Origin: Desulfobacterales bacterium
GTDB lineage: Bacteria > Desulfobacterota > Desulfobacteria > Desulfobacterales > Desulfosalsimonadaceae
Assembly (NCBI GenBank): GCA_034520365.1
Contig: JAXHNP010000002.1
Coordinates: 372,001-436,000, forward strand
Direction of reading: 5' to 3'
DNA length: 64,000 nucleotides
Part shown: positions 1-64,000 of the stretch, piece by piece
How positions within the stretch are numbered: the stretch's first letter is position 1
Layout: every line of letters starts with the position of its first letter
Program-made: the position numbers and the translations under genes
The notes under the pieces: model-generated
Seen by the model: only the letters and a program-made list of their open reading frames with translations
Database searches by the model: none
What the model was told of the DNA's origin: nothing

Positions 1-674
1 GGTACAAGCGAGGGACGTTCCATATAAAGGCCAAACGCCAGACAGGCCATGGCGGCTGTTAAACCGGCCGCAAACACGGTTTTCATCCGCCTTGGGCGGG
101 GCATCAATAAAAATGCCGCAATTATTAGCGGCAAATTGGCAAAAAAAAGCGCCTGAAAGGGGGACAGAAAAATAACCAGGGCAAAGGAAAACAGCGCCCC
201 GCCGGTCACATCGCCGATGTTATCGGTTATATAGATCCGGATTCCCGGATAATTGGGGATCAGCTTTTCCGCCACACTCAGGCTGTAGGGCAGGGCAAAA
301 CCCAAAACCAGGCAGTACGGGGCAATGGTTAAAAGCGTATAAATAAGGGTTGGGTAGAAGCCGACGGATGCGCCGTGAATAAAGAAGACATCCCGCAGTT
401 CCCGGATCGCATAAACCTCCAGCGGCGATAGCGCCACCAGTAGAAGCGAGAGCCAGCTAAGCCGCACAAGCGTTGCCCCCCGCCCGGCCGTTTTGGCCAG
501 CATGGTACCGATGCCCCCCAGCAGCAGCCAGTTGAAAAGAATCAGGGCAACGACGAATTCATTGCCGTTAAACAGGGACAGAAACTCCCGGATGACCAGC
601 AGCTGGGTAACCACCGAGGATATACCGGTGGTGATGACGACAAGGGCGATCAGCCGATCATTTGTGCTCTTCAA
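1..674 (-). CDS. Fused MFS/spermidine-synthase-like membrane protein, N-terminal part (partial)
   Basis: An open frame runs off the left edge. The visible 224 residues are very hydrophobic, with about six or seven membrane segments, and contain a DNIGDVTGGALFSF stretch typical of the membrane half of fused MFS/spermidine synthase proteins. The soluble aminopropyltransferase half would lie outside the window. The likely start is a TTG at 674, which overlaps the end of the upstream MEMO1-AMMECR1 gene by 17 bases, so the two are probably co-transcribed. An ATG at the overlap leads to an early stop and cannot be the start. The membrane nature is certain; the family assignment is from remembered motifs and the substrate is unknown. 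Confidence 0.7.
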   Translation of the reverse strand, partial: MKSTNDRLIALVVITTGISSVVTQLLVIREFLSLFNGNEFVVALILFNWLLLGGIGTMLAKTAGRGATLVRLSWLSLLLVALSPLEVYAIRELRDVFFIHGASVGFYPTLIYTLLTIAPYCLVLGFALPYSLSVAEKLIPNYPGIRIYITDNIGDVTGGALFSFALVIFLSPFQALFFANLPLIIAAFLLMPRPRRMKTVFAAGLTAAMACLAFGLYMERPSLV

Positions 675-2133
675 AATACTGTACCTGGTAGGTCAGAACT
701 TCCAGATCCCCCTTTTTCCATTTGTCCCCCGGCAATCCGGCTTTGAGACATAGATGGGACAAAAACGATTCTTTGTCCGGAAGCTGCTCCCAGACCTGCG
801 GAAGAAATGTTGAGCTGTGCATGCCCTTTTTAATAATTACCCCGTCCACCTGCGGCCGAATCTTGGCCAGAAGGTCATCCGCATCCTCGTATGAGAGAGG
901 CTGCGGTTCGGTCAGGAGGCTTACCTCAATTTCGATCTGATCAAGCTCCTCCCTGGAAAGCGCCGGGAACCGGGGATCACTGAATGCGGCATTAAGCGCG
1001 TTATCCTTAACCCCTTCTGCGAGCGGTTTATCCGGCAGCAGGTTGCCGATGCATCCGCGAAGCTGGTTGTTTTTGGTCAGAGTGACGAATGTGCCCCGCT
1101 TTGATTGGAAAACCCCATCAGACATACGGGATTCAACATCTGCTGCCGCATCCGGCTTAACACCGAGCCGGCCGGCAATGCTCTGCCGCGCCAGCCGGAC
1201 CAGCTGCTGCCCTTTTTCTTCGCTCATTTCATTTGACTGTGTCATGGCATCCTCTCCGTAAAAGGCGATGGCAGCATAGCCGACAACCTGCTGGCGGGGG
1301 CCTGCCGTATCTCCGCTGTTCTCATGAAAAAGCAGCACAGGCTCCCAGTTATGCTGTTTGGACAGATTGATCAAAACCTGAAGCCCGGCCAACCCGCACG
1401 CCCGGTTACTGCCATCTGCCAAATTCTTGTCATTTAGATTTAATATCCGGTTTATGGTCTGTTGATCGCGTTTATTGGCTTTTTCATATGAAAGATAATG
1501 CGAAAGATCCGTGCTGACAACCAGCAGGGTGGTATGATCATAGATGCTGTCAATGGCTCCTGCATATTGCTCAGTATCCCCCGGGCCCATGACAATCGGC
1601 ACCATCCGGAAATCCCGCAGCTTTGCCTGGAGAAACGGGAGAATGACCTCTATGCTGTGCTCTTTTTGATCCGATGCCGGAACATGCCGAAAGCAGTCAA
1701 ACCGGCGCCGCAATTGATCGGCATCCGGATGCAGATCGATTCGCCCCAGCGGGGTTTCATATGAATCCGCGTTGCTGATGGCGCAATTTCGAAACCCCAC
1801 GCGATGGTCGGGCCCAAGAACAATAACTTTTGAGAAGTCCGTGCCATCCAAAACCCTTGCTGCATGGGCCGCCGTGCGGCCCGAATAGATATATCCGGCA
1901 TGGGGCATCACCAGCGCCCGTAAATTTTTATCCGGCGACACCTGCATATTCGTTTTTTCGGCTTCTTTCAGGAATTCTTGTATTTGCCGATCCAGCTGTT
2001 CGGGATCTTCGGGATAGAATTTACCGGCAAATATAGCCTTTCGAATGCCGCCCGCATGAACCGGAATGGCACTCAAAAAAACAAATAAACAAAAAACTGT
2101 CAGCAGGTTAAATATTAAGCTGTTGATTTTCAT
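658..2133 (-). CDS. AmmeMemoRadiSam system protein B/A fusion (MEMO1 + AMMECR1)
   Basis: A 491-residue protein with an N-terminal hydrophobic segment (residues 1-27, ending VHAGG) that looks like a signal peptide. Residues about 30-295 form a MEMO1 domain: PHAGYIYSG at 77-85 and a downstream STDLSHY supply the His/Asp residues conserved in this family. Residues about 305-488 form an AMMECR1 domain with the hallmark LRGCIG. In many bacteria these domains are encoded beside a radical SAM partner (AmmeMemoRadiSam system); none is seen in this window. The biochemical role of both domains is unsettled. The 3' end overlaps the spermidine-synthase-like gene. An export signal on this fusion is unusual and implies a periplasmic location if it is real. 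Confidence 0.88.
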   Translation of the reverse strand: MKINSLIFNLLTVFCLFVFLSAIPVHAGGIRKAIFAGKFYPEDPEQLDRQIQEFLKEAEKTNMQVSPDKNLRALVMPHAGYIYSGRTAAHAARVLDGTDFSKVIVLGPDHRVGFRNCAISNADSYETPLGRIDLHPDADQLRRRFDCFRHVPASDQKEHSIEVILPFLQAKLRDFRMVPIVMGPGDTEQYAGAIDSIYDHTTLLVVSTDLSHYLSYEKANKRDQQTINRILNLNDKNLADGSNRACGLAGLQVLINLSKQHNWEPVLLFHENSGDTAGPRQQVVGYAAIAFYGEDAMTQSNEMSEEKGQQLVRLARQSIAGRLGVKPDAAADVESRMSDGVFQSKRGTFVTLTKNNQLRGCIGNLLPDKPLAEGVKDNALNAAFSDPRFPALSREELDQIEIEVSLLTEPQPLSYEDADDLLAKIRPQVDGVIIKKGMHSSTFLPQVWEQLPDKESFLSHLCLKAGLPGDKWKKGDLEVLTYQVQYFEEHK

Positions 2134-2258
2134 GATATTATAAGTAACAATAGGGTTAACATCCGTGTCCGAAAACGAATAAATTATCCAAGATACAATA
2201 CAATCTTGTCAAATAAAAATATATCGGCAAAAAAGAATTATAGACCTGAGACAGGTTC

Positions 2259-5087
2259 ATGAAAAAACGCCTGATTATCCTGAAATTCGAGTCAAGTGAG
2301 GATTTCTGCCGGTACTATGAAGAAATCCAGCAGAAACGCCTGCTTTTGCCGACGCGTACCCCTGTCGCCCACGGTACGCTGCTTGTTATCTCCCTGATTA
2401 TCCCGATGGTCAATCGTCTTTTTTCTTTGGAAGGAAGTGCCGGAAAACGCATAGATTCCCCAATAACCGGCATACAGGTCAATCTGGATGATAGTTTTGA
2501 TAATTTTATTTATGAACTTGACACCGAACTCTCTGCACACGATGAGTATGCGCAAAGACTTAACTGCGCGCCGTTTTATGAAGCGCCTGCAGACGACTCC
2601 GATGACGGGGAGCTTTCCCTGGATCTGGATTATGGCCGGCGTATCAGTATCGGGGAGGGTGCCGCGGCCCGTGCGCCTGAAGGCACGCCCAAACCCGCTG
2701 AACCGGAACCAGTGGAATCAAACGCGTCGATAACAGACGGGATCGAAATGCCGAATTCATCTGAGCAGCCGGATCCTTCCCAGGCCCCCGCGGCATTTGA
2801 ATGGATCCGCGAGGTCGTCTCCCATCAGGAATATGAAATCGAGGCCGAGGAACCGGCCGCTGATCACGGCCAAGCCCTTCATGATAAAAAGGACCTGACT
2901 GCTGAGGAGCGCCAGCGAGTGGAGCCGGTGGGACAGTTTATCATGAATTTAACCAAGGCGATCCTGCGCAGCGGCTACTATGATCCGGATCATCCGGGCT
3001 CGGTATCTGCCAAGCACGGGCTTTACGAAGAATTTCAAAAAGTGCTCTTTGATACCCGGGAACTAATGATCACCAAGGAAGAGACCCGCGAGCATGTGGA
3101 TTTTCTGATAACCGGGATTCTGGATCTGCCCGTGACCGTTCGGACCGTGGTGGGCCAGGGGAAAGCCGAACTGTTCGCCCCCAAACTGCACGAGTATTTT
3201 GCAAAAAAGGAACTGCTCAGCCTGGCTGTCAAAAAAGAGATTACCACTGATCATTTTGAAAAATTCATTGATATCATGAGTGACCCCAAAGTGGACCGCT
3301 CGGAAGACCGCAAACCCGGTCAGATTTTAACCGACGCCCTGGTGGCAGACGGGATCTCTGAAATTTCCGCCGTATTCTTTGATGACCGGTTAAACCTTGA
3401 GAAGGACCTGCCGTGGCGGGTTGAGATGGCCATGCACCGGCTGGCCAAGGACTTAAAGCTGCTGCCCATGTTCAAAGGCACGGAGTCGGATATCGTCTCC
3501 CAGATCAAGCAGCAGTCCATCCAGGATATCATTCGTCCCTTAAAGCACCCCAAACTGCTGAACGATTTTCTGGTCAACTGCTATATTATCGCCCAACACA
3601 TAGAAAACATGAAGCCGCGGGAGATTGAGCAGATTATCGTGGATTCGTTTCCAATCGACATGCTGCTGCCCACCTCCAATTATACCTTTGAAGAGCTTGA
3701 CCGCTTAAATGCCATGAAAGATGAGTATCCGGACAGCGCCAGTGTCGACCGGCGATTAAAGGGCATTAAGCGCATCCTTAAAATGGTGGCCCGCCGGGTC
3801 GTTTTGGACAAAGCCAAAGGCGGCCAGAACTTTCTGGCCCATTTATATGACAATCAAATCCTTAGCTTTGAAGAACTGCCGGCGGACGCCCAGTATGTCA
3901 TCAATACCCGGGAAATGGCGCGGGATGTTAAAGCCCATTTTTCCAGTTATGCCGAATCTGTGCGAAGTGCGGATGATGTGGATGATATTATTGTTTTTTT
4001 AAAGTGTTTCCGGCGGATCATGCCGCTTTTGATTGAAGACAGGGATTGGCGGCTTATTGCGGACATTTCAGATGTGATCGAGGTAAGCGCCGGCAGATTG
4101 CCGCGTCCCAAAAACCAATCCATTGACGCCCTGGCTGCGGAAACCGTTTACCTGAAGGCTGATAAAAACACGGATGCCTCGGATGCAGACAAAAATGAAA
4201 CCGTGCAAAGTGCGCTTGACTATGTATTCATGGATCAAGCCCATGCCCTGGCCGAGGCCTATGAACTCGTTGATCCGGAAGAACGAAAACACCTGGACCC
4301 CATTTTTGACTGCCTGGGCTATTTAGGCGTAGAAACAGTAGGCCGGATCCTGGCGAATACACCGGACCGTCAGTTGCGCGGCCATATCGTGAACTGGCTG
4401 ATACAAAAAAAAGCGGCTTCCCGGAAATGGGCGCACCGGATTCTAAAAAAGCCGAATCACAAATGGTATTTGTACAGAAATGCCATGCTGATTCTTCGGG
4501 AAGTCAGCGATGACCCGGCTGATGCGGACAGCATCCGGCCGTTTTTAGATGATACAAACGCCAGGCTGCGGCTCGAGGCCCTAAATGTTATTTCCAGTCT
4601 TAAGCCCAATGATTTGGAAACACTTATCATCACAAGTTTGGGGGATTCAGACTCCCGGATCAACTGGCAGGCGGTCAAAGCCCTGGGCGAACTCCCTTCG
4701 GTCAGCACCGGCAGCATACAAGAAATTCTCGACATGCTGACCCTTGAGCCACCGGACCCGGAAAATGCATCAACACATTTCCGGCACGTATCCCTTCTGA
4801 TCAGCACCATCAACGGCCTGCGCCAGATTCCCATGCGCGGCCGCATTGAATCCGATATCATCCGCCTGGGCGAACAGATCGCCTTTAAGGATAAAAAATG
4901 GCGGCAAATTCTTAAACGGGTGGTGGGCGCAGAAGATGCATCGGTGATATTAAAGGCGGCTATTCCACTGCTCGGCCGCATCGGCGGAACGGAAGCCGAA
5001 GCCTTTCTGAAAAAGCTCACCAAAAGCCGGCCGGACCTGTCCACGGCAATCAATGAGGCTCTTGAGAGTATCCAAAAGCGCGCCTAA
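2259..5087 (+). CDS. Large HEAT-repeat protein with PilZ-like N-terminus
   Basis: A 942-residue soluble protein without a signal peptide. Residues about 1-95 resemble a PilZ-like beta fold (FCRYYEEIQQK, then a stretch of beta strands) but lack the RxxxR and (D/N)xSxxG c-di-GMP motifs. A low-complexity, Pro/Glu-rich linker follows (about 120-200), then a long helical region. The last 250 residues read as HEAT-like repeats (for example RLRLEALNVISSLKPNDLETLIITSLGDSDSRINWQAVKALG, split here across two helices pairs), suggesting a protein-binding scaffold. The ATG follows GAGACAGG. It is divergently transcribed from the MEMO1 gene across 125 bases. Specific function unknown; a link to c-di-GMP or motility control is only a guess from the PilZ-like start. 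Confidence 0.75.
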   Translation: MKKRLIILKFESSEDFCRYYEEIQQKRLLLPTRTPVAHGTLLVISLIIPMVNRLFSLEGSAGKRIDSPITGIQVNLDDSFDNFIYELDTELSAHDEYAQRLNCAPFYEAPADDSDDGELSLDLDYGRRISIGEGAAARAPEGTPKPAEPEPVESNASITDGIEMPNSSEQPDPSQAPAAFEWIREVVSHQEYEIEAEEPAADHGQALHDKKDLTAEERQRVEPVGQFIMNLTKAILRSGYYDPDHPGSVSAKHGLYEEFQKVLFDTRELMITKEETREHVDFLITGILDLPVTVRTVVGQGKAELFAPKLHEYFAKKELLSLAVKKEITTDHFEKFIDIMSDPKVDRSEDRKPGQILTDALVADGISEISAVFFDDRLNLEKDLPWRVEMAMHRLAKDLKLLPMFKGTESDIVSQIKQQSIQDIIRPLKHPKLLNDFLVNCYIIAQHIENMKPREIEQIIVDSFPIDMLLPTSNYTFEELDRLNAMKDEYPDSASVDRRLKGIKRILKMVARRVVLDKAKGGQNFLAHLYDNQILSFEELPADAQYVINTREMARDVKAHFSSYAESVRSADDVDDIIVFLKCFRRIMPLLIEDRDWRLIADISDVIEVSAGRLPRPKNQSIDALAAETVYLKADKNTDASDADKNETVQSALDYVFMDQAHALAEAYELVDPEERKHLDPIFDCLGYLGVETVGRILANTPDRQLRGHIVNWLIQKKAASRKWAHRILKKPNHKWYLYRNAMLILREVSDDPADADSIRPFLDDTNARLRLEALNVISSLKPNDLETLIITSLGDSDSRINWQAVKALGELPSVSTGSIQEILDMLTLEPPDPENASTHFRHVSLLISTINGLRQIPMRGRIESDIIRLGEQIAFKDKKWRQILKRVVGAEDASVILKAAIPLLGRIGGTEAEAFLKKLTKSRPDLSTAINEALESIQKRA

Positions 5088-5115
5088 ATCAATCAGCGAT
5101 CCGGTTTACGTCTGT

Positions 5116-5973
5116 TTAATCCATATGCTTTTCATGGATCATCATGCTCCCGGCGGGGCAATCCGTATGGGCGGCCACCACCGGACATTTGACCTTAAAA
5201 ATAAAGAAAATATGCTGATTCGCGTCTGACAGGGATTCAAAGTTGCCCTGGCCCTTTGCCACCACCAGATCCGCATCTTTGAAAGCCTGCTGAAAGGATT
5301 CGCTGCACTGCTCCAAAATCGTGCCTGGTGCGTCCGATCCGTTGTCCATCACATCCACCAGTTCCGTTATACCGGTGAATTCTGCATCCGCGCGCGTGGC
5401 ATCATTGATGACCGGGCCGCCGCGCACCACATAGGTGATGCGGTCCCGCTCAAGGGTTTCAATCAGCAGCCGGTCAAAAACGATTTCCCCGGTATTGTCG
5501 CCTAAGAACAGGATGTTCCGGGCAGATGCCATGGCCGCCTGAAACGCGCTGACATCTCCCTCCAGGGGTTGGGTCAGGGACTGTTCTATCACCGAGGCGA
5601 CTTCCGCCTGATTTACGGATTCCGCCAGCCCGAAGTCAATGATGTTTCCGGCAATAGAGAGGCGGATGGCCGCTTCAAGGGGATTTTTCGACTGCCCGAT
5701 GGTTTGTTTTAACTGCGGATAAAGCGACAGTCCAAATTCATTGTATTGCTTTTTGACCGCCGCATAGGGGTCGCTGTTGCCTGTGGCCGCCCGGATGATT
5801 TGATGGATGCGCTGGCCCATCAGGGGCGGCGGCTGATTGAGGTTCATGCCGGCGACATCTGAAAGGACGCACCGCAATACATGTTCATGCACATGGGTAT
5901 CAGCGGTCGCAAGCCTTGCAGCATTTAATGCCTGTTTCAGAAAACAGGGGATACATTCGTGATAGGTCTGCAT
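5116..5973 (-). CDS. DUF89/ARMT1-like damage-control phosphatase
   Basis: A 285-residue protein beginning with the CxxC pair (Cys7, Cys10) usual in prokaryotic DUF89 proteins. The conserved metal-site segment GDNTGEIVFDR lies at 158-168 and a VVAKGQGNFESL motif follows around 235. Family members are metal-dependent phosphatases that act on damaged or surplus phosphometabolites; the substrate cannot be told from sequence. It is the last gene of the minus-strand cluster that starts near 20084, 44 bases after the M48 peptidase gene, so co-transcription is likely although a metabolic phosphatase is a surprising partner for envelope genes. The gene ends convergent with the HEAT-repeat gene, with no clear terminator in the 28 bases between them. 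Confidence 0.85.
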   Translation of the reverse strand: MQTYHECIPCFLKQALNAARLATADTHVHEHVLRCVLSDVAGMNLNQPPPLMGQRIHQIIRAATGNSDPYAAVKKQYNEFGLSLYPQLKQTIGQSKNPLEAAIRLSIAGNIIDFGLAESVNQAEVASVIEQSLTQPLEGDVSAFQAAMASARNILFLGDNTGEIVFDRLLIETLERDRITYVVRGGPVINDATRADAEFTGITELVDVMDNGSDAPGTILEQCSESFQQAFKDADLVVAKGQGNFESLSDANQHIFFIFKVKCPVVAAHTDCPAGSMMIHEKHMD

Positions 5974-6017
5974 AGATGTCTTTTCTGTTGATCAGTTTTA
6001 AATCTGTACCATAGAGG

Positions 6018-6950
6018 TTAAAAACGCTCCCGGTAGGCAATAAACCGGTCTTTGACCGTGGCCAAGGCTGATGCATCCGGATAGTCCTTAAGGTGGTCAT
6101 AACATCTTTCAAGCCGGGCATCCAGCGGCGGATGGGTGGAAAACCAGGAGCCCTTGTGCGTGGCGGCCGCCTGCTTGGCCTTAAGCATCTCCAGCACCCG
6201 GATCATGCCCCGCGGGTCATAACCGGTGCGGTAGCCGAATTCCATGCCGGATTTGTCCGCTTCAAACTCCATATTCTTGTCAAGGCCTTTATCAAAGAGC
6301 ACGGTCTGAAGATCGCCGATCATCGAGCGGTATTTCTTGCCCTCCTCGCTGTCCATATTAATGGTGCCGATCTTGCCCAGGCCTTCTAAGAATTTGGCCC
6401 GTCGGATGGACTGCAGGGCATGCTTATGCGATACATGGCCCACCTCATGGGCCAGTACGCAGGCCAGTTCGGCCTCATCGGACATGGACCGGACCAGCTG
6501 GGAACTCAGAAAAATAATCCCGCCCGGACAGGCAAACGCATTGTATAAAGGGCTTTCAACAACGACAAAATAATAGTTGATACCTGGCCGGATGGAATTT
6601 CCGGCCGCTGCTTTGCCGAGAATATTGACATATTCCTGGAGTTTTTTATCCGCCACCGGCAGTCCGTAACGCTGGAAGCCCTCAAGGGCCAGAGTTTCGC
6701 CGATATGGAATTCAGTCTCGTAATCCATGCCTTTCGCACTCTGGGCGATGCTGCCCAGCCCCTCCGCTGCCTGTCTGGCCTTCTGGATATCCTCGTTTTT
6801 GCCTTCCGGATCAAGGATTTTAAAAAGATCCATGGCATAGGCCGGGCTGGCCAGGCCAATGGCCAGTGGCGCGGCCAGTTTCAGGAACTGGCGCCGGGTC
6901 TTAAATTTTTGATGGCTGCCTTTTTTACCCATAATCCTATCCCCCATCAT
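6018..6950 (-). CDS. M48 family zinc metallopeptidase, exported
   Basis: A 310-residue peptidase with HEVGH at 168-172 (two zinc histidines plus the catalytic Glu) and FEAD near 229-232 supplying the third zinc ligand, the M48 signature. The N-terminus has a twin-arginine-like KTRRQFLKL followed by a hydrophobic stretch ending SPAYA, so it is probably exported, perhaps folded with its zinc. Periplasmic M48 enzymes (YggG/LoiP, YcaL, BepA) act in outer-membrane protein quality control. Its ATG overlaps the SH3 gene stop (TAATG), indicating translational coupling. An alternative start is 6932, which has GGGGGA at good spacing. Position in the operon suggests it handles the same envelope process as the CHAT and YdbH-like proteins. 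Confidence 0.9.
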   Translation of the reverse strand: MMGDRIMGKKGSHQKFKTRRQFLKLAAPLAIGLASPAYAMDLFKILDPEGKNEDIQKARQAAEGLGSIAQSAKGMDYETEFHIGETLALEGFQRYGLPVADKKLQEYVNILGKAAAGNSIRPGINYYFVVVESPLYNAFACPGGIIFLSSQLVRSMSDEAELACVLAHEVGHVSHKHALQSIRRAKFLEGLGKIGTINMDSEEGKKYRSMIGDLQTVLFDKGLDKNMEFEADKSGMEFGYRTGYDPRGMIRVLEMLKAKQAAATHKGSWFSTHPPLDARLERCYDHLKDYPDASALATVKDRFIAYRERF

Positions 6951-7489
6951 TATTCGGCGTATTCGCCGACATGGCCGTTTTCTAAAAATGATTCGAGTTC
7001 GCGCGCTGAGATGGATATGGAAAGCACCTGATCCAGCGCTTCCCGGCTTTGCTTCGGCGTACCGGTTTTCTCCGCATACGCCTTCGCCTCAGGCGAAAGC
7101 CCCCGGATACTGCGGGCACTGTCAGCGGTCTCGGTTTCAACCGAGCTGCCCCCTAATCCGCCGAGCAGTCCGCCGATGCCGCCGCCCTCATCTTCTTTTT
7201 CGCTATCTGCGATTTCTGGTTTGGTTTCAGAAACTTTGCCCCGGTAGACCCAGCCGGTCCGGCCATTTTCCGTGGTGACCTGATACCATCTGGATTCATA
7301 GGCCTGAACCGAAAGCTCGGCCCCGCGCTGAAGTTCGGCAATGGTATCCGAAGAAATAAAGCGTTCGGCTTTTAGATCCGCGCTCCCGGAAGTCACCCAG
7401 AGGATTTCTTCGCCTTCCGCAAAAGCAAGGCCTGCCGCTGCCAGACAGAAAACGGCCAGAAAAAACATCAGTTGAATGCGTGTTTTCAT
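6950..7489 (-). CDS. Secreted bacterial SH3-domain protein
   Basis: A 179-residue protein with a cleavable-looking signal peptide (residues 1-24, ending GLAFA). A bacterial SH3 domain follows (about 28-90), with the usual YQVTTENGRTGWVYRGKVS ending. The remainder is a Gly/Glu-rich linker and a short helical tail that mentions no known domain. SH3b domains commonly bind peptidoglycan or peptides. It lies 15 bases after the giant CHAT gene and overlaps the M48 gene by one base, so it probably serves as an adaptor or anchor for one of these two exported proteases. That role is inferred from position only. Confidence 0.8.
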   Translation of the reverse strand: MKTRIQLMFFLAVFCLAAAGLAFAEGEEILWVTSGSADLKAERFISSDTIAELQRGAELSVQAYESRWYQVTTENGRTGWVYRGKVSETKPEIADSEKEDEGGGIGGLLGGLGGSSVETETADSARSIRGLSPEAKAYAEKTGTPKQSREALDQVLSISISARELESFLENGHVGEYAE

Positions 7490-7504
7490 TTTTACTCCTC
7501 TTTT

Positions 7505-10500
7505 TTATTTAAAATCCCCCACCAATGTAAACGCGCCCCAGTAGCCCGGGTGCGGGTATCGGCCCTTTACGTGACGGGCGGCGGCGCGCAGGCTGTCCGC
7601 CTTATTGTTCACCGTATACCGGCGGTAGAAGGTCTTTATCAACATGGCGGTGGATACATCGCTTACCCGCCAGAGGCTTGAAATTATCGTGTGGGTGCCG
7701 GCATAAAAAAACGAGCGGTTCAATCCGATGATTTCATCCCCGGCTTCCACTTTTCCCAGGCCGGTCTGGCACGCACTTAAGCATACCATATCCGCCCGGA
7801 TATCCAAGCCGAAAACTTCAGCCGCCCGCAGATTCCCGTCGGCTGTCAGGTCGGATAGACTTTTGGCGCCCGCCGGCCGGCTCAACTTGATGGCGGACAT
7901 CAGCGGATTGACAGGATCAAATTCGCCGTGCGAGGCAATATGGATGATATCAAACCGGGCGATATTTTCTACCACCCAGGCCTCGGTCGCCTTCTCCCCG
8001 ATGAGGGTGGTGATCTCCGGAAAATTCCAGTGGATGGAGTTTACCTCCTGCTCGGCAAAGGGCAGTTCCAGGGCCGGGTTTTCCAAATCCGGGTTGCCGA
8101 TGGCAAGGACCTGGAGCTGGAGCTTGGGCCGCTTGATCCTTCGGGGCAGAGTATAATCCAGCACACTGGCGCTTGGCAGATAAAAAAGCGAAAACTCGTC
8201 AATCAGAAAATTCTCTCCGCTTGACAGGGTGGCAAAGGAGAGATAGTGCAGCGATCCATGGGGAATGATCCCCAGCGTATGGATGCCGTCAAGGGCCTCT
8301 ATGACCGGCGCGATCAGCCGGTCGTACAGCTCTTTTGAATGGGTTTCATAGGGTTCCAGGTTCTGAATGATCCGCCGGTACCTATGCACCCGGGAGTTTA
8401 ACCGGCTTTGATCCGAGGGAATGCGGAAAAGCCGGACCGGGGCATCGCCTGAGCCTGAGCCCGTCTGCGGATTTTTAAGCACCCAGCAGAGGAGTTCATC
8501 ATCCAGTACATAATAGGACAAAAGCCCGGCGTCGGTTTCCAGGCGGCTGACAATTTTATCAGCACTTACGGTCGGAATGGAAATAAGTGTTGAGAGACGC
8601 GGGTGTTTGGCCTGGATATCCAGCATCAGGTTCTGCCGCTCATTTTTTAAATTTTTAAGCGCCGCCTGATAGGTTTGGACTTCACCCGCGTTTTCGGCAG
8701 CCGCCAGAAGCTGCTCAGTCGCCTCGATTTCAGCGGCCAGCACGGCCTGTTTATCATAGAGTTCGGTTTCAATCGCACTTCCCAGCGAAATTCGCTGGGT
8801 GCCCAGAAGATCGATGAAATTTCTGGATCGGGAGCGTTCCGCGATTTCAAACGCCGCCTCCGGCTGCGCCATATCCGCCAAAAGGCGGACCAGATCTTTA
8901 TACACATCAAGCCGGTTTTCCATGAAATTTTCCTTGAGCTCTTTTACCTTTATGGCAGAGCGCATGGATTCGATGATGTCAATTGCATCGCGCAGATAGG
9001 TTTCAGCCGCCTCCCGGTCGTTTTCAAGGGCAAGGCTCACCCGGCCCAGGCCGTAAAGCGCCCGCCAATGGGTTTCCTTTATCCGCATTTTTTTTGACAG
9101 CGAAAGCGCCTCAGAATAGGCGTCTTTGGCGGATTCATAGGTTTTTAGGGCAAGCAGCGCATTGCCCAGGCCGAGCCGGGCTTTGGCGGCATTAATCTGA
9201 TTGCCGATGGCATTTGACAGCTCAAATGCCTTTTCAAATAGCGGCACGGCAGTCTCTGGCTGCTTCATTTCAAGATAGGTCAGCCCTTTGTTCCGATAAT
9301 CATAGGCCATGGCCCATTTGGATTGGAGCTCTGTATCAATGGCCAGGGCCTGATCAAATGTCTCAAGGGCTTTCTCATAGTCGCCCCGCTCCCGGTGCAC
9401 CAGGCCGATGTTGTTCAGGGTGGAGGCGATTTCATCCGGCCGGATATCAAGCTGCCGGGCCTGTTTAAGGGCAATTTCCAGTTCCGTCAGGGATTTTTCA
9501 AAGTTCCCGAGCGACCACCAGATCAGCCCGGCCGTGTTTTTGGAGATCACTTCAAGCAGCGGGTAGTCTGTTTGCTCGGCCAGCTCATGGCACTTTCGCT
9601 GAAGCTTGAAGGCGGTTTCAAAATCCCCCTGGAACCAGGCATTGTTTGCCTGTTCGATGATGATTTTGGCTTTAAGCCGATTTTCATTTAGGCCGCTGCC
9701 GGCAGCCATTGAAAGCGCCTTCTCATACTGGTTCTCGGCTTTGGGAAAAATACCCAGCAGGCGATAGCATCGGCCGATATTCAGGCGGGCCTCTGCGGTT
9801 TTTTCCGGGTTGTCCATCTCCTTGTACAGGGCAAGGGCTTTTTCATAGTGCTGGATGGACTCGGGGTAGCGGTTTAACCTGAGATCATGGATGCGGCCGA
9901 TGTTTAGATGCTGGGCGGCCAGCATCTGGCGGTCATTGATGTCCCGGCTTAATTGGGCCGCTTTTTGAAACCGGCTTAGTGCGGATTCATAATGGGTGGC
10001 ATTCTCCAGAACCACCCCCAGATCCTTCATGGCAGCGGCCAGCTTCTGATCCGCGCCCAGCATGGCGAACATATCCACTGCCGTCTCGATCACCGGCACG
10101 GCCCGGTCATATTGGCTTTTCCGGGCATGGATGAGGCCCAGGGTCAGCATGGCCTCGGCATGGGCGCGGCTGTCCGGCTTTTCGGCTTCGAGTATTTCTG
10201 TCAGTTTCTCTGCAAACGCAAGCGCCTTTTCCAGATGTCCCGCCTGATATGCGGATTCCCGGCCAAACTGGTACAAGGCCGGCAGGTATTGGCTGAAATC
10301 CGGAACCTCAGAAGCGATGGATACGGCATGCTCAAAGTTGACCAGCGCTTCTTTCGGGTTGCCCTGATCAAAGGCTGAGCGGCCGGCCTTGATATAAGCG
10401 ATAAAGTTTTTTCTGGCAAACTCGGCGGATTCATCCGGGGTCATGCCGGCATCCCCGATATAAAGCGGCCGGAAAGGTTGGCCCGTCATGGCAGTGGCAT

Positions 10501-13500
10501 CAAAGGGGGTCATCTCTATATACCCGCTCAATAAATCCGCAATGCGGGTTTTTTCCTCGGAAAACGGCTGTTTAAGCAGGATCAGGCTCGGGCACCCGTA
10601 AATCGAAAACAAATGGGCAATGCGATCGATTTCCGACTCCGGCGGATCAGTGATAACAGACAGGGTCAGGCTGGAAGTCTGCGAAAGCAGATCCGCCAGG
10701 GGCAGACGCTTTCCAGATCCCGTATGAACCGCCAGAAACGATTCGGCTGATTCCCCGGCGTTGGTGGGGACGGTGGAAACCCGGGCCAAAGTGTGAGGCA
10801 TGACAAGGGTATTTGCCGCCCTCAGCACATAGGAATCATTGACAGCGGACCGGTCTGCCGCGTCTTCCCAATTCATGACCTCAAACAGTTCCGCCAAACC
10901 GCTTAAATCGAACTCATCTGATATGCTGAGAAGATGCTGTTTAAAGGGTTTTTTACTGGAAAGACAGCGATACAGATGAGTTCCGCTTAAGGCCTGCGGA
11001 TAGGGTTGTTCCGGATCAAGCGCCAACGGGGCTTCATAGGCAATATAGGTCAATTTTTCAGGGTCAAATTCAGACAGAGTTTGTCTGATGGCCTCCATAT
11101 TTTTAGCAATCTTAACAGAAAGGCTCTCCGGTGTGATGATGAAGACCATATATGAAGGCTCGACCCTGCCCGTGGGAAATATCCGGAGCATGGCCTCGTC
11201 CTCTCCCAGGGCATCCATCACATCCATTGCCTCGGCGGGCCGGGGGCGTAAAAAATCCATGAAATCCGCTGTTATCGGGCCATCGCCATTCTGGGTGCGC
11301 GTCGGGAGAGAGCGGGAGGTGGAGATAAGCGCCTCATAGCGCGATCGAAGCCCGGAAAGTTTATCCGGATCCGGATTTTCCAGCTGATTTTCTGCTGCCA
11401 GCTGATCAGCGATTTTCTCCGCCCGGAGGGATGCGCCCAGGATCATCATGACCCGGTGTTGGGTCTCTTTGTCTTTAATCTGCCGGATCAGATCCGGCAG
11501 ATTTTCGGTCTCAGATGTTAGAAGCGACTTTTCCCGGTCAAGCCGTTCTTTGATATACGGCTTTTTATCCGGATCCGCCGCATCCAGTTCCGTTTGATAG
11601 GTGTGTATCCGCAAAAGCCGCGGATACACACTCTCATAAAACGCGGCTTCGTTTTTCCCGGCCGGCTGGATGTGCTCTGCCGTCCGGTTGAAGCGCTCCA
11701 GCTCGGCAATTTGTTCGGCCAGGTTAAAGGCGGCTTCCGGATTTTCCGTTTTAAGCGTCTTGAAAACCAGGGGGCTGAATGGGTTTAGTATCTCCATGGG
11801 CTGACAGCCGGCCCGGGCCGGGCTTATATTGTTTTGGAGCACGGAGAAGGCTGCTTCAAGCCGCCCCAGTCCGGCAAGGGCCCGCCATTTGAAATCCGGA
11901 AGGACACCTTCTTCCGCGGCGGAAAGGGCGTTTTCAAAATGTTTATCCGCTGTTTGGCTCTCTTTCAGCTGATGGGCAAGGGCTGCGAGATTCAAATTCA
12001 GCCGGGCTTGAACTGCATAAGCCTCCCGGGCCGGCTGCAAATCCGTTTGCCCGCAAAGTTTAAGGCCTGCCGTAAAATGGCCGGCCGCACGGGTGAGGCG
12101 GTTCATTTTTTTCACCGCAGCGTCGGCACCTGCCCCGACCAAACGGCCGGCCGTCGCGGCATAGGCCACGCCCATTCGATTGTGGTATTCAGCCAGGCGA
12201 AGGGAGTTTCGGGTGGCAGCCGAGGCCTCAAGCAGGTCCCGGGTCTTACCCTCCAGGGCCTCAAATCTTTTTATCCGGGTATCTGTCAATCCGCGGCCCG
12301 GCTTATCCGCCGGGTGCATGGCTTCCATTCCCGCGGCCATGTTGGTGAGATTCATGGCCGCGCTGACCGGCGCCTGCATTTTCAGACAGAGCTCAGCCGA
12401 ATAGGCGAACCGGTCAAAGGCTGTCTCGGGCTCGTCCATGGCATGGGCCAGAAGCCCGGCCCGGTGATAAAGAAGGGCCACGCCGTAGCGGTCGTTTTCA
12501 GAAACAGTATCGCCCATGGGGTATTCGTCGAGCTGTTTGTCAATATGGGCGCGGGCGGCGGCCAGGTCTCCCAATTCAAGACGGATGCGTGCGATAAATG
12601 TTTCCGCCAGGCGCTTTTCCTGTACTTCAGAGAATCCGTGAGCCGCCTCAGTTGCGCCGGCTGTATCCAGGGCGGTTTGAAAGGAAATATCAAAGAGGGC
12701 CTGGTTTTTCTTTTTTTTCTCCTTCTCCGGCTTGGGCACTCCGTGGGCGTTGACAAGTTCCGGCACCTTTTGGAACTCTTCTGCAGCGGTTTCAAGAAGG
12801 CGCCGCCGCTTGGCCCCGGTAAAGGTCCGGGCCTGGTGATAGGTGTTATAGGCGACGGCCCGCCGGTTTCCGGCCAGATTTCGGGTCAGGCCCTGTTTTT
12901 GATTTAAGTCAAAGGCTTTCCTGAATGCATTCACGGCACATTCCCAATCTTCAAGTTCCTGGCAGACAAGGCCCAACCGGTCGGTCATTTCAGTTTTCAG
13001 GGTGATCAGCCGGTCAAACCCTTTGGCTGCAGCCAGGGGGTCCATGCGCTCATCAATTTTTTCAAGCGCCCGGTTATAGGCGGTTTTGGCTTGTTTTGCG
13101 GCTCTGGCCTGAAAGGCGCATTCCCCTAAGCGTTTATAGAAAACAATCTCGGTATTCGGGTCTGAGAATTCCGCCTCCCGGTCCAGGCGTTTGGCATAGA
13201 ATTCCAGGCCCTTGCCGTATTGACCGAGCAGATAAAATGCGTTTCCGATGTTTAGTTCCAGGTTGGCGGCATTTTCCGGGTTTACATCCGGATCGTTTAA
13301 AAAATAGGCCATTTTATAGGATTCCAGGGCGCGTTCAAGCTGTTCGGGTTTGTCGTAAACCGTTTCCGAGACCTCATAAATATAGCCAAGGGTTTGATGG
13401 AAATATTCCACATGCCCGTTTAAACGGACCGCCTGCTCAACCAGGTCCCGGGCCTCTTCAACGGTCTCTTCGGTTTCCAGATAGGTCAGGGCAAGTCCCG

Positions 13501-15700
13501 TGGTATAGAGCCAAATCGGTTCGTTCGGGTGCTGTTCAAGTTTTCGGCGGTAGTCGGCCAGTATTTGTTTTATATCACCGGCAGCGGCCGCACACTTGAT
13601 GTAGCCCCGATGCGCAGGGATGATGGTTTCGTCATAGTCGATCAGCTCTTTGAAGGTGTTTCTGGCAGATGGGATTTCGCCCAGCCGGTACAGGAATTCT
13701 CCGGAAGATGCGGTTTTTCGGATATATCCGTTTCTGGCCAGCTGATAAATCCGGTCTGTGGACGGCCGCTGCGAAATCTCCTTTTCATAAAGATCAAGCG
13801 CCTGTCTGAAGCGCTCCTCCTGGTAAAGAAGCTCTGCCAGCGAAAACCGGGCTGCCGCCGCCGGGGTGTTCTTTTCAGCAAAGCTGTCAATAACAATTTG
13901 ATAGGCCGACTTGGCGCTTTCCCGGTCTCCGGCGGCATAATATAGATCGCCGATCCGATTAAAGGCTGCCATGGCAAGCATCGGTATATCCGTGCGGCTT
14001 TCTTCCGCCATCCGGCGCAGGCGGTTGATTTTCATCTCCCGCGAGGCATCGGAAATTTCAGCCAGCGACACGTCAAGAAGGCGCTCCACCGCATCGTCTG
14101 TCCAGGGCCGCTGGTCGGGAAAACGCCTGAGCAGCCGTCGGTAAACCGTTTCAGCGGTTTGAGCGATTCCGGCCTGCTCATAGACCCCGGCCTTAAAAAA
14201 AAGAGCCTGGGCCATATGCGCGGGCAGTGTTTGATCATTGGCAATGATCGGATCTAGCCATTGCATGATCTTCAAAAATTCTGCAGATGCCTGTTTCTGC
14301 CGGATCATCAGCCGGGTTTTGGCAAAGGCGGCCGGTGCCCGGACTGAAAGCGTTTTTCCGGCTGAAAACGCCTCAATCTGTTGAATCGTCTGATCCAAAA
14401 GCTCCATACGCCGGGTTTGAGCGGCTGTTTGCTGAATTTTCCGCAGGCCTTCCAGCCGGATTTTCCGGATATGGGCAAGCGGTCCTTCGGGGGTGACATC
14501 CGGGTATGCCTCTGCGGTATATGCATAGATTTGTCGGGCGGCGTCGTTGAAATGTAACCGCTCTAATATTTCGCCGACGGCACAGCCGGCTTCAGCGGCA
14601 AACGCCGCGTTTTCAGCAAATGTTTCCAGGACCCGGTAATAAGCAAGCAGGGCCGGGTATGGTTCGGCCGGAAAGCGATCGGCAAGTTTTCGGGCAAGTT
14701 CAAGCTGGGTCCGGGCACTGTCCATAGCGGGAATGCGGCCGGCAGCCGGCAGGGTCCGGCAATTGGTTACCCCGGCCCGGTCAGACAGATAGAACAGGCG
14801 ATTCTCTCGCACCCGGGGATGTATTGCTGAATGGTTCAATTGGGTCAATGGCCAGGCACGCGCATTTTCGGCTTCCGCGGCAATCCGGCATATAACGGAA
14901 TTGTCGGCAGGGCTCAGGCGGCCGTCCTGATTGGTGTCTGAATCGATTCTCGAGAAGTAGATGTGCGTCCCGTCCGGCCCCCAGGCGGGATGCCGGTCAA
15001 TGGCCGGTCCGCTGGTGATCTGCCGGGTGTTTTTGGTGGTAAGGTCATGGACAAAGACATCCCCGCCCGCATCCGCCCTGAAAGAAATAAAGGCCAGTTT
15101 ATGTCCGTCCGGGGACACGGCCGCGGACATACCGTCCCCGCCGGTATTGACAGGCTTTGGGGCGGCCTGCGGCTGCCCGGGATCAAGAATGGCCAGATGA
15201 TTTTGGCCGTTTGATTCTGCCTGGTTGAAAAAAATCCGTCGGCCGTCGGCTGAAAACACAGGCATGTCATCCGCCGTATCCCGGCCGGTGAGCCGGACCG
15301 GCGGTGTATCCGGGGTTTTGAGGTTTAACAGAAAAATATCACCTTTGGCATCAAACCGGGTATCCACATAGGCGAGGTGTTTGCCGTCCGGAGACAGGGC
15401 AGGGGCGCGTTTGGCCGACGGGGCGGAAACAAGTTCGCGCGGCAGTCTGAACACCGCCGTATCAGCTGAGCTTATCCACAGCCTGGACCTTGTGCGGCCG
15501 CCGGTGACATAGACGATATCCCCGCCGTCTGCTGAGACCGCCATATCCAGCACCGGCTCGGTTTCTGCGGTGACCTGAAGCGGCGGTATAACCGGGTTTT
15601 TATTGTCGGCCCGGGCATGGGCGAAGGGCAGCAAAGCTGCCAGAAACAGCCACACGCATGCGGTTACGCCTACAATTTTATATGATCCATGAATCTTCAT
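7505..15700 (-). CDS. Giant exported beta-propeller / TPR / CHAT-domain protein
   Basis: A 2731-residue protein. The start chosen is the ATG at 15700, which overlaps the stop of the upstream lipoprotein gene (TGATG) and follows AAGAAAGAG; a start 8 codons earlier is possible. Order of domains: signal peptide (1-31); TolB/PD40-type beta-propeller (about 35-315, repeated SPDGxxLAFxS motifs); TPR superhelix (about 330-1330); a region resembling a degenerate CHAT domain (about 1490-1730); a second TPR array (about 1755-2230); and a C-terminal CHAT domain (about 2290-2731) with HIASHGEFD (His 2591) and LSACQTGLG (Cys 2644), the caspase-like catalytic pair. TPR-CHAT proteins are clan CD peptidases, the best known being the gRAMP partner, but that one is cytoplasmic and this one is apparently exported. 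Substrate unknown. Confidence 0.9.
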   Translation of the reverse strand: MKIHGSYKIVGVTACVWLFLAALLPFAHARADNKNPVIPPLQVTAETEPVLDMAVSADGGDIVYVTGGRTRSRLWISSADTAVFRLPRELVSAPSAKRAPALSPDGKHLAYVDTRFDAKGDIFLLNLKTPDTPPVRLTGRDTADDMPVFSADGRRIFFNQAESNGQNHLAILDPGQPQAAPKPVNTGGDGMSAAVSPDGHKLAFISFRADAGGDVFVHDLTTKNTRQITSGPAIDRHPAWGPDGTHIYFSRIDSDTNQDGRLSPADNSVICRIAAEAENARAWPLTQLNHSAIHPRVRENRLFYLSDRAGVTNCRTLPAAGRIPAMDSARTQLELARKLADRFPAEPYPALLAYYRVLETFAENAAFAAEAGCAVGEILERLHFNDAARQIYAYTAEAYPDVTPEGPLAHIRKIRLEGLRKIQQTAAQTRRMELLDQTIQQIEAFSAGKTLSVRAPAAFAKTRLMIRQKQASAEFLKIMQWLDPIIANDQTLPAHMAQALFFKAGVYEQAGIAQTAETVYRRLLRRFPDQRPWTDDAVERLLDVSLAEISDASREMKINRLRRMAEESRTDIPMLAMAAFNRIGDLYYAAGDRESAKSAYQIVIDSFAEKNTPAAAARFSLAELLYQEERFRQALDLYEKEISQRPSTDRIYQLARNGYIRKTASSGEFLYRLGEIPSARNTFKELIDYDETIIPAHRGYIKCAAAAGDIKQILADYRRKLEQHPNEPIWLYTTGLALTYLETEETVEEARDLVEQAVRLNGHVEYFHQTLGYIYEVSETVYDKPEQLERALESYKMAYFLNDPDVNPENAANLELNIGNAFYLLGQYGKGLEFYAKRLDREAEFSDPNTEIVFYKRLGECAFQARAAKQAKTAYNRALEKIDERMDPLAAAKGFDRLITLKTEMTDRLGLVCQELEDWECAVNAFRKAFDLNQKQGLTRNLAGNRRAVAYNTYHQARTFTGAKRRRLLETAAEEFQKVPELVNAHGVPKPEKEKKKKNQALFDISFQTALDTAGATEAAHGFSEVQEKRLAETFIARIRLELGDLAAARAHIDKQLDEYPMGDTVSENDRYGVALLYHRAGLLAHAMDEPETAFDRFAYSAELCLKMQAPVSAAMNLTNMAAGMEAMHPADKPGRGLTDTRIKRFEALEGKTRDLLEASAATRNSLRLAEYHNRMGVAYAATAGRLVGAGADAAVKKMNRLTRAAGHFTAGLKLCGQTDLQPAREAYAVQARLNLNLAALAHQLKESQTADKHFENALSAAEEGVLPDFKWRALAGLGRLEAAFSVLQNNISPARAGCQPMEILNPFSPLVFKTLKTENPEAAFNLAEQIAELERFNRTAEHIQPAGKNEAAFYESVYPRLLRIHTYQTELDAADPDKKPYIKERLDREKSLLTSETENLPDLIRQIKDKETQHRVMMILGASLRAEKIADQLAAENQLENPDPDKLSGLRSRYEALISTSRSLPTRTQNGDGPITADFMDFLRPRPAEAMDVMDALGEDEAMLRIFPTGRVEPSYMVFIITPESLSVKIAKNMEAIRQTLSEFDPEKLTYIAYEAPLALDPEQPYPQALSGTHLYRCLSSKKPFKQHLLSISDEFDLSGLAELFEVMNWEDAADRSAVNDSYVLRAANTLVMPHTLARVSTVPTNAGESAESFLAVHTGSGKRLPLADLLSQTSSLTLSVITDPPESEIDRIAHLFSIYGCPSLILLKQPFSEEKTRIADLLSGYIEMTPFDATAMTGQPFRPLYIGDAGMTPDESAEFARKNFIAYIKAGRSAFDQGNPKEALVNFEHAVSIASEVPDFSQYLPALYQFGRESAYQAGHLEKALAFAEKLTEILEAEKPDSRAHAEAMLTLGLIHARKSQYDRAVPVIETAVDMFAMLGADQKLAAAMKDLGVVLENATHYESALSRFQKAAQLSRDINDRQMLAAQHLNIGRIHDLRLNRYPESIQHYEKALALYKEMDNPEKTAEARLNIGRCYRLLGIFPKAENQYEKALSMAAGSGLNENRLKAKIIIEQANNAWFQGDFETAFKLQRKCHELAEQTDYPLLEVISKNTAGLIWWSLGNFEKSLTELEIALKQARQLDIRPDEIASTLNNIGLVHRERGDYEKALETFDQALAIDTELQSKWAMAYDYRNKGLTYLEMKQPETAVPLFEKAFELSNAIGNQINAAKARLGLGNALLALKTYESAKDAYSEALSLSKKMRIKETHWRALYGLGRVSLALENDREAAETYLRDAIDIIESMRSAIKVKELKENFMENRLDVYKDLVRLLADMAQPEAAFEIAERSRSRNFIDLLGTQRISLGSAIETELYDKQAVLAAEIEATEQLLAAAENAGEVQTYQAALKNLKNERQNLMLDIQAKHPRLSTLISIPTVSADKIVSRLETDAGLLSYYVLDDELLCWVLKNPQTGSGSGDAPVRLFRIPSDQSRLNSRVHRYRRIIQNLEPYETHSKELYDRLIAPVIEALDGIHTLGIIPHGSLHYLSFATLSSGENFLIDEFSLFYLPSASVLDYTLPRRIKRPKLQLQVLAIGNPDLENPALELPFAEQEVNSIHWNFPEITTLIGEKATEAWVVENIARFDIIHIASHGEFDPVNPLMSAIKLSRPAGAKSLSDLTADGNLRAAEVFGLDIRADMVCLSACQTGLGKVEAGDEIIGLNRSFFYAGTHTIISSLWRVSDVSTAMLIKTFYRRYTVNNKADSLRAAARHVKGRYPHPGYWGAFTLVGDFK

Positions 15701-16290
15701 CAGGACTCTTTCTTGGTTTTCCATGACCCGTCTTCCGTCTGTATCCTGACTCCGGCGGCCGCGTTTTCCGCCTGAATCCGGGCAAAAATACGCTCTACCC
15801 GCGGCATATCCGATTCCTTTAAATTCTCATTCATGTAGATCACCCGCTCCATGAGCTGTTTTCGGGCGGTGTTTACCCGGGAGACCACATGCTCAAACTC
15901 GGATTCCGAAAACCGATCGGAAAAATCCTTCAGATCTTCAGGCACATTCTTCTTTTCCATGGCAAACGGTTCAATATAGCCCTGGTTGTTCTCCCCGACC
16001 CAGCCCAGCCGCTTGAATGTTTCCAGATCGTCGGCATGAAAATCAAGGGTCTGCATGGCGGTGATGGCGTCTTTGTATTCCCGGCTGTGCCTTGGCGGCT
16101 CGCTGATTGCCCCGCTTTCATCCACGCCCCGGACCGAGGCGGCCAGAAGCATCTGGGCGTCCAGGGCGTTGTAGGTACCAAGCACCTGATTCTCCAAAGC
16201 GGTCCGCTCGCTCACCATCTCCACATCAACCCGGGCCAGCGTGCAGCCGGTGACCAGCGTCAACAGTAAAATGCAAATTACATATTTCAT
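15700..16290 (-). CDS. YdbL-like (DUF1318) lipoprotein
   Basis: A 196-residue protein. The start at 16290 is chosen because it follows AAAGGA and begins a lipoprotein signal with lipobox LVTGC (Cys14-15 region); a longer frame upstream would run far into the previous gene. The C-terminal 70 residues (VNTARKQLMERVIYMNEN onward, ending in a QTEDGSWK tail) match the DUF1318/YdbL pattern, where E. coli YdbL ends similarly. In E. coli ydbH, ynbE and ydbL work together in outer-membrane lipid homeostasis, with YnbE a small lipoprotein. Here the lipoprotein anchor and the YdbL domain are in one protein, directly after a YdbH/AsmA-like gene (19 bases) and coupled to the CHAT gene. Confidence 0.8.
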   Translation of the reverse strand: MKYVICILLLTLVTGCTLARVDVEMVSERTALENQVLGTYNALDAQMLLAASVRGVDESGAISEPPRHSREYKDAITAMQTLDFHADDLETFKRLGWVGENNQGYIEPFAMEKKNVPEDLKDFSDRFSESEFEHVVSRVNTARKQLMERVIYMNENLKESDMPRVERIFARIQAENAAAGVRIQTEDGSWKTKKES

Positions 16291-16309
16291 AGGATGTGTC
16301 CTTTCCTTT

Positions 16310-19300
16310 TCATCTATCAAACACCTCTTCAGCTGCCAGGGTTTCCGCGCTCGCAAGATCAAGGAGCTGTATAATTGGCGCCATGACCGAAAGAGTGTTC
16401 GCATAGGCTTGAATCCCCGGCAGCCGGGCAATGTTTAAGCGCTGAAGCGGGGGGATGGAAATCGGCACGGATTTCACCAGAACGCTTCCTTCCAGTGACA
16501 GAAACCCGTCCTTGATAGATAATTGAACCTGCTTGGGCGAGCCCATGCGAAGCAGGCGGCGCTGGGAGACAATGGCCTCATTGCTCTCATAGGGGTCCAG
16601 GGCGTAGAGGAGCCGTTCCAGAGCGCGGCTGCCGATTTTTCGGAATTCAATCACCACTTCCGCATTCTCCAGCAGATTCTCCATTTTTCGGGCCACCGGA
16701 ATGTTGGCATATATGGCCCCGCTGATTTCAGATGCCCCGCTTTTCATGTCTGCCGCGGCTTCCGGAAAAATGGAGGCTGCATCCAGGCCGGTAAAATTCA
16801 TCCGGGTTTCCAGAAAATATCCGCCGGATTGCGGATTGATCAGCAGATCGCCGATCAGCGTGCCGCCAAGAATATCGAGTTTCAAAGAGTCGATGGCCGG
16901 TAGGCCCCGGGAAAGCCCGATATTAATCCGGGAGGGGCCGATCCTGATCGGCACACCGGCGGCGGAGATTTTCCCGGACTGTAAAGAAATCCCCTGTTTG
17001 CGGTCTGCATGACCTGTAAGCGGGTTCATGCTGCCGCTAAAGGCGCCGGCTGCTGTCGCATCTGTCATTAAAGAGTCCCGGCTGCCCTGCATCATCTGCT
17101 GCGAAAGCCGGGTGCTTGACCTGTCGCCATCTGTCATGGATGCCGCCGGCTTGATTGTCACTTTCCTGGATAATCCAATATTGCCGTTTATGCCGGAGAA
17201 AGCAAACAGATCCCCCATTTCTGCGGAAAACTCCCGCATATTCAGTTGAACATCAGCCTCCACCGTATCCGCAGGCCGTTTCTGCACCGTAACGGAACTT
17301 TCAATGGCGCCGTTTACGTCAATGGCGCTTAAAGCCGGGAGCTTGAAATTCTTTAATGCCCGGCTCTCCTGAAGCGTAACATTTGCTGCTGCCCGGCCGC
17401 TGATTTGTTGAAAAATTTCATAGGGGGACTTTGCCCAAATATCCGGTGTTATGCCGTCCAAAGCGATCTCGATGGATTGATCAATATTGCCTGGCTGGAT
17501 TTGAAGGTGCTGGGTGACATTCATCCGGTCCAATCCCTTATGCCTGAGATCAAGCATGAACCGGCCGGACACTGGATCCGCCGGCTGCATACCCATTACA
17601 TCCATAACCCGATTGATATGGATTTGACTGGAGAGTTTGCCATCGGCATTCTTTCCGGAAAGCGTATAGGCAAAAAGCGGATCGCCTGAAATCCCGTCAA
17701 TGGTAACGCGGTCGTCTTTATCCTTCTGATACCTGAGGCCACCGTCCGCCAGGTTGAGGGTAATTTTGCAAAGATCCAGAAAACCCAAATTTTCGTTAAT
17801 CTTAAAAGCCTTCAGGTCTTCCAATTGCCTGGGATCAGGGCGCCTGCCGGCAATTTGGACACGTACGTTCGCATCTCCGGAAGCCTCCATATTCAATCGC
17901 TCTTCAAGGTGTAAGGCCTTCACAATCCGGTCTAAGCGGATGTCTGAGACGAGATCCGCATGAAAATGGTTTTTGCCGCTCTGTTCGGCAGCAGCAGTGA
18001 GATTCAGGGTGATCATGCCGCCCGCATCAACACCTAGATTCAGACCCTTCATATCCACATCCCAGGTTTCCATGTCATTGAGCTGGAATTCGGCAAGGGA
18101 GAGGTCCAGACCGGCGCTGGTTTCGGGCAGTCCATAGGCTGAATTTTCAATATGTACGCCGGGGATTTTGATGTGCACGTGATCAATGGTGCCGGCAGCT
18201 TTTCCATCCGGGTGGACTGCCATGCTTACATCCAGCGACTGGCTCGTCTCGCTTAGCGCGAGCAAATCCTCTAGTTCGAAGGAGCTCATTTTCGCGGTAT
18301 TGGATAGCTCAAATTCCCCGGACACCCCCAGCGGCGAATCCTCTTCCATACTTATTTGACCGGCTTTGACACGGAGGCTGTCAAGGGAAAATCCCCGCAT
18401 GGACATGCGCGTTTCCCCGGCCTCATAAGTCAGGTGTCCAATATTGACAGCGGCTCGCAGTTCGGCGGATGAGGGCATCAGATCGTCAAGCACGGCATTG
18501 ACGGATTGAAACGCGACGCCCGCATCTTCAATTTTAATCCCTTCAGCCGCTTCAATGCCGGTTTGATAGCCCACACCGGATGTATTCAGTTCAAGCGCTT
18601 GTATATTAATTGAAGTTTGCCCGGCGGGCAGGCGCCCCTTTATCCGGATTTTTTCAATGGATAAATCAGTATGGCTGTCAGCTGTTTGCCCAGGGATAAG
18701 CCCGGGCGGCAGGTAATCTTTGCCAAAAGCAGCCATTTCCTTAAGGTCCACATGAACCGGTGCAATCGTAAAATCCACGGCCGGTGCAGGACTTTTCAAA
18801 TCCCGGAGGCTGCCGCGGCATGTCAGGCGGGTGTTTGCCAAAAGTTTAATTTCTGACTGATCCAGTTTCAGATCAAACTTGTCGAGATCCATTTCTCCGG
18901 CTGCTGCCACGCGCATATCCCCCGGCCCCAGGCTGTTTCCGGAAAGCATTTTTCCGGCAAGAGAAACGGCTTTGCCGCTGAGTGCGGCATCAAAGCCAAT
19001 GATATCCGGTGCCGTCCGGGCGGCCTCGGCTTTTAGCTCCATGTGCCCGTTTATGTCACTATTATCTAAAAGTTTTGGCAGCAGCGGGGCTGCGGCGCCG
19101 GCAAGGGCTTTAAGATCAAGCGAGACACTGGCTTTAATGCCTGTATCCGCCATATCACCCTGAACATGAACCGCAGCCCCCGGCAGATCAGCATCTATTC
19201 GGGCGGCCACGCGATTAAGCCGCATCTGCCTTGAAGAATCAAACAGATTTTGCACTGTGCCATTGATGGCAGCATGGGGCAGGTCCTGGCCATTTACCGA

Positions 19301-19954
19301 GATATCCGCGGCAATGGATGCACTCACCGGCTTTCCAACCACATCCGGTGCCTTCAGATGAATATCCCCGTTTTTGACGCGATAGTGCCGGCCCGCCGCT
19401 TGATCCTGGTAAGTGATAGAAATGTCCGCCAGATGAATATCCGTGGAGATATCTAAAGGCAGCTTAAAGGGCGTTTTGGATGCTTCCGGTTCAGGCGGTT
19501 TCTCCTTTTCAGGCCTTTGGGGTCCGCCAAACGCTTCCGCGAGATTCAGCCGGCCGGCTTGGTCCCGAACCAGATGGATAACCGGGCTTTCCACAAAAAA
19601 CGAAAAATTCAACCGCCGCTTGAATAAATCCGAAATTTCTATTTCCAGATGGGCGCGGGGGATTTCTGCCATGGGTTTAGGGGAAAAATCCGGATGGCCT
19701 GGAATCTTTATCCCTTTAGCTGTAAATCCGCTCTTCCATGACCAGTTAATTTTCTGAATTTGAACCGGGTGGGGCAGCGCAGTATCCAGCTGCATTAATA
19801 TAAATTGATTTGCGCGGTCGGTGGATACAATTGTTGGCAAAAAGGCTATCAGTAGTAAAGCCAGAATTAAGACAAGCCCTAACAGCCCGATAAGGGCTAT
19901 CAGAGCCTTGGATAAGATTCGGCGTAACCGCCCGTAAGGCTTACTTGATGTCAT
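16310..19954 (-). CDS. AsmA/YdbH-like envelope protein
   Basis: A 1214-residue protein with one N-terminal membrane anchor (about residues 14-36, very hydrophobic) and a long beta-rich periplasmic body. The opening FLPTIVSTDRANQFILMQLDTAL... region matches the AsmA N-terminal pattern, and the C-terminal third (ILGGTLIGDLLINPQSGG and following) resembles the YdbH/DUF748-type end. AsmA-like proteins of this size are thought to form hydrophobic grooves bridging the inner and outer membranes for phospholipid transfer. It precedes the YdbL-like lipoprotein, the same gene pairing as E. coli ydbH-ynbE-ydbL, which supports the YdbH assignment. The start has AAGGA at good distance, and the upstream microprotein stop lies just before that site. 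Confidence 0.82.
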   Translation of the reverse strand: MTSSKPYGRLRRILSKALIALIGLLGLVLILALLLIAFLPTIVSTDRANQFILMQLDTALPHPVQIQKINWSWKSGFTAKGIKIPGHPDFSPKPMAEIPRAHLEIEISDLFKRRLNFSFFVESPVIHLVRDQAGRLNLAEAFGGPQRPEKEKPPEPEASKTPFKLPLDISTDIHLADISITYQDQAAGRHYRVKNGDIHLKAPDVVGKPVSASIAADISVNGQDLPHAAINGTVQNLFDSSRQMRLNRVAARIDADLPGAAVHVQGDMADTGIKASVSLDLKALAGAAAPLLPKLLDNSDINGHMELKAEAARTAPDIIGFDAALSGKAVSLAGKMLSGNSLGPGDMRVAAAGEMDLDKFDLKLDQSEIKLLANTRLTCRGSLRDLKSPAPAVDFTIAPVHVDLKEMAAFGKDYLPPGLIPGQTADSHTDLSIEKIRIKGRLPAGQTSINIQALELNTSGVGYQTGIEAAEGIKIEDAGVAFQSVNAVLDDLMPSSAELRAAVNIGHLTYEAGETRMSMRGFSLDSLRVKAGQISMEEDSPLGVSGEFELSNTAKMSSFELEDLLALSETSQSLDVSMAVHPDGKAAGTIDHVHIKIPGVHIENSAYGLPETSAGLDLSLAEFQLNDMETWDVDMKGLNLGVDAGGMITLNLTAAAEQSGKNHFHADLVSDIRLDRIVKALHLEERLNMEASGDANVRVQIAGRRPDPRQLEDLKAFKINENLGFLDLCKITLNLADGGLRYQKDKDDRVTIDGISGDPLFAYTLSGKNADGKLSSQIHINRVMDVMGMQPADPVSGRFMLDLRHKGLDRMNVTQHLQIQPGNIDQSIEIALDGITPDIWAKSPYEIFQQISGRAAANVTLQESRALKNFKLPALSAIDVNGAIESSVTVQKRPADTVEADVQLNMREFSAEMGDLFAFSGINGNIGLSRKVTIKPAASMTDGDRSSTRLSQQMMQGSRDSLMTDATAAGAFSGSMNPLTGHADRKQGISLQSGKISAAGVPIRIGPSRINIGLSRGLPAIDSLKLDILGGTLIGDLLINPQSGGYFLETRMNFTGLDAASIFPEAAADMKSGASEISGAIYANIPVARKMENLLENAEVVIEFRKIGSRALERLLYALDPYESNEAIVSQRRLLRMGSPKQVQLSIKDGFLSLEGSVLVKSVPISIPPLQRLNIARLPGIQAYANTLSVMAPIIQLLDLASAETLAAEEVFDR

Positions 19955-19961
19955 TTGATCC

Positions 19962-20084
19962 TTATTCGTACGAAAACAGCAGGCCTCTTTGTTTTTTTGC
20001 GTATTCCAGGCATTTTTCCCAATCCTCCCGATAAGCTTCCTCCACCTTTCGGATCATATGAGGCGGTATCAGAGGATCTTTCAT
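19962..20084 (-). CDS. Possible 40-residue microprotein leading the CHAT operon
   Basis: A short frame of 40 codons beginning ATG AAA GAT, rich in charged and aromatic residues (VEEAYREDWEKCLEYAKKQ in its middle), predicted helical and amphipathic, with no signal or membrane segment. It ends 7 bases before the AsmA-like start, and its stop sits beside that gene's ribosome binding site, so the two could be translationally coupled. Its own ribosome binding site is weak. The composition looks like real protein rather than noise, but no homology can be checked here. Function unknown. Confidence 0.5.
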   Translation of the reverse strand: MKDPLIPPHMIRKVEEAYREDWEKCLEYAKKQRGLLFSYE

Positions 20085-20119
20085 TCACTGTACCTGCATC
20101 CGTTGAATAGGCTTGATAA

Positions 20120-20153
20120 TACCGCAGCATGGGAGCAGGCCCATGCTGCGGTA
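20120..20153. terminator. Perfect 14-bp hairpin between slyD-like gene and CHAT operon
   Basis: Arms 20120-20133 and 20140-20153 are exact reverse complements around a 6-base loop. It sits after the FKBP stop (minus strand) and before the microprotein that leads the CHAT operon. Neither side has a strong run of T, so it is not a classic intrinsic terminator; it may stop or attenuate read-through from the FKBP gene or stabilise the transcript end. Confidence 0.6.
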
Positions 20154-20169
20154 AACAAAAACGCAGGGA

Positions 20170-20598
20170 TCAGACGATTTCCATGAGCTGGATTTCAAAT
20201 GTCAGGTCTTTGCCGGCCAGGGGATGGTTGGCATCCAGCGTGACCTCCTCATCTGAGACATTGGTGACAATTACAAACATGCTGTTGCCGTCTTCCTGCT
20301 TAAGCTCCAGTTCAAGCCCCGGTTCAGGCTGAATATGCTCAGGAAATTTGTTTTTTTCCACTTCAATCACCATATCCTCATGATACTGGCCATAAGCCTT
20401 TTCCGGCGGAATCATGGTTGTTTTGTTTTCTTCCGGATTCATCCCGATAACCGCCTCCTCGACCCCGGGAATGACCTGACCGTCTCCGATCACAAATTCC
20501 AGGGGTTCGTTTTCCCCGGATGTGTCAAATACCGTTCCATCATCAAATTTTCCGGTATAATGAATCCTGACAGTGTCTCCTTCTTTTGCTTCTGGCAT
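20170..20598 (-). CDS. FKBP-type peptidyl-prolyl isomerase, SlyD-like
   Basis: A 142-residue protein. The start at 20598 follows AAAGGAG and gives the standard SlyD-type beginning (KEGDTVRIHYTGKFDDGTVFD). FKBP residues surround an insert-in-flap domain (about 70-120), then NHPLAGKDLTFEIQL closes the FKBP fold, the exact arrangement of SlyD. The His-rich metal-binding tail of E. coli SlyD is absent, as in many family members. It catalyses proline isomerisation and acts as a cytoplasmic folding helper. The frame extends 21 codons further upstream but that part lacks a ribosome binding site. Confidence 0.93.
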   Translation of the reverse strand: MPEAKEGDTVRIHYTGKFDDGTVFDTSGENEPLEFVIGDGQVIPGVEEAVIGMNPEENKTTMIPPEKAYGQYHEDMVIEVEKNKFPEHIQPEPGLELELKQEDGNSMFVIVTNVSDEEVTLDANHPLAGKDLTFEIQLMEIV

Positions 20599-20661
20599 AA
20601 AATGTGCTCCTTTATTTACGATTTTTTTTACTTCAACCCGGCAAAAAAGCATTTGCGGCAA

Positions 20662-21081
20662 TGCCTGTTTTATCCGCCGGCTAAATATGGATTGTCAGCT
20701 ATTTCTGAGAATGCCCGAACAGATCAAGAGGGTGCGGCTGTCAATTTGCGGCAAAAATACGGGATCAGAAAAGTCATGAATGTTTTATGCTCAAAGCCTC
20801 ATGGGCTTTAGGTTACCTGATAACAGTAAATCATTATTGAATATCATGCAAGGATGGATCTGCTGGAAAAAGATATAGACAGAAAATAAACGCATTAAAC
20901 GATTTTTTATATTTCGAGGTGAATCTCTATCGCCGGATGACATTAAAATAGTGCAAGCATTAGCGCAAGAATTGGTTTCATATTACCAAATGTTATGGCA
21001 AAATAGATACCGGTTTTGAATGAAACCCGAATTTAGGTGAAAATCCCTGATTAACCTCTGACGCAAAAAAGCGTGCCAGCC
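20662..21081. other. 420-bp intergenic region with possible decayed coding fragments
   Basis: No complete gene is visible. A small hairpin (AAAGCC...GGCTTT) lies near 20795-20811. Between about 20838 and 21020 two overlapping frames read like protein: one gives NALNDFLYFEVNLYRR, another PDDIKIVQALAQELVSYYQ ending at a stop near 21020. Neither has a start codon with a ribosome binding site, so they may be remnants of a frameshifted gene or coincidence. The promoter for the DUF2914/c-di-AMP genes probably lies in the last 60 bases, but no clear -35/-10 pair is seen. Confidence 0.35.
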
Positions 21082-21984
21082 ATGAATGATCAAGAAATTG
21101 AAAACCGGGCCCGGGAAGTTGTTAACAAATTCCGCGCGGCGGTTGACGCGAAGGATCATAGAAAAAAAAAGAAGGGAAAAAGCGCTTATGCGGCTATGAT
21201 AAGCGGCATCTGTGTGCTGATCTGTGTCAGTCTGCTGGTGCTTTATCTAAATGTTTCTGACAGCCCGCCGCCGGAAGTGGCCCTGCATCATTCGGCGCGC
21301 ATTGCGCTGGATGCCGGAAGAGCCCAAAACGAATTACCACCCTCTGATGTACGACAACACTCCAAACCTACGGATGTTTCGCAAAAGAAGGTATCGCCTG
21401 AAACCGTCTCCGACAAGGAGACAGGAAAATCTGCCCCCCTTTTGGCGGAAACGCCTGCTGATTCAAACCAAACCGACTCAATGCCCCCGGAGCAATCCGC
21501 TGAATCCGCTGAATCCGAGGCAGAGCCGGCAGCGTCGGCAGAACCGACTGAATCTCATAAAACCCCAAGTTCGCCTGAGCCCTCTCAAACAAAGACAGAG
21601 ATCCCAAACAAAGCCGCGGAACCAAAAAAAAAGGGACTTGACGGCATTCGGATCGCAAAAATCGTTGCCTGCCAAAAGGTTGAAAACAAACAGTACGTAT
21701 CCCCGGGCACTGAATTTTCGATACAAGAGGGCAGTCGCCCGGAAGTCTGGGTTTGGATGGATGTGCGCTCGGATAAAAGCCGGCTCCCCTATCTGCTGCG
21801 GCACGAGTATTATTTCAATGAGCAAAAATATGCCGCGGTGGTTTTGGATGTTAAATATCCGCGCATGCGGACATGGAGCAATATCACCCTTGATCATGAA
21901 AAATATGCGGGCGACTGGCGGGTCGAGGTGGTGACAGCGGATAAACAGAAAATCACCGAGACCCGATTTACTGTAATCCCTTAG
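21082..21984 (+). CDS. Membrane-anchored DUF2914 protein
   Basis: A 300-residue protein, with a possible GTG start 9 bases earlier; neither start has a clear ribosome binding site. Residues about 1-35 are charged and cytoplasmic, residues about 36-58 form one membrane segment, then a Pro/Ser/Glu-rich linker to about residue 190, and a C-terminal beta domain (from ARIVACQKVENKQYVSPG-like residues, with PEVWVWMDV and a WRVEVV ending) matching DUF2914. The topology puts DUF2914 outside the cytoplasmic membrane. DUF2914 has no established function. It is followed closely by a second DUF2914 gene and a c-di-AMP cyclase, so it may belong to cell-wall or turgor sensing, which is only inferred from the neighbours. 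Confidence 0.75.
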   Translation: MNDQEIENRAREVVNKFRAAVDAKDHRKKKKGKSAYAAMISGICVLICVSLLVLYLNVSDSPPPEVALHHSARIALDAGRAQNELPPSDVRQHSKPTDVSQKKVSPETVSDKETGKSAPLLAETPADSNQTDSMPPEQSAESAESEAEPAASAEPTESHKTPSSPEPSQTKTEIPNKAAEPKKKGLDGIRIAKIVACQKVENKQYVSPGTEFSIQEGSRPEVWVWMDVRSDKSRLPYLLRHEYYFNEQKYAAVVLDVKYPRMRTWSNITLDHEKYAGDWRVEVVTADKQKITETRFTVIP

Positions 21985-22006
21985 ACATTGGCGCCAGGAG
22001 GGCAGT

Positions 22007-22453
22007 TTGAAAATATATAGCCGGCTTTATCATTATGCGTTGGGCCGCTGGATTATCCTGATGCTGGCATTAATTGCCGCACCTTTTAGCATTTATCCGC
22101 CGGCGTGGGGCGGAGAAACTGCAAACGAAACGATAAACGTGGAGCAGGCCGTTATTTGTGAGACCATCCAGGATTTACAGCCGGTGCATCCGGCCATCGC
22201 ATTCTCTATCAAAATCGGCAGAGTCAGCTGCTACACGGAGTTTTCCAATATTCCCCGCGAAACGCTCATCTTTCATCGCTGGTACCGGCGGGATTCGCTG
22301 GTGACTGAGAAAAAGCTCGTCCTGAAACCTCCCCAGTGGTCCACATACAGCAGCATTCAGCTGCGTGAATCCGATAAAGGCCCCTGGCGCGTCGATATCG
22401 TCGATGCCCGCGATAGGACGTTAAAAACCCTTAGATTCAGTGTTACCGAATAG
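22007..22453 (+). CDS. Secreted DUF2914-domain protein
   Basis: A 148-residue protein that starts at a TTG preceded by CAGGAGG at good spacing, 22 bases after the previous gene. It has a signal-like hydrophobic segment (about 13-30) and a single DUF2914 domain, from EQAVICETIQ to WRVDIVDARDRTLK. It appears to be a stand-alone version of the domain that ends the preceding protein (both share the WRVxxVxA pattern near the end), so the two probably arose by duplication and act together outside the inner membrane. Function unknown. Confidence 0.75.
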   Translation: MKIYSRLYHYALGRWIILMLALIAAPFSIYPPAWGGETANETINVEQAVICETIQDLQPVHPAIAFSIKIGRVSCYTEFSNIPRETLIFHRWYRRDSLVTEKKLVLKPPQWSTYSSIQLRESDKGPWRVDIVDARDRTLKTLRFSVTE

Positions 22454-22458
22454 ATTTG

Positions 22459-23895
22459 ATGCCGCCTCTGGAACCTTTGACCTCTATTATCCGATGGCAG
22501 GATATCCTGGATATCCTGTTAAACAGTTATATTCTTTTCCGTCTCTATGTGCTGTTTCGCGGAACCCATGTAATTCGCGTCGTTGCCGGCCTGGCCCTGC
22601 TATGGCTGTTTCAGCGCGTGGCCTCACAGATGGGGCTGATCGTTACGAGCTGGGCCATGCAGGGCATTATTGCCGCGGCGGCTTTGATTATCATTATTGT
22701 TTTTCGCAATGAAATCCGAAATGTGCTCCAGGCCCAGAATCTTCGGGCCATCCTATGGGGATTTCCCAAAAAAAATCTTCAGACCCCGGTGGATATCCTG
22801 ACAGAAAGCGTCAGCGAACTTTCCCGCAGACGGATCGGCGCGCTGATTATTCTGCCGGGAAAAGAGGATCTGCGGGATATGGTGCAGGGCGGCGTGGACT
22901 GGCAGGGGTTGATTTCCCGCGAGATGCTGCTTTCTATTTTCTGGAACGGCAATCCGGTCCATGACGGGGCTGCCGTGATTGAGGGCAGCCGGATTGCCCG
23001 GGTGGGAACCATCCTGCCGTTAAGCCAGCGGCAGGATCTGCCCCAGCGGTTTGGCACAAGGCACCGGGCCGCGCTCGGCCTGGCGCAGAACTCCGATGCC
23101 ATGGTCATTGTTGTCTCTGAAGAAAGCGGCAACGTCATTATTGCCAGGGGGCATGATATTATTGATATCCATGACAATCAGGTGCTGCGCTACAATATCC
23201 GCAAACATCTGGGCATCGGATTGGCGCCGGCAAAAGGCCTAAAGCGAGAAACCGTGGAACTCTCCATTGCGGGGCTCCTGTGTCTGGTATGTATGACCGG
23301 TATATGGTTTAGCTTTACCAAGGGAATGGAAACCCTCACCACCATGGAACTGCCGGTGGAGTTTGTCAACCGCGCGTCCGGACTGGAAATTTTTGACACC
23401 TCATCCAGTACGGCCAAGCTCTACCTAAGCGGTTCCGGGGCGCTGATTAAAAATATGCGATCCGATCAGGTAAAGATCTCGGTGGATTTAAGCCAGGCGG
23501 ATATCGGCGCAAACGTGTATAATTTAAACGGTGAAAATGTGAGCCTGCCCCCTGGTATCCGATTAAACCGGATTGAACCGTCCGTATTAACGGTTACTTT
23601 GGATAAGCTGACCACAAAGATGATCCCCATCCAGGTTAACTGGGTCGGGGAAATGCCCGAAGGCATGCTGCTGAAAAGCGCGGATTTAACCCCCCCGGCG
23701 GTTAAGGTGGTTGGCGCAAGTCAACGGCTGGCGGAAACCCAAACCATTTACACGGAGCCGATAAAACTTGGCCAGCTCAGGGCCTCCGGCACATTGACCG
23801 CCAAGCTGCTTTTCGAACCCACATCCCTTCAGGCAGCCAAAGGGGCGGACGACCGCGTTAAAGTCAGCTATGTAATGAAACCACGCGATCCCTGA
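22459..23895 (+). CDS. Diadenylate cyclase fused to YbbR/CdaR repeats (c-di-AMP synthase)
   Basis: A 478-residue protein. Three N-terminal membrane segments (within about 20-84) are followed by a diadenylate cyclase domain with the catalytic DGA at 169-171 and the ATP-binding RHR at 201-203, the CdaA pattern. A fourth membrane segment (about 262-282) leads into two YbbR-type repeats that form the C-terminal half, normally found in the separate regulator CdaR. So synthase and regulator are joined in one chain. It makes c-di-AMP from two ATP. An ATG at 22459 is favoured over the TTG one codon before; the previous gene ends 5 bases upstream, so the genes are coupled. Confidence 0.92.
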   Translation: MPPLEPLTSIIRWQDILDILLNSYILFRLYVLFRGTHVIRVVAGLALLWLFQRVASQMGLIVTSWAMQGIIAAAALIIIIVFRNEIRNVLQAQNLRAILWGFPKKNLQTPVDILTESVSELSRRRIGALIILPGKEDLRDMVQGGVDWQGLISREMLLSIFWNGNPVHDGAAVIEGSRIARVGTILPLSQRQDLPQRFGTRHRAALGLAQNSDAMVIVVSEESGNVIIARGHDIIDIHDNQVLRYNIRKHLGIGLAPAKGLKRETVELSIAGLLCLVCMTGIWFSFTKGMETLTTMELPVEFVNRASGLEIFDTSSSTAKLYLSGSGALIKNMRSDQVKISVDLSQADIGANVYNLNGENVSLPPGIRLNRIEPSVLTVTLDKLTTKMIPIQVNWVGEMPEGMLLKSADLTPPAVKVVGASQRLAETQTIYTEPIKLGQLRASGTLTAKLLFEPTSLQAAKGADDRVKVSYVMKPRDP

Positions 23896-23898
23896 TGG

Positions 23899-24014
23899 CT
23901 TCGCAAAAAGTCCAATATCTTTGTTGCGCTGCATCCCTCGGAATTTCACGTACGATTAATTACGCTGCATTCCTCGGGATTTGCGCGCCGCGATCTTGAA
24001 CATTTTGCTTTGCC
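23899..24014. repeat. 116-bp dispersed intergenic repeat, copy 1
   Basis: A gapless match to 35905-36020 with 7 mismatches in 116 positions (counted by eye). It lies in the gap after the c-di-AMP cyclase gene. Inside, the core CGCTGCAT..CTCGGRATTT occurs twice, about 38 bases apart. Antisense reading gives a spurious short frame containing KFRGMQRNKDIGLFAK, which recurs in copy 2. It has no transposase and no clear flanking duplication. Confidence 0.9.
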
Positions 24015-24074
24015 ATCTCAAAATTGCCTTTTTACGAGACTGTGATCCCTGAGACGTGTGAAGGCGGGCCGAAC

Positions 24075-24686
24075 TCACTGGATTCCGATGATTTCCATGA
24101 TTTTTCGCGATGTATACTCCCCGACATCCGCCAGGGCATCGATTGGCAGAAACAGCCCCGCGTTATTTGAAAAAAGACAGGTGCAGGAGGCGGGAAAATC
24201 CTCATCCGCCTCGTAAAATATATAGCAGAGGGCGATCTTGGGAAGCGGGTACACGAGAAACGAAAAATCCCCGCTTACTTCGGTCGGCGCATCTTCACCC
24301 TTAAGCATCTCTTTGATGCGGCCAGACGATGCTTCAATCTCTTTGACATATGGGACCAGGGGCTGCTCTGTATGCGAGGTAAAGGCCGCCACGTAGGGCA
24401 TGCTGTCCGGAAAATCTTTGTATGACTTAAAGGGCTGCAGGACGGGGGGCCGGTCAGGTCTGGCATTTAATGCATAGAGTGAAATAAGGATTTCCAGAAC
24501 CGTCGGATGCCCGCCATCGCCAAGTTCGATTCCCTCCGGACCAATCAGGCAGGTTTCCCCGAATGCATCAAAAATAAACTGATTTCCGTCCTGCCGGGCC
24601 GGCAGATTTTCAGCCAGATCCGCCGGCAGGGAATTATAAAGCTTCTCCAGGTTGTCTCTGGCAATTTTTGCGTAATTGTCTGTCAT
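24075..24686 (-). CDS. DUF3786 domain protein
   Basis: A 203-residue soluble protein that starts MTDNYAKIARDNLEKLY and contains GPEGIELGDGGHPTVLEILISLY-like and YPLPKIALCYIFYEADEDFPA-like segments, the pattern of DUF3786 proteins found in anaerobic bacteria and often near corrinoid or acetyl-CoA pathway genes. Cys residues near 167-169 (SCTC) might bind metal. No such pathway genes are nearby. It is transcribed on its own strand, away from the c-di-AMP cluster. Function unknown; the family call comes from remembered motifs. Confidence 0.7.
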   Translation of the reverse strand: MTDNYAKIARDNLEKLYNSLPADLAENLPARQDGNQFIFDAFGETCLIGPEGIELGDGGHPTVLEILISLYALNARPDRPPVLQPFKSYKDFPDSMPYVAAFTSHTEQPLVPYVKEIEASSGRIKEMLKGEDAPTEVSGDFSFLVYPLPKIALCYIFYEADEDFPASCTCLFSNNAGLFLPIDALADVGEYTSRKIMEIIGIQ

Positions 24687-24700
24687 GCTCCCCCTCGGCT

Positions 24701-24744
24701 CTATGGATGTTTGCTTTTAAACCCAATAAAAATAGCATCCATAG
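24701..24744. repeat. Inverted repeat in intergenic region
   Basis: Arms CTATGGATG (24701-24709) and CATCCATAG (24736-24744) are exact reverse complements around a 26-base AT-rich spacer. It lies just upstream of the DUF3786 gene on its 5' side. It could be an operator or part of the mosaic of palindromes that fills 24700-24950. Confidence 0.45.
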
Positions 24745-24804
24745 GAAAGCGGGGCAAACAAATTGGGATGGGCGCCACGGTCAATTTGTTCTATCTATTT
24801 TTCA

Positions 24805-24871
24805 GGCGGGCACGGTGGCCCGCCTTACGCGACAATGCCGACATTTTGTAGGGTCGGCCACCGTGCCGACC
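24805..24871. repeat. Pair of palindromic units with complementary loops (REP-like)
   Basis: Two hairpins sit in tandem: 24805-24824 with 7-bp arms GGCGGGC/GCCCGCC around ACGGTG, and 24852-24871 with arms GGTCGGC/GCCGACC around CACCGT. The loops are reverse complements of each other, so the units are the same element in opposite orientation with different stems. This resembles REP-type intergenic palindromes. No gene is seen from 24687 to 25046. Confidence 0.7.
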
Positions 24872-24999
24872 TTAAATGCGAGAAACCCCATGGTTATTGG
24901 GTTGTTCGCCAGAACAAATTCACCGTGGGATGGGCGCAGCCTGGAATGTCAGTGGCGGTTAAAAAAAAGCGGGAGGAATTATAAACGGGCGTTTACGGG

Positions 25000-25038
25000 A
25001 TTTGGAGCGGGGCCATTTTAAACGGTCCCGCTCCAAAT
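25000..25038 (-). terminator. Strong 15-bp hairpin after the microprotein gene
   Basis: Arms 25000-25014 and 25024-25038 pair over 15 positions with one G-U pair around a 9-base loop. It begins 8 bases after the stop of the 38-residue gene at 25047. A T run right after the stem on the minus strand is missing, so termination strength is uncertain, but position fits the end of a short sigma-54-driven transcript. Confidence 0.6.
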
Positions 25039-25046
25039 GAAAAAGG

Positions 25047-25163
25047 TTAGTCCATCATATAATCTTCACCCAGCAGACACCAGGTATTTACCTGGGCAAA
25101 AACTTCCTTTAGCTCGGCAATGATTTCTTCATAATCCTTAATAATAATTTCTTTAATTTTCAT
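25047..25163 (-). CDS. 38-residue microprotein under a sigma-54 promoter
   Basis: A 38-codon frame whose ATG is preceded by an almost ideal AAGGAGG 6-9 bases away. The N-terminal half (KIKEIIIKDYEEIIAELKEV) is an acidic/basic amphipathic helix; the C-terminal part has a single Trp28-Cys29 pair and ends GEDYMMD. It has no membrane segment. A near-consensus sigma-54 promoter lies about 90 bases upstream and a stem-loop follows the stop. A sigma-54 activator gene is directly upstream on the same strand. It could be a regulatory peptide, a toxin-like or modified peptide precursor, or an adaptor; no RiPP-modifying enzyme gene adjoins it. Too short for confident homology. Confidence 0.7.
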   Translation of the reverse strand: MKIKEIIIKDYEEIIAELKEVFAQVNTWCLLGEDYMMD

Positions 25164-25192
25164 GGCTGATTCCTCCTTTTTGGGTTTTCGGA

Positions 25193-25244
25193 TTAAATGC
25201 GGCCTCTTTGTTTGGCGATGACTCCGGCATCAAAACGCATTTAA
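25193..25244 (-). promoter_or_regulatory. 5' leader hairpin of the microprotein transcript
   Basis: Arms TTAAATGCG (25236-25244 on the minus strand, reading first) and CGCATTTAA (25193-25201) pair over 9 bases. The first arm begins at the transcription start expected from the sigma-54 promoter, so the mRNA would begin with this stem. It could protect the 5' end or regulate translation of the downstream peptide. Confidence 0.5.
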
Positions 25245-25254
25245 GAAAATCAAA

Positions 25255-25270
25255 TACAAGGTCTGTGCCA
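25255..25270 (-). promoter_or_regulatory. Sigma-54 (RpoN) promoter
   Basis: The minus-strand sequence TGGCACAGACCTTGTA matches the sigma-54 consensus TGGCAC-N5-TTGCW with exact spacing and one change in the -12 element (TTGT for TTGC). The expected start is near 25244. It drives the 38-residue gene. The neighbouring sigma-54 activator is the obvious candidate regulator; no upstream activator sites were identified. Confidence 0.8.
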
Positions 25271-25428
25271 ACCTGTCGCCTTTTTTGATATTTGCCTGAA
25301 ATTCATATCTATTTAAATTTTTTTGGCCGGGATGTGAAAAAAATCAAAGTCCAGTTGTCTGGGCATGGTATGTACAGGCCATGTTCATGAAAAGCATATC
25401 AACGGTAAAAGATCGAAATGGCGGGGTT

Positions 25429-26910
25429 TTATACGGAAGCCTGCTGCCAGTCCTGAATATATTTTTTAACCGTCCGGCGGTCCAGGCCGGTCCGCCGGGC
25501 GACCTCTTCAAATGTCTGGTGGCGCTGATAGAGGAGATAGCAGTATCCGGAGATCAATGAGGCCGCATCAATGCTGCCGTTTTCAATGCCGCTGATCAGC
25601 CGGCGGTCAAGCTCCGGTTCCCCGGAACCGGATTCTCCCGTATAGACGCCCTTTAATAGAATCCGGCGGGCGCATTGCGCAAGCTCGCGCACATTGCCGG
25701 GCCATGGATAGTCAATACCCAGCTCCCTGTCAATCACATCGCGCACCATGCTCACGAGTTCAGGCGAAGGCTTGCCGATCAGCCGCTCGATGGTGGTGGA
25801 TAGAAGCAAATCCAGTTCCCTGGGTTCTTCCTGGATACGCAAGCGCAGGGGAGGAACGGTTATAATATCCGAGCACAGACGATAATAGAAATCCTCGCGG
25901 AACCGTTCTTTCTGTCGGATATCTGCTTTAGAGCGGTTGGTGGCGGCAATGACCCGGCCCTGAAACCGGCTTTGCTTCTGGCTGCCCACCGGGCTGAACA
26001 CCCGCTCCTGCAAAACCTGGAGCAGTTTAATCTGAATCGGATGCGAAACCTCGCCGATTTCATCCAGAAGGATGGCCCCATAGGGGCTGCACCGGTCAAA
26101 TACGCCCTGATAGTCTTCCACCGCGCCGGTGAACGCGCCTTTTCGATGGCCGAACAGGGCGGATTCAATCAGGGTTTCCGGAAACTGCGAAAGGTTCAGC
26201 GAACTAAAAGTCTGGGTAAAACTCTCCATAAAAATCTTCCGCCGCCGGTCCAGGGGAATAAACCCGGATCGGCCGATGGCCTGGGCCGCGGTTCCCTTGC
26301 CGGTACCGGTTTCTCCAAGCAGCAGGGTGGAAAAATCTTCCATCCGGTCCTTCAAATACCGGTCATAGAGATCAATATTATGTGTAAACACATTGTTCCA
26401 CAGATTCCAGCGCAAAAGCTTCATACATGGGCTGTTGCCCACCAGATTTCTGTCAATAAAGTAAAATGCGCGCCGGATTTGAAAGCCTAACGCCAAGTAG
26501 CGGCGGAAAGCCTCGTCGTCAAATCCGCGCTGCATGGCCGCCGCCTGGGCGTCACTATAAAACGGGATTTTAACCGGCGTACTGCCGGCAGCGATCTGGC
26601 TGGCAATCAGCTGATCGAATCTGTCCTTGAACCGGTAGAACAGCTCCACCATGAAAACCCGTTCCATCAGAGTTTTGTCCTCCCCGGAGAAGGCTTTAAG
26701 GGTGGCCCGGTTGCCCCTTTCAAGCTCGGCAATCCGGGAGCTGACCGCACGAACAAAGGCATTGGTTCTTTTTTTCCTTGATGCGTTCTGCGGAAGGCCG
26801 CTGATCCGGGATTCAAGGGTGTCTCGTTCGTGGCTGAACGGATTGATAAACCCGGCCCGGCCCACCAAAGTAAAAAAATCTCTTTCTTCCGGGGTTAGCT
26901 GATTAGACAT
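25429..26910 (-). CDS. Sigma-54-dependent transcriptional activator with unrecognised sensor region
   Basis: A 493-residue protein. The start at 26910 is chosen because the longer frame runs into the HAD gene. Residues 1-190 are helical and match no response-receiver, GAF, PAS or V4R pattern I know, so the signal is unknown. The AAA+ domain has Walker A GETGTGKG at 199-206, the sigma-54-contacting GAFTGA at 258-263, a Walker B ILLDEIGEV and an RxDFYYRL-type sensor region. A C-terminal helix-turn-helix (TFEEVARRTGLDRRTVKKYI, about 465-485) binds DNA. No phosphorylatable receiver is present. It lies upstream of, and on the same strand as, the sigma-54 promoter at 25255. Confidence 0.9.
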   Translation of the reverse strand: MSNQLTPEERDFFTLVGRAGFINPFSHERDTLESRISGLPQNASRKKRTNAFVRAVSSRIAELERGNRATLKAFSGEDKTLMERVFMVELFYRFKDRFDQLIASQIAAGSTPVKIPFYSDAQAAAMQRGFDDEAFRRYLALGFQIRRAFYFIDRNLVGNSPCMKLLRWNLWNNVFTHNIDLYDRYLKDRMEDFSTLLLGETGTGKGTAAQAIGRSGFIPLDRRRKIFMESFTQTFSSLNLSQFPETLIESALFGHRKGAFTGAVEDYQGVFDRCSPYGAILLDEIGEVSHPIQIKLLQVLQERVFSPVGSQKQSRFQGRVIAATNRSKADIRQKERFREDFYYRLCSDIITVPPLRLRIQEEPRELDLLLSTTIERLIGKPSPELVSMVRDVIDRELGIDYPWPGNVRELAQCARRILLKGVYTGESGSGEPELDRRLISGIENGSIDAASLISGYCYLLYQRHQTFEEVARRTGLDRRTVKKYIQDWQQASV

Positions 26911-26938
26911 GGCACGCCTATATGCATTTTGGATGATT

Positions 26939-27787
26939 TCATTTAAGCGCCTGCTTGATGAGCTCTCGCAGATCCGTGATAACCAATTCCGGAGAAAGGC
27001 CTTTGCAGCCCGGATCATCTTCGCGCAGGCGCAGGGACCGTTTATCGCCTGCGAACAGGGCGGTTTGAAAGCCTTCGGCCGCAGCCGGCATCATGTCGTT
27101 TAACATGTCATTGCCCGCATAAAGTGCGTTTTCAGGGGCAATTCCATAATCTTGAAGCTTCCTGGCAGCCAGCTGAAAAAGATGGCGCGAGGGCTTGGCC
27201 ACCCCGTATTGATAGGAGTAAAAAATCAATTCCGGATCAAACCCGATATTTTCCGGCACACCCCCCAGAAGCGTTTCAAAAAGGATCGGTGTGAAAAACT
27301 GGGCGTTTGAGACAATCCCCATCACCGTGGATGTATTCCTGAAGGCAGACAGGACAGATTCCAGATGCGGCATGGGGTAGCCGGGGTTAATGATCATTTC
27401 AAATTCAATCGCAAATTGCCGGGCTGTTTCAATGTCGGATGTCCCCAAAACCCGCTGCCAGATCTGATCAATCTGAACCTCCGGGTAATCGATGCCCTGT
27501 TGCCGCATGGACTCATGGCTGGTTTGAATCGCTTGAAAAAACGCATTAATTAACTCATCCCCCGAACCCTGGTAATCATAGGACTGGACCAGGGATGTAA
27601 GCCGGCCGGCGGTTTGGGCTTCGCGGCCGGCCATGCTGATATCTCCGGACCGGCTGATAAAAAGCGTGCCGTAGACATCAAACAATACTGCCTGCACGGG
27701 ATCGCGCAAATGCCCGGCTGGCTCCACACCGGTCGGGATGGGCGCAAGGGGCGTGATATATTGTTGCATTAGATCCTTATAGGGCAT
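26939..27787 (-). CDS. HAD-superfamily hydrolase
   Basis: A 282-residue protein with the HAD motifs: DVYGTLF (motif I, catalytic Asp), GIVSNAQ (motif II), a Lys in the VAKPSRHLFQ region (motif III) and YAGNDMLNDMMPA (motif IV acidic residues). These enzymes are mostly phosphatases; a long helical cap is inserted after motif I. The ATG at 27787 follows GGAG at 5-base spacing. It follows the glycosyltransferase-like gene by 12 bases and precedes the activator, so it is probably co-transcribed from the queC end. Substrate unknown. Confidence 0.85.
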   Translation of the reverse strand: MPYKDLMQQYITPLAPIPTGVEPAGHLRDPVQAVLFDVYGTLFISRSGDISMAGREAQTAGRLTSLVQSYDYQGSGDELINAFFQAIQTSHESMRQQGIDYPEVQIDQIWQRVLGTSDIETARQFAIEFEMIINPGYPMPHLESVLSAFRNTSTVMGIVSNAQFFTPILFETLLGGVPENIGFDPELIFYSYQYGVAKPSRHLFQLAARKLQDYGIAPENALYAGNDMLNDMMPAAAEGFQTALFAGDKRSLRLREDDPGCKGLSPELVITDLRELIKQALK

Positions 27788-27799
27788 GGTCACTCCATT

Positions 27800-28699
27800 T
27801 CAGGAGGCTGAATGTTTCCGGCCGCAAAGGAGCTGCCCGGCAGTCCAGGGTTCCAGGAAAGCAAACCCGAATCCCTCGGTAATGCTGGTGGTGATCATGC
27901 TCTCAGCCGATCGGATCAGGTCCGGAAATTCGTATTTTTGCGTGGCTTCAAAAATGACCGGGAGTTGATGTTTTTCTGCAAACGCCTGCCAGCGTTTATA
28001 GGGCGCCCAGTCCCGCGGGCTGTTCGGCGGCAGGGTGATCGCAAGGCGCACCCCGGGCGCAAAAAAACAGGCCGCAAGCATCGCCTCCCCGATATTTTTC
28101 CGCCGGATCGCCCGGACCGGATAGAGCACGAAACGCTCATCAATTGTTTTGTGCGGGGCGAGATGAAAAGGGTCCACCATGTTGGGCAGCAGATGAAGCC
28201 CATCTGAATTAAGGCCGGCTCGGCGCAGGATCTCATAGTCCCGGGAATTAATCACACAGTAATGGCAGTTTTCAGGATATGGAACGCCGGTATAATAGGC
28301 AGCGGGCCGGCCGTCTTCGGCAAAATCATGAACCTGTATAAGCAGCCTGATCCCTTGCTGCCGGAGGTAGGATAAAATCTCCGGCAGTTTTCGATTCTTG
28401 GCCAGGAGCGGGTTGTGCACATGCAGGATATCGCATCCGCACGGCCATTTATCATGAATCGCCCGGATGATTTGATCAGCAATGTCTTTTGCAGATTCAG
28501 GAGATTTTTCTGAGGCTTTTCCCGCTTGATCGTAGCCAAGTCCGGGCACTACACAAGTTTCCGGAGTAACCGGCGTCTGCGGCGCTGTCCCGGTCAGCAT
28601 GAGCCTTTCCGCCTGCTCGGAGAGGACGTTTATCTGCTGTTTGATAACCCGGGATACCCCGCCCGGCTTTAAATGATAATGGAGAAACGCAATCCTCAT
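27800..28699 (-). CDS. Glycosyltransferase-like protein (GT4 type), C-terminus short
   Basis: A 299-residue protein with a GT-B fold pattern: FLHYHLKPGGVSRV at the start (donor/acceptor Rossmann), HVHNPLL, NMVDPF, and an EX7E motif EGFGFAFLE at 275-283. In related GT4 proteins 60-120 further residues follow this motif and complete the last helices, but here the chain ends 16 residues later, at the HAD gene. The C-terminal end is therefore probably truncated, by deletion or a frameshift that is no longer recoverable because the next gene starts at once. Activity is doubtful. The sugar is unknown. Confidence 0.7.
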   Translation of the reverse strand: MRIAFLHYHLKPGGVSRVIKQQINVLSEQAERLMLTGTAPQTPVTPETCVVPGLGYDQAGKASEKSPESAKDIADQIIRAIHDKWPCGCDILHVHNPLLAKNRKLPEILSYLRQQGIRLLIQVHDFAEDGRPAAYYTGVPYPENCHYCVINSRDYEILRRAGLNSDGLHLLPNMVDPFHLAPHKTIDERFVLYPVRAIRRKNIGEAMLAACFFAPGVRLAITLPPNSPRDWAPYKRWQAFAEKHQLPVIFEATQKYEFPDLIRSAESMITTSITEGFGFAFLEPWTAGQLLCGRKHSAS

Positions 28700-28704
28700 G
28701 AATT

Positions 28705-29403
28705 TTATTGATCTGTATATTTTTGGGGATCTTTGAGGCCGGCCTCGGCAAATCCCTTTTTGCGAAGCCTGCAGCTGTCACAGTTTCCGCAGGCCAGTCC
28801 TTCCGGTGTGGGATCATAGCACGAATGCGTCAGGGAATAGTCCACCCCCAGGGATGCGCCCCGCTGGATAATTTGCGCTTTGCTCAGATAGAGCAGGGGC
28901 GCCTGAATCCGGACCGGCTGTCCATCTTCAACAGCGGCTTTTGTGGCAAGATTGGCCATCTGCTCAAAGGCCTTGATAAACTCGGGCCGGCAGTCCGGGT
29001 AGCCGCTGTAGTCGACGGCATTGACCCCGATAAAAATGTCTGCTGCGCCGATGACCTCTGCCCAGGCCAGGCCGTAGGAGAGAAAGATAGTGTTTCGGGC
29101 CGGTACATAGGTTATTGGAATGCCTTTTTCCAGTTCCGCATCTGATCGATGTTTGGGCACGGAAATATCCGCCGTCAAGGCTGAGCCGCCGATGCCTGCC
29201 AGATCCACCTGTATTACCCGATGCCTTTTAACATCCATATTCTTTGAAATTCTTCGGGCCGCGTCAAGTTCCAGCCGGTGGCGCTGGCCGTAATCAAAGC
29301 TCATGGCATAGCATTCCCGGCCTTGCGCGCGTGCGATTGCCAGGACCGTTGCGGAATCCAGTCCGCCGCTTACCAGCACCACTGCTTTTTTTAATCTGGT
29401 CAT
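28705..29403 (-). CDS. queC: 7-cyano-7-deazaguanine synthase
   Basis: A 232-residue protein with the PP-loop SGGLDS at 12-17 that adenylates the carboxylate of 7-carboxy-7-deazaguanine, and the zinc-site cysteines (Cys195, 205, 208, 211; CGNCDSC near the end) diagnostic of QueC. It converts CDG to preQ0 in queuosine or archaeosine-type pathways. The matching queE lies 1.3 kb away on the same strand, separated by a serine protease gene; no queD or queF is in this window. It is the first of a minus-strand run that continues with the glycosyltransferase, HAD and sigma-54 activator genes. Confidence 0.95.
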
Positions 29404-29430
29404 TGACCGTCTCTTCTAAGTAACTTCGCA

Positions 29431-29458
29431 GGTATTAGGTATTAGGTATTAGGTATTA
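29431..29458. repeat. Tandem repeat: four GGTATTA units
   Basis: Four perfect 7-bp copies of GGTATTA lie between the serine protease and queC genes, in the queC promoter region. A simple slipping repeat like this could alter spacing between copies; no promoter elements were found around it. Confidence 0.9.
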
Positions 29459-29472
29459 TGTGTAAAATTAAA

Positions 29473-29553
29473 GTGTTCAGGTTTCAGTGTTCAGTGTTCA
29501 GGCTTGCAAAAAATTTGGCTCGCTCGCACAATATTTCCTGAAACCTGAAACCT
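29473..29553. repeat. Intergenic repeat/inverted pair of TTCAGTGTTCAG type
   Basis: 29473-29502 is built from GTTCAG/GTTTCAG units, and 29537-29553 holds CCTGAAACCTGAAACCT. TTCAGGTTTCAG (29476-29487) and CTGAAACCTGAA (29538-29549) are exact reverse complements over 12 bases, so a long hairpin with a 50-base loop can form. The same units occur at 50151-50179. It lies between the serine protease stop and queC. Confidence 0.75.
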
Positions 29554-29560
29554 ACGGCAA

Positions 29561-30685
29561 TCAACGTCCGAAGGCTTCCCCAAGATGGGCGTCAAATTCG
29601 CTCGCTGCGACCCCGATGGGAATCGCAAAGCCGAGGCCCTCAAAACGCCGGGTCAGCTGTTTAAATGAGTTGACCCCCACCACCCGGCCATCCCGGGTGA
29701 CCAGCGGCCCGCCGCTGTTTCCGGGATAAATTTTGGCATCGGTTTTAATAAAATCCTTTTCATATCCGGAAAAAATCCCGCTGGACACGGAATCCCGGAG
29801 GCCCATCGGACTGCCGATGGCATAGAGGGGATCGCCCTGGCTTAAGCGGCCCAGTTCGGCCGTATGGATAAACGGCGTCTGATACCCGTCCACTTTAAGG
29901 AGCGCCAGGTCATAGTCCTCGCTTATGCGCACCAGGTAAGCATAAAGCGTGCGCCCATCTTTCAGAATAATTTTAAAATTGCGTGAAAGGGCGGCCGTGC
30001 TTTTTGTATATTCGTACTCATGTTTTTTATCTTCATACGCTGCCTTGCGATGCTCATATTCGGATTTTTTGGATTCAAAATCCTGTTTTTGGGATTCATA
30101 CCGGTCGCGCTCAACCTTATAGCGTCTTTGTTCCCGCCGCTTTGCCGCACCCTCCGACATCCCTGCGATGCTCCGGCGGTATTCATCCAGATGCCGTTTA
30201 AACTTTTCCAGCCGTGCCTTTTCCGCTGCAAACCGTTCATCAATTTTTTCCAGACGGCCATCAATGGTATCAAGGGCTTTGTTGGCGCTTTCAAACTGCT
30301 GGCTGTCCCCGCGGATGACATGGCGATTCGTTAGAATATGGCCTTTTGCTGAGATAAAGAATCCGGAGCCTTTGCCGATATAGGATTCAATGGTCACCGC
30401 GGCAATGGCGGCCGATTCCACCGGGGTTTCCGGGTGATATTTTTCAATAAGCGCTTTTTGGAGGTCCTCCAGTCCCGAACGCGACTGGGCGGCTTCTGCC
30501 ACGGGCTCTGCCGCATGCGCCCGGGATTGCGGCGGGGTGTCTGTATAATGCCAGTTCCCGTTTTCATCCGGATATTTGTAAATCTCGGCGGCGGCCGGAA
30601 TTGCCCCCGGCCCGAATAAGAAAACAGCCGCCAGCACAATCCGGATAAGCTGTTCAAAGATAATTTTGGGGATCTTTCTTTTCAT
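29561..30685 (-). CDS. Exported trypsin-like serine protease with DUF4124 and coiled-coil insert
   Basis: A 374-residue protein. A signal-like segment (residues 10-33) is followed by a DUF4124-type segment (EIYKYPDENGNWHYTDTPP, 34-52). The chymotrypsin/DegP-like triad is His122 (TNRHV), Asp259 (EDYDLALL) and Ser324 (PGNSGGP). A charged helical insert of about 105 residues (129-235), rich in Arg/Glu/Lys and predicted as coiled coil, separates the His from the Asp, which is unusual for DegP-like proteases. No PDZ domain is present. It is probably a periplasmic protease whose insert mediates oligomerisation or substrate gating. It sits between queC and queE. Confidence 0.85.
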   Translation of the reverse strand: MKRKIPKIIFEQLIRIVLAAVFLFGPGAIPAAAEIYKYPDENGNWHYTDTPPQSRAHAAEPVAEAAQSRSGLEDLQKALIEKYHPETPVESAAIAAVTIESYIGKGSGFFISAKGHILTNRHVIRGDSQQFESANKALDTIDGRLEKIDERFAAEKARLEKFKRHLDEYRRSIAGMSEGAAKRREQRRYKVERDRYESQKQDFESKKSEYEHRKAAYEDKKHEYEYTKSTAALSRNFKIILKDGRTLYAYLVRISEDYDLALLKVDGYQTPFIHTAELGRLSQGDPLYAIGSPMGLRDSVSSGIFSGYEKDFIKTDAKIYPGNSGGPLVTRDGRVVGVNSFKQLTRRFEGLGFAIPIGVAASEFDAHLGEAFGR

Positions 30686-30687
30686 CT

Positions 30688-31332
30688 TTAAACCCCGCGG
30701 GCAGTTTCCGGCCAGAGAATTTTATGCAGCTGCAGCTGAAGCCTGACCGGCAGATGATCTTTTAATATCCACTCTGCACAAACGGCCGGATCAAGCAGGC
30801 CTTTGGCCGGGGAAAACAAGACGGCGGCCGGCGGGCCGTCCGGCCACCTGTCAAGCAGCAGGTTTTTGGCATACTCATAATCACCGCGGTCTGTTAGCAC
30901 GAACTTGACTTGATCTTCCGGCTGCAAGCGATCAAAATTGAAAAAATCGGTTTTGTCCGCTTCGCCGCTGCCCGGGCATTTTACATCCATAATCCGCACA
31001 CAGCGGCTGTCCACCGCCGCTATATTAAAGGTGCCGTTAGTCTCGAGCAGCACCCTGTAATCCCGGTCTAACAGTTCGGTGATCAATTCCGGCGCCGCGG
31101 GCTGCAGCAAGGGTTCCCCGCCGGTCACCTCGATCAGCGGACATTGAAATGCCTCAAGCGCGCGGACAATATCTTCAATCGCCATCCGGGTGCCGTCACT
31201 ATAGGCATACGCCGTATCACAGTATCGGCACCTCAGGTTGCAGCCGGCCAGGCGGACAAATGCACAGGGGAGGCCGGCATAAAGGGATTCGCCCTGAATG
31301 CTGTAGAATATTTCGGAAACCGATAGTTCCAT
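30688..31332 (-). CDS. queE: 7-carboxy-7-deazaguanine synthase (radical SAM)
   Basis: A 214-residue radical SAM protein with the cluster motif CNLRCRYC (Cys31, Cys35, Cys38). QueE converts 6-carboxy-tetrahydropterin to 7-carboxy-7-deazaguanine, the step before QueC. The start is the ATG at 31332, 9 bases downstream of the manA stop. TGGEPLLQ is the usual QueE substrate-side motif. It and queC are on the same strand, but queE is separated from it by the serine protease gene. The short size is normal for the family. Confidence 0.93.
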   Translation of the reverse strand: MELSVSEIFYSIQGESLYAGLPCAFVRLAGCNLRCRYCDTAYAYSDGTRMAIEDIVRALEAFQCPLIEVTGGEPLLQPAAPELITELLDRDYRVLLETNGTFNIAAVDSRCVRIMDVKCPGSGEADKTDFFNFDRLQPEDQVKFVLTDRGDYEYAKNLLLDRWPDGPPAAVLFSPAKGLLDPAVCAEWILKDHLPVRLQLQLHKILWPETARGV

Positions 31333-31340
31333 TGGCTGGT

Positions 31341-32558
31341 TTAGGCCGGCAGCAGATCCCCGACAGCCGCGCGGTAAATTTGGGCCGTACCGGATATGCT
31401 GTATCTTTTAACGGCAGCGGGAATTAAAAATGCGTCGCCTTTGCTGATCCGGAGGGTTTCAGCGGCATCATCCCATTGGATTTCCCCGTCGCCATGGGTG
31501 CAAAGGAGGATTTCAGGGCCGATGATCTGCTCCGTGGAATAGCTGCAGTGAGCGTCCACCTGAATAACCCCCAAAGAGAATTCTTCGGCCGGGGTGGGAT
31601 AAACTTTTTCACAGGCCGGGCGCTCCTGGGGGTTTAGGATTTGCAGGCCGTGGGGGTCAAAATTTAAAACCCGCATGAGCTCCTCAACATCCACGTGCTT
31701 GGCAGTCAAGCCGCCGCGCAGCACATTGTCGGAGTTGGCCATAATCTCAATGCCCGCCCCATGCAGGTAGGCATGCATTTCCCCGGAATTTAGAAAAAGC
31801 GCTTCCCCCGGCTGAAGACAGACCAGGTTTAAAAGAATCGGGGATAAAATGCCGATATCTTCCGGATAGAGCTCATAAAGCGTTTTAATCCAGCGGAACT
31901 CATCGTTTTCAGCCTGGCGGACGATGGCATTGCGGGCAGTTTCATCGATTACCTGTTGAAGCTTTGGCTTGGGAAGCGTCATCAATGCTTCGAAAAATCG
32001 ATGAAATCCATTGCCGTCGGGCTTCTGCTTTAAATATGCGATGGCATCGCCAAGCGTCTTGGGGCAGGCCGCCTTTAAGAGTTCCACCATTTCACTGATC
32101 GGGCGAAACCCCTCCATTGCCCAAAAGGGGGTAAGGGCGCAAATGCATTCGGGCTTGTGCCGGTCATCCTTGTAATTTCGGTTTGATGCGGTAAGGGGGA
32201 TGCCTTCATGGTTTTCCCGGTCAAATCCGTTTTTGGCCTGCTCCCGGTTCGGATGCGCCTGAATGGAGAGGGGGTGTTCCGCGGCCAGCACTTTAAACAG
32301 ATAGGGCAGGGTATTGTTAAACCGCCGGGCGGTTTCCCGGCCTAAAATTTCTTCCGGATAGCTCTCAATAAGCCGGTCCAGCGCCCGCCATTCACCATTG
32401 ACCTGAATCTTTGACGGGGCTTTGGGATGGGCGCCCATCCAGAGTTCGGCCCAGGGGGTGTCGGTTTGTTCAGCGCCCAGCAGATCCTGAATAAATTCGT
32501 ATGATCCCCAGGCATAATCCTGAATCTCGTTTTTCAGATAAAGGGGTTTGTTTTCCAT
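31341..32558 (-). CDS. manA: Mannose-6-phosphate isomerase, class I
   Basis: A 405-residue zinc enzyme that interconverts mannose-6-phosphate and fructose-6-phosphate. Class I features seen: opening YLKNEIQDYAWGS, QAHPNREQAKNGF (zinc-binding His region around 99-112), LNSGEMHAYLHGAGIEIMANSDNVLRGGLT near 255-285, and a C-terminal cupin end. Supplies mannose for surface polysaccharide. It precedes queE by 9 bases, so the two are co-transcribed on the minus strand. Confidence 0.93.
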   Translation of the reverse strand: MENKPLYLKNEIQDYAWGSYEFIQDLLGAEQTDTPWAELWMGAHPKAPSKIQVNGEWRALDRLIESYPEEILGRETARRFNNTLPYLFKVLAAEHPLSIQAHPNREQAKNGFDRENHEGIPLTASNRNYKDDRHKPECICALTPFWAMEGFRPISEMVELLKAACPKTLGDAIAYLKQKPDGNGFHRFFEALMTLPKPKLQQVIDETARNAIVRQAENDEFRWIKTLYELYPEDIGILSPILLNLVCLQPGEALFLNSGEMHAYLHGAGIEIMANSDNVLRGGLTAKHVDVEELMRVLNFDPHGLQILNPQERPACEKVYPTPAEEFSLGVIQVDAHCSYSTEQIIGPEILLCTHGDGEIQWDDAAETLRISKGDAFLIPAAVKRYSISGTAQIYRAAVGDLLPA

Positions 32559-32632
32559 TACCGGCCTCGATTTAGATGATTGGTCCGAAAAAATGTTTTT
32601 TCCGATACGGCTGCTACATCCATAATAGATCT

Positions 32633-33832
32633 TTAACAGGCAAACCGCCCGTTTTCGTAAATCAGTTTTTTATGACCGGACGTCAAATGGGCAGTCACCC
32701 GTTTCTTCTCCGTATTTACGATATCCCAGTGCAGGGCCGAGTCATTAAACCCCAGCGCCGCCTTTTTCTCTTTGGTCAAATCCGACGGCCGGCCGCCGTA
32801 TGTATCTGAATAGGAGGCGCCCAATGCGATATGGGAGTTGCCGTATTTGCCGCCGAAATTTTCATCAAACAGGGTGTTGGCCATAAAGCAATCGATTTTG
32901 GAAAACGTCCGGTCGGTCAGGGAAAATTCGCCGATTTTATTGGCGCCGTTATCCATGGCCAGCTGTTTTTTAAGAAACGCCTCGCCTTCTTCGGCTTCAG
33001 CAGAGACCACTTTTCCGTTCTTAAACTCCACCCGGATGCCCCGGACGTAATTGCCGCTGCGATAAGAGGGCTGATCCGCATAATAGACCCCGTTGGTCCC
33101 CCGCCAATCCGGGGATGTGAACAACTCAAAGCTCGGGATATTGTGACCGGAAATGCCGATCCACCGCCGCTTTTCCCCCGGCGTGACAAAAAGATCCACG
33201 CTGGCGGATTCCACATGATATTTTTCAACAGACAAGCGGTTTAGCCAGTTTTTAAGGGTTTGCGCCTGTTTATAAATCTCTTTCCATTGGGCGATCGGGT
33301 CTCTGCGGTTTAAAAAACAGGCCTTGATGATCTGCCGGGCGTATTCTTCCGCTGAAATGCCGGCATGGGCGGCCAGCTCTTCGGTCGGGTACATGGCAAG
33401 GGTCCAGCTGAAATGGCCTTCCTCTTCGCGCTGATCGAGAATGTCCCGAAGGTATTTCCTTGTCTTTACCGGTTTGCTGATTCTTGTGGGATCCACGCGG
33501 CTTAAATGGGTAAGGGATTTAGGGGCCAGAAGGGCGATGCTCCCATTTAAATTCCGATACAATTCCTCCTCGCCCGGGGCGATAAAGGTCAGCTGCCGGT
33601 TATTTGAAAGGGTGTAAAAAGATGTCTCCATGGCCGGGGTCTGAAGCAGCCGGTGCAATGGGTGAACGCCCATCTCAAGGAGCTTGGCGTACAAAGTTTC
33701 CGCCAGCTGGAGCGCCGGCAGATCGTATCGGATCATGATGACATCGCCCTTTTTGATTTTTCCGGTCCGGGCGGTCTCAAGGCCCCATAGCAGGACATCC
33801 GCATAGCGCTGAATCTGTTTTTCTGGAAGCAT
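32633..33832 (-). CDS. M29 family aminopeptidase
   Basis: A 399-residue protein that matches the thermophilic aminopeptidase (AmpS/T, M29) family: VEFKNGKVVSAEAEEGEAFL (metal-ligand Glu region), GANKIGEFSLT, NTLFDENFGGKYGNSHIALG, and a C-terminal HWDIV. Two metal ions are bound by Glu/His/Asp residues in these segments. It removes N-terminal residues from peptides in the cytoplasm. The start at 33832 has AGGAG-like bases upstream. No signal peptide. Confidence 0.9.
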   Translation of the reverse strand: MLPEKQIQRYADVLLWGLETARTGKIKKGDVIMIRYDLPALQLAETLYAKLLEMGVHPLHRLLQTPAMETSFYTLSNNRQLTFIAPGEEELYRNLNGSIALLAPKSLTHLSRVDPTRISKPVKTRKYLRDILDQREEEGHFSWTLAMYPTEELAAHAGISAEEYARQIIKACFLNRRDPIAQWKEIYKQAQTLKNWLNRLSVEKYHVESASVDLFVTPGEKRRWIGISGHNIPSFELFTSPDWRGTNGVYYADQPSYRSGNYVRGIRVEFKNGKVVSAEAEEGEAFLKKQLAMDNGANKIGEFSLTDRTFSKIDCFMANTLFDENFGGKYGNSHIALGASYSDTYGGRPSDLTKEKKAALGFNDSALHWDIVNTEKKRVTAHLTSGHKKLIYENGRFAC

Positions 33833-33865
33833 AGCCTCTCCTGTCAGGAAAATAAGCCGGGCAGC

Positions 33866-34120
33866 CTATGGATGCGGCTCCTTAAGAAACAAACGGTGGT
33901 ATTCCCCGTCATTAAGGTGCGTTCTAAGCAGCCGGTTAATTAAGAAATAGATCTCCTCAATTTCCTCATCTTTTAAACGATGACGGAGTTTTTGCATTAC
34001 CGCATCATCGGAAAACATCTGAAGATAACAGATCATCGTGTTTTCGTTGGTTTCGCGATCCCACCCGAATGCCATTAATTCATTACCGGCTTCGACAAAA
34101 TCGTGTGTATATCGAGTCAT
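33866..34120 (-). CDS. Small conserved-looking protein of unknown function
   Basis: An 84-residue (91 if started at 34141) soluble protein, mostly helical: MTRYTHDFVEAGNELMAFG, then a helical C-terminus rich in Arg, Leu and Glu (IEEIYFLINRLLRTHL). The ATG at 34120 is preferred as the core starts there, but the ribosome binding site is weak at both starts. It lies between the M29 gene and a divergently transcribed alpha/beta hydrolase. I do not recognise the family. Confidence 0.55.
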   Translation of the reverse strand: MTRYTHDFVEAGNELMAFGWDRETNENTMICYLQMFSDDAVMQKLRHRLKDEEIEEIYFLINRLLRTHLNDGEYHRLFLKEPHP

Positions 34121-34269
34121 ATAAAAACGCCAAAGGTTCATGCATTTGATAATTCATTGACAGCAAGGGCGATATGATACATGGTAAGCACCATACGGGA
34201 TCATTGCTGGAGTAACCATTACCGAAATTACAATAAAGAAAAAAAACGTCAAGGTCAACCCGGCTTTCC

Positions 34270-35178
34270 ATGGCATCACGCGCCAGTTATTTTCAGACGC
34301 AGGACAATCTATCCATCCGGTATGCCAGTTATGCGCCTGACGGGCCGGCCGCTGCCGCCACCGTCATACTGCTTGGCGGGCGGGCGGAGTTTATTGAAAA
34401 GCACCAGGAAACGATTGAGGACCTGACCCGCAGACATTTTGCGGTCTATACAATGGACTGGTGCGGTCAAGGCTTGTCCGACCGCCTTTTGAAGGACCGG
34501 CAAAAAGGGCATGTGGATTCCTTTGACCGGCATATTGATGATCTTGATTTTTTTGTAGAAACCATTGTCCGGCCGAATGCGGCCTTTCCCCTTATCTTCC
34601 TCGCCCATTCCATGGGCGGCCATATTGCGCTGAGATACCTTCGCCGGGCATCCGCCTATTTTGCCGGAGCCATCCTTGTCTCTCCAATGATCGATATCCG
34701 GACAAATTCGGTGCCGTATCCCTTTGCCCGCAAGCTTGTCCGTCTGGCCAGCCGACACAACTGGTCGGAGCGCTATATCCCCGGCGCAGGCTATTACGAT
34801 CCGGAGCAAAAACCGTTTGAAAACAATCCATTGACAAGTGATTCGGAACGATTCATGGATGAAAAACAAAAAATCGCAGGCAACCCGGCGCTGGCTATCG
34901 GCGGCGTGACATATGGCTGGTTATCCGCTGCATTTGACTCCATAGACGCCATGTTTGCGGCGGATAGCTGGAAAAAACTGGCGGTGCCGGTACTCATGCT
35001 GGGCGGCTCCGCGGACCGGGTGATTTCGATTTCCGCCATGCAGCAGATGTGTCAGCGCCTGGCGGATTGCCGATGTGTTCTTATACAAAACGCCAAACAT
35101 GAAATACTCAAGGAAACGGATTCAATCCGCCGGCAGTTCTGGCTTGAATTCGATCAATTTATTAAAAAAATCATGTAA
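34270..35178 (+). CDS. Alpha/beta hydrolase (lysophospholipase/monoacylglycerol lipase type)
   Basis: A 302-residue protein with the nucleophile elbow AHSMGGH (Ser114), the oxyanion region LGGRAE, an acid residue in GGSADRVIS (near 250) and the catalytic His in NAKHEIL near 280. This is the pattern of the serine aminopeptidase/lysophospholipase family (such as PldB or monoacylglycerol lipase). No signal peptide, so cytoplasmic, likely membrane-associated. It releases fatty acid from mono- or lysophospholipids. The start lacks a good ribosome binding site. A LysM gene follows 21 bases later. Confidence 0.88.
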   Translation: MASRASYFQTQDNLSIRYASYAPDGPAAAATVILLGGRAEFIEKHQETIEDLTRRHFAVYTMDWCGQGLSDRLLKDRQKGHVDSFDRHIDDLDFFVETIVRPNAAFPLIFLAHSMGGHIALRYLRRASAYFAGAILVSPMIDIRTNSVPYPFARKLVRLASRHNWSERYIPGAGYYDPEQKPFENNPLTSDSERFMDEKQKIAGNPALAIGGVTYGWLSAAFDSIDAMFAADSWKKLAVPVLMLGGSADRVISISAMQQMCQRLADCRCVLIQNAKHEILKETDSIRRQFWLEFDQFIKKIM

Positions 35179-35199
35179 ATCAAATCAGGAGGCTTAAAC

Positions 35200-35898
35200 A
35201 TGGACTGGAAATCCGAGGTTGATGCGGAAAACGAAGAGTTGTACGAGAAACCGTATTCAACATTTTCTAATGAGGACCCACAGCGCTTTCTGGCGCGGTC
35301 GAAATACCCCTATGTGCTGGTGAGCGCCGGCCTATTGATTCTCATTGTTTTGCTTATCGTTTTTTGGCCCAATAATCCGGAATCCACCAAGGAAGCAAGC
35401 GATGAAAGCAGACACGCCGCCCGGCCGGCAGTAAACGATGAGCTCATGCCCCGGCTGGATCGGATAGAAACCCGGATTAACGAACTGGAGGGGTTCCAGG
35501 AACGGGTGAATCAACTGGACAATCGGATTGCCGGGTTAGAGGAAAACTTCCGCCTTATCAGCGAAGGGGAAATTTCGACTGATTCGGCAGCTTCGGATCA
35601 GATGAAGGCCAACGCCGAATTGATTCGAAACAGCGCGGATCGGCTCAATGCTGTGGAAAAACGGCTGAATCAGGTGGAAAAACAGGTTGCATCCAATAAA
35701 GCGCAGTTTGATAACCTACAGACATCCGATCAGTCACGGTCTGAGCAAACATCGAGCGTCCATGAGGTTAAAAAAGGGGATACGTTGTATAGTATCTCAC
35801 GAAAATATGATGTCAATCTGGATAAACTGCGCCGGGCCAACGGGCTGGGGAATCAGACCATGATTAAGCCGGGCCAGAAGTTAAAAATTCCCAAATAA
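35200..35898 (+). CDS. Membrane-anchored LysM-domain protein
   Basis: A 232-residue protein with a short cytoplasmic N-terminus, one membrane segment (about 45-65, LLILIVLLIVFW), a long coiled coil (about 80-180, repeated LDRIETRINELE-like heptads) and a C-terminal LysM domain (EVKKGDTLYSISRKYDVNLDKLRRANGL, about 185-230). LysM binds peptidoglycan, so the protein links inner membrane to cell wall. The ATG at 35200 is preceded by AGGAGG. It follows the hydrolase gene closely, and the 116-bp repeat copy 2 follows it. Confidence 0.9.
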   Translation: MDWKSEVDAENEELYEKPYSTFSNEDPQRFLARSKYPYVLVSAGLLILIVLLIVFWPNNPESTKEASDESRHAARPAVNDELMPRLDRIETRINELEGFQERVNQLDNRIAGLEENFRLISEGEISTDSAASDQMKANAELIRNSADRLNAVEKRLNQVEKQVASNKAQFDNLQTSDQSRSEQTSSVHEVKKGDTLYSISRKYDVNLDKLRRANGLGNQTMIKPGQKLKIPK

Positions 35899-35904
35899 TG
35901 ACGT

Positions 35905-36020
35905 CTTCGCAAAAAGTCCAATATCTTTGTTGCGCTGTATCCCCCGGAATTTCACGTACGAGCAAGTACGCTGCATTCCTCGGGATTTGCGCGCCGCGAT
36001 CTTGAACTTTTTTCTTTGCC
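35905..36020. repeat. 116-bp dispersed intergenic repeat, copy 2
   Basis: A gapless match to 23899-24014 with 7 mismatches counted by eye. It begins 7 bases after the LysM gene stop. The core CGCTGNAT..CYCGGRATTT again appears twice within it. The mismatches cluster in the spacer between the two cores (around 35960-35970), which suggests the cores are constrained. Confidence 0.9.
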
Positions 36021-36043
36021 GTCCCAGATATGGATGACCTTGT

Positions 36044-36775
36044 CTAAAGCAGCCGCCATGCGTGTTGCTCCGGCAGGCCGGCCTTATAGATCTTTTGAAC
36101 CGTATCATTAATGTCGTAGGCCACAAAGCGAACGGTCAGCTCACGGGTGCTGTCGTCCCATATGACGTACTTGGCCTTGTGGTCCCCGTCTCTGGGCTGG
36201 CCGACGCTGCCCACATTAACGAGGTATTTTTTGTCGGAGTTCAATCGGGTGGTTCCCTGGGGCAGGGGGTCGGTTTTAATGGTTTCACCGTTTGATTCGA
36301 TAATCAGGAGTTCGTGGGTATGCCCGATAAATACCAGCCATTCCGCCAGGTTGTTAAGTGTATCCCGGATAGGGTCCGGGGCCATCTCAAACAAATAAGT
36401 GGTGGGCGAGTCCGGCGGGAATCCATGAACGAGCCGGAAGCCGTCAATGATCATGCTGGAACTGAAATCGGCGATATGGGCTTTTGCCGTCTCAGATAGG
36501 AACTGGGCGGTTTTTTCAAGTGAGCGGCGGGCCATGGGATTAAACCATGAAAGCATTTGCGGTTCATTGATGGCAAGCTCATGGTTTCCCAGCACGGACG
36601 GTATTTGCCGCTCCATGAGCATTGAAATGACTCGTTCCGGTTCCGGCCCGTAGCCGACATTGTCGCCCAGACAATAAATCGCTTCAACCCGGGCGTGGGC
36701 GTCAATATCCGCCAATACGGCCTCAAATGCCGTGGCATTTCCATGAATATCTGAAATTATGGCTGTACGCATCAT
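36044..36775 (-). CDS. Metallophosphoesterase
   Basis: A 243-residue calcineurin-type phosphoesterase. Metal ligands are in ISDIHGN near the start, LGDNVGYG (about 36-44), GNHELAI (about 64-70), and GHTHELLI (GHTH signature). It probably hydrolyses phosphomonoesters or diesters; the closest pattern is the YfcE/CpdA-like class, not calcineurin with a dinuclear regulatory tail. It starts with two successive ATGs (36775, 36772) that overlap the stop of the PAS remnant. Confidence 0.88.
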   Translation of the reverse strand: MMRTAIISDIHGNATAFEAVLADIDAHARVEAIYCLGDNVGYGPEPERVISMLMERQIPSVLGNHELAINEPQMLSWFNPMARRSLEKTAQFLSETAKAHIADFSSSMIIDGFRLVHGFPPDSPTTYLFEMAPDPIRDTLNNLAEWLVFIGHTHELLIIESNGETIKTDPLPQGTTRLNSDKKYLVNVGSVGQPRDGDHKAKYVIWDDSTRELTVRFVAYDINDTVQKIYKAGLPEQHAWRLL

Positions 36776-36870
36776 TCATCCATAAGCGGGGAGGTATGCA
36801 CCCGAACCGGAACACGGTGCCCTGATTTATGATGCAAAAACACCTCTAAAAGGGAATTCATATGGCCCAT
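36772..36870 (-). pseudogene. PAS-domain fragment (gene remnant)
   Basis: A 29-32 codon frame between the metallophosphoesterase and PilT-like genes. Its core VFLHHKSGHRVPVRV followed by SPLMDE closely resembles the middle of PAS domains in sensor kinases and diguanylate cyclases (V-LHHKDGHRVPV-V..SPLRDE). No start-to-end PAS fold, kinase or GGDEF part exists here, so it looks like the leftover of a deleted sensor gene. Its stop overlaps the start of the metallophosphoesterase. A small functional peptide is less likely. Confidence 0.55.
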
Positions 36871-36880
36871 GCCTTATTGA

Positions 36881-38470
36881 TCAGCCCGCCAGATCCTGAA
36901 AATAAATCGGATTGGTGGCGTGCAGCAGTCCCTCGTCAAATGGAATCCGTCCGGCTTTGACATGTTTGGCCAGCCCCACATCCATGGGCACGAATTCATC
37001 CGCCCCGGTTTCCATCTGGGAGCGGATATGGTGGATTCTGTTCTCCCGGATGAAGTTTTTCACCCGATGGGAGGTGGCCAGTTTTTCATAGGCGAGCAGC
37101 ATGCCGGTGCCTTCCTTGTTTTTGACCAGGCGCTGGGAAAAGGACAGCAGCAATGAATCGGCCAGCATCAACCGGATCAGATCCTGCTGCTCCACCGGGA
37201 ACATATTGATAATCGTCTGAATCACCGCAGTGGAATCAAAGGCGTTCATGGTGCTCAGCACCAGATGCCCGGTCCGGGCGGCCTTGATGGCGGTTTCAAA
37301 AGTGGTTTTATCCCGCATTTCCCCGATGACGATTACATCCGGGGCCTGCCGGAAAATGCCGCGCAGCCCCTCTTCAAAGGTTGCCGTATCCCGGCCCACT
37401 TCCCTTTGGTTGACATTGCTTTTTTTATGCTTGTGCAGAAATTCAATGGGCTCTTCCAGACTGATGATATTGCAGCGCCGATGGGTGTTAATAATATCCA
37501 GAATCACCGACAGCGTGGTCGATTTTCCGCTGCCGGCCGGACCTGAAACCAGGATCAGGCCCTGGGGGGACAGGGCGAAATCATGCAGCCATTCCGGGAG
37601 GCTTAGCTCCTGCAAAGACGGAATTTTATCCGGCAGGTGACGGATGGCAATGGATATGGAATGGCGCTGCCGATAGCAGGTGATACGGAATCTGGCCTTA
37701 TCCTTATAAGTAATGCCGGTTTCGAGTTCATTTTCCCGGTTAAACAGGTCCCATTCATCGGTGGTCAGTATATTTCTGGCGTATTCTTCAAGATTGGCGG
37801 GCGTTAGGGAAACCGTGGCCAGGCGCTTTAGAATGCTGCCGATTTTAATAGAGGGCGGGACGCCGGCGGTTAAAAGCATATCACTACCGCCGGATTTGAT
37901 GAGATAGGTAAAGAGCTTTTCAATTTCCGGCGGCTGCTGGGTGTCCTTTGATTCATGCATGGACAGTTTTTCAATATCCGAACCATTAATCCCCCCCTCA
38001 TAGTTGTCGGAGAGCAAATTCAGCGCGGCTTCCATCATGAAAAAGGGCACCACCACGGGCTTTATTTTTTTGCCTATGGTAAATTCCAGATCGCTTATGG
38101 TCATAAAATCCTGCGGTGTGACCATGGCAAGCGTCAGAGTGTTGTTTTCCTCAGAAATCGGAAGGATGCGAAACTTTTTCATTTTTTCCCGGGGAATGAA
38201 TCTCAGTACCTCTGGTTTGATATCGACTTTAAACAGATTGGCAGAAGGCACCCCGAATTTTTGGGATAAGAAGGCCAGCATGTTATCAACCGTAACAAAC
38301 CCCATCTCAATTAGAATGGAGCCCAGCGGCATATCCACCTGCGTCCGACGATGCAGGGCTTTTTCAAGCTGGTCATGATTGATCAGGTTGTGGCTGACCA
38401 GTGCCTCTCCGAGCAAATTTTTTTGCGCGCCACGTTTGGTTGGCTTATTGTTGGCTTCGGCTGGCATCAT
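36881..38470 (-). CDS. PilT/GspE-like ATPase with N-terminal MshEN domain
   Basis: A 529-residue secretion-superfamily ATPase. Residues about 20-155 form an MshEN/GspE N-terminal domain (LLGEALVSHNLINHDQLEKAL), which in other proteins can bind c-di-GMP. From about residue 185 the core follows the PilT pattern (SGGSDMLLTAGVPPSIKI). Walker A is GPAGSGKSTT at 310-319, followed by ISLEEPIEF (Asp box), a Walker B-like DVIVIGEMRD and a His-box-like TGHLVLSTMNA, whose usual LSTLHT is changed, so one catalytic His may be missing. It probably powers retraction of a type IV pilus or a related surface structure. No pilus genes adjoin it. Confidence 0.88.
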   Translation of the reverse strand: MMPAEANNKPTKRGAQKNLLGEALVSHNLINHDQLEKALHRRTQVDMPLGSILIEMGFVTVDNMLAFLSQKFGVPSANLFKVDIKPEVLRFIPREKMKKFRILPISEENNTLTLAMVTPQDFMTISDLEFTIGKKIKPVVVPFFMMEAALNLLSDNYEGGINGSDIEKLSMHESKDTQQPPEIEKLFTYLIKSGGSDMLLTAGVPPSIKIGSILKRLATVSLTPANLEEYARNILTTDEWDLFNRENELETGITYKDKARFRITCYRQRHSISIAIRHLPDKIPSLQELSLPEWLHDFALSPQGLILVSGPAGSGKSTTLSVILDIINTHRRCNIISLEEPIEFLHKHKKSNVNQREVGRDTATFEEGLRGIFRQAPDVIVIGEMRDKTTFETAIKAARTGHLVLSTMNAFDSTAVIQTIINMFPVEQQDLIRLMLADSLLLSFSQRLVKNKEGTGMLLAYEKLATSHRVKNFIRENRIHHIRSQMETGADEFVPMDVGLAKHVKAGRIPFDEGLLHATNPIYFQDLAG

Positions 38471-38591
38471 TCCCTCCCCAGTGAATTGATTATTTAATTG
38501 ATAAAGGTTAGATGCTTATCTCTATCCTAAAAATTGTGAAAACTCCAGTCCAAATTTATGGATTGACAATAAAGTCAACTGCGCCTGGCAA

Positions 38592-38620
38592 TTGACAGAA
38601 AATCACAATCCGATTATGAC
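38592..38620 (+). promoter_or_regulatory. Sigma-70-type promoter upstream of the ketopantoate reductase gene
   Basis: TTGACA (38592-38597), 17-base spacer and TATGAC (38615-38620; 4 of 6 consensus). It lies about 100 bases before the TTG start at 38723 and is oriented for that gene. Confidence 0.55.
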
Positions 38621-38722
38621 AAGCTATCGATGCCACTAAACCCAATGCAAATATTTATGCATGGGAGACAATTTGATCCGGGGCATATCGACAACCTAAA
38701 TGGCGATTTCAAGGAGGGAAAG

Positions 38723-39670
38723 TTGAAGTTTGCAGTTATTGGAACCGGTGCCGTTGGGGGGTATTATGGCGGACTGCTCATGCGCAGCGGATTTGAAGTT
38801 CATTTTCTTGTGCACAGTGATTTTGCGCATGTGCGCGAAAACGGCCTTTTAATTGAGTCCAAGGATGGGGATTTTCTATTGGAAGCGATCTACGCCTATG
38901 AAAATGCATCTGATATGCCCGCCTGCGATGTGGTTATCGTGGCGCTTAAAACCACCCAAAACCATCATCTGAGCAATATGCTCCCCCAGGTCGTCAAGGA
39001 AAACGGTATTGTCGTTCTTTTGCAAAACGGGCTGGGGGTAGAGCGTGAAATCGCTGAAATGCTGCCATCGGCCACTGTTATCGGCGGCCTTTGTTTTCTG
39101 TGCAGTAATAAAGTAGGGCCGGGTCACATCCGGCATCTGGACTACGGCAGTATCCGGATGGGACAATTCTCCCGCCAGCATACAGCCGCCGGCATTACGG
39201 ATAATCTGAAATTTGTGGCCGATGCCTTTGGCAAAGCCGGCATTCCGATTCATTTAACCGATAACCTCGGCCGGGCACGCTGGGAAAAGCTTGTCTGGAA
39301 TATGAGTTATAACGGCATGTCCGTAGTACTTAATGCCAACACCGATCAGCTGATGAATGATCCGGCCGCCAGGGGGTTGATTGAGCAGTTGATGGGGGAG
39401 GTTATTGTCGGCGCCCGGGCCTGCGGTTTCGAATTGGCTGAGGGTTTTGCCCGACAGATGCTTGCGGCCACAGAAAAAATGGTGGCCTATAACCCCAGCA
39501 TGAAACTTGATTTTGAAGCCGGAAGAGAACTGGAAATAAATACGATTTACTGGCGGCCCATCCAAGCGGCCGCGGATAAGGGCTATGAAATGCCGCGGGC
39601 TGCGATGCTGGCCCGGCAGCTGGAATACCTGGATCGTCATAATCGCCGACATATAGCGAACTCAGACTAA
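38723..39670 (+). CDS. Ketopantoate reductase family protein (ApbA/PanE)
   Basis: A 315-residue NADP-dependent oxidoreductase. The TTG at 38723 is chosen as start: AAGGAGGG lies 5-6 bases before it and it begins directly with the dinucleotide-binding KFAVIGTGAVGGYYGG (GxGxxG at 7-12). ApbA features follow: VVALKTTQN (about 75), NGLGVEREI, and a C-terminal helical domain with KLVWNMSYNGMS and FEAGRELEINT. A PanE-type 2-dehydropantoate 2-reductase would act in pantothenate/CoA synthesis; several ApbA-family proteins do other jobs, so the substrate is not certain. The longer frame upstream has no ribosome binding site. Confidence 0.85.
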   Translation: MKFAVIGTGAVGGYYGGLLMRSGFEVHFLVHSDFAHVRENGLLIESKDGDFLLEAIYAYENASDMPACDVVIVALKTTQNHHLSNMLPQVVKENGIVVLLQNGLGVEREIAEMLPSATVIGGLCFLCSNKVGPGHIRHLDYGSIRMGQFSRQHTAAGITDNLKFVADAFGKAGIPIHLTDNLGRARWEKLVWNMSYNGMSVVLNANTDQLMNDPAARGLIEQLMGEVIVGARACGFELAEGFARQMLAATEKMVAYNPSMKLDFEAGRELEINTIYWRPIQAAADKGYEMPRAAMLARQLEYLDRHNRRHIANSD

Positions 39671-39695
39671 ATCTCTTTTTTAGTAAAATTTTTTC

Positions 39696-39723
39696 TTGAC
39701 GTCACTGATTATCCATTTATAAT
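39696..39723 (+). promoter_or_regulatory. Strong sigma-70-type promoter for the ComEA-like gene
   Basis: TTGACG (39696-39701), 16-base spacer and a perfect TATAAT (39718-39723). It is about 110 bases upstream of the ComEA-like ATG at 39814 and begins 26 bases after the reductase gene ends. A perfect dyad follows in the leader. Confidence 0.75.
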
Positions 39724-39742
39724 GCGTCAAAATTTATAGAGA

Positions 39743-39767
39743 TAAGGAAAATTTTAGATTTTCCTTA
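39743..39767 (+). promoter_or_regulatory. 10-bp dyad in the ComEA-like leader
   Basis: TAAGGAAAAT (39743-39752) and ATTTTCCTTA (39758-39767) are exact reverse complements with a 5-base spacer. It lies about 20 bases after the -10 box, so it may be an operator or a leader stem-loop. Confidence 0.5.
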
Positions 39768-39813
39768 ACGTAAACGAAAACTTTTAGTCGCGCATCAGAA
39801 AAGGAGGCAGTAG

Positions 39814-40116
39814 ATGGTTCAGAAGAGTGTGAAAAAGGTTATTGTATTGGCTTTAATTTGTCTGTTAGCCGGGTTTGGCGGAAGCGTAATGGCAGCAGAC
39901 CACAACGGCAAAATCAATATTAACACCGCAAGCGTGGATGAGCTGACCCAGCTTAAAAATGTAGGCCCTGCTTATGCTGAGCGGATCGTCGAATACCGTG
40001 AAGCAAATGGCGGGTTTGATAGCGTTGAAGAACTCACAGAGGTAAAGGGCATCGGCCCCAAGACCCTGGCGGACAACCTTGATCGGATCACGGTGGGTTC
40101 GCCGGCGGACGAATAA
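39814..40116 (+). CDS. ComEA-like helix-hairpin-helix DNA-binding protein, exported
   Basis: A 100-residue protein with a signal peptide (residues about 8-28, ending VMAAD) and tandem helix-hairpin-helix motifs: [19 protein letters not shown] and [14 protein letters not shown], the ComEA arrangement. ComEA proteins bind incoming DNA in the periplasm for transformation. The ATG follows AAGGAGG. It has its own strong promoter and is followed by a good hairpin, so it is a single-gene unit. No other competence genes are seen nearby, but similar small proteins occur alone in many non-competent bacteria. Confidence 0.88.
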
Positions 40117-40146
40117 GGAGCCGCTCAGCCTTTACGATCAGGAAAA

Positions 40147-40177
40147 AAGAGCCTGTGCCGCATTGGCACGGGCTCTT
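40147..40177 (+). terminator. Intrinsic terminator after the ComEA-like gene
   Basis: A 13-bp stem (one G-U pair) with loop GCATT, arms 40147-40159 and 40165-40177, followed shortly by CCTGTTTTAATG. Located 30 bases after the ComEA-like stop on the plus strand. Confidence 0.75.
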
Positions 40178-40218
40178 CCTGTTTTAATGACAGGTTCCGG
40201 GTAATTTAACAGGCCCTG

Positions 40219-40398
40219 CTACTGGGCATTATAGGTGCCGGAACAGGATATTCCCCTAGCCAGAAAAATCCTGATCTCATCCATTAACCGGCACTTATCC
40301 GAACAATGCGGCAGGTTTTTCCGGTAGACACACCCCCGGCACGGGCTTTCGCCCAAATAGCCGATTTCAAAATCAAATTTATCCCGTTTAATTGGCAT
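40219..40398 (-). CDS. Small cysteine-rich protein (zinc- or Fe-S-binding type)
   Basis: A 59-residue protein. The start at 40398 follows AAAGGA at 7-base spacing; a longer frame upstream lacks a ribosome binding site. The core CRGCVYRKNLPHCSDKCRLMDE has five Cys in CxxC...C..C spacing, suggesting a bound metal. It is convergent with the ComEA-like gene, and a run of ten G on its own strand lies 76 bases upstream. No known family is recognised. Confidence 0.65.
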   Translation of the reverse strand: MPIKRDKFDFEIGYLGESPCRGCVYRKNLPHCSDKCRLMDEIRIFLARGISCSGTYNAQ

Positions 40399-40473
40399 AG
40401 ATCGTTCCTTTTCCTGTTCCTTTACCTGTCTTAATATAACACCTGCCCATATCCCGGCAAGACCAATTTCATA

Positions 40474-40483
40474 CCCCCCCCCC
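40474..40483. repeat. Ten-base C homopolymer (G10 on the minus strand)
   Basis: Ten C in a row in the gap between the Cys-rich small gene and the DUF2760 gene. Such tracts are prone to slippage and could be a phase-variable spacer, or a site of sequencing error. On the minus strand it sits 76 bases upstream of the small gene start. Confidence 0.9.
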
Positions 40484-40705
40484 ATTGTGAGTCAAATCCA
40501 ACGGATGTTATTGCGAAGCCATCAAAAGTTGCTTGACAGCTAAGTGGTATATATTTAATTAAATGCCTTCAACAGCGCATTTGATTAATAGTCTTTGTGG
40601 ACAATGCAAAAGCAATCCTTATTTTTGGTGCCAACCAACGTTTTTTTATTCGTCCTGCGCATTCTTAAATGACGTGGGGGACCATACTGAGGGAGGAGCC
40701 CGGTC

Positions 40706-41536
40706 ATGAACATCGTAAAATCCTTTTCCCGGCGAAGTCTGGCCTGGATTATTTTTTTCATGCTGATCCTGTCAGCTTTACTGAACACTGCCGGATATTG
40801 GGGAATTTGCCTCTTAACACGCTTCATCCCCTTGCGGTTACTGCAGCAGGCGGCTAAAGAGACCCCGGCGCTTCAAGCCGGCCTTAATCGATTGCAGCCC
40901 TGGATGGATTTTTTTAATCCCTATTTTATTCCGATCTCCACGGGTGTTTTAGTGTTCATGGGATTGATTCTATGGCTTTTCCTACGGGGGTCGCTGATTC
41001 GGCAGATGCGTAAAAACGGCTTGATTGAAGCCAAAAAATCCGCCAAAAAGCCTAAAAAAAGGGAAAAGCCGGCGAAAAAGGCCAAAAGGGCCGAAAGCCC
41101 CCCGGTCAAAACCGAGGAAAAGCCGCGGGCGGATAAAAAGGCGCAGCACGACTTGAATCAGCGGTATTACCTGCATTTGCTGTCCGTGCTTCAGCGGGAA
41201 GGCCGCTTGGTTGATTTCTTTGAAGAGGATTTGAACCTTTATGAGGACGCACAGATTGGCGCCGCCGTGCGAAGTATTCAGGACAACTGCAAAAAAACCA
41301 TCAATAAATCCCTCGCCCCCCAGCCGGTACTTGAAAAAAATGAGGGCGACACTGTAACGGTGCCGGCGGATTTTGATTCAGCCGCCATTAAGCTGACCGG
41401 CAATGTCAGCGGGGAACCCCCGTTTAAAGGCATTCTCAGGCACCGGGGGTGGCGGGCGGCAAAACTTGAGCTGCCGACCCTTTCTGTTACGCAGGATCCC
41501 CGAATCATCGCGCCTGCGGAAGTTGAAATTCAGTAG
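40706..41536 (+). CDS. DUF2760 membrane protein (Hsp70-associated)
   Basis: A 276-residue protein with two hydrophobic segments (about 12-38 and 70-92) and a basic linker rich in Lys/Pro (about 105-150). The C-terminal domain from HLLSVLQREGRLVDFFEEDLNLY to the end (VPADFDSAAIKLTGNV, GEPPFKGILRHRGWRA) matches DUF2760. This domain is usually found next to divergent Hsp70 genes, as here, where two follow. The start at 40706 has an ATG with GAGGAG just upstream. It probably anchors the Hsp70s at the membrane, but no function is established. Confidence 0.82.
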   Translation: MNIVKSFSRRSLAWIIFFMLILSALLNTAGYWGICLLTRFIPLRLLQQAAKETPALQAGLNRLQPWMDFFNPYFIPISTGVLVFMGLILWLFLRGSLIRQMRKNGLIEAKKSAKKPKKREKPAKKAKRAESPPVKTEEKPRADKKAQHDLNQRYYLHLLSVLQREGRLVDFFEEDLNLYEDAQIGAAVRSIQDNCKKTINKSLAPQPVLEKNEGDTVTVPADFDSAAIKLTGNVSGEPPFKGILRHRGWRAAKLELPTLSVTQDPRIIAPAEVEIQ

Positions 41537-41581
41537 CCAAAAAACAGGCTTCAAACAAAACTTAACTATCAGGAGGGTTTT

Positions 41582-43384
41582 TTGACAGACCCGGCATATA
41601 TTATCGGAATTGATTTAGGAACGACCAACAGCATTGTCGCCTATACGGAAGCCGACTCTGAATCTGCCGCGGATATCCGCATTTTCCGGATTCCGCAGCT
41701 GGTGGATGTGGGCGTGGTTGAGAGCCGTGATATCCTGCCCTCATTTATCTATGTGCCCGGCCGCCATGAGATGGCGGACGAGGCACTGACCCTGCCATGG
41801 AACTCGCGAAATCATTTGATTGTCGGTGAATTCGCCCGCAACCGCGGGGCCGAGGTCCCCAACCGGCTGATTGCCTCGAGCAAATCCTGGCTCTGCAATA
41901 CCCATGTGGATCGGAATAAACCGATTCTGCCCTGGGATGCGCCGGAGGATGCGGAGCGATTATCCCCCATCGAGGCATCGGCCATGATTCTTTCCCATAT
42001 TCGGGATGCCTGGAATTACGAAATGGCGGATGCGGATGATCGGCTTTGCATGGAAAACCAGGAAATTCTTCTGACTGTGCCGGCGTCCTTTGATGCCGTA
42101 GCCCGGGAACTCACCGTACAGGCGGCCGAATCCGCGGGTATCCCAAATATTACCCTGCTGGAAGAGCCTCAGGCGGCTTTCTATTCCTGGATTGAGGCGG
42201 CCGGCGATCAGTGGCGGAAGCGGGTGGAGAGGGGGGATCTGGTCCTGGTCTGCGATATCGGCGGCGGCACCACGGACTTCAGCACGATTCGGATTTCCGA
42301 AGCCGATGGGGAGCTCATCCTTGAGCGGATCGCCGTTGGCGAGCATCTGCTGGTGGGTGGCGACAATATGGATCTAACCCTGGCTTATGCCATCGCCCGG
42401 AAACTGGCCGAATCCGGCAACAAACTCGATTCCTGGCAGATTCGGGGGGTAGTGCAGAGCTGCAGAAATGCCAAGGAACAGATCCTTTCCGATCCGAATG
42501 TCAGTGAATACCCGGTCACTGTGCTGGGCCGCGGCAGCAGCCTGATCGGCGGCACCATGCGCGCCTCTCTGGTCCGTGATGAACTGGAATCTGTGATCGT
42601 GGAGGGTTTCTTTCCCGTTTGCGAGGCCTCCGCCGCGCCCCAACGCCAGCAGAAAGTCGGGCTTCAGGAGGCCGGGCTTTCCTATGAGTCCGATCCGGCC
42701 GTGACCCGCCACATGGCCAAATTCATAAGCCAGCACCAGGCCGGCCCCTCACCGGATGCCCGCGAATTGCCGACCGCCATTTTATTCAACGGCGGGGTGA
42801 TGAAGCCAAAGGCGATCCGCCGGCGCATCATGGAAGTTCTAAATTCCTGGATGCCAGCCGCATCCGAGTCTTCCATCCGCACCCTGGATGCCGAATCCTT
42901 TGACCTGGCCGTCGCCCGGGGCGCGGCCTATTACGGGCTTGCCCGCCGGGGAAAAGGCATCCGGATCCGGGGCGGACTGAATAAAACCTATTACGTGGCT
43001 GTTGCCGCCTCAATGCCGGCGGTGCCGGGTATGCCGGCCCCGGTCAAAGCCCTTTGCGTGGCCCCGTTCGGTACAGAAGAGGGCACGGATTTGTATGTTT
43101 CCGATCAGGTGTTTACCCTCGTTGTAGGGGAACCGGTGCGCTTCGATTTTCTGGGCTCCATCGTCCGGCAGTCGGATCCGGCCGGCAGCATCATCGAGGA
43201 CTGGCAGGGCGAAATCGAGGAGATCACCACCATCGAGACGATACTCGATGGCGAGCCCGGCACGGCCATTCAGGTGACCCTGGAAATCAAGGTTACTGAA
43301 ATCGGTACCCTTGAACTCTGGTGCGCCGATGTTTCAGGCGACCAGCGGTGGAAGCTGGAATTTAACGTCCGGGAGCAGGAATAA
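41582..43384 (+). CDS. Divergent Hsp70-family ATPase 1
   Basis: A 600-residue protein that starts at a TTG with AGGAGG a few bases away. The ATPase phosphate-1 motif GIDLGTTNS is near the start, and phosphate-2 VCDIGGGTTDFS near residue 222. Adenosine-motif Gly residues (ILFNGGVMKPKAIRRRI) follow at about 400. The C-terminal part does not match the DnaK peptide-binding domain, and it lacks the EEVD-like tail, so it is a DnaK-like ATPase with an unrelated client region. It is translated from the DUF2760 transcript (45 bases downstream) and followed by a second Hsp70 after 4 bases. Confidence 0.88.
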   Translation: MTDPAYIIGIDLGTTNSIVAYTEADSESAADIRIFRIPQLVDVGVVESRDILPSFIYVPGRHEMADEALTLPWNSRNHLIVGEFARNRGAEVPNRLIASSKSWLCNTHVDRNKPILPWDAPEDAERLSPIEASAMILSHIRDAWNYEMADADDRLCMENQEILLTVPASFDAVARELTVQAAESAGIPNITLLEEPQAAFYSWIEAAGDQWRKRVERGDLVLVCDIGGGTTDFSTIRISEADGELILERIAVGEHLLVGGDNMDLTLAYAIARKLAESGNKLDSWQIRGVVQSCRNAKEQILSDPNVSEYPVTVLGRGSSLIGGTMRASLVRDELESVIVEGFFPVCEASAAPQRQQKVGLQEAGLSYESDPAVTRHMAKFISQHQAGPSPDARELPTAILFNGGVMKPKAIRRRIMEVLNSWMPAASESSIRTLDAESFDLAVARGAAYYGLARRGKGIRIRGGLNKTYYVAVAASMPAVPGMPAPVKALCVAPFGTEEGTDLYVSDQVFTLVVGEPVRFDFLGSIVRQSDPAGSIIEDWQGEIEEITTIETILDGEPGTAIQVTLEIKVTEIGTLELWCADVSGDQRWKLEFNVREQE

Positions 43385-43388
43385 CCCT

Positions 43389-46160
43389 ATGGCTGGCGAG
43401 CAGCGCTATATCATCGGCATTGATCTGGGAACGACCAATTCCGCGGTCTCATATGTGGATCTTGAAGCTGAAGAATCCAAAAACCGGGGCATCAAGCTGT
43501 TTAAAATACCTCAGTTGACCGGACTGGGCGAAGTAAGCGCCCTGCCGGTCCTGCCGTCTTTCTGTTATCTTCCCGGCAAGTACGATATTTCAGAGGATGC
43601 GATAAAACTTCCCTGGCAGGCGGATGATGACCATTTTGCCGGCACCCTGGCCCGGGACCATGGGGCAAAAATCCCATCCCGGCTGGTATCCTCTGCCAAA
43701 AGCTGGCTCTGCCACAGTCAGGCCGACCGCCGGGCCCGGATCCTTCCCTGGGGCGCGGGCGAAGAGATTCCCAAAATTTCGCCGGTGCAGGCTACTGCCG
43801 CGTATCTCAAACATATCCGACTGGCCTGGAACAGCCGGCAGGGCGACAACGACGACCTGTATCTGGAAAATCAAATGGTCATGGTGACCGTGCCCGCCTC
43901 ATTTGACGAGGTGGCCCGGGACCTTACCATTGAAGCCGCCAATATGGCGGGGATTAAACATATTACCCTGCTTGAGGAACCTTTGGCGGCCTTTTACAGC
44001 TGGCTGATCAAGCATGAAAAAAAATGGCGGGATTTCATTCAGCCCGGCGAACTTGTGCTGGTCTGTGATGTGGGCGGCGGAACCACGGATTTCACCCTGA
44101 TCACCCTCAGAGAAACAGAGGGCTCGCCGCGGTTTGAGCGGATCGCCGTGGGCGATCATCTGATCCTGGGCGGTGATAATATTGATCTGGCCCTGGCCCG
44201 GCATGTGGAGCAGCAGTTTCACAGCCGTCAGCCGCTCTCCAATGAACGCTGGAAGACCCTTTGCCATTTATGCCGACAGGCCAAGGAAAATATTTTAGAT
44301 CAGGGTACGGAGACAGAAACCATCACCATGATGGGCGAGGGCACGGGTTTAATCGCCGGGACCCTCACCGCCCGGCTGGATCGGCCAACTCTTGAAAAAA
44401 TTTTGCTTGAAGGGTTTTTCGCAAAGGCGGCCCCCGCGGAAAAAGCCGACCAGCCCCCCAAAAAGGGGATTTCCGAATTCGGGCTGCCCTATGAATCCGA
44501 CCCCGCCATTACCCGGCATATCGGCATGTTCCTTGAGAAACACAAGGATGACATCCGTAACTTCCTGGGTGAGCGATCCGCGTTTCCGGATTTAATCCTT
44601 TTTAACGGCGGAACCCTTAAATCCAGCCTGGTTCAGGAACAGATCCGGAAAACCATTCGTCACTGGTTTGACATAAAGGACCAGCAGGGACCGCGCGTCC
44701 TTGAAAACCCCAATCCGGACCTGGCGGTAGCACTGGGCGCCTCCTACTACGGTCTGGTTAAAACCGGAATCGGCGTACGCGTGGGCAGCGGCAGTCCGCG
44801 CTCATATTATCTGGGATTTACCCGGACAACCGATTCCGTGGCAAAAGAGAAAGCCGCGATATGCCTGGTAGAGCGGGGCGTGGATGAAGGATCCACGATT
44901 TCCCTGCCGGAAGACCGGAAATTCGAAGTGCTTACCAACCAGCCGGTCAGTTTTGAGCTCTACAGTTCAAGCTTCCGCTCAGGCGACAGGTGCGGAGATG
45001 TCCTGCCCATCGACGAAACGCTGACCCCTCTGCCGCCCTTGCAAACCGTGATCCAGTTCGGTCAGAAAGGCAAAAAAACCACTCTGCCGGTGGCCATAGA
45101 GGCAGAATACACGGAAATGGGGGTTCTGGCCCTGTGGTGCCGCTCGGTTTCCACCAATCACCGGTGGCGGCTTCAGTTTCAGCTCCGGGATACGGATGCC
45201 GCAAAGACGGTCGGAGAAACCGAGGTGTTTGAAGCCGAACGGGTGGACCAGGCGATTCAGGCGGTTCGCCATGCCTTTGCCAAAGATACGGCCGCGGCCG
45301 AGCTTTCCGGCATAATAAAGCGCATTGCCAAAATCGTGGAACGCCCCAAGGAAAAATGGCCGCTGGGCTTTATCCGGCAAGTGGCGGATGAGGCGCTGGC
45401 AGTGGCGGCAGCCCGGAAAAATTCGGCGGAACACGAAATCCGGTGGCTGAATTTGAGCGGCTTCTGCATGCGTCCCGGGCTTGGGGACGGTATGGACGGC
45501 CAGCGGATGAAGTCCTTGTGGAAGCTCTATAAACCCGGGGTGACATTTAAAAAAAATGCCCAGGCCAAGGCCGAATGGTGGATCCTGTGGCGCCGGGTGG
45601 CGGCAGGGTTGAACTCCGGCCAGCAGCGGCAGATTTTTCAGGACATACGGCCGATGCTGCTGCCGAAGAAAAACACAAAGGTACGGCTTGAGGCCCAGGA
45701 GCGCCTGGAACTCTGGATGGCGGCGGCCAATCTCGAGCGGCTGATGGTCAAGGACAAAATCGAACTGGGCCGACAGCTCTTATCTGAGCTTCACCCCAAA
45801 AAAACCAAACCCCAGCTTTTCTGGACCTTATCCCGGATCGGGGCCCGGGAAATGCTTTATGGCCCTGTGGATCGGGTGATTCCGCCGGATGAAGCGGCCG
45901 GCTGGATTAAAAAACTTTTGCAGACGGAATGGAAAAATCCCAGGCCCATTGGATCGGCGCTGACGCTCATGGCCCGAAAAACCGGAGACCGGGCGCGGGA
46001 CATCCCGTCCGATTTTGAAGAACAAGTGGTCGATTATCTGACGCGGCATGAGATGACCGGGCAGATTCAACCCGTTACCCGCGTCATCTCCCTTGAAAAG
46101 CAGGATGAAACAGAAATCTTCGGGGAATCCCTGCCCAGCGGCATTGTGCTTCAGGCGTAG
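43389..46160 (+). CDS. Divergent Hsp70-family ATPase 2 with long C-terminal extension
   Basis: A 923-residue protein. The start at 43389 follows GGAGCAGGA and is 4 bases after the previous stop; the frame runs further upstream but overlaps the first Hsp70. The nucleotide-binding half resembles its neighbour (GIDLGTTNSAVSY, VCDVGGGTTDFTLI). After residue about 600 there is a further helical domain of about 320 residues (EVFEAERVDQAIQAVRHAF to the end) that has no counterpart in DnaK. The pair differs enough to have separate clients, or to form a two-subunit machine. Its C-terminal family is not recognised with confidence. Confidence 0.85.
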   Translation: MAGEQRYIIGIDLGTTNSAVSYVDLEAEESKNRGIKLFKIPQLTGLGEVSALPVLPSFCYLPGKYDISEDAIKLPWQADDDHFAGTLARDHGAKIPSRLVSSAKSWLCHSQADRRARILPWGAGEEIPKISPVQATAAYLKHIRLAWNSRQGDNDDLYLENQMVMVTVPASFDEVARDLTIEAANMAGIKHITLLEEPLAAFYSWLIKHEKKWRDFIQPGELVLVCDVGGGTTDFTLITLRETEGSPRFERIAVGDHLILGGDNIDLALARHVEQQFHSRQPLSNERWKTLCHLCRQAKENILDQGTETETITMMGEGTGLIAGTLTARLDRPTLEKILLEGFFAKAAPAEKADQPPKKGISEFGLPYESDPAITRHIGMFLEKHKDDIRNFLGERSAFPDLILFNGGTLKSSLVQEQIRKTIRHWFDIKDQQGPRVLENPNPDLAVALGASYYGLVKTGIGVRVGSGSPRSYYLGFTRTTDSVAKEKAAICLVERGVDEGSTISLPEDRKFEVLTNQPVSFELYSSSFRSGDRCGDVLPIDETLTPLPPLQTVIQFGQKGKKTTLPVAIEAEYTEMGVLALWCRSVSTNHRWRLQFQLRDTDAAKTVGETEVFEAERVDQAIQAVRHAFAKDTAAAELSGIIKRIAKIVERPKEKWPLGFIRQVADEALAVAAARKNSAEHEIRWLNLSGFCMRPGLGDGMDGQRMKSLWKLYKPGVTFKKNAQAKAEWWILWRRVAAGLNSGQQRQIFQDIRPMLLPKKNTKVRLEAQERLELWMAAANLERLMVKDKIELGRQLLSELHPKKTKPQLFWTLSRIGAREMLYGPVDRVIPPDEAAGWIKKLLQTEWKNPRPIGSALTLMARKTGDRARDIPSDFEEQVVDYLTRHEMTGQIQPVTRVISLEKQDETEIFGESLPSGIVLQA

Positions 46161-46256
46161 GGAAGCCGTTTATTTGAAGCGATACTTTAAACAATCAATA
46201 TATAATATTTTTTTGGACTTTTTTGACAACAAATTGCTAAAGAAAGGAATCCGGTT

Positions 46257-46472
46257 GTGGCTTCCGCTGATGAGATGATTAGGATAAATGCAACCATTGA
46301 TATACCGGCGGCTGCCCTTCAGGCAGTGGTGGACAATGCCAAACAGGCGGCAGGCAAAGATGAGAAAGGTGCTTATCGGGTGGATACGCATGAAAAATTA
46401 TGTGAAATGATCTCCGCCTTTTTATCAGAAAAAGATTTTCTTGCCTATGTCCGGGATATCAACAACTACTGA
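46257..46472 (+). CDS. Small soluble protein of unknown function
   Basis: A 71-residue protein that starts at a GTG with AAAGGAA upstream at 8-base spacing. The sequence has DIPAAALQAVVDNAKQAAG and ends in AFLSEKDFLAYVRDINNY, so it is mostly helical. It begins 97 bases after the Hsp70 pair, behind a TATAAT at 46201-46206 that may be its own -10 box. Its end overlaps the start of the GDPD gene. I do not recognise it. Confidence 0.65.
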   Translation: MASADEMIRINATIDIPAAALQAVVDNAKQAAGKDEKGAYRVDTHEKLCEMISAFLSEKDFLAYVRDINNY

Positions 46473-47280
46473 CAGGCAGCCGCCTGGCGAGTGGATTGAC
46501 CGCGGGGCAGCGTTTCCCTGGCTCATCGCGCATCGCGGGGCCATGACTGAGGCGCCGGAAAATACCCGGGCGGCATTTGAAAAGGCGCTTAGCTACCCTG
46601 TAGACGGCATTGAACTGGATGTGCAGCTGAGCCGGGATGGCGTGCCCGTCATTTTTCATGATGCGAGCCTTAAAAAAATTAACGGCGCCCGTAAACCGGT
46701 TTCCGCCTATACATATTCCGAGCTCTGCCAAATGGACTGGGGAGGCTGGTTTTCGAATGCCTATGCCGGGGAACCCATCCTTACCCTGGAAGATACGCTC
46801 AACCAGTTCGGCCGTCAGAGCCGGCTGCTGATTGAGATTAAAGCTGACAGGGCCAATGCCGGGCAAACAGAGAATTGCGCGCTGGCGCATCAAGCGGTCG
46901 ACCTGATCCAAAACATCATCCCTGCTGAACGGTTTGAAAAAATAATGGTTCTGTCATTTGATACGGATATTATTGCCACGGCCATGCGGCGCGCCCCGCA
47001 GTTGACCTATGGGCTGAATCTGAAAACTGAAAAATTTTTACCATGGAATGGCCCGGTAAATCTTTATGCCGCCAGCCTGCCGATTCATAAAATATCTGCA
47101 CGATTTGTGGCGCATTGCCATTCAAATGGATTAAAGGCCATGACCTATTCGTGCAACACCAAAGCTACTCTGGATAAGGCACTGGGCATGGGGACAAATG
47201 TCATCATGACCGATGATCCCGGCAGCATCTGTTTATATATGAACCGACAAAAAGATGAAGAAACGGTAAAGGAGGCTTAA
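46447..47280 (+). CDS. Glycerophosphodiester phosphodiesterase
   Basis: A 277-residue protein with the GDPD signature: AHRGAMTEAPENTRAAFEKA near 28-48, DGIELDVQLSRDGVPVIFHD (Glu/Asp metal ligands and catalytic His), and LIEIKAD near 125. It hydrolyses glycerophosphodiesters to glycerol-3-phosphate. The ATG at 46447 is favoured over an in-frame TTG 6 bases earlier. No signal peptide. It overlaps the previous small gene by 26 bases and has the FN3 protein gene right after it, with SD and stop codon sharing bases. Confidence 0.9.
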   Translation: MSGISTTTDRQPPGEWIDRGAAFPWLIAHRGAMTEAPENTRAAFEKALSYPVDGIELDVQLSRDGVPVIFHDASLKKINGARKPVSAYTYSELCQMDWGGWFSNAYAGEPILTLEDTLNQFGRQSRLLIEIKADRANAGQTENCALAHQAVDLIQNIIPAERFEKIMVLSFDTDIIATAMRRAPQLTYGLNLKTEKFLPWNGPVNLYAASLPIHKISARFVAHCHSNGLKAMTYSCNTKATLDKALGMGTNVIMTDDPGSICLYMNRQKDEETVKEA

Positions 47281-47283
47281 CCG

Positions 47284-48987
47284 ATGAACAGGCACATGAT
47301 AGCCGGCATTCTGAGCGGCTTATTTCTGATGATTCCGGTTATAGTACATGCAGCGGATGTGCCGGAAAATATTTCGCTTTCTGCAACCCGAAATACCATA
47401 ACAGTTAATTGGGATGGCGACTCTGACGCAGATACATATAATATTTACTGGGGTACCAGTGCCACAACCCTCAATCAAAGTGCATCAGTGGAAGATCCGA
47501 GCACCGAATACACCATTTCCGGGCTGGAAGAGGGGACGGAATATTTTATTGCCGTATCATCCGTTGATAATAATGTGGAAAGCAACCGCTCGCCGGTTCA
47601 ATCCATCAGCACTGGCGAAGACGAACAGAGTCCGGCCGTGCCCACCGGGTTTACGCTAACCAACATTATTGTCACTGCCCCTGAAATGACAAATGACATG
47701 GAGTTTCAGTGGGACGCCAATACGGCATCGGATCTGGACCACTATAATATCTACCACGGCACCACGGCCGGCGCGCACAGCAACAGTATGGATGTGGGTG
47801 ACAGCACGGCGGCGACAATAGAGATTCAGGCCGGCGACACGACCACCCGATATTACTTCACCATCACCGCGGTGGATGAGTCGGATAATGAGTCTGATAA
47901 AGCAGAGGAAGTGATTGTGGATACACTGCCGGACACCCGGGCACCGTTTAAACCGGACGGCATTTCCGGGGCTCTGGCCGGACCGGATGGAATTAAAATA
48001 TCGATTAATTCGGCTAACGAACAAATGGCCGATTTTGCCGGTAATAACATCTATTACGGAACGGCCTCCGGTCAATATGATTACTCCGTAGACATCGGCA
48101 AAGCCGGCTCCCATGTATTTACCGAACTGCCCGAAGACGCCGATACCTGGTATTTTACCGCTTCAGCCTATGACAATGCCGCCAATGAGAGCGCCAAAAC
48201 CGATGAAACATCGGTTAGGATTGAAGATATCAGCCTGTTTTTAAACGAATCCGGCGATTATGACGGCGGCTGCTTTATTGCCGGGGCCGGCAAGTCTGGC
48301 AGATTGCCAGGACTATGGACAATTATCGGCAGCCTGCTCGCTGCCGGACTGGCCCTATCCCTTGGTTATTTAGTAAAGCGGCTGCCCGCTGCCGGACTTA
48401 TTTTAATTGTTGTGGTTGTGGGCGGCGGATATTCCCATGCCGAACAATGGCAGCCCACAGGCAATAATACGGTGGGCCTGACCGGCGGATACTATGTGGC
48501 GGCTGAATCCGATTACCGCGATGTGTATGGAAAAAACTCCTATCCGGTGAGCATTTTCTATGACCGATTCATCACCGAGCATATCTCAATTGAAATTGAA
48601 AGCGGCTATTTCCAGGATTCCGGTGATTTATTGACCGCATCCGGGGAGTCCACCGATATTTCAGCCAAAATCGAAATGGTCCCCACGGCCGCCTCCATTA
48701 AGTTCCATTTTCCCATCGCCGATTATGTGACGGGTTATGTGGGCGTGGGCCCGGATTACTGGTATGTTAAGGAGGAGCCGGATGACAGCTCTCTCATGTC
48801 CTCGGTTGAAGAATGGGTCGGTGGATATCACGGCAAAATCGGATTTAAATTCTATAACACAGACGAAGATTTTAAAGGCACCGGCGCGCTCATTGAAACC
48901 GGATACAGCAGTGTGGACCGGATGGGGGACAATGACTTGGATATTGGCGGATGGATAAGCGAATTCGGTATTTTCTGTCAGTTCTGA
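47284..48987 (+). CDS. Three-FN3 protein fused to a second signal segment and an outer-membrane-type beta-barrel
   Basis: A 567-residue protein. Signal peptide (1-24), three fibronectin type III domains (about 26-112, 118-215, 220-318), then GGCFIA near 328 followed by a hydrophobic segment, a pattern seen at the C-terminal sorting tail of many deltaproteobacterial surface proteins. A second hydrophobic segment ends in GGGYSHA, which looks like a signal-peptide cleavage region, and leads into about 170 residues of amphipathic beta strands with terminal FCQF, like an OmpW/OmpA-type barrel. It looks like two neighbouring surface-protein genes joined in frame. AAAGGAGG precedes the start. Confidence 0.75.
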   Translation: MNRHMIAGILSGLFLMIPVIVHAADVPENISLSATRNTITVNWDGDSDADTYNIYWGTSATTLNQSASVEDPSTEYTISGLEEGTEYFIAVSSVDNNVESNRSPVQSISTGEDEQSPAVPTGFTLTNIIVTAPEMTNDMEFQWDANTASDLDHYNIYHGTTAGAHSNSMDVGDSTAATIEIQAGDTTTRYYFTITAVDESDNESDKAEEVIVDTLPDTRAPFKPDGISGALAGPDGIKISINSANEQMADFAGNNIYYGTASGQYDYSVDIGKAGSHVFTELPEDADTWYFTASAYDNAANESAKTDETSVRIEDISLFLNESGDYDGGCFIAGAGKSGRLPGLWTIIGSLLAAGLALSLGYLVKRLPAAGLILIVVVVGGGYSHAEQWQPTGNNTVGLTGGYYVAAESDYRDVYGKNSYPVSIFYDRFITEHISIEIESGYFQDSGDLLTASGESTDISAKIEMVPTAASIKFHFPIADYVTGYVGVGPDYWYVKEEPDDSSLMSSVEEWVGGYHGKIGFKFYNTDEDFKGTGALIETGYSSVDRMGDNDLDIGGWISEFGIFCQF

Positions 48988-49015
48988 ATGCTTACAAGCG
49001 CTTAAGGAGGCCCAT

Positions 49016-49759
49016 ATGAAGGTTGTTTTTGACCAGGCATTTTATACGGTTTATACATCCGATCCGGCAGCCGAGCCCGGCCGTATTCAAGCCATTGTCA
49101 GGGCTTTGCCAACTGATATCACCTTTGTTGAGCCCAAGCCGGCGACATATGAAGAGATCAATCTGGCCCATACGGCTGACCATATTCGCATTATTCAGGA
49201 GCAGGAACTCTATGCTATGGCGGCCCTGGCTGCCGGCGGTGGGATTGCCGCCGCCCGGCTCGGCCTGTCCGAGCCCGCTTTCGGACTGATTCGGCCGCCC
49301 GGCCATCATGCCTCAGCCGATGCTGCCTGGGGATTCTGCTTTTTTAATAACATGGCTATTGCTTTGCTCGCCCTTAAAACGGAACAGCGCATCCAATCCG
49401 CCTATGTACTGGATATCGATCTGCATTACGGTGATGGAACGGTTAATATACTGGGCGATGCGGACTGGGTCGATATTTTAAACCCGGCCAAAAGCTCCCG
49501 GACTGCCTACATTTCGGAAATTGAAAGTGCTTTGGCGTCGGTGGATGCGGATATCATCGGTATCTCCGCAGGTTTTGACAACCATATAGATGACTGGGGC
49601 GGCCTGCTGGCCACAGAAGACTACCACACCATCGGCCGGCTGGTCAGGGATCGGGCAAAACAGAATAACGGCGGCTGCTTTGCCCTGCTCGAGGGGGGCT
49701 ATAACCATTCGGTCCTGGGACAGAACGTGACCGCATTGATCAACGGCATGTCCCAGTAG
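49016..49759 (+). CDS. Histone deacetylase-family protein
   Basis: A 247-residue zinc hydrolase. Signature motifs: FGLIRPPGHHA (active-site His pair), GFCFFNNMAIA, DIDLHYGDGT (zinc-binding Asp/His) and GISAGFDNHIDD (third zinc ligand). Bacterial members (AcuC, HdaH, AphA) remove acetyl groups from enzymes, polyamines or acetylated natural products. The ATG follows AAGGAGG. Shorter than AcuC (about 380) because it lacks the C-terminal extension, but the core is complete. Substrate unknown. Confidence 0.9.
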   Translation: MKVVFDQAFYTVYTSDPAAEPGRIQAIVRALPTDITFVEPKPATYEEINLAHTADHIRIIQEQELYAMAALAAGGGIAAARLGLSEPAFGLIRPPGHHASADAAWGFCFFNNMAIALLALKTEQRIQSAYVLDIDLHYGDGTVNILGDADWVDILNPAKSSRTAYISEIESALASVDADIIGISAGFDNHIDDWGGLLATEDYHTIGRLVRDRAKQNNGGCFALLEGGYNHSVLGQNVTALINGMSQ

Positions 49760-49785
49760 CCGGCCTGATTAATGGTCCGGGACGG

Positions 49786-50136
49786 ATGAATTCACTCTCT
49801 GATGTATGCAGAGAACTGACGTGGGGGCAGCTTACGGCCTGGTCCAACAAGGCAGCCGTGCTAAACGGACGGAAACTCCAGCAGAAAGGGGCGGTCAGTG
49901 AGCTTTCAAAAACCAGCCGGGGCAGCGGCCTCCTGGCCTGGGTAACGGAAGAAGAATCCTTTGCCGTGCTGGTTGAATTGGAAGAAGGGGATTTGTTTGC
50001 GCAGTGCGGATGCAATCCGATTATCAGTCCCTGTGCGCATGCGGTCGCGGTAATTATCGACTATATTGTCCATTTAAAACGGGGGCAGACCATTCCTGCG
50101 GCCAGGCGCAATGATCCGAGACTGTATTTGATATAG
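49786..50136 (+). CDS. SWIM zinc-finger protein
   Basis: A 116-residue protein with a C-terminal zinc-binding motif CGCNPIISPCAHAVAV (CxCxnCxH), typical of SWIM domains, which bind DNA or protein. The N-terminal part (LTWGQLTAWSNKAAVLNGRKLQQKG) is the usual part preceding SWIM in bacterial SNF2-associated proteins. No helicase gene is adjacent here, so it is a stand-alone small form. Located between the deacetylase and ispF genes. Confidence 0.85.
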   Translation: MNSLSDVCRELTWGQLTAWSNKAAVLNGRKLQQKGAVSELSKTSRGSGLLAWVTEEESFAVLVELEEGDLFAQCGCNPIISPCAHAVAVIIDYIVHLKRGQTIPAARRNDPRLYLI

Positions 50137-50150
50137 GCGGGGGGAGGGCG

Positions 50151-50179
50151 GTTTCAGTGTTCAGGTTTCAGTGTTCAGG
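50151..50179. repeat. GTTTCAG/GTTCAG-type repeat, second site
   Basis: Built from the units TTTCAGTGTTCAGG twice, like 29473-29502. It lies between the SWIM and ispF genes and ends 22 bases before the GTG start of ispF. The same motif family at two unrelated loci points to a dispersed short repeat. Confidence 0.75.
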
Positions 50180-50200
50180 ATATGAGGAAAGGTTGGGCAG

Positions 50201-50668
50201 GTGAAAATCGGGTTGGGCTATGATGTCCATGCGTTTGCCGTGGGCCGGCCCCTGATCCTTGGGGGTATTAAGATCCCCTATGATAAGGGCCTGGCCGGTC
50301 ATTCGGATGCGGATGTGCTGGTGCATGCCGTATGTGACGCACTGCTGGGCGCGGCCGGAATGGGGGATATCGGCGAGCATTTTCCGGACAGCGATTCCCG
50401 TTATAAAGATGCCGACAGTTTGAATCTGCTCAAAGAAACCTGGCGGCGCATCCATCCCCACCATCAGACAATCATCAATATGGACGCCACCATCTTTGCC
50501 CAGGCGCCCAAGCTGAGTCCCTATAAAACGGCCATGCGCGAAAAGCTTGCCGAGGTGCTGGCCTTGCCCGCGGACCGCATCAACATCAAGGCCACAACCA
50601 CTGAAAGGCTGGGTTTTATCGGCAAAGGAGAGGGGATCGCCGCCATGTGCGTTGTGTTGATTGATTGA
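50201..50668 (+). CDS. ispF: 2-C-methyl-D-erythritol 2,4-cyclodiphosphate synthase
   Basis: A 155-residue enzyme of the non-mevalonate isoprenoid pathway. Zinc/substrate motif GYDVHAF at the start, GHSDADVLVHA and DIGEHFPDSD, with TTTERLGF near the end, are the IspF signature. Releases CMP and forms the cyclodiphosphate. The GTG start has AAAGG upstream at about 8 bases. It precedes cysS, with 81 bases between them. IspD, the usual neighbour, is not visible. Confidence 0.96.
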   Translation: MKIGLGYDVHAFAVGRPLILGGIKIPYDKGLAGHSDADVLVHAVCDALLGAAGMGDIGEHFPDSDSRYKDADSLNLLKETWRRIHPHHQTIINMDATIFAQAPKLSPYKTAMREKLAEVLALPADRINIKATTTERLGFIGKGEGIAAMCVVLID

Positions 50669-50749
50669 CAAAAGCGCTACATCATCGTTATGAGAATAGA
50701 TTCGCATGAATTCATAATTTTACATGATATAGAGGAGTAAACACCTTTA

Positions 50750-52204
50750 ATGACAATCCGCGTTTACAATACCCTGACCCGGCAAAAAGAGCCTTTTGAA
50801 CCCATGACACCAGGCCGCGTTCGCATGTATGTCTGCGGCCCCACGGTTTACGACTCTTGTCACATCGGCCATGCCCGATCCATTGTAGTCTTTGATGTGA
50901 TTTACCGCTACCTCATGCTGCGGGGCTATGAAGTCCTCTATGCCAGAAATTTTACGGATGTGGATGATAAAATTATCAACCGGGCCAATGAACTGGGAAT
51001 ATCCCCTGCCGAGCTGGCTGAAAAATATATTGATGAATTCCATGCGGATATGGACGCGTTAAATGTCAAGCGGCCGGATTATGAGCCCAAAGCCACCGAG
51101 CATATTGATCAGATCATTGCGGTGGTAGAGCGCCTGATCGAAAAGGGATACGCCTATGATGCGGGCGGCAATGTGTTTTTTGCGGTTGAAAAATTTGCGA
51201 CTTACGGCAAATTGTCCGGCCGAAAACTATCCGAGATGGAAGCCGGCGCCCGGGTGGAGATCGACAAGCAGAAACGCAATCCCATGGATTTCGTCCTCTG
51301 GAAGGCCTCTAAACCAGATGAGCCGGCATGGGACAGCCCTTGGGGCAAAGGCCGGCCGGGCTGGCATATTGAATGCTCGGCCATGAGCGCGGATTACCTG
51401 GGCGAGAGCTTTGATATTCACGGAGGCGGCAAGGATTTGATCTTTCCCCATCATGAAAACGAGATCGCCCAGTCAGAGGCCGCCTATGGGCAGTCGTTTG
51501 TAAAATATTGGATCCATAATGGGTTTGTGGATATCAACCATGAGAAGATGTCCAAGTCATTGGGCAACTTCCTGATGATCAAGGATATTCTAAAAACCTG
51601 CCATCCGGAGGCGATTCGGCTCTTTCTGCTTTCCAACCACTACCGTTCCCCGGTGGATTTCACGGACCAGGCTATAAAGGAGGCTTCGAGCGCGCTGGAC
51701 AAAATCTATACCCTGCTGGAGCGGATTGAATCAACTTTTGCCGAACTGCCGGCAGCCGCCGGCCCCGGGGAGGAAACCGCATTTAATGGCACGGATTTCT
51801 GGCAGTCCTTCTGCGAGGCCATGGATGATGATTTTAACACCGCCCAGGGCCTGGGGGTGATTTTTGATGCGGTCCGGCAGGCCAACCGCCTGCTTGATGA
51901 AGCCCCTGAAGATCTTGCCGCACAGGACAAAATCCGCGCCATATGCCGGGATATGCTGAATATTGGCAATGTGCTGGGATTGCTTGCGGAAACCCCGGCC
52001 CGGTATTTTGAAAAACAGCGGGAAGTGGTATTGGAACAGACGTCCGTGGATGTTGAGACCATCGAAAAACTGGTCAAAGAGCGGGAAGCCGCCCGAAAGG
52101 CCAGAGACTTTCAAGCCGCCGACCGCATCCGCGACCAGCTCAAGGAAATGCATATCCAACTGGAGGACCGCCCGGACGGCACCATCTGGCGGTATGCCAA
52201 ATAG
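50750..52204 (+). CDS. cysS: Cysteinyl-tRNA synthetase
   Basis: A 484-residue class I synthetase. HIGH-type CHIGHA near 37-42 within CGPTVYDSCHIGHA, zinc cysteine/histidine residues (CSAMS and HHENE region), and KMSKSLGN near 267. Charges tRNA-Cys. The ATG at 50750 is preceded by GAGGAG at wide spacing. Essential housekeeping gene. Confidence 0.97.
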   Translation: MTIRVYNTLTRQKEPFEPMTPGRVRMYVCGPTVYDSCHIGHARSIVVFDVIYRYLMLRGYEVLYARNFTDVDDKIINRANELGISPAELAEKYIDEFHADMDALNVKRPDYEPKATEHIDQIIAVVERLIEKGYAYDAGGNVFFAVEKFATYGKLSGRKLSEMEAGARVEIDKQKRNPMDFVLWKASKPDEPAWDSPWGKGRPGWHIECSAMSADYLGESFDIHGGGKDLIFPHHENEIAQSEAAYGQSFVKYWIHNGFVDINHEKMSKSLGNFLMIKDILKTCHPEAIRLFLLSNHYRSPVDFTDQAIKEASSALDKIYTLLERIESTFAELPAAAGPGEETAFNGTDFWQSFCEAMDDDFNTAQGLGVIFDAVRQANRLLDEAPEDLAAQDKIRAICRDMLNIGNVLGLLAETPARYFEKQREVVLEQTSVDVETIEKLVKEREAARKARDFQAADRIRDQLKEMHIQLEDRPDGTIWRYAK

Positions 52205-52289
52205 ACCCCATCCACTGAAATGCTGTTTTTAAAGGTTTATGCCTTTTACCGGGTTTGCATTTCCATATCCTGATTTATATTTCACCCAT

Positions 52290-54299
52290 ATGACACATTT
52301 TAATCTTCAAACCGAAATGGTTCCCAAGGGGGATCAGCCAAAGGCGATTGACACGCTGTCCAAAGGCTTAGAGCAGGGCAGGGCCCATCAGGTGATGCTG
52401 GGGGTGACCGGATCAGGAAAAACCTTTTCCATGGCCAATGTGATTGAGCGCATGGGCAGGCCCACGCTGGTAATCGCCCCCAACAAAACCCTGGCCGCCC
52501 AGTTGTATAATGAGTTCCGGGCATTTTTCCCGGAAAACGCAGTGGAATATTTTGTAAGCTATTATGACTATTACCAGCCGGAAGCCTATATTCCGGTGAG
52601 TGACACATATATCCAGAAGGATTCCTCCATCAATGAGATGATTGACAAGATGCGCCATTCCGCCACGCGTTCGGTATTATCGAGGCGCGATGTCATTGTG
52701 GTGGCCAGCGTTTCCTGTATATACGGACTGGGCGCACCGGAAGATTACCTGGCCATGCGCCTGGATCTGGAGACGGGCGCAGAGGTTTCAAGGGATCAAC
52801 TGCTAAAGGATCTGGTCGCCATCCAGTATGAGCGAAATGATACGGATTTTTACCGGGGCGTGTTCCGGGTACGCGGCGACCGGGTGGAAATTTTTCCGGC
52901 CCATGAGGATGAGGTGGCCATCCGGATCGAATTTTTCGGCGATGAAATCGATGCCATGGCAGAGATCGATCCATTGACCGGCAATATTTTGCTTTCCCTG
53001 GACCGGGTGACCATTTTTCCGGCCAGCCATTATGTGACCCGGCAGCGCACCCGCAAACGGGTGATCGATGCCATAAAGGCGGAGCTTAAGGAGCAGATCA
53101 GACATTTTTCAGATAACAGGAAATACATCGAAGTTCAGCGTATCGAGGAGCGCACCAATTTTGACATCGAAATGATCCATGAGCTGGGCTACTGCAACGG
53201 CATTGAGAACTATTCCCGCCATCTGACGGGCCGTTTAGCAGGGGAGCCGCCGCCCACCCTGCTGGATTATTTTCCGGATGACTTTTTGGTATTTATTGAC
53301 GAAAGCCATATAACAATCCCGCAGATCGGCGGCATGTATAACGGCGACCGATCGCGGAAGCAGACGCTTGTAGAATATGGCTTCCGCCTGCCCTCTGCCC
53401 TGGATAACCGGCCGCTGCGCTTTGATGAATTCGAGGCCCGCGTCTCCCAGGCGATCTATGTGTCCGCCACCCCGTCCCATTATGAGATGGAAAACAGCGG
53501 CAATGCAGTGGTCGAACAGATCGTGCGGCCCACCGGCCTGGTGGATCCGGCTATTGAATTCAAACCGGCCGCCAACCAGGTGGATGACCTGCTCGATGAA
53601 ATCCGCCCCCGCATTGAGCGAAATGAACGGGTGCTGGTGACCACCCTGACCAAGCGCATGGCCGAGGACCTGACGGAATACTATGCGGACCTTGGGATTC
53701 GGGTCAAATACCTGCATTCGGATATCAAAACCCTGGAGCGCATTGACATTATCCAGGATCTGCGCATGGGGGAATTTGATGTGCTGGTGGGCATCAACCT
53801 GCTGCGGGAGGGTCTTGATATCCCCGAGGTTTCCCTGGTGGCAATTCTGGATGCCGACAAAGAAGGGTTTCTGAGATCCACCCGGTCGCTCATCCAGACC
53901 TGCGGCCGGGCGGCCCGTAATGTGAACGGTACGGTATTGATGTATGGGGATGTGATCACTGAATCCATGAAAAAGGCGGCGGATGAAACCAACCGCCGCC
54001 GGGAGATTCAGGCCGCATACAATAAAAAGCACACCATTACGCCCGCCACCATTGACAAAAAAATTGCATCCGGGTTTGAACACATCTATCAGCAGCCGGC
54101 CGGGCAGGAAAACGGGCAGGTGGCGGAACCGATCGCGGATTATACCTCACTTGATAATCTGGATAGCAAGATCAAGCGCCTGGAAAAAGAAATGCATGAG
54201 GCGGCCAAAAATCTGGAGTTTGAAAAAGCGGCCAGGCTCAGGGATCGGATCAGTGATCTCAAAAAACTGATGGTTTTTGATTTTGCGGCAAGCCCGTAA
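52290..54299 (+). CDS. uvrB: UvrABC excinuclease subunit B
   Basis: A 669-residue DNA repair helicase. The ATG at 52290 is chosen by homology because family members begin MxxFxLxxxxxPxGDQPKAI, as this one does; an upstream ATG at 52239 would add 17 residues without a good ribosome binding site. Walker [15 protein letters not shown]-like DESH ([11 protein letters not shown]) and helicase motifs V/VI (QTCGRAARN) are all present, and a C-terminal UVR domain ([21 protein letters not shown]) binds UvrC. uvrC follows directly. Confidence 0.97.
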
Positions 54300-54322
54300 T
54301 CTTTGAAAAAAATATATCTGCC

Positions 54323-56146
54323 ATGACTGCCTCCCTTAAAGAAAAAGCAACGGCCGCGCCATCCGGACCGGGGGTCTATATTATGAAAAATGCCCGACAG
54401 CGGATTATTTATGTCGGCAAGGCCGCCAATCTCAAAAACCGGTTGAGCTCATATTTCAGCGACAGTCCGCATATGGATGTCAAGACAGGGGTGTTGGTCC
54501 GACAAATCGTTGCCTTTGATATCATCCAGACCGGTTCTGAAAAAGAGGCCCTGATATTAGAGTCCAACCTGATTAAAAAACACCGGCCCCGCTACAATGT
54601 GATCTTAAAGGATGATAAGCGGTATCCTTCGCTGCGGATAGACATGAAAAGCGACTACCCCTGCCTTCAGGTGGTCCGCAAAATCCGAAATGACGGGGCG
54701 GCCTATTTCGGCCCGTTCGCCTCCGCCGGCGCGGTCCGCCAGACGCTTAAGCTTATAAACAAAACATTCCGGCTGAGAAAATGCACGTCCTCCCGAATCA
54801 AGCCCCGCAGCCGGCCCTGCCTTTATCACCAGATGGATCTTTGCCTGGCGCCCTGCTGCAAACCGGTGAGCCCCGCGGTATACCATGAAATCGTCAATGA
54901 GGTGCGAATGTTTCTAAACGGCCGCACCGCTGAATTAACCGCCAAGATCAGGTCGGAGATGGCGGCTGCGGCCGAGCGCCAGGAATTTGAAAAAGCCGCC
55001 GGCCTAAGAGACAAGCTGTTTGCCATTGAAAAAACTGTTGAAAAGCAGGTGGCGGTGACCCCGGATTTCGTGGATCGCGATGTGATCGGCATAGCCAGTG
55101 ATCCGCCATATGCCCTGCTTTGGGTCATGTTTGTAAGGAACGGGTTTATGCAGGGGGCAAAGGATTTTCGGGTGGATGAGGACACGGCAACGGATGCCGA
55201 GATTATCGGCGCGTTTTTAAAACAGCACTATGAAGCCGCCCCGGAAATTCCTGAAGAAATTCTGATTCCCTGTGAGCATGAAGATAAATCCCTGTATGCG
55301 GAATGGCTCTCCCAGAAAAAGGGCAAAAAAGTCCGGCTTCATCACCCGAGGCGCGGGGACAAAGTCCGGCTGATCCGAATGTGTGAAGAAAACGCGAAAA
55401 CCCGGCTTTCCCAGCGGATCGAGGCGGAAATGGCCAATCAGTCCATGCTGGAGGGACTTCGGCAGCAGTTCCGGCTGGATGGGCTGCCCAGGCGTATTGA
55501 ATGTGTGGACAATTCCGGAATTTCCGGGCAGGAACTGGTCGCCGGCATGGTGGTCTATGCGGACGGCGTGCCGGATAAATCCGAATACAGGCGTTATATC
55601 ATCCGAAATGTGGGCCAGGCGGATGATTATGCCTGTATGGCCGAAGTGCTGGGACGGCGGTTTGATCCAAACCATACCGCCACTGAAGAATTGCCGGATC
55701 TGCTGGTTATTGACGGCGGCAAGGGCCAGTTAAATATCGCGGTATCCGTGCTGGACAGACTGGGGCTTGGGGATAAATTTCCGGTCATCGGCATTGCCAA
55801 GGCGGATACGGACCGGGGGGAGACCAGTGACAAAATCTATGTTCCCGGCCGGCGTAACCCGCTCAATCTGGCTGGCCGCAAGGATGTATTGTACTTTATT
55901 CAGCGAATACGGGATGAGGCGCATCGCTATGCCATTACCTATCACCGGCAGAAGCGGCGTAAGACGGCGATGCGTTCGCGCCTGGACGGGATTCAGGGTA
56001 TCGGCGAAAAGCGTAAGGCTTTGCTGCTGAAGCATTTCAAAAGCATCCGCAAAATCAGGGCCGCCTCTGTTGAGGAACTGGCCGGGCTGCCCGGAATGAA
56101 CCGCCGGGCAGCCGAAAATATTCAAAAAGCGCTGAATGCCGATTGA
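54323..56146 (+). CDS. uvrC: UvrABC excinuclease subunit C
   Basis: A 607-residue nuclease. N-terminal GIY-YIG domain (GPGVYIMKN and YVGKAANLKNRL), UVR domain (EKAAGLRDKLF), endonuclease-V-like nuclease (PRRIECVDNSG, DLLVIDGGKGQLN, RDEAHRYAITYHR) and C-terminal HhH pair (LPGMNRRAAENIQKAL). It makes both incisions. It starts 24 bases after uvrB, so co-transcription is certain or nearly so. No damage-inducible box was identified. Confidence 0.97.
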   Translation: MTASLKEKATAAPSGPGVYIMKNARQRIIYVGKAANLKNRLSSYFSDSPHMDVKTGVLVRQIVAFDIIQTGSEKEALILESNLIKKHRPRYNVILKDDKRYPSLRIDMKSDYPCLQVVRKIRNDGAAYFGPFASAGAVRQTLKLINKTFRLRKCTSSRIKPRSRPCLYHQMDLCLAPCCKPVSPAVYHEIVNEVRMFLNGRTAELTAKIRSEMAAAAERQEFEKAAGLRDKLFAIEKTVEKQVAVTPDFVDRDVIGIASDPPYALLWVMFVRNGFMQGAKDFRVDEDTATDAEIIGAFLKQHYEAAPEIPEEILIPCEHEDKSLYAEWLSQKKGKKVRLHHPRRGDKVRLIRMCEENAKTRLSQRIEAEMANQSMLEGLRQQFRLDGLPRRIECVDNSGISGQELVAGMVVYADGVPDKSEYRRYIIRNVGQADDYACMAEVLGRRFDPNHTATEELPDLLVIDGGKGQLNIAVSVLDRLGLGDKFPVIGIAKADTDRGETSDKIYVPGRRNPLNLAGRKDVLYFIQRIRDEAHRYAITYHRQKRRKTAMRSRLDGIQGIGEKRKALLLKHFKSIRKIRAASVEELAGLPGMNRRAAENIQKALNAD

Positions 56147-56169
56147 GCTGAAGCGTAAGCACAGGGGGA

Positions 56170-57501
<1,332 letters not shown>

Positions 57502-58419
57502 ATGAATTTTGGGGAAAAAGTCAAATCTTTGATTAAAGAAGCGGAATTATACAAGTCCCAGGGGCTCTTGAATGAAGCCCTGGACACCTACAAAAATGTT
57601 CAGACATTGATCGAATCCACCCAGAACATTAAAAACAAAGACAGCCTGCTGAGAAAAATCGCCAACAAAATCGATGGCCTTTATACCCAAATGGAGACCG
57701 AGTTCGCTACGCCCGAGCCGCCAAAGGTCTCTGAGGACGCCCGATCGGTCATCAAAGAAATGATTACAGAGGATGACCCCGAAGCCAAAGGGTCCTCATC
57801 CCTGGCCGGCGCGCTCGCCTTGGCGAAGTTCGGGCAGTATGATCAGGCCATTGAGGAATTGACCCGACTTCTTTCTTATGATTCACTGAGGCTTGAGGCG
57901 GCCAGGAATATTATCTGGTGCTGGGTGCAGCAAAACGAAGTGGATAAGGCGCTGGGGCGCGTGAAACAATGGATGTCCGGCAACGTATTAACCCTGGATG
58001 AGGTCAACAGCGTGCGCGCTTATTTTGAGGAACTCGTTCAAAACGCCGGACTGGACGCCCGGATTTCATCGGACAAGATCCATAAGGATCTCGAACCGGA
58101 ATCCCAGGTTGATGATGAAGAAATCCTGGATATCAATGCCACCCGCTTCACTCTGCCCAGAGGCGCGCGAAAAGGCGAGGCGGTCGAGTTGGAAGTCAGT
58201 TTTCAGGCGGGTAAATACCTCAAGATGCTGGTGCCCAGAAAGGATCAAAAACTTATCGAAAGCTTAAATGTCGGGGATCAACTGAACGGGATGACATTTT
58301 ATTCGCCCATGGCGATTTTTTCCGGAATCGGCTATATTTCTTCCAAAGTGACCATTAATGCCGGACCGAAAAAAGGGGACTACAGCCTGGAAATAAAGAT
58401 CCTGAGCATTCAAACTTAG
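57502..58419 (+). CDS. TPR/PilZ-like protein of the MglA cluster
   Basis: A 305-residue protein. The ATG at 57502 is chosen over an upstream TTG because it follows AGGGCGAAG. Residues 1-60 are a helical, MIT/TPR-like region (KVKSLIKEAELYKSQGLLNEALDTYKNVQ), then a second TPR pair around 95-165. The C-terminal 100 residues (FTLPRGARKGEAVELEVSF onward) resemble a PilZ-like domain but lack RxxxR. It precedes the MglA GTPase by 62 bases and probably serves as a scaffold in polarity or motility control; this is inferred. Confidence 0.7.
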   Translation: MNFGEKVKSLIKEAELYKSQGLLNEALDTYKNVQTLIESTQNIKNKDSLLRKIANKIDGLYTQMETEFATPEPPKVSEDARSVIKEMITEDDPEAKGSSSLAGALALAKFGQYDQAIEELTRLLSYDSLRLEAARNIIWCWVQQNEVDKALGRVKQWMSGNVLTLDEVNSVRAYFEELVQNAGLDARISSDKIHKDLEPESQVDDEEILDINATRFTLPRGARKGEAVELEVSFQAGKYLKMLVPRKDQKLIESLNVGDQLNGMTFYSPMAIFSGIGYISSKVTINAGPKKGDYSLEIKILSIQT

Positions 58420-58481
58420 ATGCCACTGGATGCGATGCCAATTATTCCGTGTACATACATTGACCGGAGATCATTTTACTT

Positions 58482-59102
58482 ATGGCGGTGCTGAATCTTA
58501 AAAATCGGGAAATTCAATGCAAAATCGTTTATTACGGGCCGGGACGCAGCGGCAAGACCACCAACCTGGAATTTATCCATAAAAACTATACCAAGCAGGT
58601 CGCCGGCAAAATGATTTCTATTGATACCCATGGCGACCGTACGCTGTTTTTTGATTTTCTGCCGCTTGGACTCGGCAAAATCAGAGGATGTGAGATTAAG
58701 GCCCAGCTATACACGGTTCCCGGACAGGTGCAATATCGCTCTACGCGGGAATTGGTCTTAAAAGGGGTGGATGGGATTGTTTTTGTGGCGGACTCTTTAA
58801 AAGTGCGAAGAGAAAAGAATATGCTTTCATTAAAAGACCTCCATGAAAACCTTAAAAACCTGGGGATGGATATCAGAAAAATTCCACTGGTCTTGCAGTA
58901 TAATAAACGGGACCTTGAAAAACAGGGATTGCCATTGATGCCGGTTGAAAAGATGGATCATGAGCTGAATCGACAGTTGAAAGCCCCGGGCTTTAACGCC
59001 AGCGCATTGACCGGGGAAGGCGTGGGCCACACGCTGTCCCGGATTATGAAGTTGACGCTGCAGCATCTGCAGAAAGAATTTCAATGGGCGCAAGATAAAT
59101 AA
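58482..59102 (+). CDS. MglA-like Ras-family GTPase
   Basis: A 206-residue small GTPase. P-loop GPGRSGKTT at 19-27, the MglA-type TVPGQVQYRSTR at 78-89 (Gly81-Gln82 in the switch II region, where Gln could serve catalysis), and NKRD at 141-144 that recognises guanine. Family members set cell polarity and control gliding or type IV pili. MglB, the GAP partner, is not seen next to it. It is 2 bases upstream of the DUF4388-cNMP gene. The function is inferred from the family. Confidence 0.9.
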   Translation: MAVLNLKNREIQCKIVYYGPGRSGKTTNLEFIHKNYTKQVAGKMISIDTHGDRTLFFDFLPLGLGKIRGCEIKAQLYTVPGQVQYRSTRELVLKGVDGIVFVADSLKVRREKNMLSLKDLHENLKNLGMDIRKIPLVLQYNKRDLEKQGLPLMPVEKMDHELNRQLKAPGFNASALTGEGVGHTLSRIMKLTLQHLQKEFQWAQDK

Positions 59103-59104
59103 TT

Positions 59105-60283
59105 ATGGAATCCAATGTTGTATTAAAGGGCAACCTTAAATTTATCGGATTGGGGGAACTGCTCCAATTGCTGGGCGGCAATGCCAGCACCGGCATTTTG
59201 AAACTGAACTCCCATAGTGTAGCCCATCCCGGGCGTATCTATATTATCGACGGCAATCCGGTGAATGCGGAAGCCGGCGAATATAAGGGCCTTGATGCGT
59301 TAAATCGGCTCTTCGGCTGGCTCGATGCGGACTACGAGTTCATCAATGAAGCCGTCCGCTGTGAACGGGTTATCAAAAAAAGCCGCATGGAAATTATCCT
59401 GGATGCCCTGCGAATGTTTGATGATGGAGAAATCGAAATACTCGGCGGTGACGGGGATGATGTGAAAAGCGGGTCTGGCTCGGATGAGGCTTCTGATCTG
59501 CCGGTTATTAAGGGGCCGCTCGTTGATTATATCTACATCGTGGATGAAGAAGAATTTCCTGCCGGCAAAGAGATTGTTTTCCAGGAAAAATACGGCAACT
59601 GGTTCTGGGTCGTACTGCAGGGCAAAGTGGAAGTGATTCGAATGCTGCCGGAGGGCCGTGTCCCGATTAATCAGCTTTCCGACGGGGCGTTTATCGGCAG
59701 TATCGGCTCATTCATGCGCAAAGGCAGTGTTCAGCGAAGCGCCACCGTGGTAGCGATTACGGATGTGCAATTGGGGGTGATGGATTATGACCTTTTATTT
59801 AAAGAGTTTTCCGAGTTGTCCCCGGTTTTCCAGTTGATCCTGGCTTCTCTGGATAACCGTCTGCGGCAAGTTACCACGAACTGCGCCCGGGCCCTGCTAA
59901 ACATGGTACAGGCTCAAAAACGGATGGATGACTTTCAGACATTTACGCACCAGAAAAACGAAGAGGCGGTATATCAGATACAAAACGGAGAGGCCATTGT
60001 GGTTCGCAGTCTGAATAAGGGCTTTATCGAATTGTGCCGACTCGGTCCCAGCGATATTATCGGGCACATTCCCTTTTTAAATACCGCCCATGAACCGCAT
60101 TCAGCAGCTCTGTATGTGTCTCCGGATTTTGAATATGCGCCCCTGAATCTCAACCCGGTGAGAAAAGAATTCAACCAACTGAGTCAGACATTTAAAAATT
60201 TAATTCAGCACACCGCCGCTTCCATATCTGTCACCACCCGGCGGTTTTTTGACACCATGAATGTGGGACAGACGGATCAGTAA
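59105..60283 (+). CDS. DUF4388 + cyclic-nucleotide-binding-like protein
   Basis: A 392-residue soluble protein. Residues 1-110 form a DUF4388 (PATAN-like) domain: LKGNLKFIGLGELLQLLGGNASTGILKL and IYIIDGNPVNAEAGEYKG. Residues about 145-270 match a cyclic-nucleotide-binding-like fold (FVEFPAGKEIVFQE, GKVEVIRMLPEGRVPINQL, GAFIGSIGSFM), but the phosphate-binding cassette RSA-type Arg is not obvious. A second such fold may follow at about 290-380. Such proteins act as adaptors in chemosensory and MglA-type systems. Two bases separate it from the GTPase gene. Confidence 0.85.
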   Translation: MESNVVLKGNLKFIGLGELLQLLGGNASTGILKLNSHSVAHPGRIYIIDGNPVNAEAGEYKGLDALNRLFGWLDADYEFINEAVRCERVIKKSRMEIILDALRMFDDGEIEILGGDGDDVKSGSGSDEASDLPVIKGPLVDYIYIVDEEEFPAGKEIVFQEKYGNWFWVVLQGKVEVIRMLPEGRVPINQLSDGAFIGSIGSFMRKGSVQRSATVVAITDVQLGVMDYDLLFKEFSELSPVFQLILASLDNRLRQVTTNCARALLNMVQAQKRMDDFQTFTHQKNEEAVYQIQNGEAIVVRSLNKGFIELCRLGPSDIIGHIPFLNTAHEPHSAALYVSPDFEYAPLNLNPVRKEFNQLSQTFKNLIQHTAASISVTTRRFFDTMNVGQTDQ

Positions 60284-60373
60284 CAGTTTATCAGCGAAGT
60301 GAAATTTAGTTTTTAATGCTTAAATTTAAATGCGGGTTAGGGGTAACTAACTAATAAGGTGAGGGGTTTTCCA

Positions 60374-60724
60374 ATGGGAGAGAATAAAAGACGACACGAG
60401 CGTTATGATTCCCTGAATCTCATTTCCTATGTATGCCTGGACGCAGACGGCAAAGAATGGACACAGGGAATGGGCCGGACGCTAAACATCAGCGAGACCG
60501 GTCTTCAACTGGAAACGCATGAAGCCATTGAAAGCAAATACGTGGTTTTGCTTTCCATCGGTATTGAAGATGATCTCGTCGATATCCGGGGCAAGGTGGT
60601 ATACTGCAATCGCGGCAAGGAAAACAAGTTTGAGTCAGGAATTGAATTTCTTGAAGTGCCGCCGGAGGCATATACCATTCTGAAGCGCTATATCAGCGAA
60701 TTTAACAAGCAATATAGCAAATAG
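60374..60724 (+). CDS. PilZ domain protein
   Basis: A 116-residue protein, with a good GAGGGG ribosome binding site before the ATG at 60374. The PilZ c-di-GMP motifs are RHERY near residues 7-11 (RxxxR) and NISETG near 41-46 ((D/N)xSxxG), which fit c-di-GMP binding, so this is the likely second-messenger receiver of the cluster. The gene closes the group of MglA, DUF4388 and TPR/PilZ-like genes and is followed by a small hairpin. Confidence 0.9.
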   Translation: MGENKRRHERYDSLNLISYVCLDADGKEWTQGMGRTLNISETGLQLETHEAIESKYVVLLSIGIEDDLVDIRGKVVYCNRGKENKFESGIEFLEVPPEAYTILKRYISEFNKQYSK

Positions 60725-60727
60725 CCG

Positions 60728-60744
60728 GCACCTTTTTTAGGTGC
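60728..60744 (+). terminator. Small hairpin after the PilZ gene
   Basis: GCACCT/AGGTGC with a five-T loop, 4 bases after the PilZ stop. The stem is short, and no T run follows, so it is weak; it does argue that the upstream GTG at 60741 is not the purC start. Confidence 0.45.
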
Positions 60745-60782
60745 TTAAAAATTCTAAATTAAGGGTGGATAACGGATTTTTT

Positions 60783-61679
60783 ATGGGACAGGCAATATTT
60801 CAGACGGATTTTTCAGATCTTGAGCTGACGCGACAGGGAAAAGTAAGGGATATTTATGAATTGAGCGATCAGCTGTTAATGGTGGCGACGGATCGCATCT
60901 CCGCATTTGATGTGGTTATGCCCAATCCGGTGCCGGATAAAGGCAGGATACTGAATCACATCTCCCTTTTCTGGTTTGATATCATGACGGATATTGTCGC
61001 CAATCACGTCATAACTAGCGATGTGGATGCATACCCGGCCGCCTGTCAGCCTTACAAGGATATTCTAAAAGACCGAAGCATGCTGGTCAAAAAAACCGAA
61101 CCATTGCCCGTGGAATGCGTCGTAAGGGGCTATATTTCCGGGTCCGGATGGAAATCCTATCAACAGAACAGCGAGGTTTGCGGTATCAAACTGCCCGCCG
61201 GCCTCAAAGAATCGGATCCGCTGCCTGAGCCGATTTTTACCCCCTCCACCAAAGCGGAGTTTGGTGAGCATGACATCAATATTACATTCGAGGCGGTGGT
61301 GGATCTGATTGGCCGCCGGACCGCGGAGCATATCCGGGACTTGAGTCTCTCCATTTATCAAAAAGGCGCGGCCATCGCCGAAGAAAAAGGGATTATAATT
61401 GCTGATACGAAATTCGAATTCGGCTATGACGGGGATCAATTGATCCTGATCGATGAGGTGCTAACCCCAGATTCATCAAGATTCTGGCCAAAGGCCACCT
61501 ATCAGCCCGGCGGTCCCCAGCCGAGCTACGACAAACAGTATTTAAGGGATTATCTGCTCTCCCTTGACTGGGACAAAACACCGCCTGCCCCGATGCTTCC
61601 GGAGGAGGTCATCGCCAATACCCGACAGAAATACATGGATGCCCTGAACTCCCTGGTCGGCCGCACGCATGAATTTTAA
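60783..61679 (+). CDS. purC: Phosphoribosylaminoimidazole-succinocarboxamide synthase
   Basis: A 298-residue ATP-dependent enzyme joining aspartate to CAIR in purine synthesis. The start at 60783 is chosen from the family beginning ([22 protein letters not shown]) and because an upstream GTG at 60741 falls in a hairpin. SAICAR synthase motifs: [52 protein letters not shown], and DTKFEFG. Length of about 298 matches the larger type. Its 3' end overlaps the ParB-like gene by 11 bases. Confidence 0.96.
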
Positions 61680-62655
61680 CACCGCTTCAGTTCGGCTGTC
61701 TTTGATCGATCAAGGGGATAATACGTATAAAATCTCAACGCGTCCATCCGATTCGCAGCTCGCGTCCTCAATAAAGGCTCTCGGATGCCTCAATCCGCCC
61801 ATTCTGTATCCGATTAAGCCCGCCGGGTATTTAATTGTCAGCGGGTTCCGACGCCTTGCGGCAGCTGAGCAGCTGGGCTGGTCCCGCATTCCGGCGCGTA
61901 TCATGCCGTCGGATATCGAAACATACGATATCGCGGGGATTGCAATTGCGGATAACGCTCAGCATCGGGAACTCAATCTCATTGAACAGGCCCGGGCGGT
62001 TGAAAAACTGGCGCCATTTTTTTCTAACACAGCAGAGCTGATCAATTTTGGCAAAAATCTCGGCTTGTCTTTAAACCAGCGGCTCATCTCCCGCCTTAAG
62101 CGGCTGCGTCGCCTTTCGGATTCGGTCCAGGCGCAGATTCTGTCCGGGGCCATTCCCCTGACCATCGCCCTTGCCTTAGAAAAACTGGAACCTCCGGCAG
62201 CCGAGGCTTTGGCTGATTTTTTTGATGGGCTGCGGCCGACTTTGAATCAGCAAAAGGAGATGCTGGAGTGGATCCAGGAAATCGCCGGGGCTTGCGATCA
62301 ATCCATACCCGATGTTCTTAAAACCACCCCGATTCCGGAGATACTTGCGGACCAAGATCTCGATCGGCCGCAGAAATTAAAAAAAGTTCGGAACGTTTTG
62401 AAAGAGCGGCGGTATCCGACGATCTGCCGTTTTGAGGCTGTGATGGAAAAAAACCGCAAGGCCCTTAATCTGCCGGCCGATATTAGGCTTTCCGCCCCGG
62501 CCGGTTTAGAAGACGACCGGTTTTCAATGACCATAACATTTCGCTCGCCGCTTGAATTCAAAGAGCGAATTGAAGCCCTGTCGAATATGGCCGATGATCC
62601 CCGCTTTACTGCGATTGTAGATAAGCAAATTGACGATCAAGCACCTCTATATTGA
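61669..62655 (+). CDS. ParB-like nuclease-domain protein
   Basis: A 328-residue protein with a ParB N-terminal domain: [29 protein letters not shown] and [16 protein letters not shown], followed by a helical region with [17 protein letters not shown] that may bind DNA. It is not the chromosomal partition ParB, because there is no parA next to it and the C-terminus differs. It overlaps purC by 11 bases and the SPL-like gene by 26 bases, so both overlaps point to one operon. ParB-fold proteins can be CTPases or nucleases; which applies is unknown. Confidence 0.82.
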
Positions 62656-63727
62656 CAAAGACGTGGCGGATTTTCCGCTCACCCGGCAGATTCAATCCCG
62701 GCTCAACATCCCCGCAGAAGTCGTCGATTCGGCGGAATCCGTATTCCGCGCCATTGCCGGCCTGCCCGATCCGGTAAGTGCCGGCAAACAGCGGCTGTTC
62801 GTCACCCATAATAAGGGCGCGTTTATCCGGCCCTGCCCGGGCACCCGCTGCTATACCTGCTGCCGCTACATGATCCTTCATATCGGCACCTTTTGTTTGA
62901 TGGATTGCGCCTATTGTATCCTTCAGTCCTATTTCCACCCCCCCATGCTGCAGTATTATGTCAACCAGGCGGCCATGATGGCCGCCCTTGATCAGGCCTT
63001 CGCCCAAAGGCGGTTTCGGCGCATCGGTACCGGCGAATTTACGGACAGCCTGATCTGGGAATCCATTGATGCGATTTCGGAAAAACTGATTAAAAAATTT
63101 TCCACACAATCCCAGATGGTATTGGAGATAAAGACCAAAACCACGCGGATTGATCATTTGCTGGATTTGGCGCACAACCGGAAAACCATTATGGCCTGGT
63201 CTTTAAACACCGAAACGGTGATAAAAAGAGAGGAACGACGAACAGCCGGTTTAGAGGCCAGACTCAAGGCGGCTTACCGGTGCCAGCAGGCCGGTTACCC
63301 CCTGGCCTTTCATTTTGACCCCCTTATTCTTTATCCCGGATGCGAACAGGAGTATGCGGATGTGTTGGACCGGCTTTTCACCCGGATCAATCCGGATCAG
63401 ATCGTCTGGATCAGCGTCGGCAGTTTTCGGTTTATGCCGGATTTAAAACCGATTGTTGCCCGTCGGTTTCCGGATTCCAAGATTATTTACGGCGAGTTTA
63501 TTAAAGGCCTGGACGGCAAAATGCGATATTTTAAACCCCTGCGGCATGCCCTTTATAAAAAATTCATCGATGATATCAAAGCCCGGGCCCCGGACCTATG
63601 CGTCTACTTCTGCATGGAAGATGAAAAAACATGGGAACATGTATTTGGATTCCGGCCCGCGGATCACGGGGGGCTGCCGGCGATGCTTGACAATTCGGCC
63701 ATCAGGCACTGCGGTCTGAGCCCATAA
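62630..63727 (+). CDS. Spore photoproduct lyase-family radical SAM protein
   Basis: A 365-residue protein with the 4Fe-4S radical SAM motif CLMDCAYC (Cys89, 93, 96) and upstream Cys69, 74, 77 and 78, which may bind a further cluster. The fold and length match the SPL (SplB) family, whose spore enzyme repairs a thymine dimer. In non-spore-formers homologues of this type are usually called DNA repair photolyases, without a proven reaction. The TTG start lies inside the ParB-like gene, so the two are translationally coupled; a shared role in DNA metabolism is likely. Confidence 0.85.
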   Translation: MTIKHLYIDKDVADFPLTRQIQSRLNIPAEVVDSAESVFRAIAGLPDPVSAGKQRLFVTHNKGAFIRPCPGTRCYTCCRYMILHIGTFCLMDCAYCILQSYFHPPMLQYYVNQAAMMAALDQAFAQRRFRRIGTGEFTDSLIWESIDAISEKLIKKFSTQSQMVLEIKTKTTRIDHLLDLAHNRKTIMAWSLNTETVIKREERRTAGLEARLKAAYRCQQAGYPLAFHFDPLILYPGCEQEYADVLDRLFTRINPDQIVWISVGSFRFMPDLKPIVARRFPDSKIIYGEFIKGLDGKMRYFKPLRHALYKKFIDDIKARAPDLCVYFCMEDEKTWEHVFGFRPADHGGLPAMLDNSAIRHCGLSP

Positions 63728-63887
63728 ACGCTTTGCCCGGAAAATAAGCATCCGGCCGGCATCGGGGCTCTACGCCGTCATTTAGGAGTAATTTATTTGA
63801 CTTTTGAACGGGGTTCAACTAAAGTTTTTACCGAGTTATCATCCCATAAGGCAATTTAACTGCGTTCAATCGATTGAGGAGAAACTC

Positions 63888-64000
63888 ATGAAAAAACAAC
63901 GTTTGGCTTTATCCTATCTAATCATCTTCTGCCTTGCCAGCCTCGTTTGCGCACAATCCACTTTTTCCCAGACCAGTCAGCCGCATGCGGATGCCGTGAT
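63888..64000 (+). CDS. Secreted protein, N-terminus only (partial)
   Basis: The window ends 38 codons in. The ATG follows GAGGAGAAAC. The visible residues are a typical signal peptide (KKQRLALSYLIIFCLASLVCA, with cleavage likely after VCA) and a Gln/Ser/Thr-rich start. The protein beyond cannot be identified. The 160 bases before it hold no gene; a promoter is likely within them. Confidence 0.6.
   Translation, partial: MKKQRLALSYLIIFCLASLVCAQSTFSQTSQPHADAV

Follow-up and report, generated by a model that had tools for sequence, protein, structure and literature searches.

The window analysed here is a stretch of 64,000 nucleotides from a Desulfobacterales bacterium (contig JAXHNP010000002.1), in which seven open reading frames, read from the window sequence, occupy the minus strand from 20084 to 5116. 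A micro-ORF of 40 codons (19962..20084) stands 7 bases before the gene of an AsmA-clan protein of 1214 aa (16310..19954), followed after 19 bases by the gene of a DUF1318 (YdbL-type) lipoprotein of 196 aa (15700..16290). The stop codon of the latter (15702-15700) overlaps, as TGATG, the likely ATG at 15700 of a giant gene (7505..15724), whose longest frame starts upstream, at 15724, and codes for at most 2739 aa. After 15 bases come the genes of an exported SH3 protein (179 aa; 6950..7489) and an M48 metallopeptidase (310 aa; 6018..6950), overlapping as TAATG at 6950, and 44 bases further a co-directional gene for a DUF89/ARMT1 phosphatase (5116..5973). This spacing bears out a previous sequence-only reading, which had described seven same-strand genes overlapping or at most 44 bases apart, with TGATG and TAATG overlaps.

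The two outer frames, both counted in the unit by that reading, had to be removed from it. The micro-ORF was rejected as a gene, since the loci covered by tblastn yielded no credible relative (best other match, E 1.9). The phosphatase itself is clear (Pfam 226.7 bits, cut-off 25) and adjoins the core genes in 2 of 50 loci, plus L049. The conserved core is thus made of five genes, encoding the AsmA-clan protein, the DUF1318 lipoprotein, the giant CHAT protein, the SH3 protein and the M48 peptidase. Its components look like envelope proteins, with a signal peptide, a Tat motif or a lipobox.

The AsmA-clan protein and its lipoprotein

The first core protein matches DUF748 (59.1 bits, cut-off 50), which places it in the AsmA-like clan. 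It had been called AsmA/YdbH-like; the clan assignment stands, but membership of the YdbH family was rejected. Indeed, even at E values as high as 1, PF11739 (YdbH) did not match the protein or anything in its own genome, the same search finding the E. coli and Caulobacter members, and a comparison that took in all the E. coli AsmA-clan proteins except yicH (five of six) led to the same conclusion. An alignment was built with 42 of 47 references. The AlphaFold2 (AF2) model has an N-terminal membrane helix, a chorein-like start and, by secondary structure, a long beta groove, and its N-terminal part matches the N-termini of Vps13 and Atg2. Its overall shape is uncertain, since the pTM is only 0.59, and matches to barrels (Z 9-11, with large rmsd) were counted as shape alone.

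The identification of the second protein as a YdbL-like lipoprotein was confirmed by its DUF1318 match (PF07027, 36.3 bits, cut-off 27) and its lipobox. In the alignment (36 of 59 references used), the lipobox precedes a near-invariant TLAxVxVxxxSERTxLENQ motif. As in the E. coli YdbH-YnbE-YdbL system, an AsmA-clan gene and a DUF1318 gene, both for envelope proteins, form a co-directional cluster. The differences are several: the first gene here belongs to DUF748 and not to PF11739; no YnbE-like partner lipoprotein was found, the DUF1318 profile matching E. coli YnbE only at its signal-peptide region; a lipobox is present in the DUF1318 protein here but, on visual inspection, not in E. coli YdbL; and the giant CHAT, SH3 and M48 genes are additions. 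In view of the missing PF11739 match and of the missing YnbE, the parallel with E. coli rests on DUF1318 and on the fold.

DUF1318 genes were also seen elsewhere in the phylum. Among 22 genomes with weak matches, eight loci were examined, and in each of them the gene is immediately preceded by a frame of 506-893 aa on the same strand. Pfam calls one of these eight frames AsmA, weakly, and our own AsmA profile is clear for one (16 bits), so that a general AsmA-DUF1318 pairing elsewhere in the phylum is unproven.

A giant protein with two CHAT-fold modules and its SH3-M48 neighbours

CHAT proteases are known mostly from the cytoplasm. The giant protein, whose family measures about 2,700-3,000 residues, carries a predicted export signal, PD40 repeats, TPR repeats and a CHAT domain, in agreement with its initial description as an exported propeller/TPR/CHAT protein. 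The TolB-like PD40 propeller covers approximately residues 61-330 (14735..15544; 71.5 bits). As in TolB, PD40 repeats are found at the N-terminus, but the giant scores 88 bits against a TolB cut-off of 343, and its propeller is joined to TPR and CHAT parts. The CHAT protease domain (PF12770; residues 2463-2737, 7514..8338) scores 194 bits for a cut-off of 24. Its His2599 and Cys2652 are found in 60 and 59 of 65 alignment rows respectively, the remaining rows being gaps, and from this His-Cys dyad the domain is apparently a live protease.

A new observation concerns the middle of the giant. Residues 1290-1790 (10355..11857, as modelled) were predicted with high confidence (AF2 pLDDT 89.8, pTM 0.91), and when a Foldseek list was rescored with VIA-align, the model aligned with separase over 291 residues at 3.9 A (Z 17.9), with TPR-CHAT (Z 17.5), with ciliary central-pair chains (16.0) and with the anti-sigma factor DdvA (15.7). 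According to the model, this region is a second CHAT/separase-fold module. None of its 63 aligned rows has a Cys or an [SA]HG at the expected places, so that the exported giant would pair a dead module with an apparently live one, in the order propeller, TPR, dead CHAT, TPR and CHAT along the chain. Foldseek alone returned no match to the module at an E of 0.001 or better, hhalign gave weak fragments only, in colinear order in one comparison, and a profile search of PDB sequences yielded nothing credible (the live CHAT region itself had one weak, irrelevant match among PDB sequences). A proof of the dead CHAT by sequence having failed, the fold test was decisive. The likeness to separase is meant as one of working mode, and no membership of the separase family is claimed.

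Like Csx29 (TPR-CHAT) and separase, the giant brings together a TPR array, a CHAT/separase module of caspase-like type and a His-Cys dyad. Unlike them, it has an export signal, a propeller and two modules, the first of them dead, and its context is neither CRISPR nor cohesin; with the Csx29 model NF041237 it scores 39.7 bits, against a cut-off of 300. A defence-system reading was discarded, as the PADLOC match was to a generic TPR model alone. The fold shared with TPR-CHAT and with DdvA would fit a role in signalling envelope stress, in which the two modules, dead and live, would form a sensor-protease that cuts a regulator upon breach, and the bridge genes would report the state of the envelope. 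The model for this is Craspase, which cuts Csx30, a protein that binds RpoE according to PMC9729208. The conserved set, however, contains no regulator gene, and a scan of ten neighbours showed histidine-kinase genes 3' of the giant in just two loci, L074 and L088. We consider such a signalling role quite unlikely.

The SH3 protein (SH3_3, 29.9 bits, cut-off 27; 21 of 29 references aligned) ends with conserved SRSIRGLSPE and IGEYA motifs. In eight loci it forms a single fused frame with the M48 protein, which indicates that the two act as a pair. The M48 protein has a twin-arginine motif and is a clear Peptidase_M48 (104.5 bits, cut-off 20.3) with HEVGH and EFEAD zinc motifs. Its catalytic residues are kept in 33 of 36 sequences, and the zinc motifs are broken in three of the eight fused proteins. 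Besides the M48 entry 3c37, its best solved relatives are BepA structures, and BepA is also its best NCBIfam model, at 78.4 bits for a cut-off of 570, far too low for it to be called BepA. It shares with BepA and other M48 envelope peptidases the M48 domain and its zinc motifs, but differs from BepA in that no TPR was found in its 310 aa by Pfam search and in its pairing with, or fusion to, an SH3 protein.

This proximity to BepA, together with the TolB-like repeats and TPR arrays of the giant, would fit a role in outer-membrane protein quality control. The AsmA-clan protein would then work like TamB, the giant would be a scaffold holding clients, and CHAT and SH3-M48 would clear stalled clients, as BepA does. 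TamB itself belongs to the AsmA clan, and PMC12977461 connects it with the assembly of outer-membrane proteins, so that membership of this clan does not imply a lipid cargo. Against protein clients, the partner is a DUF1318 lipoprotein whose E. coli relative stands with a putative phospholipid-transport protein, and no TamA- or Bam-like gene was found among the conserved neighbours, of which those covered by our own profiles were scored. A machine of this kind, with a cargo other than lipid, appears rather improbable.

Conservation of the gene order

A scan with the giant alone as query gave 68 loci. The lipoprotein gene adjoins the giant in 58 of the 66 loci with room (L087 and L089, with too short an upstream sequence, were not counted), the AsmA gene is adjacent in 48 of 55, and SH3 and M48 in 35 of 50. 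By record name, the order AsmA-DUF1318-giant CHAT-SH3-M48 was found again in Desulfobacterales, Geomonas, Geobacter and Deferrisomatales loci; Desulfovibrio relatives have the same order, with SH3 and M48 fused. The linkage had been considered a possible local coincidence, should CHAT and M48 genes stand elsewhere without YdbH/YdbL-type neighbours, and it held when examined in this way.

Co-occurrence was counted in 217 genomes of the phylum: six have both the giant and the specific lipoprotein, one the giant only, none the lipoprotein only, and 210 neither. In the sole exception, G247, the contig starts inside the giant gene, whose frame is read from base 2, on the side where the lipoprotein gene would lie. 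Lipoprotein matches at E 0.001 or better occur in 28 of the 217 genomes; the weak ones, 22 in number with E from 1e-7 to 4e-4, were kept out of the specific family, a line that was set after the gap was seen. Among 60 relatives, 19 genomes have an AsmA match at E < 1e-50, and these 19 include every one of the 15 whose CHAT frame reaches 1,700 aa or more. Several genomes were sampled by two or more of these searches (by coordinates, G271, G278 and G279 are G057, G059 and G046; G096, G118 and G255 share their records with L086, L106 and L091), which are therefore not independent of one another. Taken together, synteny and co-occurrence counts place the arrangement beyond chance. The five core genes very probably constitute one functional unit and, being kept together in many sulfate- and metal-reducing bacteria, probably one cell-envelope machine. 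A literature search restricted to open-licence papers found no paper on an AsmA-CHAT-M48 unit.

Eight loci have a giant without an adjoining lipoprotein gene (L064, L065, L067, L068, L074, L081, L083, L116). The lipoprotein gene lies elsewhere in all eight genomes, and an SH3 protein with an adjoining M48 in seven. In L074, the giant frame meets runs of N, and other parts of the giant adjoin the lipoprotein and SH3-M48 genes in the same record; the most plausible reading of this split is an assembly artefact, which leaves seven real ones. In these seven genomes the giant gene and the bridge genes lie in separate places, so that operon coupling is not required. More generally, SH3-M48 is not next door in 15 of the 50 loci with downstream room; the genome-wide follow-up of the missing pair left out L084, L088, L094, L100 and L107. 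Two or three independent envelope functions (bridge pair, giant, SH3-M48) might be expressed jointly from an old operon while their products do not interact physically, and the splits fall exactly between these blocks, all of which are kept. However, giant and lipoprotein strictly co-occur in the 217 genomes, and the blocks are retained even where they have been split; both observations point to functional dependence and make independent functions improbable.

A putative protease-controlled bridge

Parts of PMC8593681, PMC12977461 and PMC11784454 treat the role of AsmA-clan bridges in the envelope. By analogy with YdbH-YnbE, the AsmA-clan protein might span the periplasm from the inner membrane and meet the lipoprotein at the outer membrane, and the bridge so formed might move phospholipid. 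The giant would sit on the bridge through its propeller and TPR arrays, its dead module binding or sensing a partner and its live CHAT site making a specific cut when the bridge or the outer membrane is disturbed. The SH3-M48 pair would trim or remove faulty components, as BepA does. We give this mechanism, taken as a whole, a probability of about 40%; it is least secure on two points, what the CHAT site cuts and whether lipid is what the bridge carries. The broader proposal of the sequence-only reading, a lipid bridge or an outer-membrane quality system under protease control, is a reasonable inference, to be held tentatively.

A further, more speculative possibility is that a separase-like protease with two modules, acting outside the cytoplasm, licenses or dismantles a trans-envelope lipid bridge, which would define a type of AsmA bridge with built-in proteolytic control. 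As part of this speculation, such a bridge type might be old, common to Desulfobacterales, Desulfovibrio relatives, Geobacter relatives and Deferrisomatales.

PMC8593681 and PMC12977461 present as open the questions of how phospholipids cross the periplasm and of how bridges of the AsmA type are controlled. A deeply conserved operon tying an AsmA-type bridge to two proteases makes these questions directly accessible to genetics in another branch of the diderm bacteria, and our knowledge of CHAT proteases would be widened by an exported protein in which a dead and a live separase-like module are paired.

The five genes in the window and in other genomes

The sequence-only reading described seven minus-strand frames at 5116-20084, with particular overlaps and spacing, all borne out by the window sequence, and its gene names agreed with Pfam: AsmA-clan (DUF748), DUF1318, propeller/TPR/CHAT, SH3, M48 and DUF89. 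In the source genome, CHAT and DUF1318 each match above cut-off a single time, in both cases at this operon. It holds no PF11739 (YdbH) match, so that the YdbH identity proposed for the AsmA-like gene was abandoned. At 2259-5087, convergent with the operon, a HEAT-repeat protein of 942 aa is encoded, with operon-near relatives in loci L023 and L032; at 22456-23895, a single frame combines a diadenylate cyclase (DAC) domain with YbbR repeats.

The AsmA protein and a CHAT profile served as queries against a set of 60 genomes made up of the source genome and relatives. AsmA matched at E < 1e-50 in 19, and a CHAT frame of at least 1,700 aa was present in 15, all falling within these 19. Among the loci read, the order AsmA-DUF1318-CHAT-SH3-M48 recurs within the genus in two genomes (in one, the contig stops inside the AsmA gene), within the family in three, and outside it in a single genome of a different family. 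Contig ends interrupt the loci of many other relatives. Another three of the 60 genomes (G046, G057, G059) encode the giant CHAT protein apart from the AsmA gene.

Genome contigs were also scanned for the giant only, using its conserved TPR stretch (profile A1) and requiring an exact match to either of two short peptides. This yielded 68 loci, some in records of genomes covered by the other searches; the list of carriers is incomplete by design, and absence elsewhere is not inferable from it. Record names include Desulfobacterales, Desulfovibrio relatives (Humidesulfovibrio, Desulfocurvus), Geomonas, Citrifermentans, Geobacter and Deferrisomatales, among others. The lipoprotein (DUF1318) gene lies upstream of the giant in 58 of the 66 loci with at least 650 bases upstream; where at least 3.9 kb was available, AsmA was found upstream in 48/55 and the lipoprotein in 49/55. 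Downstream, among 50 loci with at least 1.7 kb, SH3 and M48 follow in 35 and DUF89 in 2. In Desulfonema magnum, the giant is preceded (L065:2-4396) by a frame for an anaerobic ribonucleotide reductase that also carries intein and homing-endonuclease domains.

One set of 217 genomes of the phylum was searched with both giant (A1) and lipoprotein (A6) profiles. The giant was present in 7 (E 1e-15 or better); a strong lipoprotein match (E < 1e-40, a count leaving out weaker DUF1318 matches in 22 genomes) occurred in 6 of these and in no other genome, both being missing in 210 (Fisher 5e-11, kinship ignored). In the seventh, the giant starts at base 2 of its contig, the site expected for the lipoprotein gene. 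In G082, a divergent genome, the full set of five genes is present in order, and G116 has giant and lipoprotein on separate contigs.

Eight loci have a giant without an adjoining lipoprotein gene. The lipoprotein is encoded elsewhere in all eight genomes (E < 1e-87), and the SH3 protein in seven (E < 1e-40), the eighth, G279, reaching 1e-6 only. M48 adjoins the SH3 gene in all seven genomes read out, and AsmA adjoins the lipoprotein in 7/8, the L158 stretch containing the lipoprotein only. The L074 split, marked by runs of N, is most plausibly an assembly artefact, leaving seven real splits. L074, L148 and L149 belong to one complete-chromosome record, in which N runs break the giant gene and its parts are found at three sites; a scaffolding error is the likeliest cause.

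The synteny and co-occurrence counts show the linkage to be more than local, and we consider it very probable (about 90%) that the five genes form one functional unit. Searches of an open-licence library found no paper on an AsmA-CHAT-M48 unit.

The giant protein

In the CHAT domain (residues 2463-2737), among 65 aligned rows, His2599 is kept in 60/60 and Cys2652 in 59/59 rows having that position. An excerpt of PMC9729208 describes TPR-CHAT as separase-like and cutting Csx30. By eye, the giants' N-termini are signal peptides, with lipobox-like motifs in a few loci (e.g. L078, L087, L088, L089, L091). The window's giant lacks, in frame, some 114 residues near residue 903 (window 12845-14017), which are found whole or in part in the 12 other A1 sequences.

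The middle module (residues 1290-1790) matched no named protease family in Pfam. With 61 sequences as input, AF2 modelled it confidently (pLDDT 89.8, pTM 0.91). With VIA-align the top match was yeast separase (Z 17.9, 291 residues, 3.9 Å), human separase and Craspase TPR-CHAT (both 17.5) also ranking at the top; ciliary central-pair chains were among the matches at 16.0, as was DdvA, a transmembrane anti-sigma factor (8rot), at 15.7, with dehydrogenase-type Rossmann proteins next, at about 10 and below. Foldseek alone gave no match with E 0.001 or better. Neither a Cys at the sequence-expected CHAT position nor an [SA]HG motif was found in any of 63 sequences. From the separase-like predicted fold and these missing residues, we conclude that the region is a dead separase/CHAT module. 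Since an excerpt of PMC4626109 argues that separase has no second, inactive caspase-like domain, no parallel with such a domain is claimed.

The SH3-M48 pair

SH3 and M48 share a single frame in eight loci (L086, L090, L096, L097, L099, L101, L103, L119), four of them named Humidesulfovibrio, Desulfocurvus or Desulfovibrionales. In the one fused frame tested with Pfam both domains were found, SH3_4 slightly above and SH3_3 slightly below cut-off. This fusion is good evidence that the two proteins act together. Zinc motifs of M48 are intact in 28/28 unfused and 5/8 fused sequences; being broken in L096, L099 and L119, the fused protein may by now be a non-catalytic partner there.

The AsmA-clan protein and the lipoprotein

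The AF2 model of AsmA residues 24-1214 (pLDDT 82.9, pTM 0.59) has long strands along most of its length. Its N-terminal part resembles those of two lipid-transfer proteins, Vps13 (N-terminal fragment; Z 9.6, 177 residues, 5.1 Å) and Atg2 (N-terminal domain; Foldseek probability 0.98, E 0.035). Against five E. coli paralogues the AsmA profile was weakly related throughout, and to YdbH most weakly. YhdP, TamB and YdbH are redundant, proposed phospholipid transporters according to an excerpt of PMC8593681, and YdbH is placed together with the lipoprotein YnbE in excerpts of PMC12977461 and PMC11784454.

The lipoprotein profile matched YdbL across the DUF1318 part (hhalign probability 89.9), and its top solved relative, a weak one (E 0.072), is named YdbL. 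The stretch directly after the lipobox Cys is almost invariant, with residues that alternate (TLAxVxVxxxSERTxLENQ). YnbE possibly adds a strand to YdbH, and by analogy this stretch could add one to the end of the AsmA protein. Our own reading, a tentative one held at somewhat under even odds, is that the unit may be a lipid bridge controlled by a protease; its main rival is that the unit would serve quality control of outer-membrane assembly.
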